Assembly: GCA_021234155.1 (NCBI GenBank)
Contig: JAJEKV010000032.1
Span: forward strand, 13,904,283 to 13,968,282
Origin: Isoetes taiwanensis
Taxonomy: Eukaryota; Streptophyta; Lycopodiopsida; Isoetales; Isoetaceae
Direction of reading: 5' to 3'
DNA: 64,000 nucleotides
The notes under the pieces were generated by a model. That model was not told the DNA's origin and did not search any database. It was given only the letters and a program-made list of their open reading frames with translations. Of this stretch, positions 1 to 64,000 are shown piece after piece; positions within the stretch are counted from its first letter, which is position 1, and each line of letters opens with the position of its first letter. The position numbers and the translations under genes were made by a program.

Positions 1-524
1 AACCATTTCCACATGGCACAATTCTATTGGTGGGCACACGGGCGCACTTTATTGGAGTTACATGCCCATGATATGGAAACCCTAACCTACTAATGGCCAA
101 ACCCTAAACCTAGGTCACTGGCTTCAGTAGTCCTTGAACCCTGCTCGTGCTCTAAACTCCATTTTAAGAATCGTCTACTGCAGAACAATATAGTGCAGCA
201 GCCCCAGGAGCATGCGTGCATCAGAAGGAGTGGAAGCTACCCTGAACAACCTCCAGAGCGATGGAGACACCAGTAGCGGGCAAAAGTTCCTTTGGAGCAG
301 GTATTTGGAGTAGGGACTTTGATAGATCATATGGAAGTAGCATTCTACAAGAGAAGGGATCCATTAGTGTCATCCTTTGTGTCGATATTTGGCTTAAAAT
401 TGAAACTCCAATATTCTTGATAAATGACACTATGGGTGACATAGCCGGATGACACAAATGTGGCAAATAAGTCAGTTATAATGTCACCTATAACGTTAGT
501 GGCAATGTCACCTATTTTGTCACC
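1..524 (+). repeat. Dispersed direct repeat, copy 1
   Basis: This block is repeated in the same orientation at 30892-31415 with only scattered differences; both start AACCATTTCCACATGGCACA. The repeat includes about 340 bases of unassigned sequence and then the first bases of a CACTA-type terminus. Here that terminus has lost its first bases: the text reads CATTCTACAAGAGAAGG, where the second copy reads GTAACACTACAAGAGAAGG. The left edge of the repeat lies outside the window. Confidence 0.85.
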
Positions 525-1300
525 TACAACATTAGTGGCAACGTCATCTATAAAGTCAAACATGGTGTCAGAACCTACAACATCAGCGACAACGTCACTT
601 ATAACGTCAAATATAGTCTCACTTATAAAGCCAACTACAACGTCAAGCAGAATGCCCTGATTAATGCATTGGCCCGGGGGATTCACCTCTATTATAGGTA
701 TATATGCCATGTGCGTTCCTTAGGTTGCCAAAAAACCCATTGTATACGACAGTTCCATATGAAAAACCCTTTGTATACGACTACATTATTTCTAAAAGAA
801 TATAGCCCATATCGTATAATTACTTGCCCAAAACACTTTTACTTGACAATCCCTTCTATACATATACGATGTCTCTATTATTTTATATATATTATATATT
901 ATCATAGTCATATCATATTATCACAGAATCCCTAACAGTAGAAGCCCACCAAAAATGATGGACCCTTACAGTATGAATACGAATCAAATATTTGCACCAC
1001 CATACCCCCTCTGGTATCTGTATGGCATTCAAACTATAAAAACCTTATATTATTCTTATGTATACGGTACCAGAGAGGCAATAAAAAAACCCATTTGGTG
1101 CACTCACATGTTTCATACCCCATAATGTAGGTGAACCCCCCGGGTGCATTGGTAGTGTCGCCTATTGAGTCACATATTACATCATCTATAGTTCCACTTA
1201 TAACGTCGCCTATAATGTCGCTAATAACACCACTCATAATGCTAAACTTTTTGTCATAAATAATGCCACACATACTGTCACCTGTAATGGTAAAATTCAA
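345..1300 (+). mobile_element. Degraded CACTA terminal fragment with subterminal repeats
   Basis: CTACAAGAGAAGGGATCC at 345 matches the intact end CACTACAAGAGAAGG seen at 1431 and 31247. It is followed by many degenerate copies of GTCACCTATAAYGTC (about 460-660 and 1156-1295), the kind of subterminal motif array that En/Spm-type transposases bind. A 472-bp MITE (673-1144) interrupts the array. No coding sequence belongs to this fragment; the open frames across it are by-products of the short repeat. Confidence 0.65.
673..1144. mobile_element. MITE with 8-bp target-site duplication
   Basis: The element is bounded by direct repeats TGCATTGG at 665-672 and 1145-1152. Its ends are inverted repeats: CCCGGGGGATTCACCT on the left, and CCCGGGGGGTTCACCT when the right end is read inward. 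Weaker similarity continues for about 60 bases (...ATTATRGG...CATGTG...). No coding capacity. An 8-bp duplication is characteristic of hAT elements, but the CCCGGGGG terminus is not the usual CAGGG/TAGGG, so the superfamily is an inference. Confidence 0.8.
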
Positions 1301-1309
1301 AATAACCGA

Positions 1310-1430
1310 CGCTGATTAATTCGCCCTCCCGCAATTTCCGCTTCGGTATGCACCACCGATTCTACCACAAAGAAGGTGCCAAAATGTGGCGTCAAAATGC
1401 GCGTTTTTGATACACCACAACGTGCTTTTA
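1310..1430. mobile_element. Terminal remnant of the GGGTAAAAGCA transposon family
   Basis: The sequence ACACCACAACGTGCTTTTAC at 1412-1431 matches the right end of element B (ACACCACAGCGTGCTTTTAC, followed by CC) and follows the family consensus GGGTRAAAGCAYG-N4-GGTGT. The final bases are replaced by the start of a CACTA terminus, so the fragment seems to have been cut by a CACTA insertion. The upstream 100 bases are non-coding and share only a few short words with the B end. Confidence 0.5.
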
Positions 1431-1548
1431 CACTACAAGAGAAGGGGTCAATTAGTGTCATGAAAACATCACCAGAACATTAGAATGTTTTTACTATGAC
1501 ATTATTGGTGACATTTTTATAGAAGTGATGCTATAGGTGCCACAATTT

Positions 1549-3006
1549 TTTTTTAAGAATTGAGGGCATAGAAAAATGCCGTTTCTTGGCGCCTGCGCCT
1601 CCGCCTGCGGCTAGGGCGGCCGTGAAAGGGAGTCCACCCCTTTCTTTCACATTTCGGCACTGCTGCAACGACCTTGACCTTAATCTTTCTGCCTTCTGAT
1701 GCTAGCAGAGGCCTGGCCATTTGCAAAAATCCTGAATTTTGCTCTCGATGCTGTTTCTTGAAGAAGTTTTGTGGGGGTTTTACCAGATTTCGTCTTATGC
1801 CACTAACGTGGCTTTCTGCTCTTTGCTTTTGGAGCAAATGTGGATGAAGAGACAGATTTGCCCTCTCTTGGATTATTCAGGGTTTTTTGGTTCATCCAGT
1901 CTGTTTATGTCCATTCCATTTCCTTAACAAATCTGGCAGCGTCCTTCAAGATAATCGATGTCGATGCCGTTTATCATTGGGAGCCTGTTTAGCACCGCGA
2001 AGAACAAGCTCCCGGATTTCATTTTCTTGAAAATCTTTGGCAGATTGCTTATGGTGGATTTGCGCGAAACACACCTTTGAAAAGGCGGTCGGCCTATAAG
2101 GTGGAGCAGATGTGACGTAAATCCGGTGAGAGAAACTTCTTATAGATCTAGCTTCAAATTTTTCTCATATCCAGGATCTCTTCTAGATGGTCAGCTCTTT
2201 CTTCCGCTCTTTCTTTCTAGCAGAAAGGTACAGGTTATGTTTGCATGATCAGAAAGGTTTCTTGGATAGCAAATTTGTTTGGATCAGCCCAAAACTAGTG
2301 AGAATTGATTTGAATGCAGAAAGACAACAGGTTGTATGATGGTCTTACATGCTTCTTGATTCTTTAAGCACTCAATTCTTGGTACTGATATGCCAAGAAA
2401 TTCATAACCAATTTAAGTACAGATATGCTTAATTGGGAATGCTCAAATACTGAAATGTTTGAGCGAGTGAATCCTTCAGCACTCATTTCTTGGTACTGCT
2501 ATGCCAAGAAATTCATATCCAATTTAAGTACTGATATGCTTAATTGGAATGCTCAAATACTAAAACGTTTGAGCGAGTGCTTGCTCTAGTACTGCTATGC
2601 TTGAGCATCATTACAGTTTGGAGCTATCATATTTAGATGAAGCTAACTTTGCACCTGCAAGGGAAAATATTTCTTCTCAGTTATCATTACTTTGAAAGAT
2701 CCTTATAACTTTGCTACTTCAGTTTCTTCTTTCGGGAGCCTGGCATGGTTTGCCCTTGTATTATGCACATTGTCTGGTTACTAAGTGGAAGAAATACAGG
2801 AGCGAGCTTCAAGTACATCTTACACAGTTTTATTAGTGTGCTTCTTGTAAGCACCTAATAAGTTTCTGTAACTAATAAGTTTCTGCTTGTAGAGGACGAA
2901 GATGTTGAGGTTACTCCTGTAGTAATCCTCCATGAGTATGAAGCATTGTACCTCTTATTATTATATAATATAAAAAAATTCCTTACCTTCAAAAAAAAAA
3001 AAAAAA
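1549..3006 (+). mobile_element. Polyadenylated retroposon with 16-bp target duplication
   Basis: The segment ends in an A tract (2991-3007) and is flanked by ATAGGTGCCACAATTT at 1533-1548 and 3007-3022, the signature of LINE-mediated reverse transcription. It therefore derives from an RNA read on the plus strand. No long open frame is convincing. The 5' part is GC-rich and the 3' part AT-rich. A seven-hairpin array lies at 2376-2607. The last bases (AAAAAAATTCCTTACCTTC before the A tail) closely resemble the 3' end of the minus-strand LINE at 47285, which suggests shared machinery. Confidence 0.85.
2376..2607 (+). ncRNA. Array of seven hairpins with a constant 10-nt loop
   Basis: Seven short hairpins follow one another at 2376-2399, 2408-2436, 2441-2464, 2485-2512, 2519-2547, 2551-2574 and 2582-2607. 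Their loops are nearly constant: TACTGATATG, TACAGATATG, TACTGAAATG, TACTGCTATG, TACTGATATG, TACTAAAACG, TACTGCTATG. The stems differ: TTCTTGG/CCAAGAA, CCAATTTAAG/CTTAATTGG, GCTCAAA/TTTGAGC, then the same three again, then TGCTCTAG/CTTGAGCA. Part of the order reflects a tandem duplication of about 110 bases. Function is unknown. Because the surrounding sequence was reverse-transcribed, these hairpins existed in an RNA. Confidence 0.6.
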
Positions 3007-3206
3007 ATAGGTGCCACAATTTGTGTTACCTATAGCCTCACATGTTGTGTCACCAAAAGTGTCAGTAACTTTGCTATGACTCTATAGATGTTGCTATTAG
3101 CACCAATTATAGCATCACCAATTATGTCATATATAGCATCACGGATAGTGTCATTGCCCATTAGTGACGTTATATGTGTTGTTATTAGCATCAAATATAG
3201 CGTCAG
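3007..3206. repeat. CACTA subterminal repeat block
   Basis: Degenerate GTCACC/TATAGC/GTC words continue the array that is interrupted at 1548 by the retroposon. The final ~57 bases (TAGTGTCATTGCCCATTAG ... ATATAGCGTC) recur after the LINE at 6479-6540, so the LINE sits between two members of the array. Confidence 0.6.
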
Positions 3207-6200
3207 TAGTTGTTACATATTACCCGCCGAACAGTGATAAACTAGAACTGCTAGATCTGGGAGAGAATATAACGAAATGGAAGGAACAAGGACCAATGAT
3301 TATAATAGGAGATCTAAATGCTAGAACCGGACAGGAACAAGCACAGAGTACGCACACGGATGAGATAGGGGGCCAGACAGTGTATACGATGAGGGCACAG
3401 GAGTGGCAGAGGGATACAGAAGATAAGGCAGAGGTCAATGCTAGAGGTGAATTACTGCTGGAAGTATGCACGCAAATGGGGATGATTATAGCCAATGGTG
3501 TGGGAAAATGGAGGGGATCAGGAGGCTTCACGAGCCAAAACACACATGGTAAGAGCATAGTGGATTATATAATTGTGAGCTAACAAGCAAAGAAAAAGAT
3601 AGAAGGGCTGATGCTCTGAGGGAATGGCCGGCCGGGAGGAGGGAAAGCCATAGACCAGTTAAACTAACAATCGGGCTAGGGAGAAGCCACAAAAAGACAA
3701 AGACGTAAAGAAAGGAAGATAATAAAGATGTGGTGAAGATTCGGGCCTGTGAAAACACACGTAAAAATCTTCACCCAAATGATCAAGGAGGAAATGGGAG
3801 AATGGAACTGGGGAGAGCACAACGCAAGTGAGAATGGAAACACCCTAAATGACATCATGGTAAGGGTAGCAACAGAGGTGTTTGGGAAAAAGATCAAAAT
3901 CAGGAAAAATAGGGCATTTAGAGCTTCAAGATGATGGTAATGCGATGACGAGTGTAGGGAATACAAGAGGAAAGTAAGAAAACATAGGGGAAAGGAGACA
4001 TACCGAGAAGAAAGGGCAAAGCATACATAAGATTTCAAGAAGAAGAGATACAATAACCTTATTAAAGACCAATGGTATTTGGGGAAAATGTTGAAAAAAC
4101 AGCCCCAGAAGGTTCCGAGAGGACTCAAAAATAAAGGAGGGGGAAGTAATGTGAAAGCAAAGAACGAACAAGATGACATTGGAACCGAGGGATGGGAGAG
4201 TTACTTGGATAAATTATACAAGACAGGGGCACCTCCAGTATCCATACCACTACAGCATGATCAGGACAAACCATGCTTCAACTTGCTAGACGTAGGGATG
4301 GCCCCGAGCGGGATGGCCAATCATAAAGCTCCGATTTATCACGGACTCACCGCTGAATGCTTGAAGTGTGCGAATTAGAAATTGGCGCATAAAAAGTTAC
4401 GACATTTTAACGGCATCATACATACAGGACTCCCAGACAGATGGACATACAACAGAGTCATACCTTTACATAAGACAGGGAATAGAAAAGATCCAGGGAA
4501 TTACAGAACAATAATGGTAAGCTCGATTTTCGCAAAATGGTTTGGAAAGGTATTGGATAATAAACTAAAGAAATGGGCAGAAGAAGGAAATATGAGAGCA
4601 CAGGGGGCAGCGGGGGTTCGTGACCGAGCACTCAACCACAGATCATCTAGTGACCCTACGGATATTAATAGAGCGTAACAAATTGCGGGGAAAGAAAATA
4701 ATCTGGCCGCTTTGTAGATTTTAAAAGCATTCGATACGGTTAGAGAGAGAAGTCGCTAAAGAGATTGATGGACATGCAGCCCCCAGAAATATGGTAGGAT
4801 CCATAGCAAGACTATACCACAAGGTGTATGCTAAAATGGAATAGGAAGGATCGATAATCAGGTGACACGGTAAAGCAGGGGATGCCCGTTATCCCCAACA
4901 CCGTTTGGAATATACATAGACGCACTCTGGGGATACATACATAGCGTAACGTAAGGGAGACGAGCATGCCCCAACGCTTAGGAGACACGAAGGTACCAAT
5001 AATGCTATACGCGGATGATCTTAGTATGATGGCAACAAAGAACAAAGGAATGCACAGACTGCTCAAAATTCTAGAACAATTCTGTGAGGATACAGGGCTG
5101 ACAGTGAATCTAGCAAAAACTAAGATAGTCATCTTTGGACACAAAAACAGGCATAAACCTTTTAAATATAAAGGTAACGAGATAGAGGAACCAACAGAAT
5201 ACAGATATCTAGGGTATGACACGCACGCAAGACAGGGGAAATGGACCAAAGGAGCCAATGCCAGATTTCAATCAGCTATAGGAAGCTACTTCAACATGAA
5301 AAACTTTTGTAACAGAAGTAGAATAACTGACTGGGATATCAAATGTTATCTATTCAGTGCAGTAATAGCCACCACCCAGTTATACGGAGCAGAAGCATGG
5401 GGACCAGGCCTAACAGAGAGAAACTGGGAAAAGCAGGAAGGAATTCTTAGGCAATGGCAATGCACAGAATTGTGGTGAGGACAAACACACCACTAACAAT
5501 CATGGTCCTCGAAACAGGGCAGAAACCAATGGAAGTGAGAGCATGGGAGAGAACTATAAGATACCTGCTCAGAGATAACGCGGGAGACATACAAGGAAAA
5601 CTGTCCAGCATTGCAATCATAGAATCAGCAAAATCACATATCCTCGAAAAGCAAAGGATGGTTTAAGGAGGTGGCAACATGGACCGGACAAATGGGATTG
5701 AATGAAAGTGACCTAATAGAAGAGGGGCAAAGTGGAATGAGGGAGGGCAGACACAAAGAACAAGAGCATGGTCGCAAAGGCATGGGGGACCAAGACAGAT
5801 CGTGGCTCATACTGTGTTTTAATCCGCACCAACAAATAGGACATCGATATCTGGGGATAACTTATCGGGGAAAAACGAAGGGACACGCTTAGCCGATTTA
5901 GGATGGGAAGCCATGATCCGAGAATCGAAAAAGACAGTGGAGAGGGGTAGACAAGGAAGACGGGATATATGCGAGAACTGCGACGGGGAGAATAGAGGAT
6001 GAGAACCATATGATTAGTGATCGCCCGACATACCGGAGACATCGGGGACAGATATAGGAATATAAGGTGGGGAGAACCGGTCCACAAGCCGATGAAGATG
6101 TGAGAATCACTAAGTGATCTAGCGCACGCGATTCATTCCGTAATGAATGGCGACCATTACCGAGAGAAGTACCGCGGTGAAAGAGGGCTTGTAATATGAT

Positions 6201-6466
6201 CCGTACAAAACGACTCATATAGCCTCACACAAATTACTCAGCTAAAAGCTGATTGATAACGACGCATCACTGCACGGCCAAGAAGCCGAGGTAAAAGTGG
6301 GGTGCCGGTATTAAAAGGAAAAAGTCAGCCTTCCGAAAAGGCTACATTGTAACAGCGTGATGTGCTAGTAGCACCCCTTTTAGGGAGCTCGCCCATGCTA
6401 CACAAGTCCAGGGGCCTTATGGCACAAAGGACACAAATGTATTCTATTCTATTCTATTCTATTCTA
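3207..6466 (+). mobile_element. 5'-truncated LINE with (ATTCT)n tail
   Basis: The element begins inside the endonuclease domain, contains reverse-transcriptase segments and ends in (ATTCT)n at 6440-6466, a short-repeat tail instead of poly(A). It lies inside the CACTA subterminal array. I could not define a target duplication with confidence, because the flanks are members of the same tandem array. Confidence 0.75.
3215..6090 (+). pseudogene. LINE ORF2 remains (endonuclease and reverse transcriptase)
   Basis: In order: an APE-type endonuclease fragment at about 3218-3583 (YYPPN, IIIGDLNARTG, and a C-terminal IVDYIIVS, the DY motif before the end of the domain); fingers/palm segments of reverse transcriptase at 4380-4680 (IPLHKTGNRKDPGNYRTI); the catalytic YADD motif near 4996-5020, with LAKTKIVIFG and YRYLGY downstream to 5478; and a C-terminal Cys/His-like piece near 5960-6060 (ICENC, EDENH). 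Frameshifts and stops separate every piece, so no functional protein is made. The family uses endonuclease and RT to insert DNA copies by target-primed reverse transcription. Confidence 0.8.
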
Positions 6467-6479
6467 TATACCATCGATC

Positions 6480-6660
6480 TTAGTGTCAGTACCCACTAGT
6501 GACATTATAGGTGGTGTTATTAGCACCAAATATAATAGCACCTATAGTATCACAAATTTTGTCAATGTTTATATGGCTATAGTATATGCCACAATAGATG
6601 TTACTATTAGTATCATCACTATTGTCAGATATCGTCCCATCAGTTGTCTCAAGCTTTATC
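6480..6660. repeat. CACTA subterminal repeat block
   Basis: This block continues the motif array after the LINE, with words such as GTCAGTACCCACTAGTGACA, TATTAGCACCAAATATAATA and ACCTATAGTATCAC. Together with the blocks at 1441-1548 and 3007-3206 it makes a subterminal region of roughly half a kilobase once nested insertions are removed. Between 6660 and 7150 there is a 40-60 base duplication (GGTGTCACAAAAACACATCA at about 6756 and 6820) and no gene. Confidence 0.6.
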
Positions 6661-7149
6661 TCAGTGCATATAACAACATGACTAAAGATGGAGTATTTTC
6701 AACTTCTTTATTACTTATTGTACCATTCATATTACGCAATTCACAAGTAATGTTGGTGTCACAAAAACACATCAATTGCTAGCATTAGGACAAGTGGCCA
6801 ATATCCAACAGAATATCATTTGGTGTCACAAAAACACATCAATTGCTACCATTATAGATGAAATAGGCCAGCATTCATATAGGTATAAGCATACATAACC
6901 ATTTGAAAAAACAATTATAAAGTCAAACTTGCGAGTGATTCCTCATCCTTTATATCTTGTTCAACATCCTCCAACTCATCATTACCAAGTTGTAGATGTA
7001 GTAGATGTTGAGGCACACTTTCAACTTCAACGTCCTCGTCAATGGCATAGTCCATAACAAGACGATTCTGTGATTGCATTGGCAAAAGTAACACATTGTT
7101 TTCAACCAGACCTTGGACATCTTCATGTTGAGTCTGTGTATCATCCATC

Positions 7150-8462
7150 TCGTTATCTGGAATATCTATGGCTGGCTCGCTTCATCAGAAGATTCATCGT
7201 GCAAAGTTAATGGATCAATCATACGTCGAGATGTAGGGGTCGCATGAACCACAATCCACCAATCACTATCTTTTTGGTTCTTATGAAAGAAAACCTGCTC
7301 AACTTGCCTTGGAAAAACAAAAGGCTCATCCATGTCTCTCAAAAATTGAGTGGAGTTCACCTCATAAAAACCTGAAGGATGTTGCCTCATTGTGATTTCT
7401 TCCACGATAAGATGCTTTGAACCACTTTGCCTTTAAAACATTCACCTTATATAAAGGAACGAAAATCAAATGTCTGTTATTTGGCCAACGTAATTGAGAT
7501 CACTATCTATTGGCTGGTTGTCTCTGATAGAAGCTTGACTCTTTTGCTCAAAGCACGCTGCAATGCCACAGTCATATGTAACTCTACCCTTGTCAATGCT
7601 CGATACACGAAAATGTTGGCCGTATGCCCACATGGATGTGTGGAATCTTGCCTGCAATGCACATTTATTATCACCATGATCAACAATAAAAAAAAGAGAA
7701 CTTAGTGCAATATACCTTTTTTGAACATCCAATTGCTACATTATATTCATCTGGACAAATTTCAATGCCATTCTCTTGCTCCTCTTCCATCTGAGATATT
7801 AACCACTCACATGGCATGATGTTAGGCAACCTCTCAGACTCGTTTGTGACCTTTGAACGTTTTCCATGACGAGATCTTTTTGTCAGGACTTGGTGTCTTC
7901 TATCATCCTCATCATTTTTTCGTGCAATCTCGTACTTTTCCCGCCATTTATCTAGGCTATCACAATTTGCCATCACAAACTTGTTCATCTGTAAATACAT
8001 CTCATCATCAAGTCTATGTTCTACCCCAAGGCCTTCAAGAACTTCTCCATATCCTCCATACGTTGCTCTTTCTTCCATATTTTTGGAGCATCCTCTTGTA
8101 TTGATATGGTGGCATCAATCATGAAGAAAAGGATCTCTTGCACCAAATGCCCTTCTGCCATACACCCTTCTGGTCTAGCCATTTGGCGTCATATATCGTT
8201 CCAAAAAGAACGTCCAACGTCCAGGAGCTGGTCCAACTAAACGAATCTCCTCTGGAAGATGTATCAAAAGATGTACTTGAAGATCAAAGAAGCTGGTAGG
8301 AAAATCTCGCTCTAAGATGCATAATAACTCGACAACTTCAACCTCCATGTTTGGTATATCAGAGGCATTAATTTCCTTCAAGGAAACCCACCTATCATGC
8401 ATGAAATTCCTATTATTTAATACAATTTTCACATAATAGAAAAAAAACAAGGTGCTGCGCAC
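7150..8462 (-). pseudogene. CACTA TNP2 transposase, C-terminal part (DUF4218 + DUF4216)
   Basis: Reading the minus strand from 8462 downward: a DUF4218 segment (ELLCILERDFPTSFFDLQVH, then LLIHLPEEIRLVGP, RWTFFLERYM), a linker with KFVMANCDSLDKWREKYE at 7680-8078, then DUF4216-like sequence (FRVSSIDKG, PIDSDLNYVGQITDI at 7466-7732), and the typical end EPFVFPRQVEQVFFHKNQKD ... WWIVVHATP at 7166-7405. An acidic tail follows to about 6920. These domains lie C-terminal to the catalytic Transposase_21 domain in plant CACTA proteins. The frames do not join without shifts, so it is a relic or has unrecognised introns. The matching N-terminal part is at 15512-15870. Confidence 0.85.
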
Positions 8463-11400
8463 GGAGGGTTGCCCTCCATGGCCCGAGGGTGAAGTGGCTT
8501 AAATCATAATTCAGAGTTATATTTTCACAATCAATCAAAATTGCTACTTCAAAACAATACAATGCTTGCTACCATGATTTTATGAAAATTGGCCTGAAGA
8601 AATCTCCGGTCCTCGACATGGAACAAGGATCGCAAAAGCATAAGGACTGATAATATGTGCACTAAATTTCGATGGGTTTGCACAGCGGAGCTTTGCATTT
8701 AGCATATCTATGCTTAAAAAGCTTTGCACATTATAGTTTGATCTTTTGGTTGTCTCAAATTGCTAGTGAGACAAAAAGGAGGGGTTGGGGGGTGCAAAAG
8801 GACTTGGGAAGCTGTCAATTGTTTTGCATGTCAATTTTGTTCGGGACATGGAAGAACTCGATCTTATAAATTAAAGAAGGTTGCTAAGAATTTAATAGCA
8901 TGAAATGGAAATTGCAAGCAAAGTAAAGCTACTTAAAAATGCAAAGGCATGTCTTTTGTTGCTCAATAGTTATGGGTCGAGTTCTGAGCCTAGGCCTATT
9001 GAAGGCAATGATTTGGAGTCCGTGGTTCAGCTCGAACTTGCATTTACCCTGGCTCTTCAATATCCTTTGGCGCAATGATCGAGGATCTGTCTTTGTTGTA
9101 TCCAATGCTCTATTATTGTCAAGAAATGCTCCTGGCAAGAAATGCTCCTATACATGTAGCGTCTTGGACGTAGTGTCAATGTCACCGAACATTGTTAACT
9201 CTTTCGTCATGTTGTCGATTTGCCACACATCTCGTAGACACCGTCCGACACTACCTTGTTGCAAGCATTGCATATCTTCACGACCTTGTTGTCGCGGTTA
9301 TGTTCAATCTCAATGTGTTGAGACCTGCACTTCCAAGAATATTTGATTAGTGGAAAGCCAGGTATCAAAAAAGGTGACAAGCAAGAGCAATTTTGGCTTA
9401 GTTTTAGGAGCGAAGATATGCCTTGGTATTGTCTAGGGCGTGTGCTACGAAGACTTCCTTTGTGAGTGCCACCACTACGTCATCATTTGGTAACTATAAT
9501 TCATCGGGGCAATAAGGAAAGCGGGGACTTTAGGCCCTTCAATGGATGCCACCTCGGTGTTCCTTAGAATCTCTATGGTGTTCACACAATCTTGAACTCA
9601 TACAACGGATTTATCTTCCTTACATCAAAATTACATATGGAGACCCAAAAGCGATCTCAACACGGTTTGCAATTCCCGCCCCTTCATCGTCTGCGCGATT
9701 ATCGTGATTGTGTGCATTGCATGCTCATCCACGGCGTCCACATTTAAGCATACGTAACTTTTGGATGTTGCTCGTAATAGATTCCCATATTGGATGAGAA
9801 CGGCACATGTATCTTGCTTCCAAGAGTAACGAACAAACAAGTTGATTTACGGATTATTCTTGTTGACTTGGATTGGGCATGTCAGCGAGAATCCCCGATT
9901 GCCGCGACGCTTGGTGCCTTTGGATGATGCCATCCGCCTTTGTCACACTAGTTAATGGGATTTGAAAGGAGCGACAAGCAATGGAGGTTAATGGCGACAA
10001 TCAATGGAGGTTAATGGCGACAATCAATGGAGGTTTACTTGTTGATGTTTGGAAGGCTCGCTCCTCCACCATTTTTATATATGGCAAAAAAGGGTTTTCT
10101 GCATTTTTGGATCATAAAGGCACCTTTTCGTAAAATGCAAAGTATTGGGTATGACATTATCATCTGTAAATTTCTAACAAGGGGTGCATGCGTTGTCCTT
10201 TGTTGTCAAGAAGAGAAAGATGGTCCAAGACCCATCTCTCATTGCTTATAAGTTGCTTATTGAAGAGCATTTCTGATTTGCCTCTTGAAAACCAAAGGAC
10301 CTACCATTTGTTTTCCTGTAATAACTCTATTGCTAGTTTATCATCTGCATTAAATTCCTACACTTGGTTGGCTTTATATCTAGCTCTCTTGCACGTTTTG
10401 GCGTGATCCTCAATATTCCGAAACCTAATCAAATCACGTATTTGCTACGGCATAACCAAAGCATCATCTATTGTGCTTGTCAACAAATGATACTATTAAA
10501 TCGAGCCCTTTCAAGAATTCCCTATATTTTGAAAGCTAAGGCGACAAAAAGTGGTATTCGCACAAGCAAAGTCAACGCATTGTTTCTCACTAGCTAATGA
10601 TTTGCATTAGAAGTTTTTTAGCTTGGTTTGCAATGCACTAGGTTTAGCTTGGATTAATATATTTCCTTTTTATGATCCTCTATATTTGAATCCTCCCATG
10701 TCTACTATTTTATACCTTAAAGTTATAGTAAACAAAGCAAATGTCTGCACTAACATCACTAAAACGCCCTTTATTTGTTTTTCAAGTCATTTGAGTATAG
10801 TGAGTCTTGTTTAGAATTTTAGATCAGCATCGAGCTAGAGCCAGGCCATATATGACTTTGAACCATAGCCTATCTCATAGTTACATTTCCATGGCATAGT
10901 ATATTCTATGCAAGTTAGGCTACTTGCAGTTGACGACAAAATCTTGCTAAAATCATTGAACTACATTATTCTTAGCATCTACATATAATGCGCGCAATGT
11001 TTCCAGACAAGTTACGCAGAAATGAAGAGCTGCAGCACGACGCAACTTCTTTTTGAAGGGTTGTTCAACCAGCATAACAAGCAACTCAGAAAGATCTGAT
11101 AAATAAGGTTTTAATGAGCCGTGCATACCATTCTGTGTCCTAAGGTTTCTCCAGCTTCAGTGCCAACCAGGAATATCGTGAAAACAACTCGCAAAGAATG
11201 AACATGGCCGTCACGGACCTTTTCTTTGGTAAAGATTTCCTCTATAGCGGTTGACATAGATGCACTATACTTCCCTCTTACGTAGAAGGAAAAATTTGCT
11301 TGCTTTCGACTTTAAAACCCAAAACCAACGGGCTTGAGAAATATCTCTTATCCTTTTGTTCAAGTATATCGGACGCTTATTCTTAATGTCTTTTGGAGCA

Positions 11401-11600
11401 TAGTATCCAAGCTCTCCCTATCAATGCATTGCCTTTAGGATATTCTTTGCCTTTCAATATCTTTACGCATAACATTTTCTAATTTAGAATCAAGAGGATT
11501 CTTGCCGTACGTAGAGCATGAATTAATGAAAGCTTTGAAGAAGAGATGGAAGAACGATCAACACAAGAGTTTTACGAGTTTTTTGCAAGAATTTTTATAA
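8463..11600. other. No recognisable gene; probable CACTA internal DNA
   Basis: I see only short open frames on both strands and no domain I can name. A repeated phrase GACAAtcAATGGAGGTTAATGGC occurs two to three times near 9980-10035. The stretch sits between the C-terminal and N-terminal transposase pieces, so it is either a very long intron, nested insertion material or captured DNA. Confidence 0.4.
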
Positions 11601-11659
11601 AAGCCCAAGAACGCGGAGCTTAAATACTGATAGTTGAACATGAATCCCAGTTTTACTTT

Positions 11660-12440
11660 CTAAACCCTTCTTTCTTTAAAGATTTCTGCAAGATGAGAAT
11701 CAAGTTTAAACATGGCTTCATCATCTAAATCAGAAAGCTCTGATCTCATCGAGCTATCGCCCCATTGTTGCCGACATCTTGAACCATGGTTTGTTTTGTT
11801 TTGCACATTTCCCTTCATAGTATGCATCATCGTATTGCATTTTGACCACTTTTCTTTGTCTCATCCTCCAGAATCGTCCTCTACGGTTTCATCATTGACA
11901 TCCTTGTCGGGTTCACCATCCTCATCACCCTCATCCATTTCACCATCTTCATCCGCACTTTAGTCTTCAAAGCCAAATAAATCATCATCATTGTTGTCAT
12001 CAACTAAATTATTTTCATCGTCTGATTTATGTCTTGATCTGCCAACTTCTTTTCTAACAACTTGCAACATTCTATTCAAACCAGATGGAGTTATATCATT
12101 GCAGTATACTTTAACCAGCTGCACAAACATCTAGTAACCATGTCAGTATAATATAGAAAAACGAATTTGCAACAATGTTGTGTCGTACCTCTTCAGCTGC
12201 CGTCCGGACAGGTGCAGATGAACTTGCTAATAATGAAAGAACCACGTCTAGCACCACGTCATTTATATCTGGACTTCCATCAGGGGATTCCTCCATTTCA
12301 ATTGCAAAATCAATTTGTTGCCCAAATGCTTTCAACATATCAAAAGCTCCATAGACATTTCTGTAACTGTACCAGGTTCCAACCATGCTTCATACATCAA
12401 TTGTGTTAACAGAGAGCGTATTGCCTGCAATCTTTTAAGA
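11660..12440 (-). pseudogene. DNA polymerase V (POL5/MYBBP1A-like) pseudogene fragment
   Basis: Minus-strand conceptual pieces match the conserved C-terminal half of plant DNA polymerase V family proteins, nucleolar factors for rRNA transcription. An exon from about 12427 reads AIRSLLTQLMYEAWLEPGTV then EMSMELLIC; an exon ending at 12189 reads DVVLSLLASSSAPVRTAAEE; after an intron (12122-12188, donor GTACGA, acceptor TTTGTGCAG) the next reads LVKVYCNDITPSGLNRMLQV, an acidic DDENNLVDDNNDDD stretch, and DLDDEAMFKLDSHLAEIFKE. A frameshift after MELLIC and in-frame stops in the acidic region show it is dead. Because the intron is kept, it came from genomic DNA, not mRNA. No other part of the gene was recognised nearby. 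Confidence 0.75.
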
Positions 12441-13140
12441 TGTCTTCATTCTTTCCCATATCAATGTGCAGCAATTGCAAGGTTAAATCACTACCTCGAT
12501 GTGTTCATCAGTTATGTTCTTGAGATAGCTTTGAAGAAACTTACAAGAGAAGAAATCTTAGAGACTGCAGATTGCATTAAAATAATGGTAGAATCCTCGT
12601 CTGATGTAGTTCTGATAAGTGGAATTAGGATTGATTCCAGTGTATGCACATCAAACGAACAACTAGACAGAATTAGAATCCTTCTTAGTAACACTTTTAC
12701 TATAGTCACTTTTGGAACTGAACCAAATGACAGTTGACTACATACGCAAACGGGCAATTCTGAGGGGATAAGCTGCTTATCACCATTGGAAGCCCATTTG
12801 CATAAATCTGCAACAAATTGCTGTGCAGACTTATAAGCACTAAGATGATGCACTCTTGCATGTTCTTGTTCTGATTTTCTTCGTCAAGCCATTTTTGCTG
12901 CCAAGATGGAGTACTACATATTATTCCCTGTATCTGCTGAGTTCTTTCATTTTGAATCTTCATAAAGACATGGTGACCCGCCGACTTTTGTCATCTCCCT
13001 AGTTTGGCCACTATAGTGATTCTTTGGTCTGTTGGGATTGAATCTTGTGAGGCATGGCTTTTCACTAGTCCCGGGACATACGGTTTGGGATTTGGTTAGC
13101 TTCAACGCATATGCAAGGAAGATCTGGTATTATGTTGCTT
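12441..13140 (-). other. Unassigned, possibly further captured gene pieces
   Basis: Minus-strand frames at 12512-12853 (ILSSCSFDVHTLESILIPLI and ISSLVSFFKAISR) and 12706-12963 look protein-like but I cannot name them. They are on the same strand as the POL5 pseudogene directly downstream and could be earlier exons of it or of another gene. I do not recognise this part of the POL5 family, so the link is only positional. Confidence 0.3.
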
Positions 13141-13149
13141 CAGAATTAG

Positions 13150-14640
13150 TTTACCTTCTCATAAATCACAATCATCCCCCATACATACTGGTTTCTACTA
13201 TTGGCACATCATCTGACCTGCTAGGTGCGGCATATATGTCTGCCGACAATATATATGGGACAAACATTATCACGGGTTCAATGTTAAAAGATGTCTGCAA
13301 ACATTCTTACCATGTTCTATTGAGGTATAATTTTGCATGAACCGAGCGGGGCCTTCCATGTCGTTATGTTGGCCCGAAATGGCATATTGTTGATGAAGGC
13401 CTTTGCACCATCCATCCATCCTACCCTTCCAAGGAGGTCAATGATACAATTATAATGTTCTACTATTGGAGTGATGTACTTCTGTCATAAGAACGAAGCA
13501 ATGCAACCCACCATTGCCCATGCCATCATGGCTACATCTTTGAGAGGATACTCCCAAAAGTCACTTCATCGGGTCTAATACCTTCCACCGCATGTCCCGA
13601 AACATCCGAATGGCATGCTTACCTAGACCATCTTGGGCATATCTTTGAGATCATTGCATATATGAAATTACTGATCTGTTGAGGTTTTGTTTAAATAGGT
13701 GGAAAGCTTTTTCCGGATGCCTAACGTGCATATGCACTAACCATGGCTGTCCAAGAAATCATGTCTCGTCCATGATACTACATTCCGCTTTGGCATTATT
13801 TCAAATAGAGCCAATGCCTCTTGAAGATGTCCATGTTGGCTATATGTCGCAATCATGGCATTCCATGAAACAACATCCCGCCTCGGCATATGTTCAAGCG
13901 GTTGGCAAGATTCTCTCAGTTTCCCTGTTGAGCATATCTTTGCGAGTATGCTATTCCATGATACTAAGTTCCTCTCGGGCATTTGGTTAAAAGCATTAAC
14001 AAACCGCTTTGACATTCCCCCGCCTAATATAACCTGCAATGATGCAATTCCGGAGACCATGTCCCTATGTGGCATTTGCTCAAAAAGTGGAAGGCTTCTT
14101 CATGGTGCCCATGATGGATATATCTTTGCAATCATAGAATTCGAGGAAACCACACTACGTTGAGGCATTTTTTGAAACAGAGCACCATTGACATCACCTA
14201 CGGCTATATCAAAGCAATCATGGTATTCCATGTGACCACGTTCCTTTGAGGCATTCGTGCAAATAGTTCATTAAGCGTCCTGTAATCTACCTTCTTTGGA
14301 CATAACTACCAATCATAATATTCCAAGAAAAACAATTCGACAATTCATGTTGTCAAACATTGCCCCGGCTTCTGTAAAAGCTCCACATTTACCATACATA
14401 CGAACAAGCAAATTCCCAGGAAAAACATCTTTGCTCTAGCCCATTTTCAACTAAATGAAAGTGAATCCGCTTACCTTCCCATAGAGTTCGGGTGAGCACC
14501 TCTCCATTTTCCAACTCGAAGCAAAGACGCTTCATGAATGCAACTCTAACACTATTTAATGCGGATCGATGTGCCTTGTTCTTCCTCATCTTCTAGACCG
14601 AGCAAACATCCGGTTTTGAAGAAACACCATATTTTGCTTC
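13150..14640 (-). pseudogene. PLS-type PPR gene pseudogene 1
   Basis: Pentatricopeptide repeat proteins bind organellar RNA, and PLS types often direct C-to-U editing. Minus-strand pieces in order: an N-terminal piece at 14389-14589 (EGKRIHFHLVENGLEQ), repeat units near 13737-14075 (MPRRDVVSWNAMIATYSQHG, LQEALALFEIMPKRNVVSW), and an E-domain near 13360-13470 (EHYNCIIDLLGRVGWMDGAK then AFINNMPF). Weak E-motif similarity (ADIYAAPSRSDD) continues to about 13150. Many stops and shifts occur between units. No complete DYW deaminase signature (HxE, CxxC) was seen. It lies between the two CACTA transposase fragments, on the same strand as the POL5 pseudogene. Confidence 0.8.
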
Positions 14641-15122
14641 TAGCTCAATGGCTCCGCGGTTTTGCGGACCTTCAATTTTGTTTGCTTTCTTTATGGCGAA
14701 TTTAGACCTTCAATCTTTGCTTCCTTGCTTTATCCATGATGCAAGCCGCTTGTACTCGAACTCCGGTGATAAAGGAAAAACTCTACGATTTTCTTCCTAG
14801 CATATCTTCATCAAAGGTTCAGCGGCGTCCAGGCTACCGGTTACGGGTAAGAAGATCACCAGAGAGTGGAGCGAAACTTTGATGCCCCCGGAGGAGTTCA
14901 CGCTTCGAGTTCCTCTATCTGGCTGCTCTTTCTTTTTACGCAACACCCCTTTGTCGAAATTGCTTGCTGCTATATCTTCTCAAAGATAGAAAAGGAGTGC
15001 AAGGGAGCCAGAAGATGGAATATAAAAAGTGAAAGGAATAGCTTCAATCTACCTCGCCAGTTAGCCGGTTCAAAAATCCGCGATCGATAACGCAGCTGAC
15101 CGCCAGTTTACAGGGAAGAACA

Positions 15123-15223
15123 GGTTTTTAGCAGTCATCGGCATATCCTAGGTATATTCCAATATATACCTAGAATATGCTAAAAACCCATATAAACAAG
15201 GGTTTGCCCCCCTAGGGGCAACC
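15123..15223. repeat. Two adjacent foldback hairpins
   Basis: GGTTTTTAGCA at 15123 pairs with TGCTAAAAACC ending at 15188, and the interior CCTAGGTATAT pairs with ATATACCTAG, giving an arm of about 25 bases with few mismatches. Immediately after, GGGTTTGCCCC at about 15200 pairs with GGGGCAACCC. No coding sequence. The hairpins lie about 300 bases downstream (minus sense) of a probable splice donor of the CACTA transposase. Confidence 0.6.
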
Positions 15224-15511
15224 CAAAAAAACCATACGTTTTATACCTTGCAAATTTTCCCAATCGATAAATGACATCGTGTATTTTTTGAGTCAAGCAA
15301 TTATCTATAGCGCATGGTAGAACGTGCTAAAATGAAAGGTAAATCTTGGTGTCAAAAGATTATCTACCATGCATTGTCGAACATGGTAAAGCAAATAATA
15401 AAGCAACGCAAATGCATGTAATTACTAACATGGTAAAGCAACTGCAAAAGCATTAAATTACTAAATGCAATTGAATTGAAATGTATGTTCTAAGGGAATT
15501 CAATAACTTAC

Positions 15512-15870
15512 TTGTAGAAACTTGTGCCAATCGTGTGTCTTCAATCCCTTAAGCTCACCGTCTTTAGTGAATGCCTTACGCAAGGATGCACCATAACCTG
15601 TGGGTGTTCTCATACTAGATATCACTTGTTTGACTTGCTTCTCCTCTCTTTTGCTTAGTACCTAGGGTGCACTTTTGCACTTTCGCCCATTCTGTGGTGG
15701 CCATAATTGGGGCATTATCTTTTGGTCCTTCAAATCATTTCTACTAGCCAGAGTATCACAATCACCAATTAAATGTCTCCATAATGAGTGGCCAACATTT
15801 TTAAAGATGTGCATCGGATCGAGCAAGTGAGCAATTTTTAGTTGTGATCAGTACTCAAGGCAATAGAAAA
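15512..15870 (-). pseudogene. CACTA TNP2 transposase, Transposase_21 part
   Basis: On the minus strand the reading is AHLLDPMHIFKNVGHSLWRH, LIGDCDTLASRNDL, IMPQLWPPQNGRK, then after one in-frame TAG, VLSKREEKQVKQVISSMRTP, TGYGASLRKAF, and LKGLKTHDWHKFLQ. This matches the conserved C-terminal half of the TNP2 Transposase_21 domain (LDPMHIEKN ... LWP ... LSK.EK ... P.GYSSN ... K.HDCH). Directly after KFLQ the sequence CTACAA/GTAAGT is a strong 5' splice site, so an intron probably began here. An upstream minus-strand frame (15848-16093, AVFVGSSCAMRGRFDTEKPK) is unassigned. The stop codon and the distance from the C-terminal part indicate a dead gene. Confidence 0.8.
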
Positions 15871-16099
15871 TGGAAAGTCGTTTCATACCAGGGGGTGCAA
15901 CCACTAGACTATCCTCAGTAAGATTTTGAGATTCACGGGCTTCTACCCAAGTATCTAACCAATCCTTGGGGGTTCTTCTTTTCGGTTTTTCAGTATCGAA
16001 ACGTCCACGCATGGCACAGGAAGATCCAACAAACACTGCAGCAGCTGATGGGGTATTATGACCAGAAATGTGTGGCTCTGTGCATAACTTCACTTGTCC

Positions 16100-17925
16100 C
16101 CGTTAAGAAAGAGCCCAAATTGAGTTTACACTTGAGTAAATGAGAAAATGAAATCCATCTAATAGAAACAATGTCATACAGACATTCAGATATCTATGTG
16201 CTTTATCAGAGAAGATAGTAACCAAGTAATAACCTCTTAATATCTCTAAGACGTTCTTCAAATTCCTCCTCATCAGAAGGGATCAAAGAAGATTCTTGCT
16301 TGCTTGATGGAAATAATAGTTCTGTCCTAGCTCCTGCACACCTAAACAGAACTGTAGACTGTAAATTAGATGAGTGGCAATGCTTGGCTCATTATAGAAT
16401 GCCAACACTTGTATTGCGCCAGTTTTCCTCACTTTCCCATGTGATTCGAAATCGTAGTGAAGCTTTTTCAAAGACAAGATTGAGCAATGCAGATTACTGT
16501 TGAAGAGCTCAGAAGAGAGAATCTTGAGAATTGTAGGAATATGGCAAAAGATTCAGAAGTCTCCCTCTGTTGCAGCAAAGGGAGAAAGAGGAGAAATTGT
16601 CATTGACTTGCTGAAGGATTTGACTCCAGTTCTTCAAGTCAGAGACACTTTAAGGAAGGGAGAAGTAAGAGAGAAACAGAAAAGGGTAAGCCGAAACATC
16701 ACATTAGGGCAGGAATCGTGATAAAAAAGGTTGAAACGTATTGCCTCTGTAAATTGGCAAATCTTCACATGCATCTCCAATTTCTGGAGGCAGCAAGCAA
16801 GCTGCTAGCTTGGACTTCTTGTACCTACAAAACAAGGGGAATTTTATCGGGCTCTGCTTCTCCACTAGATAGAAGATTCATAAGCACTGAAGTTATTTGA
16901 CAAACGCATCAGCATGGCTTAAAGCCAGATAATAAGTCTGGTGCAAATGAGCATAACTCTTGATTGGTAACTTTTATGTACAGGAAGCAACAGCAACAGT
17001 CATGTACCAGCGTTCACAAAGTTGGCTAATGACAAATTCTGAGGTAGTGGTTCCTAATGTTCAAGTTGCCAGATCCATTTATCATGATCAAATGGCAACG
17101 TATCATGGTAAAAGATAACGTGGGATACAGCCAGGGGAGATTTTAGCCCTGATGGTCATCCTGATTAAATGGCTCCTCAATTAAAGAGGGAGGGAGAAAT
17201 CGTATTTTCTGAAATATGCTATAGTAATTAGTCTCATAGAATCAAGGATTTTGTTTGCAGATAAGAGTCACATGTTTACTGTAACTTGTGGACTTGAAAG
17301 TCACATATAATTTGCTTTTCCTTCCTTACTTTTTTTTTTTTTTTTCTATTTGTCGTTTTCAATAAAAATGTTAGTGCATCAACCAGAACCAGTGCATAAA
17401 AATCATTCCACTCTATTTCAGTCAGAAAGGTGGCCATCAGCGGAGAGCTTCTTCTGCAGCTATCCAAACCTTGTGTTGAAAAAACTCTCATAGGCAACAT
17501 CTTTCGGATGATTGAAGTTCGATAATTCTAGCTTTAAATTAACAAGTCATGTTGTCGGCAATACAATAAACAAACTGTTGGTTAAGTAGCATGAACTAAC
17601 CATCATTTGTTTGAGCATCAGCTTATACTGCTCTTGTTTGCATGTATGCCAAATAAAAGGAGGCTTATACAGATTGATCTTAGCATGTTAAAATGAAAGA
17701 AACTAGGGTGGTATCTTTGGTGAAGAACCTGAACTTCTTCCAATAGTTACAGCAGAATTTTTGGTGCAGCAATGCATGATGACTAGGTGTTAGCCTATTT
17801 GTTTTGGAATATTAGACTTAGTTAGATATCTTACTCTGCAATATTTGAATTGTAGCTGTTTAAAGGACCAACTATTGTGAAGTTTTTGCTTTTTTTGCTA
17901 TGAATTCGTCAACTATTTGTGCACC
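16100..17925. other. No recognisable gene
   Basis: Only short unassigned frames are present (for example 16500-16721 plus). A T-rich run lies at 17328-17346. Position suggests interior DNA of CACTA-related elements, but nothing in the sequence proves it. Confidence 0.4.
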
Positions 17926-17929
17926 AGGT

Positions 17930-19470
17930 TTGTATATATGAAGGAAGGCAGATACATATGGATCGGAAAGGGAAAAAATTTATGAATTCTGCCATGGAAC
18001 TTGTCAAGCTTTATTGCCATGATATACATCTACCGTGGCCTTTGGTAAAAAGAAGCCATAAAGAGAGAGTCATTCATGCTTTAAAAAATGACTATAGCAT
18101 AGGTTTTTCTAGCCGCTGGGTCTTAGGAAGGCTTGCCAAGAGATGGAATAATTACTGGTGAGTATTTTTTATTTTTCATCTTCATTTTACATACTTTAGT
18201 TTCTAAAAGACGTGATTACATATTATATAGATATAAATTGAGAAAACAAGTACGAGAAATCCTAGGATGAAGAAACCTCAAGATTGCAAGAAAGATGAGG
18301 CCTGGGAGAAATTTAAAGAAGATTGTAAGAAGGAAAATAATGACAAGAAGAATGCTGCTGCTGCAAGAAAGAGTAAGCCAAAGCTAGGTTCGGGGGGAAT
18401 AGACTCCATTAAAGTTGAATTTGTAAGTATGTTTTGAATGTTTATCGTATGTTATCGTCTTTGCTAAATAGTTAGTCTCCTACTTTTGTGTTAAATATTC
18501 TAAGAATATTTAATGCTTCTTGTAGCTTTGCACTTTCAATTGAATGATCTGATTTTTGTCTATCAATAATTTTAGTTTAGGTATTTTCATGGATACCCTA
18601 CTACGCTGCAAATAGAAGAGATAAAAAGTGCAGGTGGGTTCAAGGAATGGATTAAGACGCAAGAGGTATCTGAATTTAAGGTAGGAACATACAGTTTAAT
18701 CTAATCAGTAGTTGGTAGTTTTGGAATTTTTATAATTAACTTAGATTCTTGCTTTTAAGTTCGATGCCAGGGACTTTGCTGGAAAAGGCCCCACGAAATG
18801 TATATTCAAGGCAAAAGACGCTTCTAAGAAGACGTTTTGAATGTTATAGCTCGCTTTGAATGTTTTTTAGCGAGGAAGTTCATGTGATTCCTTAATTTTG
18901 TTATTAATAGTTTACTTCCAACTTTTTGGAATATGTTCTAAATTTGTTCACTCTTCTTTCTTATAGGACGATGGAGCAGGCACTTCGAAGAGTAATTTAG
19001 ATGTGGAAGCGACTAATCCCTTGGGCGATGGCCTTGTTCGTGTAGATGCTCCAAGCATCGTATCAGATTCAGAAGATTTGGACATAATTGGGCTCTTTGA
19101 AGAAGAAAAGGTACAATTTCTATAATTTGCATATCAATTTCTTTCGCTTTTAGGAAATACTACTAAAATGTCATGCTGGACTTTTAGGAAAACGAAGGCG
19201 ATGATATCAATGAAGGAGGAGTTGGTAATGCGGAGGAGAGTAATTCAGGAAGTAGTGCCAACACTAACACGTCCTCTTATGAATCTTCAAGTGACAGTGC
19301 GTCTGGTACTAGCGGCTCTTCAAGTGATGGCGAAAAGGATGGGAGTGAGAGTGACGAGGATGGCGCCATAGAGACGAGACGAACATCACCACCCCTAAAA
19401 AAAGGACAATTCAGGATATCTGCAAAGATATATATAATAAACGTGGAGAACCAGAACCTTTAGTACCCGA
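17930..19470 (+). pseudogene. Ptta/En-Spm (TNPA-like) transposon protein, multi-exon, probably degraded
   Basis: Exon-like pieces with plausible GT-AG borders resemble the plant transposase_24/Ptta DNA-binding region. They are 17930-18159 (ALKNDYSIGFSSRWVLGRLA then KRWNNYW, donor GTGAGT), about 18228-18420 (YKLRKQV, DEAWEKFKEDCKKENNDKKN, ARKSKPKLGSGGIDSI), and later pieces rich in Ser, Asp and Glu (18967-19110 and 19188-19375). The W-x-L..L...W..Y and W..F........N..K..K...GSGG pattern is the basis for the call. A frame change inside the second piece and a missing N-terminus suggest decay. It points in the opposite direction to the TNP2 fragments, so it may belong to another CACTA element. 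Confidence 0.5.
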
Positions 19471-19827
19471 AGAATTACGAAAGTTATGAGCAAGCTGATT
19501 TCAAAGTGATTCCTTATTATGCTTTGGTTTTTCATTTGGATATTATCAAATTTTGAGTACGTTTGGCTTTAGGCAAACTTTCAAGATTTTCAAATGTAAT
19601 GATTATGATTTTCAAGTTGCAATATTAAGTTAATGATTTAGTAGCTTTATGAATCTATTGTTATGTTGAAATTAATTGAATGGTTGGCGGTTCTAAATGG
19701 TTCATTAAATTACAATTTGAGACTTTTGGATGGCACAATCTATGAATTTAAGCATGACATAAACAATGACATCTACATCACCCAATGGTACATCACCCAA
19801 TGTTGTTCCAATTGTTGACCTAGTAGC

Positions 19828-19864
19828 AGAATAGAATAGAATAGAATAGAATAGAATAGAATAA
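19828..19864 (-). repeat. (AATAG)n tract, possible LINE tail
   Basis: On the minus strand this is (ATTCT)n, the same unit that ends the LINE at 6440-6466. The minus-strand sequence upstream (19865-19950) shows no clear similarity to that LINE, so it could be the tail of a strongly truncated copy or a plain microsatellite. Confidence 0.5.
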
Positions 19865-19950
19865 ATTTTTTAACGTCCACGGAGACCAATAGGTCATGGG
19901 ACCATACAATCTTCTTTTTTATTTTGGGATTGCATTGGGTTCCGTGCCAG

Positions 19951-20006
19951 AGGGAACGCCGCATCTTACGCCGCATGCGGCGTTCCCTTCTACTTTGCGT
20001 TCCCTC
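19951..20006. repeat. GC-rich palindrome with two alternative pairings
   Basis: AGGGAACGCCGCAT (19951-19964) pairs perfectly with ATGCGGCGTTCCCT (19975-19988) around a 10-base loop. The same left arm (AGAGGGAACGC at 19949) can instead pair with GCGTTCCCTCT at 19996-20006. The block is much richer in G+C than its surroundings. Confidence 0.6.
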
Positions 20007-20210
20007 TAGCGGGACGCAGCCCGCAGGTTGCCAGAATTGAATGCCATAAAATTTGAACATCGAATTTTTCATTTTCCTCTTCTGGCTCTGGCATTCCTCA
20101 GTTCGAATCTTCTTGGCAAAGCGTCCTCACCGCCGGACTTGCCTATGGCTTCTGCATCTCAGACCTTCTATTCGCTCAAGAAGTGGGATCTCTATTTTCT
20201 TGGCTATGGC

Positions 20211-20290
20211 AGCTTCGGCAGGTTTGGCTATGGTCTTGGCTATGGCAGCTTCGGCAGGTTTGGCTATGGCAGTTCCGACAGGTTCTGGTC
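20211..20290 (+). repeat. Tandem minisatellite
   Basis: The phrase GGCTATGGCAGCTTCGGCAG plus GTTTGGCTATGG is repeated with small spacer differences. One frame gives a GYGSFGRFGYG repeat and another an Ala-rich repeat. Neither has other support as a protein. A short frame beginning ATG at 20521 (MSESSTSSAGPASKTQR) ends exactly at a GTATGA donor-like site and might be a first exon; its continuation was not found. Confidence 0.5.
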
Positions 20291-20877
20291 CGAAGAAAAA
20301 CATGTTCGATTTTGCATTTGGTCCGAATGGGTTCCTTCTGAGTTGGCCCGTTTCCACGGCTAAATCTATTTTTCAACTGGGTATTCGCATATTTCGAGTA
20401 GCAGGTTAGCATTGAATCAGTTCTTTTTCTTCTACTCTGTGCACAATTTTTCCTGTTTTCTTTTACCAGTATCTGTTGTCGTTTTTATACTTCTTCACTA
20501 AGAGACTGAGAAGAGCATGGATGTCTGAGAGCTCAACCAGTTCTGCAGGTCCCGCATCCAAAACCCAAAGGTATGATTTGATCTGTTCTTAGAATTTTTG
20601 GATTTGGCTGCTTGGCAGTCCGGCATTCCAACTTAAAAGAAGATATGTTGGCATTAATTCTTAGTAGCTGGCATTAAGTCTTAGTAGCTGGCGTCATGCA
20701 ATGGCTGTCCAGAATGTTTTCCTTAAACTCTTGCTTGATCATCCTCCGGAAATGCATCTCAAAAGAAATTATCTTATTCAAGTGGGGATAATCATCCTTG
20801 TGTAGTAGTTAGCAGAAAATGAATCATCCATAAATGCATCAGCTCATGGGATTTACCAATTCTACCAATTAGCGGCA

Positions 20878-22133
20878 TCAGTCTGCCAACCAGCCGCCCG
20901 CATATATATTTGACAATAATACATATATTGCAGCATCATCTGGATATAATTCAAAAAGATGTTGAGCAATACACTTTCCCCGTTCCACTGCAACATGATT
21001 TTTGAATGCACCAAGTAAAGCTGTCCATGATCTAATATCTGGTCGAAAAGGAATATTGTTCACCATCCAGTTCTCCCAAGAAGATCAATCACACAGTTAT
21101 AATGCTCCAGGCATGCTGTGACATGATAAACATGGTTCATGGACAACAAACAATGACACCCCTCATCCACAAGGCCTCCATGACTACATCCAGAAAGAAT
21201 GCTGTCAAATGTCACTTTATCAGGCAACAAGCTATCTTTTTGCATCTGTTGAAAAAGAAGGAGGGCTTCATTTCCACACCCATGCTGAGCATATGCTGCA
21301 ATCAGAGCAGTCCATGAAATCATATTCTTTTCAGGCATTTGTCCAAAGATATTACGAGTGCCATTGAGCTGCCCTGCTTGGGCATATGCTGCAATCATAG
21401 TATTCCAAGAAACTGCATCTCGATGTGGCATCTCTTCAAATAACTGAAATGCCTCCCTAAGAAGTCCTGATTGAGAATATGTTGCAATCATGACATTCCA
21501 AGAGAAGATATCTCGCTCGGGCATTTGTTGGAAAAGTTCAACAGCCTGCTTAAGCTGACCCTGCTGGCTATATGATGCGATGATGGAATTGTAGGAGATA
21601 ACATTCTGCCTAGGCATCTGGCTAAAAAGTTTAAGGGCTTTCTCAAGTTGCCCATTCTGAGCATATGCTATAACCATAGTTGTCCATGAGACATCATCTC
21701 TATGTGGCATCTCATCAAACAGTTGTCTAGCTGCCTCCAATTTATTGTGCTTTGTGAAGGCTGCAATCATTGCGGTCCAGGATACGACATCTCGCTGTGG
21801 CATCTGCTCAAACAGCTGCAGGGATTCGTCAACTCTGCCTTGCTTAGAGTAAGCAGTAATAATAGCAGTCCATGACACTGCATCTTTCTCAGGCATCTTT
21901 GCAGATAGCTGTACTGCTTCTTCCAGCTCCTCTTGCTCAATATATGCACCCATTATCAAATTCCAGGAAAATGTATTTCGCCTAGGCATGCTTTCAAATA
22001 CTAACCTTGCATTCTGGAGCGCACCACATTTGCCATACATATGCACAAGGAGGTTCCCAAGAAACCTATTTCCATCAAGACCATTCCTGATGATATAATC
22101 GTGGATGTGGTTGTAAAATGCAGGACCAACAAC
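20878..22133 (-). pseudogene. PLS-type PPR gene pseudogene 2
   Basis: A long minus-strand frame (about 22130 to 21060) encodes about nine PPR units of alternating P/S/L type, each with motifs such as MPQRDVVSWTAMIAAFTKHN, MPHRDAVSWNTMIAAYAQAG and MPEKNMISWTALIAAYAQHG, then the E-domain start ACLEHYNCVIDLLGRTGW. A deletion then shifts the frame, and the E-domain continues at 21066-20878 (MVNNIPFRPDIRSWTALLGA ... YVLLSNIYAGGW) before a stop. Upstream, FYNHIHDYIIRNG and FLGNLLVHMYGKCG extend the protein to a stop near 22131. The organellar targeting peptide and any DYW domain are absent. PPR proteins act in plastid or mitochondrial RNA processing; this copy is truncated at both ends and frameshifted. 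Confidence 0.85.
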
Positions 22134-22139
22134 TTAGAG

Positions 22140-25100
22140 GTGTGTTTTTATATATGTCTGGCATTTGAGTAGTTATTTTGCTGGCATTTGATTACTTATT
22201 TTGCATAGTAATGGCCAAATATTTCTCACGGTGAAAGCAAAAATCTGAAAGTAAGCATTGCAAAATGACACTGCAGATCAGGAAGCCCCATTTTAAAATC
22301 AAAGACCCCTCCTATTTGACTCATTTACCTTTTATGCTGTGGAAGAGAAGGGTTTAGTCATTTCAAGTCAGGTTTTAGTCTTTTGAAGAGAAGTTTCTTA
22401 TCGTTAATGGGGTTTTTGGTATTTCAGGGATAATTCAAGGATACTGTGTATAACATTGGTGTGCAAGGTAAGGGAACTAGGAGTTGCACTGGATTTACTG
22501 TAGGAAGTAGATGGGAATAGATTTATTTTGCTCTTTGAAAGATCCTTTATTTTGCTCTTTGAAAGATCCTTCAACCAAAACGAGGATTTTTGTTCCCTGG
22601 TGGTTTTTTGCAGCCACAGCTTAGCATACTAGAAGGTTCTTTGCAGAGGTATGCTGAAGAAGTCCAAACCCCTACTTTTGTATAGATTATGGATTTAGAC
22701 TTTTGAATCTTTAAAATTCCTGCACTTTTGAATCTTCAATTTCTAGAGAAAATCATTGGTGAGAGCAAAACTATTTGGGGTTTTTTTTTGCTGCAGCCTG
22801 AGCATGTTGATGTCATGCATTGGATCCATGCATTAGATTCTGACATTCTGTTAGCCTTGACACAAACATATTATCACACTTTTACTTACCTTTGAGGAAA
22901 AAAATGTGGAATGTACAGTGTGACAACTGAGAAGGTAATACTATTTAATTTATCTTTTTTGTTTTGACAAGATTCTCATGGTGGATGTACTACCTTTGAG
23001 TACTTTGTTATGGGGCAAACTACTATGGCAAATTATTGGGGCAACCTTTTGAATCACTAAGAGTATAAGATACTAGATCTATGTCTCCTTCTGTTTATGT
23101 CTAATTGCATGCATATCTTGAACGTTTACCTGGTGCATGCTAGAATTATAGAGAACTTAGACACCATGCGCATCTTTTGAACTAGATATATGTTTTTGAA
23201 GTATATGACAAAACTAATCTATGTTTCTAATGCAGACGAAAGTACTAGAATCATCTTTGGTGACATTGCGAGATCAATCAATCGTGATGCGTGTTTTATA
23301 TGGTAAGTTAATATATGGATGTGGCCATTTGCAACACATTTTCTTTTCTGTGGCTAACTGCATAAGCTATTTATTTCCTTTCTCTTTCTATCCACGAGAG
23401 AGTCTCCAAGGCCTACATTTTAATGAAGGTGCGATCATTGTTCTGCCCTCATGGAAGGTGCAGTTTGGGTAACTTAGCATTTCTACTAGAGTTTAGCTTA
23501 GTATAGTTTGTTACCTGCCTCATTTAACTGCAATTTTGTTACATGCTGCACTTTATCTAGGCACTCATTTAAGCTTTCTTCCTGCTGCTGCACATGCATG
23601 TAGTTCAAACAGGCTGCCTCTTAATTGCATCCGTCATGCTTCGATTCAAGTTATCATATCATTTGATTTTCATATTCTACGAGAATTTCTAGAGTGTATC
23701 CATCATAGTAATCAGCATGAATCTTTCATGCTAACTGTTCTGCTATCATCAACAACCATCTATAATAATAGTGTAACAGTTGTTGTTATATAGCAAAGTC
23801 ATGCAAATTTCTCAGTGGTTGTGTTGAGAGTTGAAGATTTGGATCGAATGATTGTGTTGATAGCAGAAGATTTGTCTCTAACAGTGAGTTATCTGATGCA
23901 TGTGCAGATATGGGGAAAACATGGTGTATGGGGAAAACATGGTGCATAGTATTACAGGTTTAGAATCTTCCAACTTTGATGCTTTTCTTCATCTCATGGA
24001 CCTATTAAGCTGCAAATGCAGTTCAATGATATGGCAGTGCACAATAAATAGCTGAGGTACATGACATGCAGAGCCTGATTTGAACAGGGAAAAAGGCGCT
24101 TGACTTAAAAATGGACGGGTGTATCATCCTAAATTGTTTTCTTGAGTTGATTTCTGTATCGTGTACCTTAGAAATACTCCTCACGCCATATTCATTATAA
24201 ACTCCAGTTAATTGTTACAAATTGGATGATAAGATGCCGTTTGTGGTGCAATATAGGTTGCTTTTTGCAAGGCGACTGCCCTCTAATTACATGCATTGTT
24301 TATTTGACATTTTAAATAGAAATACCCATCACTTATTGGTATATTAGCATTTTGTGTTGCAGCTTGCATTGATTGTTTGAAGTTTTTACATATCCCCTTC
24401 ATAATTACACTCAACAATCTTTGTTGGAATTTCATTTACGTTTCCCAAATAACAAGATGCCTCTTTAGGACAAAATACATGTTTCTATTTTTTCTTTCAT
24501 AAGAAAACTTAAAATGAGTTGAGAGGGAGCATGTTTTGCACCACTCTTTCTATTAAAGTTTTTATGCACATATGACATGGTAAAAATAATGACGTAAAAA
24601 ACATCATTCACCCATCACATAGGTTCAAAATTTTGTTTGTAGATGTGATTTCTAAGTAGTTTAACTAGATACATGTCCTATAGAGCATATGGAAGTGACC
24701 ATTCGTATGGTGGTCATTCATATACCTTCAATATTCTATAGTTCGTAAACGTTAGCCACAAATTTGGACGTACTATCAATTGTATTAAGGAAAAACAATT
24801 TTTATGACAGCTTTGATCCTTATGTTGAATCTTGAGTTGACATGGTTTAATTTTTGTTTTACAAGTCCATTATTATGTCAGCTTTCACCCCCCTAGGCAT
24901 TCAATGATCCTGCCGTCATCCAAAAAAAGTAAATAGCCTAAACACTAGGGACACCAATGCCATATTTAAGATTTATTGCTCGGCATTGTTTTTGGGTTTA
25001 CTGACAACGTTTTCATCATATTACGGATTCCAACTCTATGGATGGAACATGCAATGCTATCAACTATGTCACCACACCATGATTTAGGTTGTGTTTAGGG

Positions 25101-25540
25101 TTTGTGTGTTTAGTTAGATGGCTAAAGATGGAGACCATTCTAAAGGGTTCGGTTTAGGCTTTAGGGGTGACAACTTTATCGTATTCTGAATTCCAAAAAA
25201 ATAGAATCTAACATGCAAGAAGGCAATGCTATCAACCATGCCACCATACCACAAACTTAGAGTTTAGGTTTTAGGGCTACGAATGTAGGATTTGTGTGTT
25301 TAGATAGGATATTGTGACTATTTTTATATCTTTTACAGATGGAGAACATTTCAAAGGGTTTGGTTTAGGTTTTGTTGTATTTTATTATGTTTGCCTATTC
25401 CATGTGCCCGGTCTTCCAAACCCTATTACATATATTATCCCATTATGTCTATGGACATTATTTGATGCATCAATACATCTATGGACATGATTACATTTAT
25501 AACTCTTTATTTTACCTACTATAAACTCCACATATATACA
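22140..25540. other. No recognisable gene; short tandem duplications
   Basis: Long AT-rich stretch with short, unsupported frames. Small tandem duplications occur at about 22524-22571 (TTTATTTTGCTCTTTGAAAG twice) and 23904-23943 (ATGGGGAAAACATGGTG twice). A larger tandem pair is listed separately (25040-25380), and a Helitron end closes the stretch. Part of this region may be Helitron interior, but its 5' end was not found. Confidence 0.5.
25040..25380. repeat. Tandem duplication of about 180 bp
   Basis: Two adjacent diverged units share ATGCTATCAAC(T/C)ATG..ACCA..CCA, TTAGGTT..GTTTAGGGTTTG, and AGATGGAGAACATTTC/AGATGGAGACCATTC, then AAGGGTTYGGTTTAGG. No coding potential was seen. Confidence 0.65.
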
Positions 25541-25544
25541 CTTT

Positions 25545-25592
25545 CCACATGCCCGTGACTAATGCCCGGCATCGCCGGGCATACGTTTCTAG
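25545..25592 (+). mobile_element. Helitron 3' terminus
   Basis: ATGCCCGGC-ATC-GCCGGGCAT (25562-25582) forms a perfect 9-bp stem. It is followed after six bases by CTAG at 25589-25592 and then T. A GC-rich hairpin a few bases before a terminal CTRR and a host T is the hallmark of Helitron 3' ends. The element would extend leftward; a TC-start 5' terminus was not recognised, and no Rep/helicase coding sequence was seen, so it is probably non-autonomous. Confidence 0.75.
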
Positions 25593-25699
25593 TGGGTTAG
25601 TACAATCATTACTACTAGGATTAAAAAACCCCTGCCTCGAAAGGTTTTCAAGGGAAAAACCTTTGCAATAATGATGATACTAGACAAGCGGAGATAATG

Positions 25700-26190
25700 A
25701 CTACTGAGGGCTCAGTAATTGCAGACGTTTATCTAGAATCTCAAGTATGTATAATGCCAAGTCATGCACAGATGGTGCTCTAAGAAGTTGTGGAAGCGTG
25801 GAATGGAATGCTAAGATCAAAAAATAATTTCGGACTATCTCAAAAGCAGGGCAACTCAGAAGAGTATGGCTTTCATCTTCAATAACCTGTAACTGCAACA
25901 GGCACATAGTCTCACTTCTCGTGGCAATTGCGGCCGCTCCCATCTACCTGTCTCAATCCGTAGCCTGTGGGACCCCATGCGAATTGATGCAATAGCTACA
26001 AGCTTGTTCCTGGATAATGAAGCTTGTTCCCTTGCGAATTGATGCATAAGTAATGGCACTATATGTGGCAATAATGGAACAATAATTGACATTGATTCGA
26101 CAATATAGATGGCACAATAAATGACATTGATAAACTGGATCTGCAACCTCGAATGCAAAGATTTGAGATTTTTTCTGAATGTAGTGGTCA
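25700..26190 (-). pseudogene. LINE 3'-region fragment (post-RT Cys/His domain)
   Basis: Minus-strand frames read SIRMGSHRLRIETGRWERPQ then LPREVRLCACC (26000-25900), and EDESHTLLSCPAFEIVR (25870-25810). The pattern R.GSH.L.IE.GR....PRE..C..C ... EDE.H.L..CP is the usual C-terminal region of plant LINE reverse-transcriptase proteins. The same pattern appears at 52540-53260. A frame change separates the two pieces. The upstream edge abuts the RING gene on the opposite strand. Confidence 0.7.
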
Positions 26191-26760
26191 TGACACTCCT
26201 TTAAATCCTGCACTTCCAATGCTTCCTGAGGCCGAAGAAGAGGGTGATAAAGGTTGTCTATTTTGTGGACGGTGTTTGAAATGGGAGGGTAAAATGTTGC
26301 CAGTTGTGATAGCAGAATGCAGTCACCGATATCACATTGCATGTCTATCACACCATTTGAGGTAAACATTATCATCTCTAACCTCGTTTACAGACTCTAT
26401 TGATACTGGATTTGTTTTACAGACACTCTAGAACATGTTGCAGGCCCAGTTGTGCCCACATTATGTCTGAGACATGGCTTTTGGTTTTTGGTGTTCGAGT
26501 GGTACCACAAGAACCAATAGACACAAGTAAGTACCTTAACTAATGTTTGCTGATGTTGTCACAGGTATACTGACTTAGTGTTTGCAGAATTGCAGAAATT
26601 TGAGACCAAGGATATCCAACAGTTATCCACGCCTCTATCAGTTATGAGACTGCAAGATACCTCCCGGGTGCACCTAGAATTCACCCCATTTGATATTTCA
26701 AAGTCAATCCAGCTGTTGACAACGTGGATAATCCAAAACGAAATTTGGATAGTGAACTGA
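26153..26760 (+). CDS. Small RING-finger protein, three exons
   Basis: Exons 26153-26361, 26423-26526 and 26588-26760 join in frame across GT-AG introns (donors GAG/GTAAAC and CAA/GTAAGT; acceptors TTTTACAG and GTTTGCAG) to give 161 residues. The N-terminal half holds a RING-like pattern: CLFC, then 17 residues, ECSHRYHIAC, then after the first splice CCRPSC. That fits a C-C-C-H-H-C-C-C zinc ligand order, although the last pair is C-x3-C where C-x2-C is usual. RING proteins are mostly E3 ubiquitin ligases; no other domain was seen. The start is the first ATG in the open frame; the frame stays open to about 26100, so an upstream exon is possible. The clean splicing suggests a real or recently captured gene. 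Confidence 0.6.
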
Positions 26761-26930
26761 ATGCAGTCATGTCAAGTAACACAAGGCCCCCAAAAAATAA
26801 CTATTATTAGTCTGTTACAATGGTTTTTGCATAAAACCGCTATAATAAATTAATGTTACTTTGTGGGTTAATATGTTGAATAACCACGATCATTTTTTTA
26901 ACATAGTTCGCTATCATAGTTCTTTATAAT

Positions 26931-27386
26931 AAGACCCCCCGTGTGAATATGCACCAAACCAAAGGGGGTTTAGAGGGAATTTAATTTAGAGTGTTGGGTG
27001 TAATGGTTTGTGTTCCCACTATTGCATCAATGCATATTATCATATCTTACATGCTTATTGGCGTTCCCTCTATTATATCAATGCATAATATCACATATTA
27101 CACGGCTACTCGTATTGATGCCTATAAACTGCATATATTGGTTTTTAATTTTTTTAATTATTTTAAATTCCTAAATAATTATATCAATAAAATATTTTTA
27201 TAATATCTATAATACCATTACAAATGTTTTCTATTTTGTTCATCAACTCTTACACAATCCTTAAGGCCCCGAAGGGGCTAAATTTTTTTGAGTTAACACA
27301 AACCATTACATCCAACACTTTAAAATGAAATCCCCCTTCAAACCCCCTTTGGTTTGGGTGCATATTCACACGGAGGGTGACTCCGG
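26931..27386 (+). mobile_element. MITE with ~75-bp terminal inverted repeats, copy 1
   Basis: The left end is GACCCCCCGTGTGAATATGC then ACCAAACCAAAGGGGGTTT; the right end is AAACCCCCTTTGGTTTGGGT then GCATATTCACACGGAGGGTGAC. Both continue inward through ..GTGTTGGRTGTAATGGTTTGTGTT. The interior is AT-rich and contains AAGGCCCCGAAGGGGCTAAA. Short frames here (MLGVMVCVPT...) recur in every copy and reflect the repeat. No target duplication could be fixed. Confidence 0.75.
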
Positions 27387-27594
27387 ACATCGAGAGCTAT
27401 CGCATAAGCATATATGCCATTTATTCCTGGATCTAGACTGTACATAGCGATCCTTATTTGTGGGGTATGCTTGTACAAGTTTTGGTATATTGTATAACGA
27501 GGTTTGCAAAATACTATAAGGTTTGGTGCAATATACTAAATGGTGTTGATTTTGTACGTGTTATACGATTTTAGGGGCTCTCCCTGCCCTACGT
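27387..27594. other. Spacer between inverted MITE copies
   Basis: About 208 bases, bordered by GGAGGGTGAC on the left and GTCACCCTCC on the right. The same spacer occurs with few differences at about 31724-31936 in the second copy of the block. No gene seen. Confidence 0.7.
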
Positions 27595-28045
27595 CACCCT
27601 CCATGTGAATATGCACCAAAACCAAAGGGGGTTTGAAGGGGGATTTCATTTTAAAGTGTTGGATGTAATAGTTTGTGTTAACTCAAAAAAAATTTAGCCC
27701 CTTCGGGGCCTTAAGAATTGTGTAAGAGTTGAACAAAATAGAAAACATTTGTAATGGTATTATAGACATTATAAAAATATTTTATTGATATAATTATTTA
27801 GGAATTTAAATAATTAAAAAAGTTAAAAACCAATATATGCAGTTTATAGGCATCAATACGAGTAGCCGTGTAATATGTGATATTATGCATTGATGTAATA
27901 GTGGGAACGCCAATAAGCATGTAAGATATGATAATATGCATTGATGCAATAGTGGGAACACAAACCATTACACCCAACACTCTAAATTAAATTCCCCCTA
28001 AACCCCCTTTGGTTTGGTGCATATTCACACGGGGGGTCTTCGCCA
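27595..28045 (-). mobile_element. MITE copy 2, inverted relative to copy 1
   Basis: This is the reverse complement of 26931-27386 with few differences: it begins GTCACCCTCCATGTGAATAT and ends CATATTCACACGGGGGGTC. With copy 1 it forms an inverted repeat with arms of about 450 bases. Confidence 0.8.
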
Positions 28046-29220
28046 TGTGCAAGTGATGATTGCGCTGATGGTGGCAGGACTAATTGAACTTGATCTTCAT
28101 TTATTGGGTTCTCTGGTACAGTAATAATGTGCAGGAAACCTTACTAAGGCGTATGCTTATGAAGTTTGATGTCACTGGGACGTTGCTAATGATATCGCAA
28201 ATCGTCCATTTTGTAGAAGTGATTCTTAGAGGGATGAAACAGACTTATGCTTGCATGTGACAACCTGCTTCAACATGTTATAGCCCATAAATTATACCAT
28301 TTCAGGCTTGAAAGTATGGTTTTACAAAGAATTTACAAGTATCTAACCCTTAAATAATCACACTCACATGTCTAAAGCAATAAAATTCATGCTTAAAACC
28401 ATATATGTGTGTTTCCAGAACTTACGTGCGCATAAGCAAGGTGTCACATTGCAAGTACATCTCAACTACAACGTCTCGTTTATAACTTAAAGGAAAAACA
28501 TAAAATAAATGTTGATGTGTTGCTCTTGGTGTGCCATCGCATATGATGTACATCTTTGCAACATCAACGACGTTATTGACATGCGATATGTTTACATTGC
28601 CTAAACTATGTATGGGTGTACATATTGACACCATCAAATTCGTTGCTATTATATACCACAATACCGCTACCTTGGTGATACGTGATCCCCAAGTTGCTGC
28701 ATAAAAAGAGGTAAATAATTCAATTGGAAGTTCTTTGCCTTCGGTGATGGCCATTCTAGTGGTTCTTGAAGAAAGGAATTTTCTTCCCTTGCAAACGTTA
28801 GTGGAAATTTGCATCAAACACATAAAGGTTTCAGTCCTATTGTAGTTCTTCAACCTCATGCAATTGATGGTGCTTGAAAGTCATTTGATTGTGTTAGAAA
28901 AGTCTCATATCAGAGATGTAGTGATTGAATTTGTAAGGATATATCTAGTGCATCTAGAAAGACAAGGGTAACAGCTACTTTACAGGTGTTGTCTGAAGGG
29001 AGTAAGGATGAGTGTTCGGCAATCTTGACACATTGAAGGCTCGATAGGCTCAGCTTCAACAACAATTGCCTCCAGATGACATATTTTACCAGTCTGACTG
29101 TCAAAATATAGTTCAAGCTTCTGGTATTTCTGCATCAAGCTCATATTAAGTGTGCTGAGAACTTATCCTCCTGTGCAGTCCTTGGGTAATTTACTAGTGA
29201 CTATTTAGATTTTTCACGAT
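28046..29220. other. Unassigned; one uncharacterised minus-strand frame
   Basis: A minus-strand frame at 28422-28859 (145 residues, for example ELFTSFYAATWGSRITKVAV) is moderately protein-like but matches no family I can name. The first 75 bases of this stretch are duplicated at 36051-36135 as part of the block repeat. Confidence 0.35.
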
Positions 29221-29227
29221 TCCCTAT

Positions 29228-29614
29228 TTGGTTATCTCGGCTCTTGAAATGCCTTTAACTTCCTCCTTTTCAGTCCATCACATTGTTGGCAAAAACTTTG
29301 TTCTTATTGTATTTGAGACTAGTGATGCAGTGGACTCTTTGGTATCAAGAGGGATTGATCCACTTGGTGGGGAATATATAATGTACCAGTATTACTCTCC
29401 TGGTTTTACACCAGATATGGTTCGTGCATTAAAGATAACTTGCTGGTTCTCGTTACCTAGTCTTCCTCCTGATCTAATGGCTCATCAATTTCTAGCTGCA
29501 ATTGCAACTGGACTTGGTGTTTTATATCTCATACTCCATCATGAATCGTTCGAGGATTTGCATTTCTATGCCAGTGGACTTGTCTTTACCAGATTGTATA
29601 CTCGTGAAGAGTGA
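29228..29614 (+). pseudogene. DUF4283-like fragment (LINE ORF1/gag-like)
   Basis: The frame reads HHIVGKNFVLIVFETSDAVD, RGIDPLGGEYIMYQYYSPGF, then CWFSLPSLPPDLMAHQFLAA and IATGLG. The pattern F.L..FE......V...G......... ...W.P.F........WV.LP.LP......L..IA...G is typical of DUF4283, found in plant LINE first ORFs. No zinc knuckle or RT follows, so it is an isolated fragment. Confidence 0.55.
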
Positions 29615-29839
29615 GCCTTGTTATACAATTTTGGAACTTAAGCTTCTCAATGGTCCATGTGACATTTCCCTAAAATATACGGTATAAATATATATATTTT
29701 AGGCCACATCACCATACAAACCCACCTTAGTATGCTTATATATATACAAGAAAATTAATACGTCCTACGGCGCATTGTTCCAGTTTTAGCATGTTCTTAC
29801 GATGTAAGGCCCTATAGTGCTCTAGATAACAAACGATTC

Positions 29840-30360
29840 TACTGAGATTCTCTTAGATTCTCCTAGATTCTCTTAGAATTTTCTATTTTGATTGAGGTGC
29901 TTACCGATGAGCATTTAAAACCTTCTAAAATGATCTATTTTGGATCTGTGTAATATTTTTAAAACATTTTCTATTTTTAGACTAAGGCGCTTACCTTGAG
30001 CATCTAGAATATTTTTTTTTTTTTCAAGATTTATATTGTACACCTTTATTATGAAACATTTTAGAACATTCTATTGTTGCGTTTTGCAAAATCTTAAAAA
30101 AGCTCTAAGATTTCATCAAGATTTTCTTACATTCCCTTAGATATTATGAAGATTCTCTTAGATTCAATTAGATTTTAAGAGATTCTGTTAGACTTGTATA
30201 TTTTCCTAGATTCTCTTACAACTTATGTGATTTCCTTATATTCCCTTTAATTCTTCTGGATTCCCTTACATTCTAGAAATTTCTAGAACATTTTAGAACT
30301 TTCTGGAATATTTTGAAAGTTTCAAAACATCCTAGAATATTATAGTCTATTTTATCTTAA
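29840..30360. repeat. Degenerate GATTCTCTTA array containing heat-shock-element motifs
   Basis: Words such as AGATTCTCTTAGATTCTCCT recur imperfectly for about 500 bases. Inside it, TTCTAGAAATTTCTAGAA at 30271-30288 is four perfectly spaced nTTCn/nGAAn units, and GAACTTTCTGGAA at 30296-30308 is three more. These match the binding consensus of plant heat-shock factors, but the simple AT-rich repeat could create them by chance. Confidence 0.55.
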
Positions 30361-30412
30361 TTATAACATTACCCTTAAGTATACTTGAAACATAAAATTT
30401 TCATACAATTCA

Positions 30413-30476
30413 TGCTTGGTCTAGTGGTTAGAGTGGGGGGTTTGGGGGGTTGAGGACCAGGGTTCGAATCCCTCCA
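30413..30476 (+). mobile_element. tRNA-like SINE head (box A and box B)
   Basis: TGGTCTAGTGGTTAGAG matches a polymerase III box A and GGTTCGAATCC at 30461-30471 is a perfect box B, with spacing of about 35 bases. The ends do not pair into an acceptor stem, and the anticodon region is a G-rich run, so this is not a functional tRNA gene. It may drive the downstream 400 bases as a SINE. Confidence 0.65.
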
Positions 30477-30599
30477 ATAATATAAAAATTTTTAAAAGCC
30501 TTTCCTTAAGGAACGAGCATTCAATATGAGCCTTAGGATCTTAAACTCGATCAACGATCAAGATCTCACCATATAAACGCAATATGAGCCGTAGGATCT

Positions 30600-30820
30600 A
30601 TTACATATAATTCCCAAAGCCACGTGGACCGTAGGATGTGTCCCCAAGCCACGTGAGCCGTCGGATCTCGGACCGACGGTCAGGATCAGATCAATCTGGA
30701 CCGTAGGAATATGTAAACTCCCAGGCCATCTGGGCCGTAAGATACGTCCCAAATCCACGTGAGCCGTCGGATCTCGAGGACGGCCGGATAAGCGCGAAAC
30801 ATAAGAACATATATAGAGAG
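30600..30820 (+). promoter_or_regulatory. Stress-promoter-like cluster (G-boxes, DRE core, TATA)
   Basis: Three CACGTG G-boxes (30621, 30650, 30756), one ACCGAC dehydration-responsive core (30672-30677) and a TATATA at 30810 lie within 200 bases. The phrase CCACGTGAGCCGTCGGATCT occurs twice. No gene clearly starts downstream; the next recognised sequence is the dispersed repeat at 30892. The cluster may belong to a transposon terminal region. Confidence 0.35.
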
Positions 30821-30891
30821 ATCAGATATTAGTGTAGGGAAAGGGGGCATGGCTAAGTCATTATATATTGCTTAGCCAACCTTAGGTATAG

Positions 30892-31415
30892 AACCATTTC
30901 CACATGGCACAATTCTATTGGTGGCCACACGGGCGCACCTTATTGGAGTTACATGCCCATGATATGGAAACCCTAACCTACTAATGGCCAAACCCTAAAC
31001 CTAGGTCATTTTCTGGCTTCAGTAGTCCTTGAACCCTGCTCGCGTTCTAAACTCCATTTTAAGAATCGTCTACTGCAGAACAACATAGTGCAGCAGCCCC
31101 AGGACCATGTGTGCATTAGAAGGAGTGGAAGCTACCCTGAACAACCTGCAGAGCGATGGAGACACCAGGAGCGGGCAAAAGTTCCTTTGGAGCAGGTATT
31201 TGGAGTAGAGACTTTGATAGACCATCTGGAAGTAGCATTCGTGTAACACTACAAGAGAAGGGGTCCATTAGTGTCATCCTTTGTGTCGATATTTGGCTTA
31301 AAATTGCAACTCCAATTTTCTTGATAAATAACACTATGGGTGACATAGCCGGATGACACAAATGTGGCAAATAATACGTCAGTTATAATGTCACCTATAA
31401 CGTTAGTGGCAATTG
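30892..31415 (+). repeat. Dispersed direct repeat, copy 2
   Basis: Second copy of 1-524 in the same orientation. It preserves an intact CACTA start (CACTACAAGAGAAGGGG at 31247), which is damaged in copy 1. It ends where the sequence switches to the MITE block near 31430-31480. Confidence 0.85.
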
Positions 31416-31430
31416 TACCTAGAAGTGTTC
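31247..31430 (+). mobile_element. CACTA terminus with short subterminal region
   Basis: CACTACAAGAGAAGGGGTCC starts at 31247, followed by AGTGTCATCC and GTCACCTATAACGTTAGTGG. The element is cut off after about 180 bases by unrelated sequence, so only the end remains. Confidence 0.7.
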
Positions 31431-31479
31431 TTTGCAAAAGTTTATGAAAAGGTAAAAGTCTGTTTGAAACAGATTTAAA

Positions 31480-32132
31480 AGGTTTTTAATTTTTTTAATT
31501 ATTTTAAATTCCTAAATAATTATATCAATAAAATATTTTTATAATGTCTATAATACCATTACAAATGTTTTCTATTTTGTTCATCAACTCCTACACAATT
31601 CTTAAGGCCCCGAATGGGCTAAAATTTTTTTGAGTTAACACAAACCATTACATCCAACACTTTAAAATGAAATCCCCCTTCAAACCCTCTTTGGTTTGGG
31701 TGCATATTCACACGGAGGGTGACTCCGGGCATCGAGAGCTATCGGATAAGCATATATGCCCTTTATTCCTCGATCTAGACTGTACATAGCGATCCTTATT
31801 TGTGGGGTATGCTTGTACAAGTTTTGGTATATTGTATAACGAGGTTTGCAAAATACTATAAAGTTTGGTGCAATATACTAAATGGTGTTGATTTTGTACG
31901 TGTTATACGATTTTAGGGGCTCTCCCTGCCCTACGTCACCCTCCATGTGAATATGCACCCAAACCAAAGGGGGTTTGAAGGGGGATTTCATTTTAAAGTG
32001 GTTTGTGTTAACTCAAAAAAAAATTTAGCCCCTTCGGGGCCTTAAGAATTGTGTAAGAGTTGAACAAAATAGAAAACATTTGTAATGGTATTATAGACAT
32101 TATAAAAATATTTTATTGATATAATTATTTAG
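31480..32132. repeat. Second copy of the inverted-MITE block, left part
   Basis: Nearly identical to 27145-27802: the inner part of MITE copy 1, the spacer and part of inverted MITE copy 2. At 32132 it is interrupted by an LTR retrotransposon and resumes at 35812. One small deletion (about 20 bases within ..AAAGTG[..]GTTTGTGTT) distinguishes it from the first block. Confidence 0.85.
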
Positions 32133-32686
32133 TGTTAGGGGTTTTCCACCCTTTGAATGCATTAGCACTATGGCTATTAAATTTGAAGACACTGTCATTA
32201 TTGGCATGGGTCCACATCATCAAATATTCATATTCCTATTGGTCCATGTCAGTGATCCTCCCACATCATTGCTATGTCATCGATCCATGGGAAAAGGCAC
32301 AAAGAAGAAACACAAAAACTACCCTTGGTCCATGTCACGTGCCACATCACTGCCATGTCATTGCCACCTAGGCCATTCTTGTTTATAAATAGGCATTTTA
32401 CATGACTAAAGGGGGGGATCATGTATGGAGTGAGAGAGAGATCATTAGTTGAAGACCATGATCATATGGGTGTTCTTGTTGTATCTTGTCAATTTTAAAA
32501 AGAAGTGCAGTTTGAATATCTTTTGTGATGTTCTTGTAATGTAAGTGTGGATGTAAGTGTGCTTTTGATTATCTTAATTCTGGGTGAGAGGCAGAGTTAA
32601 GTGTCTTAGTTTGTGTGCTGATGAAGGCCTTCGGGCCAAGTCCAAGGTCTTGAATTATGTCTTGAAAGGGAGATTTTCCCTTAACA
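32133..32686 (+). repeat. 5' LTR of the gag-only element
   Basis: 554 bases, TG...CA. It differs from the 3' LTR mainly by about 175 bases that the 3' copy lacks (after GGCATGGGTCCACATCA). Other differences are few, which points to a fairly recent insertion. Confidence 0.9.
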
Positions 32687-33146
32687 TTTTGGTTCAGTTG
32701 CCGGGACCTTGGACGTTTCAGCATTGTTTCTTGATCCAATCAAAGTGCAGTTTGGACACAGATTTCGACAAAGTTTCAAATGAATTACAATCTCCATGTT
32801 CTATAGATCAATAACAATCTCCAGGTTTAGGACAAAAGGTCTCCATGTTATTACAAAAAGAAAACAGTTCTCCAGAGTTCAAATCTCTATATTTATATAA
32901 ACTCAAATGGTTTCCAGAACAAACATTATACATTGCATAAATCTAAAAATCTGTAAAGCACATTCTTGTGCATAAGAAAGAGAGGAAAGGAGTTACGCTC
33001 TTGCATATTTGTCCAAAACATTTGTTACAAAACAATTCTGGATTCCAAGAATGAATCGCACAGAAGTGTCATATTGAACAAAGTTTCTTCTTCAACTTTC
33101 GTAGGGACCCAACATGCTGGAGTTCCTAAAATTTAGGGTGACTTCT

Positions 33147-33418
33147 AGTTTGCGGCCCCCCCCCTCTGTCCCGGTGAACACTACAGCCTGCAGCAGGTGA
33201 ATAAGACAAAACAGGCGAAAGAAGACAAAAAAAACATTTGTTTGATGATTCTCGCGCCCGTTCCTTTGTTTGATTCTCGCCAACAATCAACCCTAACAAC
33301 CACCAATCAACCCCAACAACCCGAGTGACAAAAACAGTCAATCTTGATGTATTTCACGTCGCAACAAAGAAGACTGCTTGTTGGCTGTCGTGTTCACCGA
33401 CGGGGGCCGCAAACTAGA
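33147..33418. repeat. Foldback insertion inside the LTR element
   Basis: CTAGTTTGCGGCCCCC near 33148 with CGGTGAACACTACAGCC to about 33190 is matched in inverse by GGCTGTCGTGTTCACCG and GGGGGCCGCAAACTAG at 33380-33415. The arms are about 45 bases with a loop of about 190. No target duplication is clear. It is probably a small nested MITE. Confidence 0.6.
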
Positions 33419-33857
33419 AACTAGCCAAAATTTATCTGAAACAAAGCACAAGAAATTTATCGGAAAGAAAGCTACTGAGAGTGTAGCGGTATCATCGACC
33501 TTGTTTTGTTTGAGACAAGATGCGTCATCATTATTAAAAGCTCTACAAACAAGAAAATATGGCACCATAGCCAAACCCTCATTTCCTTCTTTTACCTCTT
33601 GTCTGCCATATCCAAAAAGCCGCCAGATCTATCCTCTGTTTGCCTCAGACCTATGCTTGCAGAAAATGAACACAGAAAGGATGCCGGATTTCTGCCATGC
33701 CCTAACTGCCCAGCCGCGCACAGGAAGGCCATGTTCTAAACCCGGCTGTCGCCTGTTCGTGGAAAAGAAAAAAAAAGAGAGAGGAAAAAAAAAGTTATGA
33801 AGAACGATAGAATGCAAAGGTCATAGTCAAATTAAAATCCTTTTAACTCATAACGGA

Positions 33858-33922
33858 CATGGCATGTTGGATAAGTTGTTGGTTCTTTAACCATAAAACT
33901 TGGGTTCAAGTCCTTCTAAGCA
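33858..33922 (+). other. Degenerate tRNA-like segment
   Basis: GGATAAGTTGTTGG resembles a box A and GGTTCAAGTCC at 33902-33912 is a good box B. Acceptor-stem pairing is missing. It is probably a SINE head or tRNA relic within the LTR element. Confidence 0.4.
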
Positions 33923-34074
33923 CAACAATGTGTTGTTACGAAGATGTTATTTATTTTCTTATATATTGAAGGATTGATTTGCATTGATTTTGAAATGTAC
34001 GAGCTAGATTTTTCATCTTGCATTTCAAATTACTTCAAAACAAACATAATTTGAAAACAAATGTGAAAAAAAAA

Positions 34075-35432
34075 ATGGTTTTAAAATATTCCTTCTATGA
34101 TCATGATGATCCTCACAAGATGAGAGCAAAAACTCATGTAAAGCAATTCGAGGCCCTAAGCATGTTAAATGGGCATAACGAAGACTCTATAAGGGTGTTT
34201 GATCTTCCCAACAACCTTGCAGGGTGTAGCCGCTAACCTGATGTACTCAAATATTGACTCTATGTCTACATGGAATGAAATGAAAAGTTATTTTATTTCT
34301 ATGTTCCAAGAAGGATTGTCTTATAGAGAATGTAGAAAAATATTGGATACAATGAAAATTGAGGAAGGAGAACATCCTCGAGAGTTTGCTTTGAGAATTC
34401 AAGATATAGTTGCAGAAATGCAACCCAGACCGCATGAAGAAGATATAATTGAATGGTATATTAATGGATTTCCATTTGAAGTATGCCAAAGGTTACAAAT
34501 AGAAGATCCTCCTACATTAGACCAAGCAGTTCAGAGAGCTGTTGTGGTAAAAAGAGTTCTAGGTTCTAGGAAGCATGAAGAACTAGAACTAGAGAGCTCT
34601 GTGCATAGTAAGGCACAAGAGATGAACGAAATGGAGGAATATAGACTTGAGGAAAGTTGTGATAAGAAACATAGTACATGTGACTATGTAAATTCACGTG
34701 GAAGTTGCAAATCTATGAGCAATGAGGTTGATCCATACAAAATAGGAAATGTCGAAATGATTCTTGATGATTTTATAAAAACCCAGGAGCTTCAAAATGG
34801 CAATATAAATGAAGTAGAATTCTTCAAAGTGGAAACTGAGAAGATATTTGATTTCTATGATATCAAATATATGTTTGATCGCCCATTGTATGAAAACAAG
34901 AAGGTGGAAATTTGGATTGAGAAAGAAACTTGCACTCAAGCAATTGAAAGGCACGTTACAGGTGATGAAAATTTGGCAACACATAGTGCTACCTATGATA
35001 TTGTGAAAATAGCTCCAATCCTTAAAGAATTCCAAAGAGAAAATCTTATGGGCAAATGGGGAAGCGTGCCCATCATCAATAGATTATTTTGTGAAAAAGT
35101 GGTCTCCAAAGTTAATGCCGCTACAGGACCTCATATTGAAGAACTCCGAATCATAGAGAATGCAAACAAGTATGACATGGAGAATGTTAAAGATATGATT
35201 TATCTTGAGAAATCCAAGTTCAAGGCAAATCCATTCATATGGACAAATTGTTATGAACAGGGCCATATAGACCAACAAGGAAACTTTATAGATAATTTCT
35301 TGACAAAGAAAAATATGCTTATTCATTATGGCACCTTGCTTCAACAAGAACCAAAACCCAAAGTAAAAATCAAACATTCCATTGAGAAGAGTGATGAGAA
35401 CCCAGGTTCTCATCAAAAGTTTGGGGGAAATA
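34075..35432 (+). pseudogene. Gag protein of the LTR element (frameshifted)
   Basis: The frame from about 34075 (DHDDPHKMRAKTHVKQFEAL ... VFDLPNNLAG) continues after a one-base shift at about 34225 with NIDSMSTWNEMKSYFISMFQ, then YRECRKILDTMKIEEGEHPR, EFALRIQDIV, and IIEWYINGFPFEVCQRLQI. The W..F...F.... ...L......GE....F..R........ ...I..F..G pattern is that of retrotransposon gag (capsid) domains. The C-terminal two thirds is acidic and unassigned. No zinc knuckle was seen. The open frame runs through the polypurine tract into the 3' LTR. Confidence 0.65.
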
Positions 35433-35811
35433 TGTTAGGGGTTTTCCACCCTTTGAATGCATTAGCACTATGGCTATTAAATTTGAAGACACTATCATTA
35501 TTGGCATGGGTCCACATCACATTTTACATGACTAAAGGGGGGATCATGTATGGAGTGAGAGAGAGATCATTAGTTGAAGACCATGATCATGTGGGTGTTC
35601 TTGTTGTATCTTGTCAATTTCAAAAAGAAGTGCAGTTTGAGTATCTTTTGTGATGTTCTTGTAATGTAAGTGTGGATGTAAGTGTGCTTTTGATTATCTT
35701 AATTCTGGGTGAGAGGCAGAGTTAAGTGTCTTAGTTTGTGTGCTGATGAAGGCCTTCGGGCCAAGTCCAAGGTCTTGAATTCTGTCTTGAAAGGGAGATT
35801 TTCCCTTAACA
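35433..35811 (+). repeat. 3' LTR of the gag-only element
   Basis: 379 bases, same ends as the 5' LTR, with an internal deletion of about 175 bases near 35518. It is followed directly by TTTAG. Confidence 0.9.
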
Positions 35812-36135
35812 TTTAGGAATTTAAAATAATTAAAAAAGTTAAAAACCAATATATGCAGTTTATAGGCATCAATATGAGTAGCCGTGTAATATGTGATATT
35901 ATGCATTGATGTAATAGTGGGAACGCCAATAAGCATGTAAGATATGATAATATGCATTGATGCAGTGGGAACACAAACTATTACACCCAACACTCTAAAT
36001 TAAATTCCCCCTAAACCCCCTTTGGTTTGGTGCATATTCACACGGGGGGTCTTCGCCATGTGCAGGTGATGATTGCGCTGATGGTGGCAGGACTAATTAA
36101 ACTTGATCTTCATTTATTGGGTTCTCTGGTACAGT
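35812..36135. repeat. Second copy of the inverted-MITE block, right part
   Basis: Matches 27798-28122, including the MITE end CATATTCACACGGGGGGTC and 80 bases beyond it (CTTCGCCATGTGCAGGTGAT ...). The two copies diverge after GGTACAGT. Confidence 0.85.
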
Positions 36136-36280
36136 GTATGGATCAATATCGTGTTGATTTCAGGCATCGGAGGAATGTCATGTGGAATTGATGGATTGTG
36201 AAATTCTATAGTCTGCATGAACTTAAAGGAAAGTTGGTTAGATTGATATTAATTTAGAAAATAGAATTTTACTAGTGAAA

Positions 36281-36408
36281 ATAAAAGCTTTTGACACTGA
36301 TATGCTCTACAATAATGTTTTATTCACAATCCTTTAGTAGCGAAATAAAATTGAATCAAATAAAAGCTTTAGACATTGATATGCTCTATAATAATGTTTT
36401 ATTCACAA
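36281..36408. repeat. Tandem ~75-bp duplication next to element A
   Basis: AATAAAAGCTTTTGACACTG then ATATGCTCTACAATAATG is repeated as AATAAAAGCTTTAGACATTG then ATATGCTCTATAATAATG. Element A begins immediately after the second unit. Confidence 0.7.
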
Positions 36409-36667
36409 ATCGGGTAAAAGCATGAAAGGGTGTCTATAAATGTAGCCCTTTTTGTACATATACATATGTACCGAATGCACATTTTTGGAATAACTGTCAT
36501 TCATGACCCGCTAGTAACTGCCATGATTAATGGCTATCCACTACTCTGAACCCGCAATTATCGGATTTTGAAATTCTTTCCCAAATTCTTTCTTGGTTTG
36601 CCTCTCGTTCACTATCCCGCCCCTGCCTTCTCTGCTTGAATTCCGATCACGAATTCTTCATCTAGCT

Positions 36668-37176
36668 ATGGCCCCAAAACGCCCCCAGATGAGTGCTTGC
36701 TCATCACCACAGCCCAAGCAAGAAGCCAGTGCTTCCGGCAGTGGAATTTTACCTCCAAGGAGTTTACGTTTGGGTTCTGAGGTGATCCAAGCCAAAGACC
36801 TCCGTGATAAACATGCAGAGGCCCAGAGGCCCACATACCCAACCTAGAGATGGTTATGAACGAGGTATGGGGTGAAGCTCCAAAAAACAGACGAGGATTC
36901 AAGGAAGGGAGAATCCAGAACGCATGGAAAGATGATTTTTTTAAATATTATGAATTGGTTTATGGCAAGAAACAGGTTACACACCATTATATTTCTACCT
37001 ATTTTGCCAGAGCATTTGCTCTTCACTTGAAGGGACGGCTTGTTGATTGGATGGACGTGGCTAGGACCGCCAAAGATCTTGCCAAAACCCTCATTTCAGA
37101 CGTTATAGAGGACCCTACAACAGGTAAATCCTCAACTATCAAACAAGACATCGTGATTGCGGCCAGAGAATATTAG
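36668..37176 (+). pseudogene. Element A, first plus-strand exon(s), unknown domain
   Basis: An ATG at 36668 opens MAPKRPQMSACSSPQPKQEA, a basic, Ser-rich start. After a frame change at about 36845 the frame reads VMNEVWGEAPKNRRGFKEGR, WKDDFFKYYELVYGKKQVTH, YFARAFALHLKGRLVDWMDV, and ends at 37176. I recognise no family. It is the first coding block after the left terminus and probably the N-terminus of the accessory protein whose later exons hold the Ulp1-like and HAD domains. Confidence 0.45.
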
Positions 37177-37474
37177 AGCCCGGGTTATTCTAGATCGGAT
37201 GTTGACACAATAAAGCGATTACTTAAGCATGGGTTGGAGGAGAAAACTAACCTATTGAATGAAGTAGAAGCTTTGGAAGAAAAAGGAGGGATGCATTGAA
37301 GGTCATCACCGGATTGAGGGTAGAAAGGATATGCTATCCAGAAGATCCGCAGCAGATCTGCCGAAAAATAGATGAGACAAAACAGAATTTGACAAATTGT
37401 CCCGGGATCCCGGCTGGAAATCAAGTTATCTTGAGTGTTGAAGTACAAGTTGGAAGACTTGGTTATGAGTAGAC

Positions 37475-37900
37475 ATGATAAAGAGCAAGCACTCTTCTAA
37501 GCTAGAAATTGGTTTGCAGGAAGCAACTAAAAAGAAATTGAAAGGCATGAAATCTCAATTGAACAAGCAAAGGAAAAACTTAATTGCATTGAATTGGTTC
37601 AAAGAAAGGCATTCACAGATTTTGGATTTCATGGGGAGAGCGGGACCTATTGTTCTCAAGACCGAGGCCCCCCCAGAGGGAGCTACTTCTATAGAGCAGT
37701 TCATCACATTAGGTTCATGTACTGTTGTGGCCAAGGCTTTGGCAAAACGGGTTTGTTGTTTACTAGCTCCATGCAGAGAGATGCTTATTGCCTCTTCGCT
37801 TGTGTTATCTGGTCCATGAAAGATTGCAATTGCATCGGGATGGGGCATTGAATTCAGCTTGGTTTCCCCTGCTTTGTGAAAGGTATGCATTGCTCTCAAC
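37475..37900 (+). pseudogene. Element A, coiled-coil-like exon, unknown
   Basis: The frame reads EIGLQEATKKKLKGMKSQLN, KQRKNLIALNWFKERHSQIL, then APPEGATSIEQFITLGSCTV. The preceding 37200-37470 stretch (LLKHGLEEKTNLLNEVEALE) is also Lys/Glu/Leu-rich in another frame, so a coiled coil broken by shifts is likely. Function unknown. Confidence 0.4.
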
Positions 37901-38239
37901 TAATTTAAACTTATATTTCTCTTAATTCATATTTGTTATTGTAATCTGCATAGTTCTACATGTATGGCTTTCAGTGCATTGCTATTCCTTGTACATGTAT
38001 AACTTTTAGTGTACATCTCAGAAGGAGGTACATAGGCATATATTTGCTTGTTTATTGATGCTTTTATTTTTGAGCTTGGACCTAGCTTGTATCAGGTTGT
38101 ACATGTCTCTAATGGAGTCTACATCTGCAAATAGATGTACATGCATTTGTCTTTAGAGTGCATCTGTAGATGGATTCATAAGTATGTGCATTTTTTACAT
38201 ATATGTGCTTTTTTTGGGCATAGATCTACATTCCCTAAC

Positions 38240-38400
38240 TGGATACCTGGGTACATCTGGGTACATCTGGGTACATTGAGGTACCTCTATGTACATTGAG
38301 AAACATGTACATGTACATTTGGCTATAGTTAAATGTAGTTACGTACATTTGGTACATTTTATGTACATGAAATGTACATGCTTGGCAGAATGTACCGGAT
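38240..38400. repeat. GTACAT motif array, left
   Basis: About ten copies of GTACAT, many as the palindrome ATGTACAT, within 160 bases (GGGTACATCTGGGTACATCT and following). The array lies about 1.8 kb inside the left end of element A, in a probable intron. A matching array lies about 1.4-1.8 kb inside the right end. Confidence 0.7.
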
Positions 38401-38460
38401 ATTTCTCATTAGTTCCGTTTTTCATGTTCTTTTATGTCTATTGAAATTTAGATCATTTGT

Positions 38461-39266
38461 TTGTTTTTGATGAGGTCGTTCCTATCCCGAGCGGCTTTAA
38501 TGGCTGATGTTCTTGAGCCATCTGCATCGACTCTCTTTACAGATTTTACTGAGCATAATAAGCAGACCGAATCTGTAGACCCTCAATCTTCCAGCTCCAG
38601 ATCACCAATGACATTTACAGTGCCAGTAATAGAACCATCTGCAACAGTGCCTCCTCGAACATGGCAAAGTGAAGTTGAGGAAATTGAGAGGATGGTACTT
38701 GAGAAAGCTAAAGCAGTTGCAGGTGCAGAGCCTTCAATGATCGCGCAATGAAACTCTTTCATCACCAAGTGCTAAATTAGTAATTGGAGAAGCTAAGAAA
38801 GATTCAGCTTCTGTCTCAGCATCATCTGCAGGTCCCAGTTCTGGACCTGTTATAGAAGAAGCTACAAAGGACACAGATCCAGATTTTATCCCAGGAGATA
38901 CCAGGAAAGAGGAAGTTGAGTTGGTAGTTGAGTCCACTCCAAAGAGGAGGCAAAAGAATGCTGGTGATGGCACTACAAGAGGAAAAAAACAGGCAAAATC
39001 TCCAGCAACAAAAAAATGTCCTCCGAAAAGAAAATCTCCAGGCAAAAAAGTGCCACCACCACCTAGAAAGAGGTATGTCCAAGATGAACTAATTTTGTTA
39101 AACATCTCAGATTTATGATAATTAACCACATTTTTTTTGTACATAGGACACGATCACAGGCCGTGAAGGAAGCTGATCCTGATCCTTCTGAGTCGGAACC
39201 GGAAGAGGAAGAGGATCTACAAGCAAATATTGATGTGATAACAAATAAGGTGCAGCAATCCACGTA
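38461..39266 (+). pseudogene. Element A, disordered acidic/basic linker exons
   Basis: Frames read DVLEPSASTLFTDFTEHNKQ, TWQSEVEEIERMVLEKAKAV, then after a one-base shift near 38750 SASVSASSAGPSSGPVIEEA, and a basic stretch TPKRRQKNAGDGTTRGKKQA, KCPPKRKSPGKKVPPPPRKR that ends at a donor. The next exon begins TRSQAVKEADPDPSESEPEE. This looks like a nuclear, disordered linker with localisation signals. Element B has a shorter acidic linker in the same place, just before its HAD domain. Confidence 0.45.
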
Positions 39267-39364
39267 AGATCTTTGAAGCAGGTGATGAATTTACAAGGTG
39301 AGTAATATACAATTGATTACAATAGATATATTCTTTTGCTAATGCTGTTGTTTCCTTGTACAGT

Positions 39365-40293
39365 TTAGTGAACCGACTGAAAAGGTTGGTTCCAATCACT
39401 CCTTATAGGGACTGTCCTCCTAAGCCTGCACCCTCTATCTTTCAAAGTGATGTCGACGAGTTCTGCTGGAAGCTGGACTTGACCTCTAAGATGGTAGATG
39501 TCTATGGGAGGTAGGCTAGCATTTCAACATATTTATGTTATTTCATTCCCTAAGTCACTCATCTTATGTATTAATATGTATTCTGGATTTGTGTGCAGGT
39601 ACCTTTGTAGCAGTCTTCCATCTGATTGGAAACACAAGTTTCAAGAACAGGGGGGGCAGATGCACAGAACACTAACATAAAGGAAGGGCTGGATGGCATT
39701 TTGATTGCAAGATGCCAATACATATTTGTTCCAATTCTGCAAGGCCCAAATGTGGCATTGGCAATACTTGTGCTTGCTGGTCCAGTGAAAAGCTCTTTTC
39801 CATCTATAGCTAGCCCAAGTATCTGAGATCCTCTCTCTGTCAAAGGCTATGTACCCGATGCTAAAGTGGTCCAGAAGTAAGTATGAGTTTCTGTTTTGTT
39901 TTTATGATTTGATTATTCTCATATTGCAATTTCTTATGCTTGATTTATTCTCACATTGCAATTTTGCAGGTTTCATAAGCTTGTGATCAATAACATGATG
40001 CTCGGATCCAACAGCTTAAACCATGGTAGAAAGAACTTTGATGCTCCTGTGTTCTGTCCTAAAATGCCAGAAACTAGTACCAGCAACCCTTACATGTACA
40101 TTGTGGCTTACATGCACAAATTCATAGATGCCGTGGTTGATGCACAGCCAAGCATAGTCCTCTAATACTTGTGCACCATGCAGATGACACCCAGTTGGTT
40201 CACTCATGCCTATGCCAAGTCATGGAGGGATCATCTAATGGAGGCATTAATTGTAGAAGGCGAGATGAATATACAAGCAGTTGTTCCTACACA
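39365..40293 (+). pseudogene. Element A, Ulp1-like domain lacking catalytic residues
   Basis: Exons read LVNRLKRLVPITPYRDCPPK, VDEFCWKLDLTSKMVDVYGR (donor), YLCSSLPSDWKHKF, then after a shift at the G7 run near 39651 ARCQYIFVPILQGPNVALAI, and KFHKLVINNMMLGSNSLNHG, YMYIVAYMHKFIDAVV. Compared with the Ulp1 of element B (KCQYMFAPTCDGHHWTCFLI; SCGPTVCSFMHKFMRG), the CQY.F.P and MHKF words align, but the active-site His, Gln and Cys have no counterpart. Ulp1/C48 enzymes cleave SUMO-like modifiers; this copy would be inactive even if translated. The last exon ends VVPTQ/G at a donor that joins to the HAD exon. Confidence 0.45.
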
Positions 40294-40508
40294 GGGTAGA
40301 TAGTCCCTTTGACTTGTTTGTAAATTACAGTTTTGTATGAGCCATGCTCCGAGCTTCTTTGTACTCAATAAGTAATGAAAAAATTAATTTATTTGTCTCA
40401 CTTACACCTGTGCAAATAACAATCGTGTAATTATCAATGTGTTTTCTCAATTGTGTGATCTGAAATGTAATTATAAATTGTGAATCTCAAGTATTTTCTT
40501 GCTGACAG

Positions 40509-41163
40509 GTGAATCATCTAATTCAGGGAGAAAGCTCATTATCTTTGACTTAAATTCTGTGTTGGGCAAGAGTGTGCACAAGAATGAAAATATTAACTCA
40601 AGATACCAACAGATCCAGAAAGATGAGCTTCAATTTAATATAGGAAACAGGTTTTTTTTACTGCAGGCCAGGGTTAGCATCACTGTTAGCATTTGTAAGA
40701 GAAGGGTTTGATGTTGCCATCTGGTCTTCACTCACTTCTAAAAATCTTCAACCAATTGTGGAATATTTGTGATGCTTTTTCCATAAAGCTGAAGTTTGTT
40801 TACAGCCAGGAGCAGTGTTGGACTCTGCCACACAAACACCCTACTGAACCTCAAAAGGGGTTGTTTGTGAAACCATTAGCTGTGGTATGGAAAGAGTACC
40901 CAGAGTACTATGGACATACAGTTCTGATCGACGACGAAAGATACAAATCCACTTTGAATCCTGTAGGAAGCTACATATGTCCTTTCTCTTGGACACCGAT
41001 ATTAGCTGGTGACAGATTTCTTGTCATGGAGCTCATTCCATGGCTTAATGGATTCAAAATGGCCGAAGATGGTATAGTTTATGTGAAAGAGCATCCAATG
41101 ACTAATGCAGCAGATGGCATATCGAGGCGGGTGGAACAGATTTTTGCCGGCAAACTATGGTAG
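40509..41163 (+). pseudogene. Element A, FCP1/NIF-type HAD phosphatase-like domain
   Basis: After an acceptor (GCTGACAG) the frame reads GRKLIIFDLNSVLGKSVHKN (motif I as D-x-N), GLASLLAFVREGFDVAIWSS (motif II, WSS), then a one-base shift near 40770, DAFSIKLKFVYSQEQCW, KPLAVVWKEYPEYYGHTVLI and DDERYKSTLNPVGSY (motif III, IDD). It ends PWLNGFKMAEDGIVYVKEHP. The order and spacing match plant NLI-interacting-factor-like phosphatases of the FCP1/SCP fold. The second catalytic Asp of the canonical DxDx(T/V) motif is Asn, as in some plant members, so activity is doubtful. The frameshift marks a pseudogene. Confidence 0.7.
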
Positions 41164-41415
41164 CAACTTGGGGACTCTGCTTTGCCTAAATTTAGTCAAT
41201 ATCTGAACAAGGAATGGAGAAATCGCCATCATGTTATTGGCCTCTCGACCGCCCATTGTTGGTACAGACTTTGGTGATGTACAAATTCAAATGTTATGAA
41301 TATATGTATCAAAGTTTTTGTTCATTGCACTTGAGTACTCTGTTTTTACTGTCTTTCTTATTGGTACAATTATGAGTGTGTATACATAATTAAGTGATCT
41401 TCATTTGCTTTGTAG

Positions 41416-41843
41416 ATGAATGGACTGAAACACAAAAGACTATTAAGAAACTAAGAGATAGAGTTCTGCTGCACCCAGAGGTAATACAAACCAACACAAG
41501 CTGCAAGTACATAGGGTTGGGGACCGATTATCGCCTCTATACTGATGTTCCTGAATTTTGGGAAAAGGTTGAGCAAATTGAAAATTATGAGGAACGAGCA
41601 ACCATGAAAGGTATATTGGCAGCAAATCACTTGTTGCACAACCCTTGGGGGAAGGCACGTGTCCTGGAAGATGCAGGCCATGTAGGATGGAAAGGTTTGC
41701 CAGTGGCACGTGCTATAGAAACCGCATGGACTACTGCTTTAGAGGATATCTCTTCAGCCTCTCGGCGGGCTGGAAGACATGATGCAATAGTCATAAGATA
41801 TCAGGCTCCTACTGACATTTTGAAGCTTGGTCATGAATTATGA
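41416..41843 (+). CDS. Element A, unassigned C-terminal exon
   Basis: After a possible acceptor (TTTGTAG) the frame reads DEWTETQKTIKKLRDRVLLH, YIGLGTDYRLYTDVPEFWEK, GILAANHLLHNPWGKARVLE, and ends ILKLGHEL. I recognise no family. It lies 250 bases after the HAD block on the same strand and could be the C-terminal part of that protein or a separate small gene. No counterpart was seen in element B, where a Ulp1 domain follows the HAD block. Confidence 0.4.
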
Positions 41844-43989
41844 GCCATGCTCATTTTCGGGTGTGTTGTATTTATGTCCACAATATAAATATATCAACCA
41901 TTTGTACATGAAAACCTGTCCATTTCTTATCTTTGCCATGACTGAAACCATTTTTAATGTTTATGCAATTCAACTTTCTTGTGTTCAATTCTAATCAACT
42001 TACACTTAACAAATTTTTATAATATTTCTGGAATGTACAACATATGTACATGTACATTGATGTACATAATGCACTTCTGAAGTAGTCCAGTTCTTCAGTT
42101 CTTATAACAAAGTATTACAATATTTCTGGAAAGTACTACAGATCTGACTTAGTCCATGTCATCTACAATTGCTGGAAGTTGTGATAACAATGTCTCATGG
42201 ACTTCATCTGGCAAGTGAAATGCTGTGCTTGCCCCCTTCAGCTTGTGTTTTACTTTCTTGAATGGGATTCGAACCCCAATCACAGATTCTGCAGGTACCA
42301 AAACATTCTTAGTAGGAAGCAGTTTATACTTATTGTGGCAGCCTGGGATTAGTTCATAATATTGTCCTTCAATGACACTAGTGCCAGCAGAGTATTCATT
42401 TCCATAGTCATCAATTGAATCTTCTTCCAATGCATGCTTTTCCCTGGTGCACATGAGAACATAGTATGAAACACCTTCCACATTGTCTGGTGCTGCAAAA
42501 GACACAAATACATCCAAAAAGCACTACAAGTGTCATCTAAACCAGCCTCGTCCTCTGCATACAAAACATCCACATCATTTTCAGCTTCAACACGAGAGGC
42601 AATATGATCTGTGGGCTCCAAACTTTTTAGAGACCATTCTCCACAATGTTTAATGTTCTCACAATTCAACCAATTGAAGTTAATGCAAGCATCACAAAAG
42701 CGAGAGTGGTGTGATAGCAACTTTGTTGGATCTCTTTGGGTTTATAGTTGACACGTAATGTATCTGGCGAGTACCAGGTAAAGTCTTGCAATTGAATGCT
42801 TGCCGCCTCTGTTCACATCTGCTTTTCCAACCTCCCAAAACACCCTTTCACAATCCGATTCCTTGGCCCTTAAAACCGCACACAATTTGTTTACACTGAC
42901 ATCAGCGGCATGCCATTTTGTTTTTCTCGCCGCTCTCAAGCCACAACTTTGCTATACCAGCCTCGCCATCATGTGTGCCTTTCCCATGGCCAGATCCAAA
43001 GAAATTCCATATCACTCGAATTTTATTTTCAACATGGTATCTACAGATTCCATACCATGCCCGTGCAGATTTGAATTGAGATGCACAACCATCCGACCAC
43101 ACATAATGAAGGTTTATGTGTCCACCTCCATTATTCTTAAGCCACCCCAAATGTAATTTAAAACCATATTGCACAAAATGAGTGTCGTGCTTCCTGTCAT
43201 CTGAAACATAGAAATGCACTGTTTTTTTAAGCAGGATTCCAATGCTCGGATTGCACTTCTGTCCCTGGTTTCAATGTGTAGTTCTCTGCAAAGTCAACAA
43301 CAGACAACACACTATTATCCGGGAGTTTCTCAACACATCTTTTAAACTGTTTGCTCTGCCAGTGTGCTGTAAAGTTATGATCTGTAAACTTAGCAAGCTG
43401 ATTTTTCATGTTCTTTAACAAAACAGATGCTTTGTCATTCTGATCAACTAATCTAAGCCTTCTGGATGTACCTTTTTTGGATGGCTCATTGACATATGCA
43501 TATACTTGCCAGTCCACATTCTGAATTCCATCTTCCTCGTTTGGACAGATGTCTAATTTCTTCACTCCACATTCATCACATTCGCCTTTGATGCATTTTA
43601 GTTTATGCCATTCATCCGTCACTCGCAAACTGTTGACCTCCACAAGATACTAACATTATCAAAAGTCTTCTTGTTTGCTTGACATACTCCATTGTTTTGC
43701 TGGGATGCACAGACACTGCAGCAGCAAGTGCAATTAACATGTAGGGATCTCCTCATATCATTGAAGGCCTTTCTGTACAGATCTGCTTGCTCATGTTTGA
43801 CACAACAACATGTGTTTCTCTCCTTCAATTTCCTTATGCAATCAGGTTTCAGATACTCGAACTGTCGAAGGCGAACTTTGGTATCAGGATTCTGATATAC
43901 AAACTGTTGATAAAGCTCAGACTGCAGTAACAAAAGCATTAAAGACCATGTTAGCAAAATGATGTCGGCAACCAGATGCCAAAAGAGTA

Positions 43990-44350
43990 TTGAACTATAC
44001 TATTGTACAATTAATGTATGTTCTATGTACATAAAATGTCCATCCAACAGTTCCACTGATCTGTTACTGTACATCTAATGTACATCAATACATCTAATGT
44101 ACAGCCAACAGTTCCACTGATCTGTTACTGTACATCCAATGTACATCCAATGTACATCTAATTAATGTTCCAATATTAGTACATCACATTAATGTTACAA
44201 TATTAGTACAACTAATGTACATATGTCTGATTTGTTTGGCTTCATTACCTGAAAGTACACTAAAATGTAAAATGATGTAATTTTGATATTCAAGTACATG
44301 TAAATGCAGCTGCATGGACATGTAAGTGTTAATGGATGTACATCTAAAAA
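43990..44350. repeat. GTACAT motif array, right (in transposase intron)
   Basis: About a dozen copies of GTACAT(C/A), often spaced as TAATGTACATC, lie in the intron (43922-44850) of the element A transposase. They mirror the left array at 38240-38400 in distance from the element end. GTACAT is much rarer elsewhere in the window. Confidence 0.7.
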
Positions 44351-44387
44351 GTACCTAATAGCACATCACTGCAAGATTTCTGCTACT

Positions 44388-44709
44388 GGGTGAAAGCATG
44401 ATACGGTGTACCACTTTTGGAACCCTCAAAATTACCTTCACTGGGTACTTTTAAAACTGGTACTTTCTGTTTTTTCTTCCCATTAAAATCAATTCAAAAC
44501 CTTTGAATTGAAGGTCAATAACATGTCAATATATGGTATTAGAGGATAACAATATTATAAGAGACTAAAATTAATGAATCAACTTTCAAACTTATTGTTT
44601 ATTGAGACATTTATGCAAGTTCATAGTACCTAGTGTTGGGTACCTTTTTGGGTAGTTTTGCACTCCCTAAAAAGAACTTTAGATGGTACACCCTAGCATG
44701 CTTTCACCC
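44388..44709. mobile_element. Non-autonomous element C (322 bp), same family as A
   Basis: The left end GGGTGAAAGCATGATACGG.. and the right end (read inward) GGGTGAAAGCATGCTAGGG.. agree at 23 of 25 bases. A 4-bp target duplication TACT flanks it at 44384-44387 and 44710-44713. It has no coding sequence and lies in the intron of the element A transposase. It independently confirms the terminus and the 4-bp duplication length for this family. Confidence 0.85.
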
Positions 44710-45778
44710 TACTATGTAAACAATGTATAAATGTAAACAATGTAAAATGCAATACATTTCATGAAAACCATGTGTATTCATTAACAGGTCACTCGGAACA
44801 GAACTAGAATGTACAGAAGAAAGTGAATTGATTCAATTACAAGAGCAAACCTGTGAGATATCAAGGTATTGTATTGCTTGTGTTCTCCTCTTCATGACAT
44901 CTCTAACCTTTGGTAAAACTTTGGTATTGTCAAGCCAAAATTCACGAACCTGACATTTGATTGAATCATCGATTCTATTTGATCTTGGCATCCTTCCTGC
45001 CAAAGCCCATACATTTGCTCCACTTAATGACATTATCTTCCTTCTTGCTGCAGCTTTGGATAAATTTCTTGGCTGTATCTTTAGCAATTTTGAAGAAACA
45101 TTCTTGTTTATATCTCATTTTTTTCCAACAATCATTGATAACAGTGAATGTTTTGCAGCCAATTTATCTTTGCTATTAGCAGACTTTACTTCTTGAAGCC
45201 CATCTTTCAAGTTTCTGATCATTGATTTCATAACAATAACTTCGAAGGATTTCCAATTATGAGGTTCGAAAACAGAAAAAGCCCGTCATCAAGCAACAAA
45301 CGATCACAAAAACTAATCTTTGATTCGGGCCGAAGCGTTTGCCGAATCGAGGATGCAATCCACCGATTGCCAACACGCCGCTTTATTTGTTTTGTGGCAT
45401 AACACCGGCCAATGTCGGCATACTTGGCGCTTAGAACCATCACTTCCATTGGAATTCTCACCCTCCATGAACATTGAAATTGATTTGTATTTCTTGTAGA
45501 TTCAATTGGCATGTGTTTGCTACGGAATTCGAATTGGTGTTCGATCTCGTGAAAGGGGGAATTTCTAAAGGGAGGGACGGATCCATTCGAATTGGTTCGG
45601 TGGTTAACCAAGAATTTTGGGGGGAATGTCAGGGATGATCTTGCAATCATTGCATATCTGACACAAAATGACAAACCATAGTATCTTGATGTACATCTAA
45701 AATGTACCCCAAAAAAGCACAAATTCGTCCTTCAATTCAGTACGATGTACGTACACCCTTTCATGCTTTTACCCAATC

Positions 45779-47250
45779 ATTGCATGGAAGACAACATCAA
45801 CGTTACTCTGCAGTAATAATTGGTGAGGTTCATAAAGAACCGGTGACACTTTCTCACGGGTTGCCTGGCTTTGGTCTAACAGGTGAAGAGAATTGGCCAG
45901 TTTGATAATGTGGAGTAGGTTTCCTATAACAATCGGTGAAGTGAGATCAAGGGTAGAGGTTTCGAAGCAAGCTTGCTCTGTTAGCATTCCACGTGTTGTT
46001 ACTTCAGCTACAACTATTTCTCTTTCACAATGAAACTATTGTTTATCAATCCATATGATTTTGGATGCTTCATCTCTAGCTTAAATATAATGCGTGATTC
46101 ATCTTCTGGTTTGATTAAAGTTCCAAACCTACAATATAAATGCATTCTTGTGGCCACTGTTTGATTGATTTGCACGACTCAAAAGGGCGTGGAATAATTC
46201 GCCTATTGTGTGCACAAGAATCTGTTTGTTGATTGAAGCTGAAGGCAGGCCAGAATATCCAATACGTTGGAAGCAAACAGAGGGCTTAAACTCTAAACTC
46301 TTTTTGAATCTGCAGCAAATGTTAGAACAGACAAAGGGAAGGAAACAAAGGCGGGTTTTGCAGCATTGCATTGTAGAACCAGAAAATCAATACCTTGTAA
46401 AAAAAAAACATTATGTTAACTGAAGAAACATTAAAAAACAAATACCTTTGTAAGTATGAGCAAAAATCCACCTCGTGATAACCTTCCGTCAGTAAAAATC
46501 CACTCCGACAACAAGAATCCAAGAGGGCAAGTACACATGCACACATGCACTTGCGCATGCACAGTACACATGCATACACATGCACATGCACACACATGCG
46601 CAGTGTTCATGCACAAATACATGCAGAGAATAACAACAACCCTCGGAGTGTTTCAGCCAACGAAAATTAACGGCCCATAAATGGTGCACTCTAGAAATAC
46701 TATTTTGTACACCGCAACAAATACAACAACGAAATCATAGAAAAACCATGTGAAAAAACGTATAAAAATCTAAAAATAACCCCCTGTTATTATGCTAGAT
46801 ATTAGTTCACTATCATAGTTCTTTATAGTAGTTAGTTAATATAGTTTATTACTATGTTTTATTGCTACACTTTAATTATGTTATGAATGAACCACTAATG
46901 ATTTCTGTTTTAATTGTTTGTGTAAATTAAAGTGGTTTCTTAATAAGGCTATGTATATTTTTCGTACGAACTAATGTTGTTCCATACAATATTATATCTA
47001 ACCTTTTAGTAATGGTTTTTCATCAAAATAGTGATATTTGGGACAAGGTAACTACTAATAGTTTTGTCATCAAGATAGTAATATTGTAAATATGCAACTG
47101 ATATTGGTTTAAGAAATATTTTTATTTATTTATTTATTATCACGCCTTCAGACCCTCAGGTCCATCAGCGAAAATAGAAAACAACAGTATTAATCAACAA
47201 AGGCTCACCATTGGGCGAGCAAGTTTTCAGCCATCTTATATAGAGCTAAT
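45779..47250. other. No recognisable gene; CACATG microsatellite
   Basis: Unassigned AT-rich DNA. An imperfect CACATGCA repeat lies at about 46530-46615 and produces spurious Cys/His-rich frames on both strands. TCACTATCATAGTTCTTTAT near 46808 resembles TCGCTATCATAGTTCTTTAT near 26907, just outside the MITE. Confidence 0.5.
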
Positions 47251-47255
47251 AACTC

Positions 47256-47873
47256 TTCTTTTTTTTTTTTTTTTTTTTTTTTGAGGGTAAGAATTTTTTT
47301 GATTAATATAAAAATGGTACACGACCTTTTTGTGGGCTCCACAATAGGCCAGATAGGAAGTGTAATAAGCACATGGTCACCAGATAGAAAAAATTAATTC
47401 AGAAAAACAAGACAGATATCAGCCTAAACGCCAATATATGATGATGCCTCTGTACTCTGTCAACGCGCCCTCAATCCTTCCATATAGTAACAGGAAAATA
47501 TGTATCTCTCCACTCTTCCCATTCAGTACTAGAGGGCATGGCCCTCTTCCATCCAGTGCAGGTACTATGGAAAGTCTGTTGCATTAGTAGAGCCCTACTA
47601 TAAATGATACCTCCAAACCATGAAGCACACTCCCGAAAGATATGTCTAGAAGCACAGATTTTTTAGCCTGGAGACCCTACGCAAGAAATGCATTCTCGAA
47701 ATTCCCCTGTCTTCTCCTATCTCTAGTACTATTGAAGGTGTAATCCCTTTCCATGAGCATATCTCAGCCACCCTGAAGCACCACCCGAAGTATTTCAGCA
47801 GAGATAAACCTGTGTACTAAGGAGAACTGATCTCCATCTTCCCATAGAAAGAATACTATGAGTGGCGCCCACT
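47256..47873 (-). mobile_element. LINE 3' end with poly(A), cut by an LTR
   Basis: A T run of more than 25 bases at 47256-47282 is a poly(A) tail on the minus strand. Read on that strand, a frame contains LCASRHIFRECASWFGGIIY and SRALLMQQTF, resembling the end of plant LINE reverse-transcriptase proteins, followed by a 3' UTR ending AAAAAAATTCTTACCCTC. That ending matches the retroposon at 1549-3006. The 5' side stops where a truncated inverted LTR begins at 47874. Confidence 0.5.
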
Positions 47874-48340
47874 TGATACAAACGGTTTACCTGTCTGCAA
47901 AACTTTCAAACACTGTTATTTAAAACAACCTGGAATCTCCAGAATAAGATCTCTCGGCACAACTTATCCACCCAACCGGGCTCTGATTTGCAAACACGGC
48001 AAGTTCTGAGCTCAAATTCCTCCCAATTCTGAGAGTCTGCTAACCACCTGGAAAGCCTCTCTGGGATTCTCTGGAATTCTCTAGAGCAAAGGAGGCACTT
48101 AAATTCAACCACAAATTACTAGAGGATTTTCAGCAGTCAAACTTCTATATCACGCTAGACACTTTCTGCCCCTTCAATTCAGCAGATCCGGTTTCATTTA
48201 TACTACTCTAAAAGGTGTTAGTTGATCTAATTATGGTTTTTTCCTTTACCTTTTTCTAAATCCGTCTACCTTTTTCTAGAGTCCAGCCAGTTACGATGGC
48301 TCAGGAACTCATTCCGGCCTTTTCTGCAAAAAGGCAGTTT
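47874..48340 (-). repeat. Truncated inverted LTR
   Basis: This is the reverse complement of the 3' portion of the LTR at 48363-49114 (it starts TGATACAAACGGTTTACC). It ends within the LTR at AAAAGGCAGTTTGTTCC and switches to a short plus-oriented LTR word (CCTGCGGCAGATGG) before the complete LTR begins. This looks like a template switch or self-integration product. The frame encoded on both orientations (LCSREFQRIPERLSRWLADS) recurs in all three LTR copies and has no known function. Confidence 0.75.
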
Positions 48341-48362
48341 GTTCCTGCGGCAGATGGAGAAT

Positions 48363-49114
48363 TGATACGGCACTAGCTTGGGGGCGTGGCTCAGAGAAAG
48401 GATTTGCAGAAAAACACAGAGGCAAGGGTTCTTTTTATTGATGTTAAACCTTAGGTGTTTTAAAATTATAAGTTACACTAGAGTACTATCGAAATCTAAA
48501 ATAAACCATTGAAATGTTAAAGGTTAAGAAACGAGTGAAAAATAAAAACAACGGATTAGTTAACAAAAGTTAAATGTGTTAAAAAACTAAAGAAACAAAC
48601 GGCCGCTACAACCGCGACCTGCGGCAGATGGAAGATCCGATTGGAACCAACTGCCTTTTTGCAGAAAAGGCCGGAATTAGTTCCTGAGCCAGCGTAACTG
48701 GCTGGACTCTAGAAAAAGGTAGACGGTTTAGAAAAAGGTAAAGGGAAAAACCATAATTAGATCAACTAACACCTTTTAGAGTAGTATAAATGAAACCGGA
48801 TCTGCTGAATTGAAGGGGCAGAAAGTGTCTAGCGTGATATAGAAGTTTGACTGCTGAAAATCCTCTAGTAATTTGTGGTTGAATTTAAGTGCATCCTTTG
48901 CTCTAGAGAATTCCAGAGAATCCCAGAGAGGCTTTCCAGGTGGTTAGCAGACTCTCAGAATTGGGAGGAATTTGAGCTCAGAACTTGCCGTGTTTGCAAA
49001 TCAGAGTCCGGTTGGATGGATAAGTTGTGTCGAGAGATCTTATTCTGGAGATTCCAGGTTGTTTTAAATAACAGTGTTTGAAAGTTCTTGCAGACAGGTA
49101 AACCGTTTGTATCA
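48363..49114 (+). repeat. 5' LTR of the second gag-only element
   Basis: 752 bases. It contains a palindrome GCCTTTTTGCAGAAAAGGC near 48651 and a short frame with a CxxC...CxxC pattern (FKCILCSRE ... CRVCKSE) shared by all LTR copies. Confidence 0.9.
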
Positions 49115-49200
49115 AGTGGTATCAGAGCTGTTGTATCCTAAGATCCTGTGAAATGGCCCAGAACAAATTTAATCTTCCTGTAGACTAGTATAATCACGCT

Positions 49201-50257
49201 ATGAATGTTGCTGCGCAGATTGCAGCATAGATTGGCATGCCTACATCTGCTAGTTTTGAAGAGAACCAGAGGAAACTTGAATATGTAGCAATTTTGTATG
49301 GGCACTTGCCAGACATATTCCAACAGCCTCCTTTGCCTGCAAGCACTCCACCAGTTACTCCACCACCACCACTTGATTCTCCTACTGCAGTTGCCAATGC
49401 CAGAACAAGTCGAATTAAGTGGTTAGAGAAGGTAGAAGGAATGTTGTCATATGCAGGAGATAAGCGGGGTCCACCAGCAGTTCTGGGATTCCTGGCCAGT
49501 TGGGAAAGTTTCTTTGAAAGAGTAAATGCTACGGAGGAGCAGAAACTACAAGCTATGGACAAATATTTAACTGACGTAGCCATAATATGGTGGCAAGGGC
49601 GTAAGAAATTGTTACCTCGGATAAAAACCTGGACAGCTTTTAGAAAAGCATTCGAGTCGCACAACTTGCATGCAAATTATTACCCAGATCTTAAAAGACA
49701 GTGGGATCTTTTTAAGCAAGGGGAACATGAATCGGTACATCATTTTTACTTCAAGTTCTCCTACTTAGCGGTACAGATGGGAGAATTACAGCCAGGAGGA
49801 CTATCTGAAAGCGAAGTGACGCGAAAATTTGTAGCTGGATTATGAGATCCGTTATACGCAGAGTTATGCTTTGCAGAACTAGCGACTATTGATGAAGTAG
49901 TGCGAAAGGCTGAAGCCGCAGAGATGAAACTCAATCCTAGTGCAGTATGGTATGATATCTGGGAGGGGTACCCTCAAGAGAAGAATTTTAAGCCAGACAA
50001 TGGCAAGGGATCTGAATAAGAGGAGCAGAGTAAGTAATGATGAAATCCGTACGAAGAAAAGCAATGGAGAACGCGGGATGGCCAAAGCACAGACAAATGC
50101 ACCCCCAGGAGGATGTTTTATATGTGGAGGTCCACACTATAAGAATCAATGTCCAAAAGTTGTATCCAAAGGGGATCCTGAGCAACCGAAGGAGGATACT
50201 CGAGCAAAAGCCCGAACATCTGCGCAGATTGCCCATGTTCATATTGCAGAAGCCTGA
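49201..50257 (+). pseudogene. Gag of the second LTR element
   Basis: An ATG at 49201 is followed by an in-frame TAG at 49228; the main frame then reads FEENQRKLEYVAILYGHLPD, a Pro-rich linker, VLGFLASWESFFERVNATEE, QKLQAMDKYLTDVAIIWWQG, and YPDLKRQWDLFKQGEHESVH to a stop at 49843. The W......A..WW......F...F...F.P ... L...KQG..SV..Y...F pattern is the Ty3-type retrotransposon gag domain. After a frameshift a zinc knuckle follows near 50112-50160 (CFICGGPHYKNQC, one residue shorter than the usual CX2CX4HX4C). Stops and shifts mark it as degraded. Confidence 0.8.
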
Positions 50258-50779
50258 AAAGGTTCTTGAAAGTTCCCACGCTAAGTTTGACAAGGAAAAG
50301 TATGAAGACTATGAAAGAAGTCGGTTTCAAATTGGCTACGTGGGTAAAAACAAGTAGGGTAAAATGTCTGTGTAGACATGTGTGTGTGGTTTGAGCATTG
50401 TATTCATTTGGTTTGAGGTAATGAAAGTTTCTTTTTCAAATGAATGTTGCTCTAGGTTTTAGAAGGGGGCAACTGTGACTGCAGCACAGAAGCCAGACCC
50501 TTAGAACTATCGGGCAGATGGTAAGTTTACCAGCCCAGAAGAAATCCTTTCAAAGCAGATAGTCAGGTGACTAGCTTAGAAAGAAAGGTGGTTATTCCAG
50601 ACAAAGCAGATAGTCAGTTGACTAGCTTTGGGAAAGATTCCAGACAAAGCAGATAGTCAGTTGACTAGCTTTGGGAAAGAGTCCAGATAAAGAAGGTAGT
50701 CAGTTGACTAGCTTTGGGACAGATTGTTACTCTCTAAGGCAGATGATCAAGGACGATCAGCCTTGGGAAGGGAGGGAAT

Positions 50780-51516
50780 TGATACGGCACTAGCTTGGGG
50801 GCGTGGCTCGGAGAAAGGATTTGCAGAAAAACACAGAGGCAAGGGTTCTTTTTATTGATGTTAAACCTTAGGTGTTACACTAGAGTACTATCGAAATCTA
50901 AAATAAACCATTGAAATGTTAAAGGTTAAGAAACTAGTGAAAAATAAAAACAACGAATTAGTTAACAAAAGTTAAATGTGTTAAAAAACTAAAGAAAAAA
51001 ACGGCCGCTACAACCGCGACCTGCGGCAGATGGAATTGCCGATTGGAACCAACTGCCTTTTTGCAGAAAAGGCCGGAATTAGTTCCTGAGCCAGCATAAC
51101 TGGCTGGACTCTAGAAAAAGGTAGACGGATTTAGAAAAAGGTAAAGGGAAAAACCATAATTAGATCAACTAACACCTTTTAGAGTAGTATAAATGAAACC
51201 GGATCTGCTGAATTGAAGGGGCAGAAAGTGTCTAGCGTGATATAGAACTTTGACTGCTGAAAATCCTCTAGTAATTTGTGGTTGAATTTAAGTGCCTCCT
51301 TTGCTCTAGAGAATTCCAGAGAATCCCAGAGAGGCTTTCCAGGTGGTTAGCAGACTCTCAGAATTGGGAGGAATTTGAGCTCAGAACTTGCCGTGTTTGC
51401 AAATCAAAGCCCGGTTGGGTGGATAAGTTGTGCCAAGAGATCTTATTCTGGAGATTCTAGGTTGTTTTAAATAACAGTGTTTGAAAGTTTTGCAGACAGG
51501 TAAACCGTTTGTATCA
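50780..51516 (+). repeat. 3' LTR of the second gag-only element
   Basis: 737 bases, closely similar to the 5' LTR; it lacks a short stretch near its start (TTAAAATTATAAG after CTTAGGTGTT). Confidence 0.9.
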
Positions 51517-52535
51517 CGCTCCAAGAGCGTACTTCCAACACAAGGTTCCCATCACTCCACTCCAGCAGCCACCTCAACCTCTTCCCTGTCACAGAGCTAC
51601 TATGGGCCATGGCATGTTTCCATGAACAAGTTGAGGAAGAAAAACACATATTACCTGCAACCACATGTACTCCAAGAGGGTGCGTTTAGCTTTCCTAGAA
51701 GGCATTACCACAGATTGGCTTCAAGCAAGATACTGCAACCCCAAAGAGCTATAACTGCCCACTTCAAGCCAGACACAAGCTATGGTAAATGTACACAAAA
51801 TTGCAAGCCTCCCGTCCTCTAATCCTGCTTTCATCAACCCTCTTCTCTGCCTTGCCTAGACAACCATATCTCCCTCTCCAGCTGGGATAGAGTAGGGGAA
51901 AATGCCCACAAACAGCATTAAGACAAGCAACAACACAGAAGATCTGAAAGCCATTTAGCTGATGCCTAAGGAAATGAGGAAATGATCAAAAACCATGACT
52001 AAAGACTGCAGTGAGTGCAGCCTTTACCGCAGTGCGTGCGGCTCCTCATTGCATGGAATAAACGAGGTCAAAACTTAAGCCATCTCCAACGCACAAACAA
52101 ATGAAATGACTTTACAAATCTGAAAGACCAAGCCTAAATAACTATCGGTGTGCCCTAGCATCAGCATAAAGATGAGATTTTGATAGGTCGTGAGCTTATG
52201 AGCTCACAATCACCAAGATCTATGGAGCGCAAGCTATCTGCTAGCATAGCACTATCTAAACCAAAGAACACAGAGCAAATGCTTGAAATAATCTCTAACC
52301 AGATCAAAACTTGTTGCAAGAAAGACACAGAGCTGGAAATAGCGGCCATATCCCCAATCTGTCCTCTATTGCAGCAAGCAGAATTGAAAGGGAAAGAGAG
52401 CACCTTACCATCTGCCACAGTTTTGGGAAGACAGAAAACAGCGAAGCTGCTCTTCCAGCAGCAGATCGTCAGACGTTTTTGCCTATGGTCTGGCGGCCGC
52501 CGCCGCCGCCCTAGTTAGGGCGCAACATTTTTTTT
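51517..52535. other. Unassigned stretch
   Basis: No gene recognised. The right end has a GCC-repeat (GGCGGCCGCCGCCGCCGCC, near 52492-52510), which gives Arg- or Pro-rich spurious frames. Confidence 0.4.
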
Positions 52536-52539
52536 CTCC

Positions 52540-53260
52540 TTACGGCTTTTTTCTTGTCCATAACTCATTTTTAGATTTCAGATATTCATAAAGATATGCT
52601 CCGAGATCTAATGGAGAAAGATCGAATAGCTTTGATAGAGAGCTACACGTGATATGGTGACTTTCTCGTATATACTCAAAGGCCGAGCATCTAATCAAAG
52701 CATGGTCTTCATCCTCCACTTGTACCCAGCTCTCTGGGGGTCCCTTGTTCTCGTCCCTTTTCAATCTGCAAAGAATGAGAACTAAGTCTGAATTTAGCAA
52801 TTAATTGCCGTTTTTTCTGGCTAAGCTCCATCTTTAGGTAGGCTTGCTCTTCATATACTACCATAGCATTAACTTCTTGTCTATAGAAATTTCGCTTTAC
52901 CCCAATATCGCCAATTGGCCACATCTTCTGTAATGCCCACTCAATCACATATGCACGCAAACCTACATCTGTAAGTGGGAGATCATTAAGATCCCTACCC
53001 CAAAAAGCCACCCAATCCACCAGGTGAGTATACCACCCTGCATGATGCTGTGTTTGAGATTCTATCAAGGCCTGCTTAGGTATCCTATTATCCCCCATGC
53101 TCCGTACCCTCTGATAGTAGGTAAGAGTTTGAAACAACGCTTCCACCTCCAGTGGATACAATCCTGCCTCTGCTAATAACATCTCATAAGGAGTTTGAAC
53201 TTTTACCCCCAGCTCCTCTAGCAGAAATCTCTTCTGCACCTTTGCTAAGACATACTCAAC
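52540..53260 (-). pseudogene. LINE 3'-region fragment
   Basis: The minus-strand frame 53239-52709 reads VQTPYEMLLAEAGLYPLEVE, ALFQTLTYYQRVRSM and KFRLSSHSLQIEKGR. After a frame change, 52740-52540 reads VEDEDHALIRCSAFEYIRES. This is the region C-terminal to the reverse transcriptase in a plant LINE family, the same family type as 25700-26190. The RT itself is absent. Confidence 0.65.
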
Positions 53261-53384
53261 TTAGAAACCATTGCTAATTTACGGGTGCAAGCTTTTATAT
53301 TAAAACAAAATATTTTTACACTGAAAAGCATGTGCATTGATGATTGGTACATGCATTATTATGATGTTTAACAAGATATATCAG

Positions 53385-53462
53385 AGGGCCCAGGGATTTG
53401 AACCCTGGTATTTCCATTTGGCCTAAACATTGTAACTCATAAGAGCCAACCAACATAGCTTG
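53385..53462 (-). other. tRNA-like segment (possible SINE)
   Basis: On the minus strand GGTTCAAATCC (53394-53404) is a perfect box B and TTGGTTGGCTCTTATGAGTT upstream is box-A-like. CCAGGG...CCCTGG flanks box B as a T-arm stem, but no acceptor stem is complete. Confidence 0.45.
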
Positions 53463-56432
53463 TTAATCTCCAAACCTAGCTAAATTTTCATTTCATCAAA
53501 TCTTTGTAAACAGAGTGAAATTTGATTCCAGCCATGTATATTATACTTATGCCAAATTATCCAGAATTGAATAAATCTTTGAGCACAGTTTCGTATGATT
53601 GATACTGCTCATCTATGATGAACTAAAGAACAAATGAGTTGCAAATAAATAGAACATTTAGAAATGTAGTGCAAAACATGATATAAAGAACAGACAAGAA
53701 AAAGAACAGACTGATCTTTAGGGAGTCAATAGACTAGTAAAAAGAGCTGATGATATCGTTTGCCCTGTTTGTAATTAGTGCTCCTTTGTGCTCCTTATCC
53801 TCATCTGAACCCAGTATTTTATAATGGCATTCTTTCATCTACAAAGTCATCAACGTAAAAAGAAGATTAAAGATAAGAACAGAATATACTAGATTTCTAA
53901 AGACTAAAACACAAGAACATGGAACAAAGAAGCTCACATTTGCACAATGCTGGTCGTCGCCACACATACTCCATGCAAATGTATCCTGCTTTCTCCTTGG
54001 CCAGATCTGAATAAGATATGCATCACAAGAATAGATAATATAACACTAAAAAGCTGCTACCACTAGATCGCCCTCTCCTCCTTACCATTGTGCACAAGAA
54101 ATGAGAGTAGCCGAATATAGCAGGGAAGCATACAAAGAAGCAAGCAGAAAGTTGATCGCCATTTATTTATGGCTAGGGCAAAATTAGCAGTGAATAAAAA
54201 TCCCTCACGAAATCGAAGTTAGTAGGAATCTGTGAAATCAAAAGCAACATAATATATTAAACCTTAACTCTGTATAATCAGAAGCAAAGAAAAAAATCCC
54301 AGGCCCTACTGCTTGTGCCTTTAGGCCCCTCCTAAAGATCCCTCAAGGTGTTCTGGAAGATCCTTTCCGCTCCAATCCTTAAATCTGTCTTTGCCATCTC
54401 CTACCTCTGGTATGCCAGCTCCGGAAGAGCAGAAACACCGCTTCATTAGAAATGAATGGAATTTGAAAAGGAAATGGCCACACTGTTTTGTAACGCATGA
54501 GAATAAGAGACGTCGCGTGAGAAGGGAATCGTTTGTACAAACAAAAAAGAAAAAAAAGAAGAAAGGGAATTCTGCCTATTTTCAAATTTGCTCTTATATT
54601 TTCAGAAAAAAACATTGGGCTTCACTCTGCCTATACATCCAATCAGGTTATGACACGTGGCAAGTAGATGTCTAAAAGTTGAGCGAGAAGCATATTTTAT
54701 CTTCTTTCCGTCGATCTTACCCTGCATTCCATGGATCTTATTAACCTACATTCTGTCGATCTTACCCTGCATTCAGGTGCAGAATGAAGCCCAATGGATA
54801 TTCCTGTTATGCCAAAGGCCTGTTGGGTTGTTTTCTAGCCGGTCAAGCTGGCCTCCACGCTCTGTGTCGGCCATCTTTCTCAGCCAGAAAATAGCCTAGC
54901 GAGCCTTTCCCTTATACAAAATTACCCCCATGCTATATGGTAATCCATTAAGGTTCTCCTTTCTGTGATTTTGTTTTAAAGTGAGGAAACCATAAATAAT
55001 GTTGTGTTATTTCGGGGCTTATTTTTAATGTGTCCAAGAAGTTATCATGTATTCGGGTAAGCTGCCTATGACAACATTCCCTGCTTGTCCGGTGAGTGCT
55101 GTGGCCTGCGGCCGCCAAACAGCGCACTGGAGCAAACAAGAAATGCTGGACCAGGCAGCTTACCCTAAGAATATCATAAATGGGGAGCGAGTCATCTTTA
55201 TCAGTTTGCAAGGTCGGTGATGCAGAACTATCTTGGGAATTAGCATTCCCTGAAATTTGCATTCCATATGGCGTGGTCGCAGGAGATTACACTCCAGGAA
55301 ATTCCATCAACCTAGTTATCATAACGTTTAATATCTACGGATGTCTACATTTGATAAGAGATCTTACATGATTAAAACCTTTACATGGATATGAGACATT
55401 TGAATATGTGCGTAATGTTTGAAAGTTGTGGAGGGACACAAACAAAATTATAGACATGGCCTATACAACATGTTCCATTGGAAATAGCATATTGCTATAG
55501 TTGAAATGTTATGTGGACCAATGTAAAAGTAACAGGAAACAAAATGCAAAAATGGAAAGGTTGTTGCTCGGCGACTCGGCAAGGATTTTAAATAAATGTG
55601 GGAATATCAATTCATTTCATGAGTTGAGCATACACAGATGAGATCGGATTGATTGAGATTGCATTGCTTGGGCTACTGGGGAAAAACGAACTTGAAGCTA
55701 ATTTTTTGAAGTCTGGAAACTCGGGTCAAACTGTGAACGATGTTTGGGTCAATCCCAAATGAACAATGCCTTTGCATTAAAGCATTTAATAGACAGTATT
55801 GCCTTATAAAGTTGGTTCTAGACTACTAATTGAACATCTTGCTTGAAGTGTGGTTTGAAGCACGTTGAATTTTCCAAGGGTATTTTTAAGCATTATTCAT
55901 TGTCCACAATTTAACATAGTCTGCATTTAGAAAGTGCCATATTTGAAGTTCCTTATAGTTGCTAAGAGATACATCATTATCTATCCAATCTAATTGTCAT
56001 TGCATAACCTTAGTTCTTTATCCAATAGATTAAGATGAATACTACAAATAGGGTATGTTTTAAGTGCCAATGGACATAATTTAAACAATAAATAATTAGA
56101 CATTGGCTTTGTCACAATGCATGGCATGATGTTAACAAGTCATTACTACTTTAAATGAACCACTACAATATGCACAAAAACCACCACCAGTTCTAATAAA
56201 CCACTATATCATTGATAATCAGCATTAATAACAGTATCATAAACCACCATGGGTGTTGACAAACCACTATGGCATGCGGTTTTCTTCTATCAAATAAATT
56301 CACGCATAAAAAATCATACATATCATGGTTTTTTGATGATATGATACTAGTTAAATATACTAGTTCATTTTTGGGCTCCTTGTGTAAGTACCAACGCCAC
56401 ATACATGATTTCTTCCTCATTTCCATTATGTT
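53463..56432. other. No recognisable gene; likely includes the lost left part of element B
   Basis: AT-rich sequence with only short frames. A small foldback lies at 55053-55168. The HAD exon of element B begins at 56437 with a splice acceptor (TTATGTTACAG), so earlier exons of B should lie here, but none was recognised and no GGGTAAAAGCA-type left terminus was found. Confidence 0.4.
55053..55168. repeat. Small foldback element with 13-bp perfect inverted ends
   Basis: GGGTAAGCTGCCT starting about 55055 is inversely repeated as AGGCAGCTTACCC ending about 55167, enclosing about 88 bases that include the GC-rich word TGCGGCCGCCA. No target duplication is evident. The GGGTAA start resembles the A/B/C family only in its first six bases. 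Confidence 0.55.
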
Positions 56433-56436
56433 ACAG

Positions 56437-57251
56437 AGATAAATGCTACTGCAACTGCAAGCCATCACGAAGAGATTTCCAGTGCATCTGTTTTAGGATG
56501 GGAAATTAATTCCCTTGAGACTCATTCTGCACGAGATCCTTCACCAGACAAAAGTTTTACTGCTGAACATGAGCCGCAGGCGGATGCAGGAGATGAAGTT
56601 GACAAAGAAACCCCAGATCCTGAACAAGATGCAGTCTGCTCATCAAGTCCAATACAACCTCAACCAAGAAAAACCAAGAGGTTAACTGAAATTCTCCTTG
56701 TTCTGGATTTTAATAAGGTTTTGGGCAAGTTTTATGACTTGAAAGAGAGGATTCCTGCATCGGCTGAGCCAGAAGTGACCTTCCAAAAATTGAATCTTCA
56801 AAAGGCAGCAATTTCCAGGCCTGGATTACAGGAGTTCTTAGAATGGTGTTTTTCAAAATTTGAGATTGCATTGTGGTCCAGCATGGCTAAGAGTAATGTT
56901 GACTTGTTGGTGAGAAAGTTGCTGCAGGAATATAATGGCAGATTTCTTTTTATTTGGAATCAGGATGACTGCACCAACACAAAATTAAAAGTGCTTAATA
57001 AGCCAATTTTCCTTAAGGATCTGTCCAAAGTGTACCAGAAATACTGGAAATACCAAGTGAAAAACACATTGTCGATAGATGACAGCAGATATAAGGGTTC
57101 TGCTAACCAGCCAAATACCATGATATATCCAAATAGTTTTGCTCCGGACAGGTTGAATTCCAATTTCCTTTTGGAGCAACTCAAACCATGGCTGGAAAGA
57201 CTTCTGGCTGCAGAAAGTGTGCCTGCTTATGTGAAGGAAAATCAAATGTGA
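56437..57251 (+). CDS. Element B, FCP1/NIF-type HAD phosphatase-like protein (3' exon)
   Basis: Open from the acceptor at 56436 to a TGA at 57249. An acidic linker (EPQADAGDEVDKETPDPEQD) and basic PQPRKTKR precede the HAD domain: LLVLDFNKVLGK (motif I, D-x-N), RPGLQEFLEWCFSKFEIALW then SSMAKSNVD (motif II, WSS), FIWNQDDCT, KPIFLKDLSKVYQKYWKYQV, LSIDDSRYKGSANQP (motif III, IDD), and a C-terminus PWLERLLAAESVPAYVKENQ. The pattern follows plant NLI-interacting-factor phosphatases. As in element A, the second catalytic Asp is Asn. No in-frame stop interrupts the 270 residues. The N-terminus lies in an upstream exon not identified. Confidence 0.7.
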
Positions 57252-57429
57252 AACATGTGGGATTCTGAAGAGTCGCGCAACTGCATGAAAATACTCCACA
57301 AGTATTTTCATAAATGAATCTTGTAAAACTCTTTGAAAGTCAATATAAGTAAACAAAATGTGTTGTACTTTTTCAATTAAAATATTTGAATAGATTGTGA
57401 GCAAATGTTCTCGTGTGTGTTTAGAACTA

Positions 57430-58179
57430 GAGACGATAGAGCTTCGGCAGTCCCTGTCTATCTAAAGCCACATACACATTTGGAAGTGGTGCTGAGTGGA
57501 ACTGAAACTGTCGTGATTAGCTCCACCGACATCAAAATTTTGGAAGCTGAACGTAGTGGTTCAATGATCAATTGATCCTCCTCTTCTCAAGGTGATACTT
57601 TCATCTAATTTGTGATCATCAGGATTGTGCCATCATATGCATATGTTTGCAGATACATAGAATACTACTTGATGCTCCAAGGAATGAGTCATCCCTTTCA
57701 TTTCTTTGACCCTCTTTTTCACTCGATATTGTCCAAGGACACAAATAGTTACAAAACAATAAGGAAACATGTGAATCTGGATAAGTGCCAGTACATGTTT
57801 GCGCCTACTTGTGATGGACATCACTGGACCTGCTTTTTGATCGTAAGCTGCGCATGTCTCGCACAGAGATATAAACCAGGGATATATCACTTTGATAGCA
57901 TGGGCTTGCATGGCAGAAGTAGACATATTGAGAGGTTAGTGCTTGCTCATTGCATTTTGCTGTTGTCACACAATGACAACAAACTTTGAATGCAGGTTCT
58001 TGGAATTGCTTGGACATAATAATTTCAGCTTTACAACCTCAGATGTTGTAAAAGATTCCGGAACGCCTCTTCAAACCGATGGCCATTCTTGTGGCCCTAC
58101 CGTATGTTCGTTTATGCACAAATTTATGAGGGGGTACTTGAAAGGAGTGAATATATTGTTGCCTGATCTAGTAAGATAA
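57430..58179 (+). CDS. Element B, Ulp1-like (C48) cysteine protease
   Basis: Exons 57623-57934 and 57996-58179 join in frame (donor GAG/GTTAGT, acceptor GAATGCAG). All active-site positions are present: His in DGHHWTCFLIV, Asp in GIYHFDSMG, Gln in TPLQTDGHSCGPTVC, and the nucleophile Cys in the same word. The substrate-binding side reads YVCRYIEYYL and CQYMFAP. A probable N-terminal exon (57430-57600, VVISSTDIKILEAERSGSMI) holds a TGA near 57572. Ulp1 proteases process or remove SUMO-type modifiers in the nucleus. The gene follows the HAD gene on the same strand. Plant MULE and CACTA elements also carry Ulp1 domains, but here it travels with a different transposase. Confidence 0.75.
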
Positions 58180-60559
58180 CTCAAATGCAGCTGACAAACC
58201 AAACTCTGTTATTAACAAAGTGTGGTTAACTACAGGTTGTGGACATTTCAGACCAGGATCTAGTTGATGTTAGAGTGTTTTAATTTTAAGATTAGAAGCA
58301 ACAAAAGTTGGAACTGAGAGGAATATGTGTATTGGGAAGTATGTAGGTGCATGAGTCACCTCGTACTTTAAAATCACTGTATATCTTGCTTATGTACATA
58401 TTTGTTACTGTAACCTCGGTTCATTTGAATGAAAATTCATATTCAATTATATGTTCTTTGTCACAAACTAAGGAATCAAGTGTTCAAAAGAATTCAGATG
58501 TTCAAAAGAAATCAAGACAAACTCATTTTCACAGCTGAAACACAAAACTTCAGATGAGTTCTGAAAATTACATAATGGTTTTACATTTCATCCTCGACAG
58601 AAAGAACTTCGGGTAAATTCTGTAAAATTTTCTCCTCATCTAAAGGATCCAGCCTATATACAGTCCTGTTTTGACGTTTAATTGGTGGCATGTGAAGTCT
58701 AATTGCACAGATCTGTGTTGTGAATACTATGCCTAAGGCGTCTTTACTGCGAAGATCATAGCTGACGGTTGGTCTTGCACCCTTCTTGTAATACATACTC
58801 TCTATGACACTATCACCAGCGAGGTACCATATTCTATTGAGTTGGAAGTCTTTCTCCACTATCCATTTTGGTTTTGTGCACATCAGAGTCCAAAATTCAG
58901 AACCCTCATCATTTCCTTTCGGAGCAACGACGGCAAAATTATCACCAACTCTAAGTGCCTCTGCTAACATCGTGGGGTTGGAGGAGAATAAAGACCTGCT
59001 AGATTTACGATCCTCAATGTCAGCATGCACATTGGAGGATGGTACAATAACTTGAAGTTTCCAATCATCAACATAGTACTTGTTCACACAACTGTCCCAC
59101 ATGCCATCCAAGCAATAGCTGCAGAAGCATGAAAGTTCCCTCGTGTGCAATTGCAATGGAGATTCAGGATTGAATGCATGTACACAATGGATCTGCCTAG
59201 TGTCCAAAATCCTTTCTGCAACCTATGCTTTCTTTCTATCTATATCCTCCACCTTGACTTCCCAAAAGAACCTTTTTATATTTTTCCTCTTGCTGGTTTC
59301 AGATGTGTTCATCCACTCGGATGTTCCACAAGTAAACATCTCTTCAGCAATTTCTACCACTTCATGAGCATTACCCAATTTTATGCTGTTGTATTTTAAT
59401 TGCAGTTGTCTTAACCATCTCTTTAACTCAGCAGCCTTGCCATCGTGTTCACCTTTCCCGTGGTTAGAACCAAAAAAATTCCACATCATATAGACATCAG
59501 TGTCATTTGTGTACCTAGCCACAAAGTAAAATGGTCTAGAAGCCTTGAATTGAGATGCTACACCATCTGAAAACACATAATGTCTCTTTAGCACCCTTCC
59601 TTTCTGCTCCAGATATTTGTGGTGTTTCATGAAGCAGTGTTGCACGAACAAAGTATCGTGTTCCATATCATCTGATACATAGTAATGTATTTTCTTGATA
59701 ATCTCATCTGCCACTGAGTCCAACTGATATGTTATTTGAACCAAAATGGTAATCTGGTTATTGACCCAGTGTATCGACTGCACTTCCTCTTGTTTCTTGA
59801 ATGTATAGTTCTCTGCAAAATCCACTACCGAAAGACATGCATCTACTGGGAGATTCTCCAGAAGCTCCTTAAATTGTTTTGCCTGCCATTGGTACCTGAA
59901 ATTATGCAGTGGAAAGATTTTTAGACGCTCTTTCAGTTTATCTAGAAGCTCCCTGGGTTCTGTCTCATTGTACTGATGAGTCAATCTCCTACCAGAACTC
60001 GAGATATTGTCTTTTTCATAGTCAATGTACTCCCATTTCACTTTCCTGTTACTGCCACTTTCTTCCATGGGACGGGTCTGAAACTTCTTGATTCCACACA
60101 GCTCACAATCTCCAAGGATGCACGCCTTCTTGTGAAACTCTTGTAATTCACTCTTTAAACACAATATAGATCTCCACAGGCTTCCTGTACTTGCAATTTT
60201 ATGCTGGTATGCCATGCATTGACCAAGTTCATGTGATCTACATACATCGCAGGTGCAAGTGCAATTCTTCGGATGTTTGGTTCTCATCCCATTGAGTCCA
60301 TACAATAGCATTTGCATCCTCACATGCTGAATGCAACAGCAACTACTGAAGTCCTTCAATTTCACAACAAACCAGGGTTTTAGCTTCTCAAAAGCTCGAA
60401 GACGAATCTTAATTTGTGGATGTTGGTCCTTGAACCTCTTGAACAATAGCATCTGAATGAAATGAACATTAAACTGTTAGGATATATATACCACACCAAA
60501 CCATGCACTATACCATGTCTCACACTCATCATATTCACCAGAACGAGCACCTTAGTGCT

Positions 60560-61330
60560 GTGTACGTTACCACACCACACCCCACCACTCACCACATCCC
60601 ACCACACCACACCATCCACCACATACCACACACCAAATGTGTGGTGGTAGCAAGGAGTGGTGGGACATTGTGCAGGGTGGTGGAGTGTGGTGGTGGTGGT
60701 GATGGTGTGTGATGGTGGTGGTGGTGGTGGAGTGTGGTGGTGGTGGTGTGGTTTGGTGTGGTGGAGTGTGGTGGTGGAGGGGTGTGGTGGTGGTGGTGTG
60801 TGGTGGCGGTGGTGGTGGTGTGGTGTGGTGTCGTGGAGTGTGGTGGTGGAGGAGGAGTGTGGTGGTGATGGTGGAGTGTGGTGGAGGGGTGTGGTGTGGG
60901 ACATGGTGGAGTGTGGTGGTGGGAGATGGTATAATGTAGTGGTTGGAGATGGTGGGGTGTGGTGTGGGACATGGTGGACTGTGGTGGAGTGTGGTGGTGG
61001 GAGATGGTGGGCTTCAAATGTGGTGGTAATGGAGAATGTGGTGCATGTGGTGGTGGGAGATGGTGTGTTTGAAATGTGGTGATAAATGTGGTGGTCGCAA
61101 AGATGTGGTGGTAGTCTATGGTGGATGAAATTTAGTGGTGGGATAGATGGTGTGGTATGGTGTGGTGGGGTGAGGGGGGAGAATAAATAAAATTGAATCC
61201 ACACATATCATACATTTAACCTGCACACACCCACATGACACCATAAATATAACGCACCCCACATCACACCACACCACACCACACCACACACCACACCACA
61301 CCACACCACACCACACCACATCACATCACT
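60560..61330. repeat. Strand-switching GTGGTG/CCACAC minisatellite
   Basis: CCACACC-type repeats (60565-60640) switch to GTGGTGG-type repeats (60656-61170) and back to CCACACC (61260-61325). The array lies in the intron of the element B transposase. It creates long meaningless His/Thr/Pro or Val/Gly frames, which I do not call as genes. Confidence 0.9.
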
Positions 61331-61514
61331 TTGATCCTATTTCGTCTGCCATAAAAAATCTGCCTAGCCTACTCTCATAACATTTTTGCAATTCGTACAC
61401 CCTGATAATAATTACATTCCTTTCCTAATAATATTAAAGGATCTATCCCCTAAATCATGTTCCTGCACTAGATTTTTGGTGTTTCATTCTCAAGCTTCCA
61501 AGTTCATTCCGGCA

Positions 61515-61943
61515 ATGGCTACGGGGTTGTTCAGAGATCCTTACGGCCTACCTAAAGTGAGCGAGGAGGGCCTTCGGCATGCTTTAACCAGGGCTCGTGA
61601 CCAATCTCTGAAGGTGGATATGCCTAAATCCACCTTCTTTGCTCAGTTCGAAGCCACCCTAAACCCATACAACAGACTGGATGATGTGCCTTCAATGGCT
61701 ATTTTTGGGGTCGGATTGACAGGAAGTGAGCTCTCAGACAAGGTCCATGACCTTATGTTACATGCTGCTGCAAAGACAGGTATAACATGGGTTATTCGGC
61801 ACTTGCTCGCTCTGAGTTGGTGGCAACAGCGGGAATTACTGGCAGGGTTGCGTTCTTACCACGAGGGGATGCAAGAAGCACTAACAAACCTGATCCTATG
61901 CAATTCTGGGATGACTGCAGAAAGCTTAGATGCTTTAGTGTAG
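61515..61943 (+). CDS. Unassigned 142-residue protein in the transposase intron
   Basis: ATG at 61515 (context GGCAATGGCT) opens MATGLFRDPYGLPKVSEEGL, FFAQFEATLNPYNRLDDVPS, GVGLTGSELSDKVHDLMLHA, and WWQQRELLAGLRSYHEGMQE, ending at a TAG at 61941. In-frame sequence continues after the stop for about 100 bases without other stops except one. I recognise no family. It is opposite in strand to the transposase whose intron holds it. Element A has unassigned plus-strand exons near its left end that could be distant counterparts, but I see no clear similarity. Confidence 0.4.
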   Translation: MATGLFRDPYGLPKVSEEGLRHALTRARDQSLKVDMPKSTFFAQFEATLNPYNRLDDVPSMAIFGVGLTGSELSDKVHDLMLHAAAKTGITWVIRHLLALSWWQQRELLAGLRSYHEGMQEALTNLILCNSGMTAESLDALV

Positions 61944-63420
61944 AAAACAGTAATTTTGGATGCACCAGAAGTGGAGCCAGTCATACCAGCATTTCTTGCT
62001 GCTTAGGAAATACATGTAAATTTAGTTCTCGGGTACAGAGCTTTCAATGAAAAGCCAAATTTTGTAGCATATGCTCTTTTTTTTAATATATTATAGACTT
62101 TCCAACAGAGATGTACTTTCATCTGACAAAAATTTGTCTTTATTCAACAAAAATTTGTACCTTTAGGATCAGTTAGTTATCTGTCATTCTCAAATATTTT
62201 TAGACTGTACACACAGACCCAGTAAAGGAATGTAGTACTTGTAACTCAATTCTGTCATGTTCTAATATTCCCAACATTAAATATTATTTATCTGCATTTC
62301 AGAGTCAACTATACACAATTCACATGCTGCATACAGTACACCACAATCACTGTACAACACAATAACCACCACATGCACCACCACACTAAGCACCATAACT
62401 AAGAAACATGAATAACAGAGTTTATAAACTAACCTGTGATTCCTCCAGATAGTGGGCAGCATGTTCTTCTCTTACATATCTCTCCAATCTTCTAGTTCTA
62501 ACATCCTTTGTGTTGGGAGACACTCTGGTGTTCTCAATCCAAAAATTTTGAATCTTTTCTATTTGTTCATCTGAAATTGCATCAAATATTTTAGCCTTCT
62601 TATAAGAAATTCATTTCCCACCATTGTAATCGATCTTTTCCCTCTTTTTCTTTGCCTTTGGCAGGTTTCTTGGGTGAACACCTAATACCTTTCCAAGATC
62701 TCCCTGGCTGATTTTGTCACTTGTTTCAGAATCTGCACGGCGTGGTACAGACATTGCAAGACAGCTATTCTTGGCTGCTAGGCAGTCATTGCTGGTAGAG
62801 AGTTTCACAATCTGCATGGAGTCCCAGAGGCTCCTTATGACGATGCTCTTGGCTTTTAAATCTTTTAATTCTTCACCTTTAAATTTTTCCAACGTTTTAT
62901 CCCTCAAAAACTCAAGTAAAATTTCTTTCTTCATGCTATCCTCAATTCTTTTGGTCTGTTTATGGAAAGACATTAGCAAATTAAGGATAATACTGCGTTT
63001 ACTGCATGCACTTCTAATTCTGCAAGCTCCAATTTTTCTTCTCTTCTTCTTTTTCTCATGCGTCTTTTCTTCAACATTTCTTCTTCCTTGGTTCTTCTTC
63101 GTTTTCTCCTGTCTGAAGTGCCAGTTTGTGGACAGATTACCTCGTTGACATCCATATCCACAATGCATTGGAGCTTGTAGCAGGGAGGGAGCCAAAGAAC
63201 AGGACGGAGGCAAAGAACAAGAATTTTTGAAAGAATAGGAATTTGAATTTTAGTTTTGAAATTAGAATTTCCCCCACAAATTGGGACTCCATTCTTAAAT
63301 AACGGCAGTTGAACGGTGCCATAATTATACTTTCATACCACAAAAGTGGCGGATGCACGACCACATTTTGGGGGGACAGGGAGGACAGCCGAATTGGAAC
63401 ACCACAGCGTGCTTTTACCC

Positions 63421-64000
63421 ATTCCAGATGAGTTAGCATTCTGTATCTCTAGTAGAGCCATTCTAGAACTCTCAATTCGACTCATGAACCCTAATCAATG
63501 AATCCTAACTGTAAGTTAGATGCATGTGATTAGGATTAGATGTTATTCTTATTATTTATCATGTTATATGGATATATGATGTTGGTTGATCATGTTTGCA
63601 CCTCTTGTATTGAGAAGGGGGGTAGAGACCTAGTAGCCTTGTTTAGATGATGCTTCTAGTTTAGACCCTTTAGTTCCTATTACTTGCAACCTCTTCATAG
63701 AGCCCACCAGGCTATGGTGGTTATGGCACCACATAACAGAGTCAGCGGCAAAATAGAGGGAGGTCCCTTCTGAGCGCAGCTATTGGAGACCCGTAGGAGA
63801 CTGAGCTTATAGTCGGCCACTTTGAGAGGCCCGGGTGTGGGTTCGACACTTCCCGGCTCAATGGTATCGCCCTGACTCTCAAGAGTTGCAGGTGCTAGCC
63901 TGGCTCTTGTTTTGGGGGGTTCAATCAGGGAAGGATATGTGTCGCCACAATCCTCTAATTCCTTATGGAGCCACTGCACTCTAGAAAGGGGAGATGCAAC
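63421..64000. other. Unassigned flank to the right of element B
   Basis: A minus-strand frame at 63695-63979 is Pro/Leu-rich and unrecognised. The phrase GGGTGTGGGTTCGACACTTC near 63833 resembles sequences common near plant retrotransposons, but I cannot assign it. Confidence 0.3.

Follow-up and report, generated by a model that had tools for sequence, protein, structure and literature searches.

What kind of element lies between the inverted ends found in the window, the 64-kb stretch of DNA analysed here, and do the accessory proteins that it carries take part in its transposition? We consider it likely that this element, el1, is a degraded member of a lineage of large cut-and-paste DNA transposons; this grading covers the explanation as a whole, including the Sola-like DDD transposase, the 4-bp target site duplication (TSD) and the mechanism proposed below.

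Boundaries and genomic copies of el1

The preliminary description had claimed a 9.4-kb DNA transposon with perfect 22-bp ends and AATC on both sides. This was confirmed, as el1 is a 9,363-bp DNA transposon spanning positions 36412-45774 of the window, and its inverted ends form a 22-bp terminal inverted repeat (TIR; GGGTAAAAGCATGAAAGGGTGT) with no mismatch between them. The el1-type termini read GGGTRAAAGC.

36408..36411, no strand: left TSD, AATC (el1 flank and paired-copy TSD survey)
36412..36433, plus: left TIR, 22 bp (inverted-end search and end-motif scan)
44388..44709, no strand: nested non-autonomous MITE of 322 bp, same end type, TSD TACT (inverted-end search)
45753..45774, minus: right TIR, 22 bp, perfect (inverted-end search and end-motif scan)
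45775..45778, no strand: right TSD, AATC (el1 flank and paired-copy TSD survey)

The nested 322-bp element and a second large element, el2, are further features of the window that were absent from the preliminary description. L001, a full-length el1 relative, keeps the empty site of this MITE.

A scan of the window with the end motif yielded five ends at zero mismatches and one at one mismatch, where 0.0 were expected by chance at either level (20 simulations). In the host genome (1.66 Gb) the motif had 5,179 exact matches, and the reversed control had 0. Exact 4-bp TSDs were present in 37 of the 39 paired-end copies examined and 5-bp TSDs in none of the 39; thus the claimed 4-bp duplication holds among the genomic copies, and these do not point to another duplication length. 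The TSDs differ widely, with 31 kinds among 37 copies, and their outer positions lean towards A/T (29/37 and 26/37 copies). Coding copies of the lineage measure 9.2-12.1 kb with a 22-bp TIR, and short non-autonomous derivatives with el1-type ends also exist. In addition, four more relatives of el1 that are nearly full length (L001, L002, L003 and L039) were retrieved from the host genome, of which L001-L003 have the same ends as el1 and each its own TSD. Another copy, L004, has good ends around a repeat-rich interior with no transposase match. Could el1 be something other than a transposon, such as host genes that by chance lie between inverted sequences, or a solo rearrangement? These near-full-length relatives and the thousands of ends refute this reading; nothing was found in its favour and we regard it as practically impossible.

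The transposase genes of el1 and el2

On the minus strand of el1, a transposase with the motifs VVDFAENY, SDGCASQFK and FFGSGHGKGTHDG had been proposed. We located these motifs in two ORFs, 43227-43649 (holding VVDFAENY) and 42902-43270 (holding SDGCASQFK and GKGTHDG), over which they are spread. As these ORFs lie in different frames, the el1 transposase gene is broken.

42149..43999, minus: el1 transposase exon 2, several frames (ORF list and comparison with el2)
44833..45114, minus: el1 transposase exon 1 piece (ORF list and comparison with el2)

At 56411-63420 the window holds el2, a relative in a better state of preservation. The transposase pieces of the two elements are only 21-49% identical. 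The el2 right end (GGGTAAAAGCACGCTGTGGTGT) is flanked by ATTC, and its left end was not found within the 64-kb window.

1412..1433, minus: further el2-type end, one mismatch (end-motif scan)
26135..26779, plus: el2-family accessory segment, collinear with 1766-2414 of sister copy A (alignment to copy A)
58581..60476, minus: el2 transposase exon 2, 631 residues, one in-frame TAG (ORF, alignment and model)
58632..58979, minus: predicted BAH-like beta-barrel of the el2 transposase (structure model)
59442-59444, minus: el2 D345 (alignment)
59565-59567, minus: el2 D304 (alignment)
59820-59822, minus: el2 D219 (alignment)
61515..61943, plus: ORF in the el2 transposase intron, opposite strand, family not assigned (ORF; no significant Pfam match)
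62422..63249, minus: el2 transposase exon 1 region, one in-frame stop (ORF analysis)
63399..63420, minus: el2 right end (end-motif scan)

From the comparison with sister copy A, el2 was probably split, and the segment at 26135..26779 is probably its split-off left part. Window positions 1291-1431 align with bases 3-144 of the same sister copy. For the ORF in the intron, dN/dS was 0.95 between el2 and copy A (no selection signal) and 0.27 between el2 and copy C (a signal).

In a transposase alignment of 41 rows, D219 was present in 40, D304 in 41 and D345 in 34, the remainder being gaps; E343 was present in merely 27 rows, with 5 gaps. The structure model places the catalytic core in RNase H order. 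Since the three aspartates are never substituted and the core is predicted to be RNase H-like, the el2 transposase is predicted to be a DDD enzyme. Its C-terminal part is predicted to be BAH-like, a fold of chromatin readers.

All 100 transposase candidates scored in the host genome matched. Homologues were found in a chiton, as expected from the suggested occurrence in animals, and in a charophyte alga (Klebsormidium). Neither the el2 protein nor any of the five transposase pieces of el1 matched a Pfam transposase family, which agrees with the earlier view that no well-described superfamily fits. Searching the PDB by sequence gave no transposase match up to E 10, the sequence searches gave no informatively named protein, and Foldseek with the whole transposase gave weak matches only (NurA, SPARTA). 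Prokaryotic or viral relatives were not confirmed among 97 (viral_contigs) and 73 (genome_contigs) pattern matches, and six motif strings were not found in the literature searched.

The accessory gene

The accessory gene of el2 is convergent to the transposase gene and encodes an Ulp1 protease as well as a NIF/FCP1-like HAD domain; in the sister copies it also comprises a RING-like motif and, N-terminally, a further ORF. In el1, the accessory gene is broken like the transposase gene.

36811..37176, plus: el1 N-terminal piece, by eye like the corresponding ORF in sister copies A and C (ORF; no Pfam match)
37469..37819, plus: el1 piece, cysteine-rich end (ORF; no Pfam match)
38741..39118, plus: el1 piece, basic, low-complexity (ORF; no Pfam match)
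39626..39826, plus: el1 Ulp1-like remnant, QYIFVP stretch, without the catalytic His (alignment to el2 Ulp1)
40484..40711, plus: el1 HAD piece, nucleophile motif DLNSV (ORF and motif comparison)
40699..41163, plus: el1 NIF/FCP1-like HAD piece with IDDERYK (ORF, Pfam, el2 HAD match)
41394..41843, plus: el1 C-terminal piece, family not assigned (ORF; no significant Pfam match)
56439..57248, plus: el2 exon of the NIF/FCP1-like HAD; the domain starts at 56682 and has DFNKV as its nucleophile motif (Pfam NIF E 1e-15)
57609..57934, plus: el2 Ulp1 exon a, His and Asp (Pfam and residue reading)
57996..58176, plus: el2 Ulp1 exon b, Gln and Cys (Pfam and residue reading)

The FCP1-like HAD domain reported on the plus strand of el1 is real: ORF 40699-41163 reached only E 0.14 against Pfam NIF, and E 2e-14 against the el2 HAD, which itself scored 58.2 bits in Pfam NIF (curated cut-off 21.8). 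Against the PDB, the el2 HAD gave one weak sequence match, UBLCP1 (E 0.00085). The catalytic motif of FCP1 is DxDx(T/V). The nucleophile motifs here read DFNKV in el2, DFNGV in copy C and DLNSV in el1, so that the nucleophile aspartate is kept and DxN stands in place of the FCP1 DxD. This exchange makes binding likelier than full phosphatase activity. Beyond the host genome, five HAD relatives were found (P0041-P0045, E 3e-25 to 7e-7). P0041-P0044 share the Pfam NIF domain; the motif is DxN in P0043 and P0044 and DxA in the other three. P0045, from the plant Dovyalis caffra, is the only one of the five with a named source. Together with the Klebsormidium homologue and the look of the repeats, this match suggests that the host is probably a plant.

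The el2 Ulp1 matched Pfam C48 (E 9e-8, 32.6 bits against a cut-off of 20.7) and contains H, D, Q and C, which we take to be its catalytic residues; in the PDB it gave one weak sequence match, SENP5 (E 0.023). For the Ulp1-like protein claimed in el1, the similarity stood and an intact protease did not. Of four el1 pieces aligned with el2 Ulp1, only 39626-39826 outscored all 300 shuffles; the other three failed and the four joined passed. What remains is a degraded remnant, in which the aligned His position is not His. The RING-like motif of copy A reached E 0.0068 and 17.1 bits with the best Pfam RING family, below the cut-off of 31.

Are these domains pieces of host genes that were captured passively and play no part in transposition? 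Sister copy B, whose left end was not found, has no HAD, Ulp1 or RING-like pieces; this would fit passive cargo, as would the degraded Ulp1 of el1, the Dovyalis caffra protein among the HAD relatives, and the lack of constraint in the HAD linker and in some of the frame controls. However, the HAD domain is common to el1 and el2 despite the divergence of their transposases, and dN/dS of the HAD domain and Ulp1 was 0.32-0.50 between el2 and two sister copies, signs of purifying selection. We therefore find passive cargo quite improbable. Among the literature matches listed, no NIF phosphatase within a DNA transposon and no 'NLI interacting factor' were found, and 'BAH domain' was absent among the best 10 of 473; none of this proves absence from print.

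Placement, mechanism and comparison with known systems

In a published review, Sola elements are described by a DDD transposase, 4-bp TSDs and variable ends, with TIRs of 11-1124 bp and sizes mostly of 2-9 kb, some above 15 kb (PMC10741241). The predicted DDD transposase and the 4-bp TSD of the el lineage correspond to this description, and its TIR and element lengths lie within the given range, so that the placement 'perhaps near Sola' agrees with Sola as described there. A true Sola member, from a plant Sola1/2/3 branch, that gained the accessory gene has in our view about an even chance. Apart from these shared marks, the AT-rich 4-bp TSDs of Sola2 (PMC3627910) recall the A/T-leaning outer positions found here; the variety of TSDs, on the other hand, contrasts with AWWT, the target of the Sola2 elements described there, and the likeness was judged from published descriptions. 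A separate eukaryotic DDD superfamily of plants, charophyte algae and animals, joined to no named superfamily, is possible, and we lean slightly against it. It would explain why the transposase lacks Pfam, PDB-sequence and informatively named matches, why six motif strings were absent from the literature searched, and why ends or TSD do not agree with the published ones of CACTA, hAT, Mutator, Tc1/Mariner and Ginger (PMC10741241, PMC2836005). Yet absence from libraries such as Pfam and the PDB is a weak argument, and a DDD transposase with 4-bp TSDs is already the Sola description. All in all, the lineage is real, abundant and, compared with Sola by published description only, Sola-like; its novelty is the accessory gene set.

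In the mechanism that we propose, the transposase from the right-hand gene would bind the GGGTRAAAGCAYG ends and excise the element, which would insert via strand transfer at a 4-bp stagger, while the C-terminal BAH-like domain would tether the transposase to chromatin. The left-hand convergent gene would encode a helper with RING-like, NIF/HAD and Ulp1 parts, which would strip SUMO or a related modifier at transposon chromatin, possibly also engaging phosphoproteins there, whereby silencing may be eased or the transposase stabilised. A Sola-like cut-and-paste lineage working in this way, with transposase and helper in the roles that we infer, is the explanation that we judge probable. An unlikely variant is a separate eukaryotic superfamily whose BAH-bearing transposase and convergent multi-domain regulator (RING-like, FCP1-like HAD, Ulp1) would locate silenced chromatin, or open it again, through chromatin reading, SUMO removal and phosphoregulation of the CTD type. 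The element would then encode its own counterpart of the host BAH-PHD-CPL2 complex.

With a helper whose HAD and Ulp1 both bear signs of purifying selection, the function of transposon-borne deSUMOylases, an old question, could be put to a direct test. The predicted BAH-like domain of the transposase would give a concrete means of chromatin targeting. Moreover, over five thousand exact ends in a probable plant genome of 1.66 Gb stem from a Sola-like DDD lineage, and Sola is apparently uncommon in flowering plants according to a review (PMC10741241).

As had been claimed, ends and duplications of other plant superfamilies differ. The GGGT ends and 4-bp TSD do not fit CACTA (CACTA/CACTG ends, 3-bp TSD), no copy among 39 reaches even 5 bp, against 8 bp for hAT and 7-12 bp for Mutator, and the varied 4-bp TSDs do not fit the TA of Tc1/Mariner (PMC10741241). 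TTAA, the specific TSD of piggyBac and Kolobok (PMC9587614), occurred once (L033) among 32 listed copies. Ginger1 was considered because of its 4-bp TSD and the Ulp1 domain inside the element; it has TGTNR ends, 40-270 bp TIRs, CCGG/CCGT targets and an Ulp1 fused to a Gypsy-like integrase, whereas the el lineage has GGGTRAAAGC ends, a 22-bp TIR, 31 different TSDs in 37 copies and a separate helper gene, and Ginger1 was ruled out by ends and targets (PMC2836005).

The NIF/HAD proteins P0041-P0045 resemble the HAD of the element, with DxN or DxA, and show no sign of a transposon setting. In BAH-PHD-CPL2, the partner protein is a CTD phosphatase. The Arabidopsis complex includes a BAH reader (PMC7718874), and its pairing of the two is a speculative likeness; it consists of host proteins with no known link to el1 or el2. 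With Sola1/2/3 the el lineage shares the DDD transposase, 4-bp TSD, kilobase-scale size and variable ends, but its HAD/Ulp1 accessory gene and BAH-like domain are absent from the Sola descriptions in these sources (PMC10741241, PMC3627910). Mutator elements with Ulp1 are known (PMC2836005), and Mutator differs by its longer TSDs (7-12 bp) and its relatively long TIRs (PMC10741241). The el lineage is nevertheless like MuDR/Mutator in having an Ulp1 inside the element and a transposase gene with a convergent helper gene. Two convergent genes are also what MuDR/Mutator carries.

Inverted ends, target duplications and genome copies

The preliminary description claimed an element whose 22-bp inverted ends are perfect and which is flanked by AATC at either side; both features are present in el1, the DNA transposon at 36412-45774. 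In the 64-kb window, part of contig 1037, we found five ends without mismatches to the end motif and one with a single mismatch, compared to 0.0 expected from 20 simulations. The right end of el2, a better preserved relative at 56411-63420, is among them; el2 and this end at 63420 were absent from the preliminary description.

Features of the window and of two sister copies of el2
44388-44709: nested 322-bp element within el1, two motif ends, TACT flanks
63420: right end of el2, one of the six motif ends in the window
61515-61943, opposite strand to the transposase: ORF inside the el2 transposase intron
C1048 (sister copy A): 9,503 bp, TSD TCTT, HAD and Ulp1 within inverted ends
C1066 (sister copy C): 12,096 bp, TSD TAAT, HAD and Ulp1 within inverted ends

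At 1412-1433 there is an el2-type end whose last bases continue into CACTACAAGAGAAGG, as if interrupted at that point; CACTACAAGAGAAGG resembles the end of a CACTA element.

In the 1.66-Gb genome, exact matches to GGGTRAAAGCATGNNANGGTGT number 2,584 in forward and 2,595 in reverse orientation; its reversed control has none. Our sample of 39 copies took in all short pairs (31, of 252-342 bp) and all pairs spaced by about 9 kb (four) among the matches listed, and in addition two full-length el2-type sisters, el1 and the nested element. An exact 4-bp duplication was observed in 37 of the 39, a 5-base duplication in none, and only L005 and L008 had no duplication. The 4-bp target duplication claimed earlier holds in this sample, and the refuting condition of another length did not arise. 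The 37 duplications comprise 31 different sequences; 29 of the 37 begin with A or T, and 26 end with one of these two bases. Among the near-full-length el1 relatives, L001 has kept the empty site of the nested element (120 of 120 bases identical), L003 harbours a nearly identical empty site and L002 has a 17-base gap adjoining the site. The duplications and the preserved empty site are the trace expected from transposase insertion with a 4-bp stagger.

Two loci differ in structure. L004 (C22:250006-258941) is an 8,936-bp pair with the TSD ATGG, and its perfect ends are of the type seen in the common short elements; its interior is mostly pyrimidine-rich repeat and gave no transposase match. 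L036 (C2:46953-56218), perhaps a tandem array, has plus-strand ends at three places, spaced by about 4.6 kb. The 70-144 bp that follow each of them are el1-like (96-100%), the last piece stopping at the end of the stretch; no partner ends were found within the stretch.

Layout of el2

Copy A aligns with window positions 26135-26779 and 56411-63420, order and strand unchanged, and its two matching parts are separated by 46 bp. These window parts are possibly separate fragments; because both are collinear with copy A and lie so close together there, el2 is probably a single element interrupted by 29.6 kb of sequence, which includes LTR-like repeats and el1. Two LTR-like repeats, each about 750 bp long (48359-49114 and 50776-51516, 96% identical), lie in the region 47869-51516, with a third, partial and inverted copy at 47869-48345 and an apparently gag-like ORF at 49231-49845 between the two. 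Left of el1, 26931-36135 contains several blocks in direct or inverted orientation, 71-664 bp long and 83-99% identical.

The accessory gene and signs of its maintenance

In el2, the accessory gene lies on the strand opposite to the transposase gene, and the two are convergent. Its NIF/FCP1-like HAD exon (Pfam E 1e-15) and, once spliced, its Ulp1 protease (Pfam C48, E 9e-8) exceed the cut-offs, and Ulp1 has the residues H, D, Q and C. In copies A and C, an N-terminal ORF and a coiled-coil ORF with a terminal RING-like motif precede HAD and Ulp1; in copy A, the copy scanned, this motif stayed under every Pfam cut-off. The accessory set may not be universal in the lineage, because copy B (transposase 62% identical) gave no HAD or Ulp1 match. 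The FCP1-like HAD claimed in el1 is still recognisable (E 2e-14 to that of el2). The claimed Ulp1-like protein is there as a remnant: one of four pieces tried singly beat all 300 shuffles, the other three did not, and the four joined did; the catalytic histidine position is lost. The domain order appears to differ, the Ulp1 remnant preceding HAD in el1 and HAD preceding Ulp1 in el2. The HAD nucleophile motif is DxN, where FCP1 has DxD, and the five HAD relatives found have DxN (P0043, P0044) or DxA (P0041, P0042, P0045), which makes phosphoprotein binding likelier than full catalysis.

The dN/dS ratios were calculated by Nei-Gojobori in the coding frame for el2-A, el2-C and in some cases A-C. 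Values for el2-A and el2-C, respectively, were 0.40 and 0.20 for transposase exon 2, 0.45 and 0.46 for exon 1, 0.39 and 0.44 for Ulp1, and 0.32 and 0.50 for the HAD domain (A-C, 0.45). The A-C comparison gave 0.42 for the coiled-coil/RING ORF and 0.61 for the N-terminal ORF. Shifted-frame controls on the same alignments ranged from 0.51 to 2.32 and the el2 intron control from 0.80 to 1.04. The whole HAD ORF reached 0.82 in el2-C because its linker is free (2.67 alone). Against 29 loci (L042-L070), transposase exon 2 gave 0.20 to 0.80. Exon 1 and one Ulp1 frame differed little from shifted frames; this and the value for the whole HAD ORF count against constraint. On balance, these ratios indicate that transposase, HAD domain and Ulp1 were kept by selection, and the accessory gene is therefore probably a working part of the lineage.

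The intron ORF, without a Pfam match, was matched in 24 of 30 loci (L041-L070), of which L041 is el2 itself and many are cut at their ends; several matches were partial (two just 25 residues). el1, copy B, L001 and L039 gave no match. Its dN/dS was 0.27 in frame versus about 1.2 out of frame for el2-C, and 0.95, no selection signal, for el2-A. The same intron holds a long CACCAC-type simple repeat (60570-61350), also present in copy A.

Proposed mechanism and relation to known families

The proposed mechanism starts from what is observed: inverted ends, the 4-bp duplication, short derivatives that share these ends, and the conserved triad of the transposase. The DDD transposase would excise the element and then perform strand transfer, with its predicted BAH-like domain as a tether, and the convergent accessory gene may help by taking off SUMO or a similar modifier. 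MuDR has two convergent genes, a layout that the element resembles.

A 1,180-residue predicted protein of Klebsormidium nitens (P0046), which may be a gene-model fusion, joins this transposase family to further domains that, by their Pfam numbers, resemble leucine-rich repeats. In the literature searched, itself only part of all literature, we found neither the six motif strings of this transposase kind nor a transposon with a NIF/HAD protein.

By the definitions in PMC10741241, CACTA, hAT, Mutator and Tc1/Mariner are each ruled out by TSD, in agreement with the earlier claim that hAT, MULE/Mutator, CACTA and Tc1 make other duplications. Ginger1 shares 4-bp TSDs and Ulp1 with the element, but identity is ruled out by ends and targets. 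In a genome that is probably a plant's, judging by the nearest named matches, the lineage of el1 and el2 is a real and very abundant DNA transposon lineage, Sola-like by description. Its helper gene is unusual and the tail of its transposase is predicted to be BAH-like; there is a fair chance that the lineage is a separate superfamily. Sola, as described in the review that gives these definitions, has a DDD transposase, a 4-bp TSD and highly variable ends and is seemingly uncommon in flowering plants; compared by description and not by sequence, the element shows every one of its marks testable here (PMC10741241).
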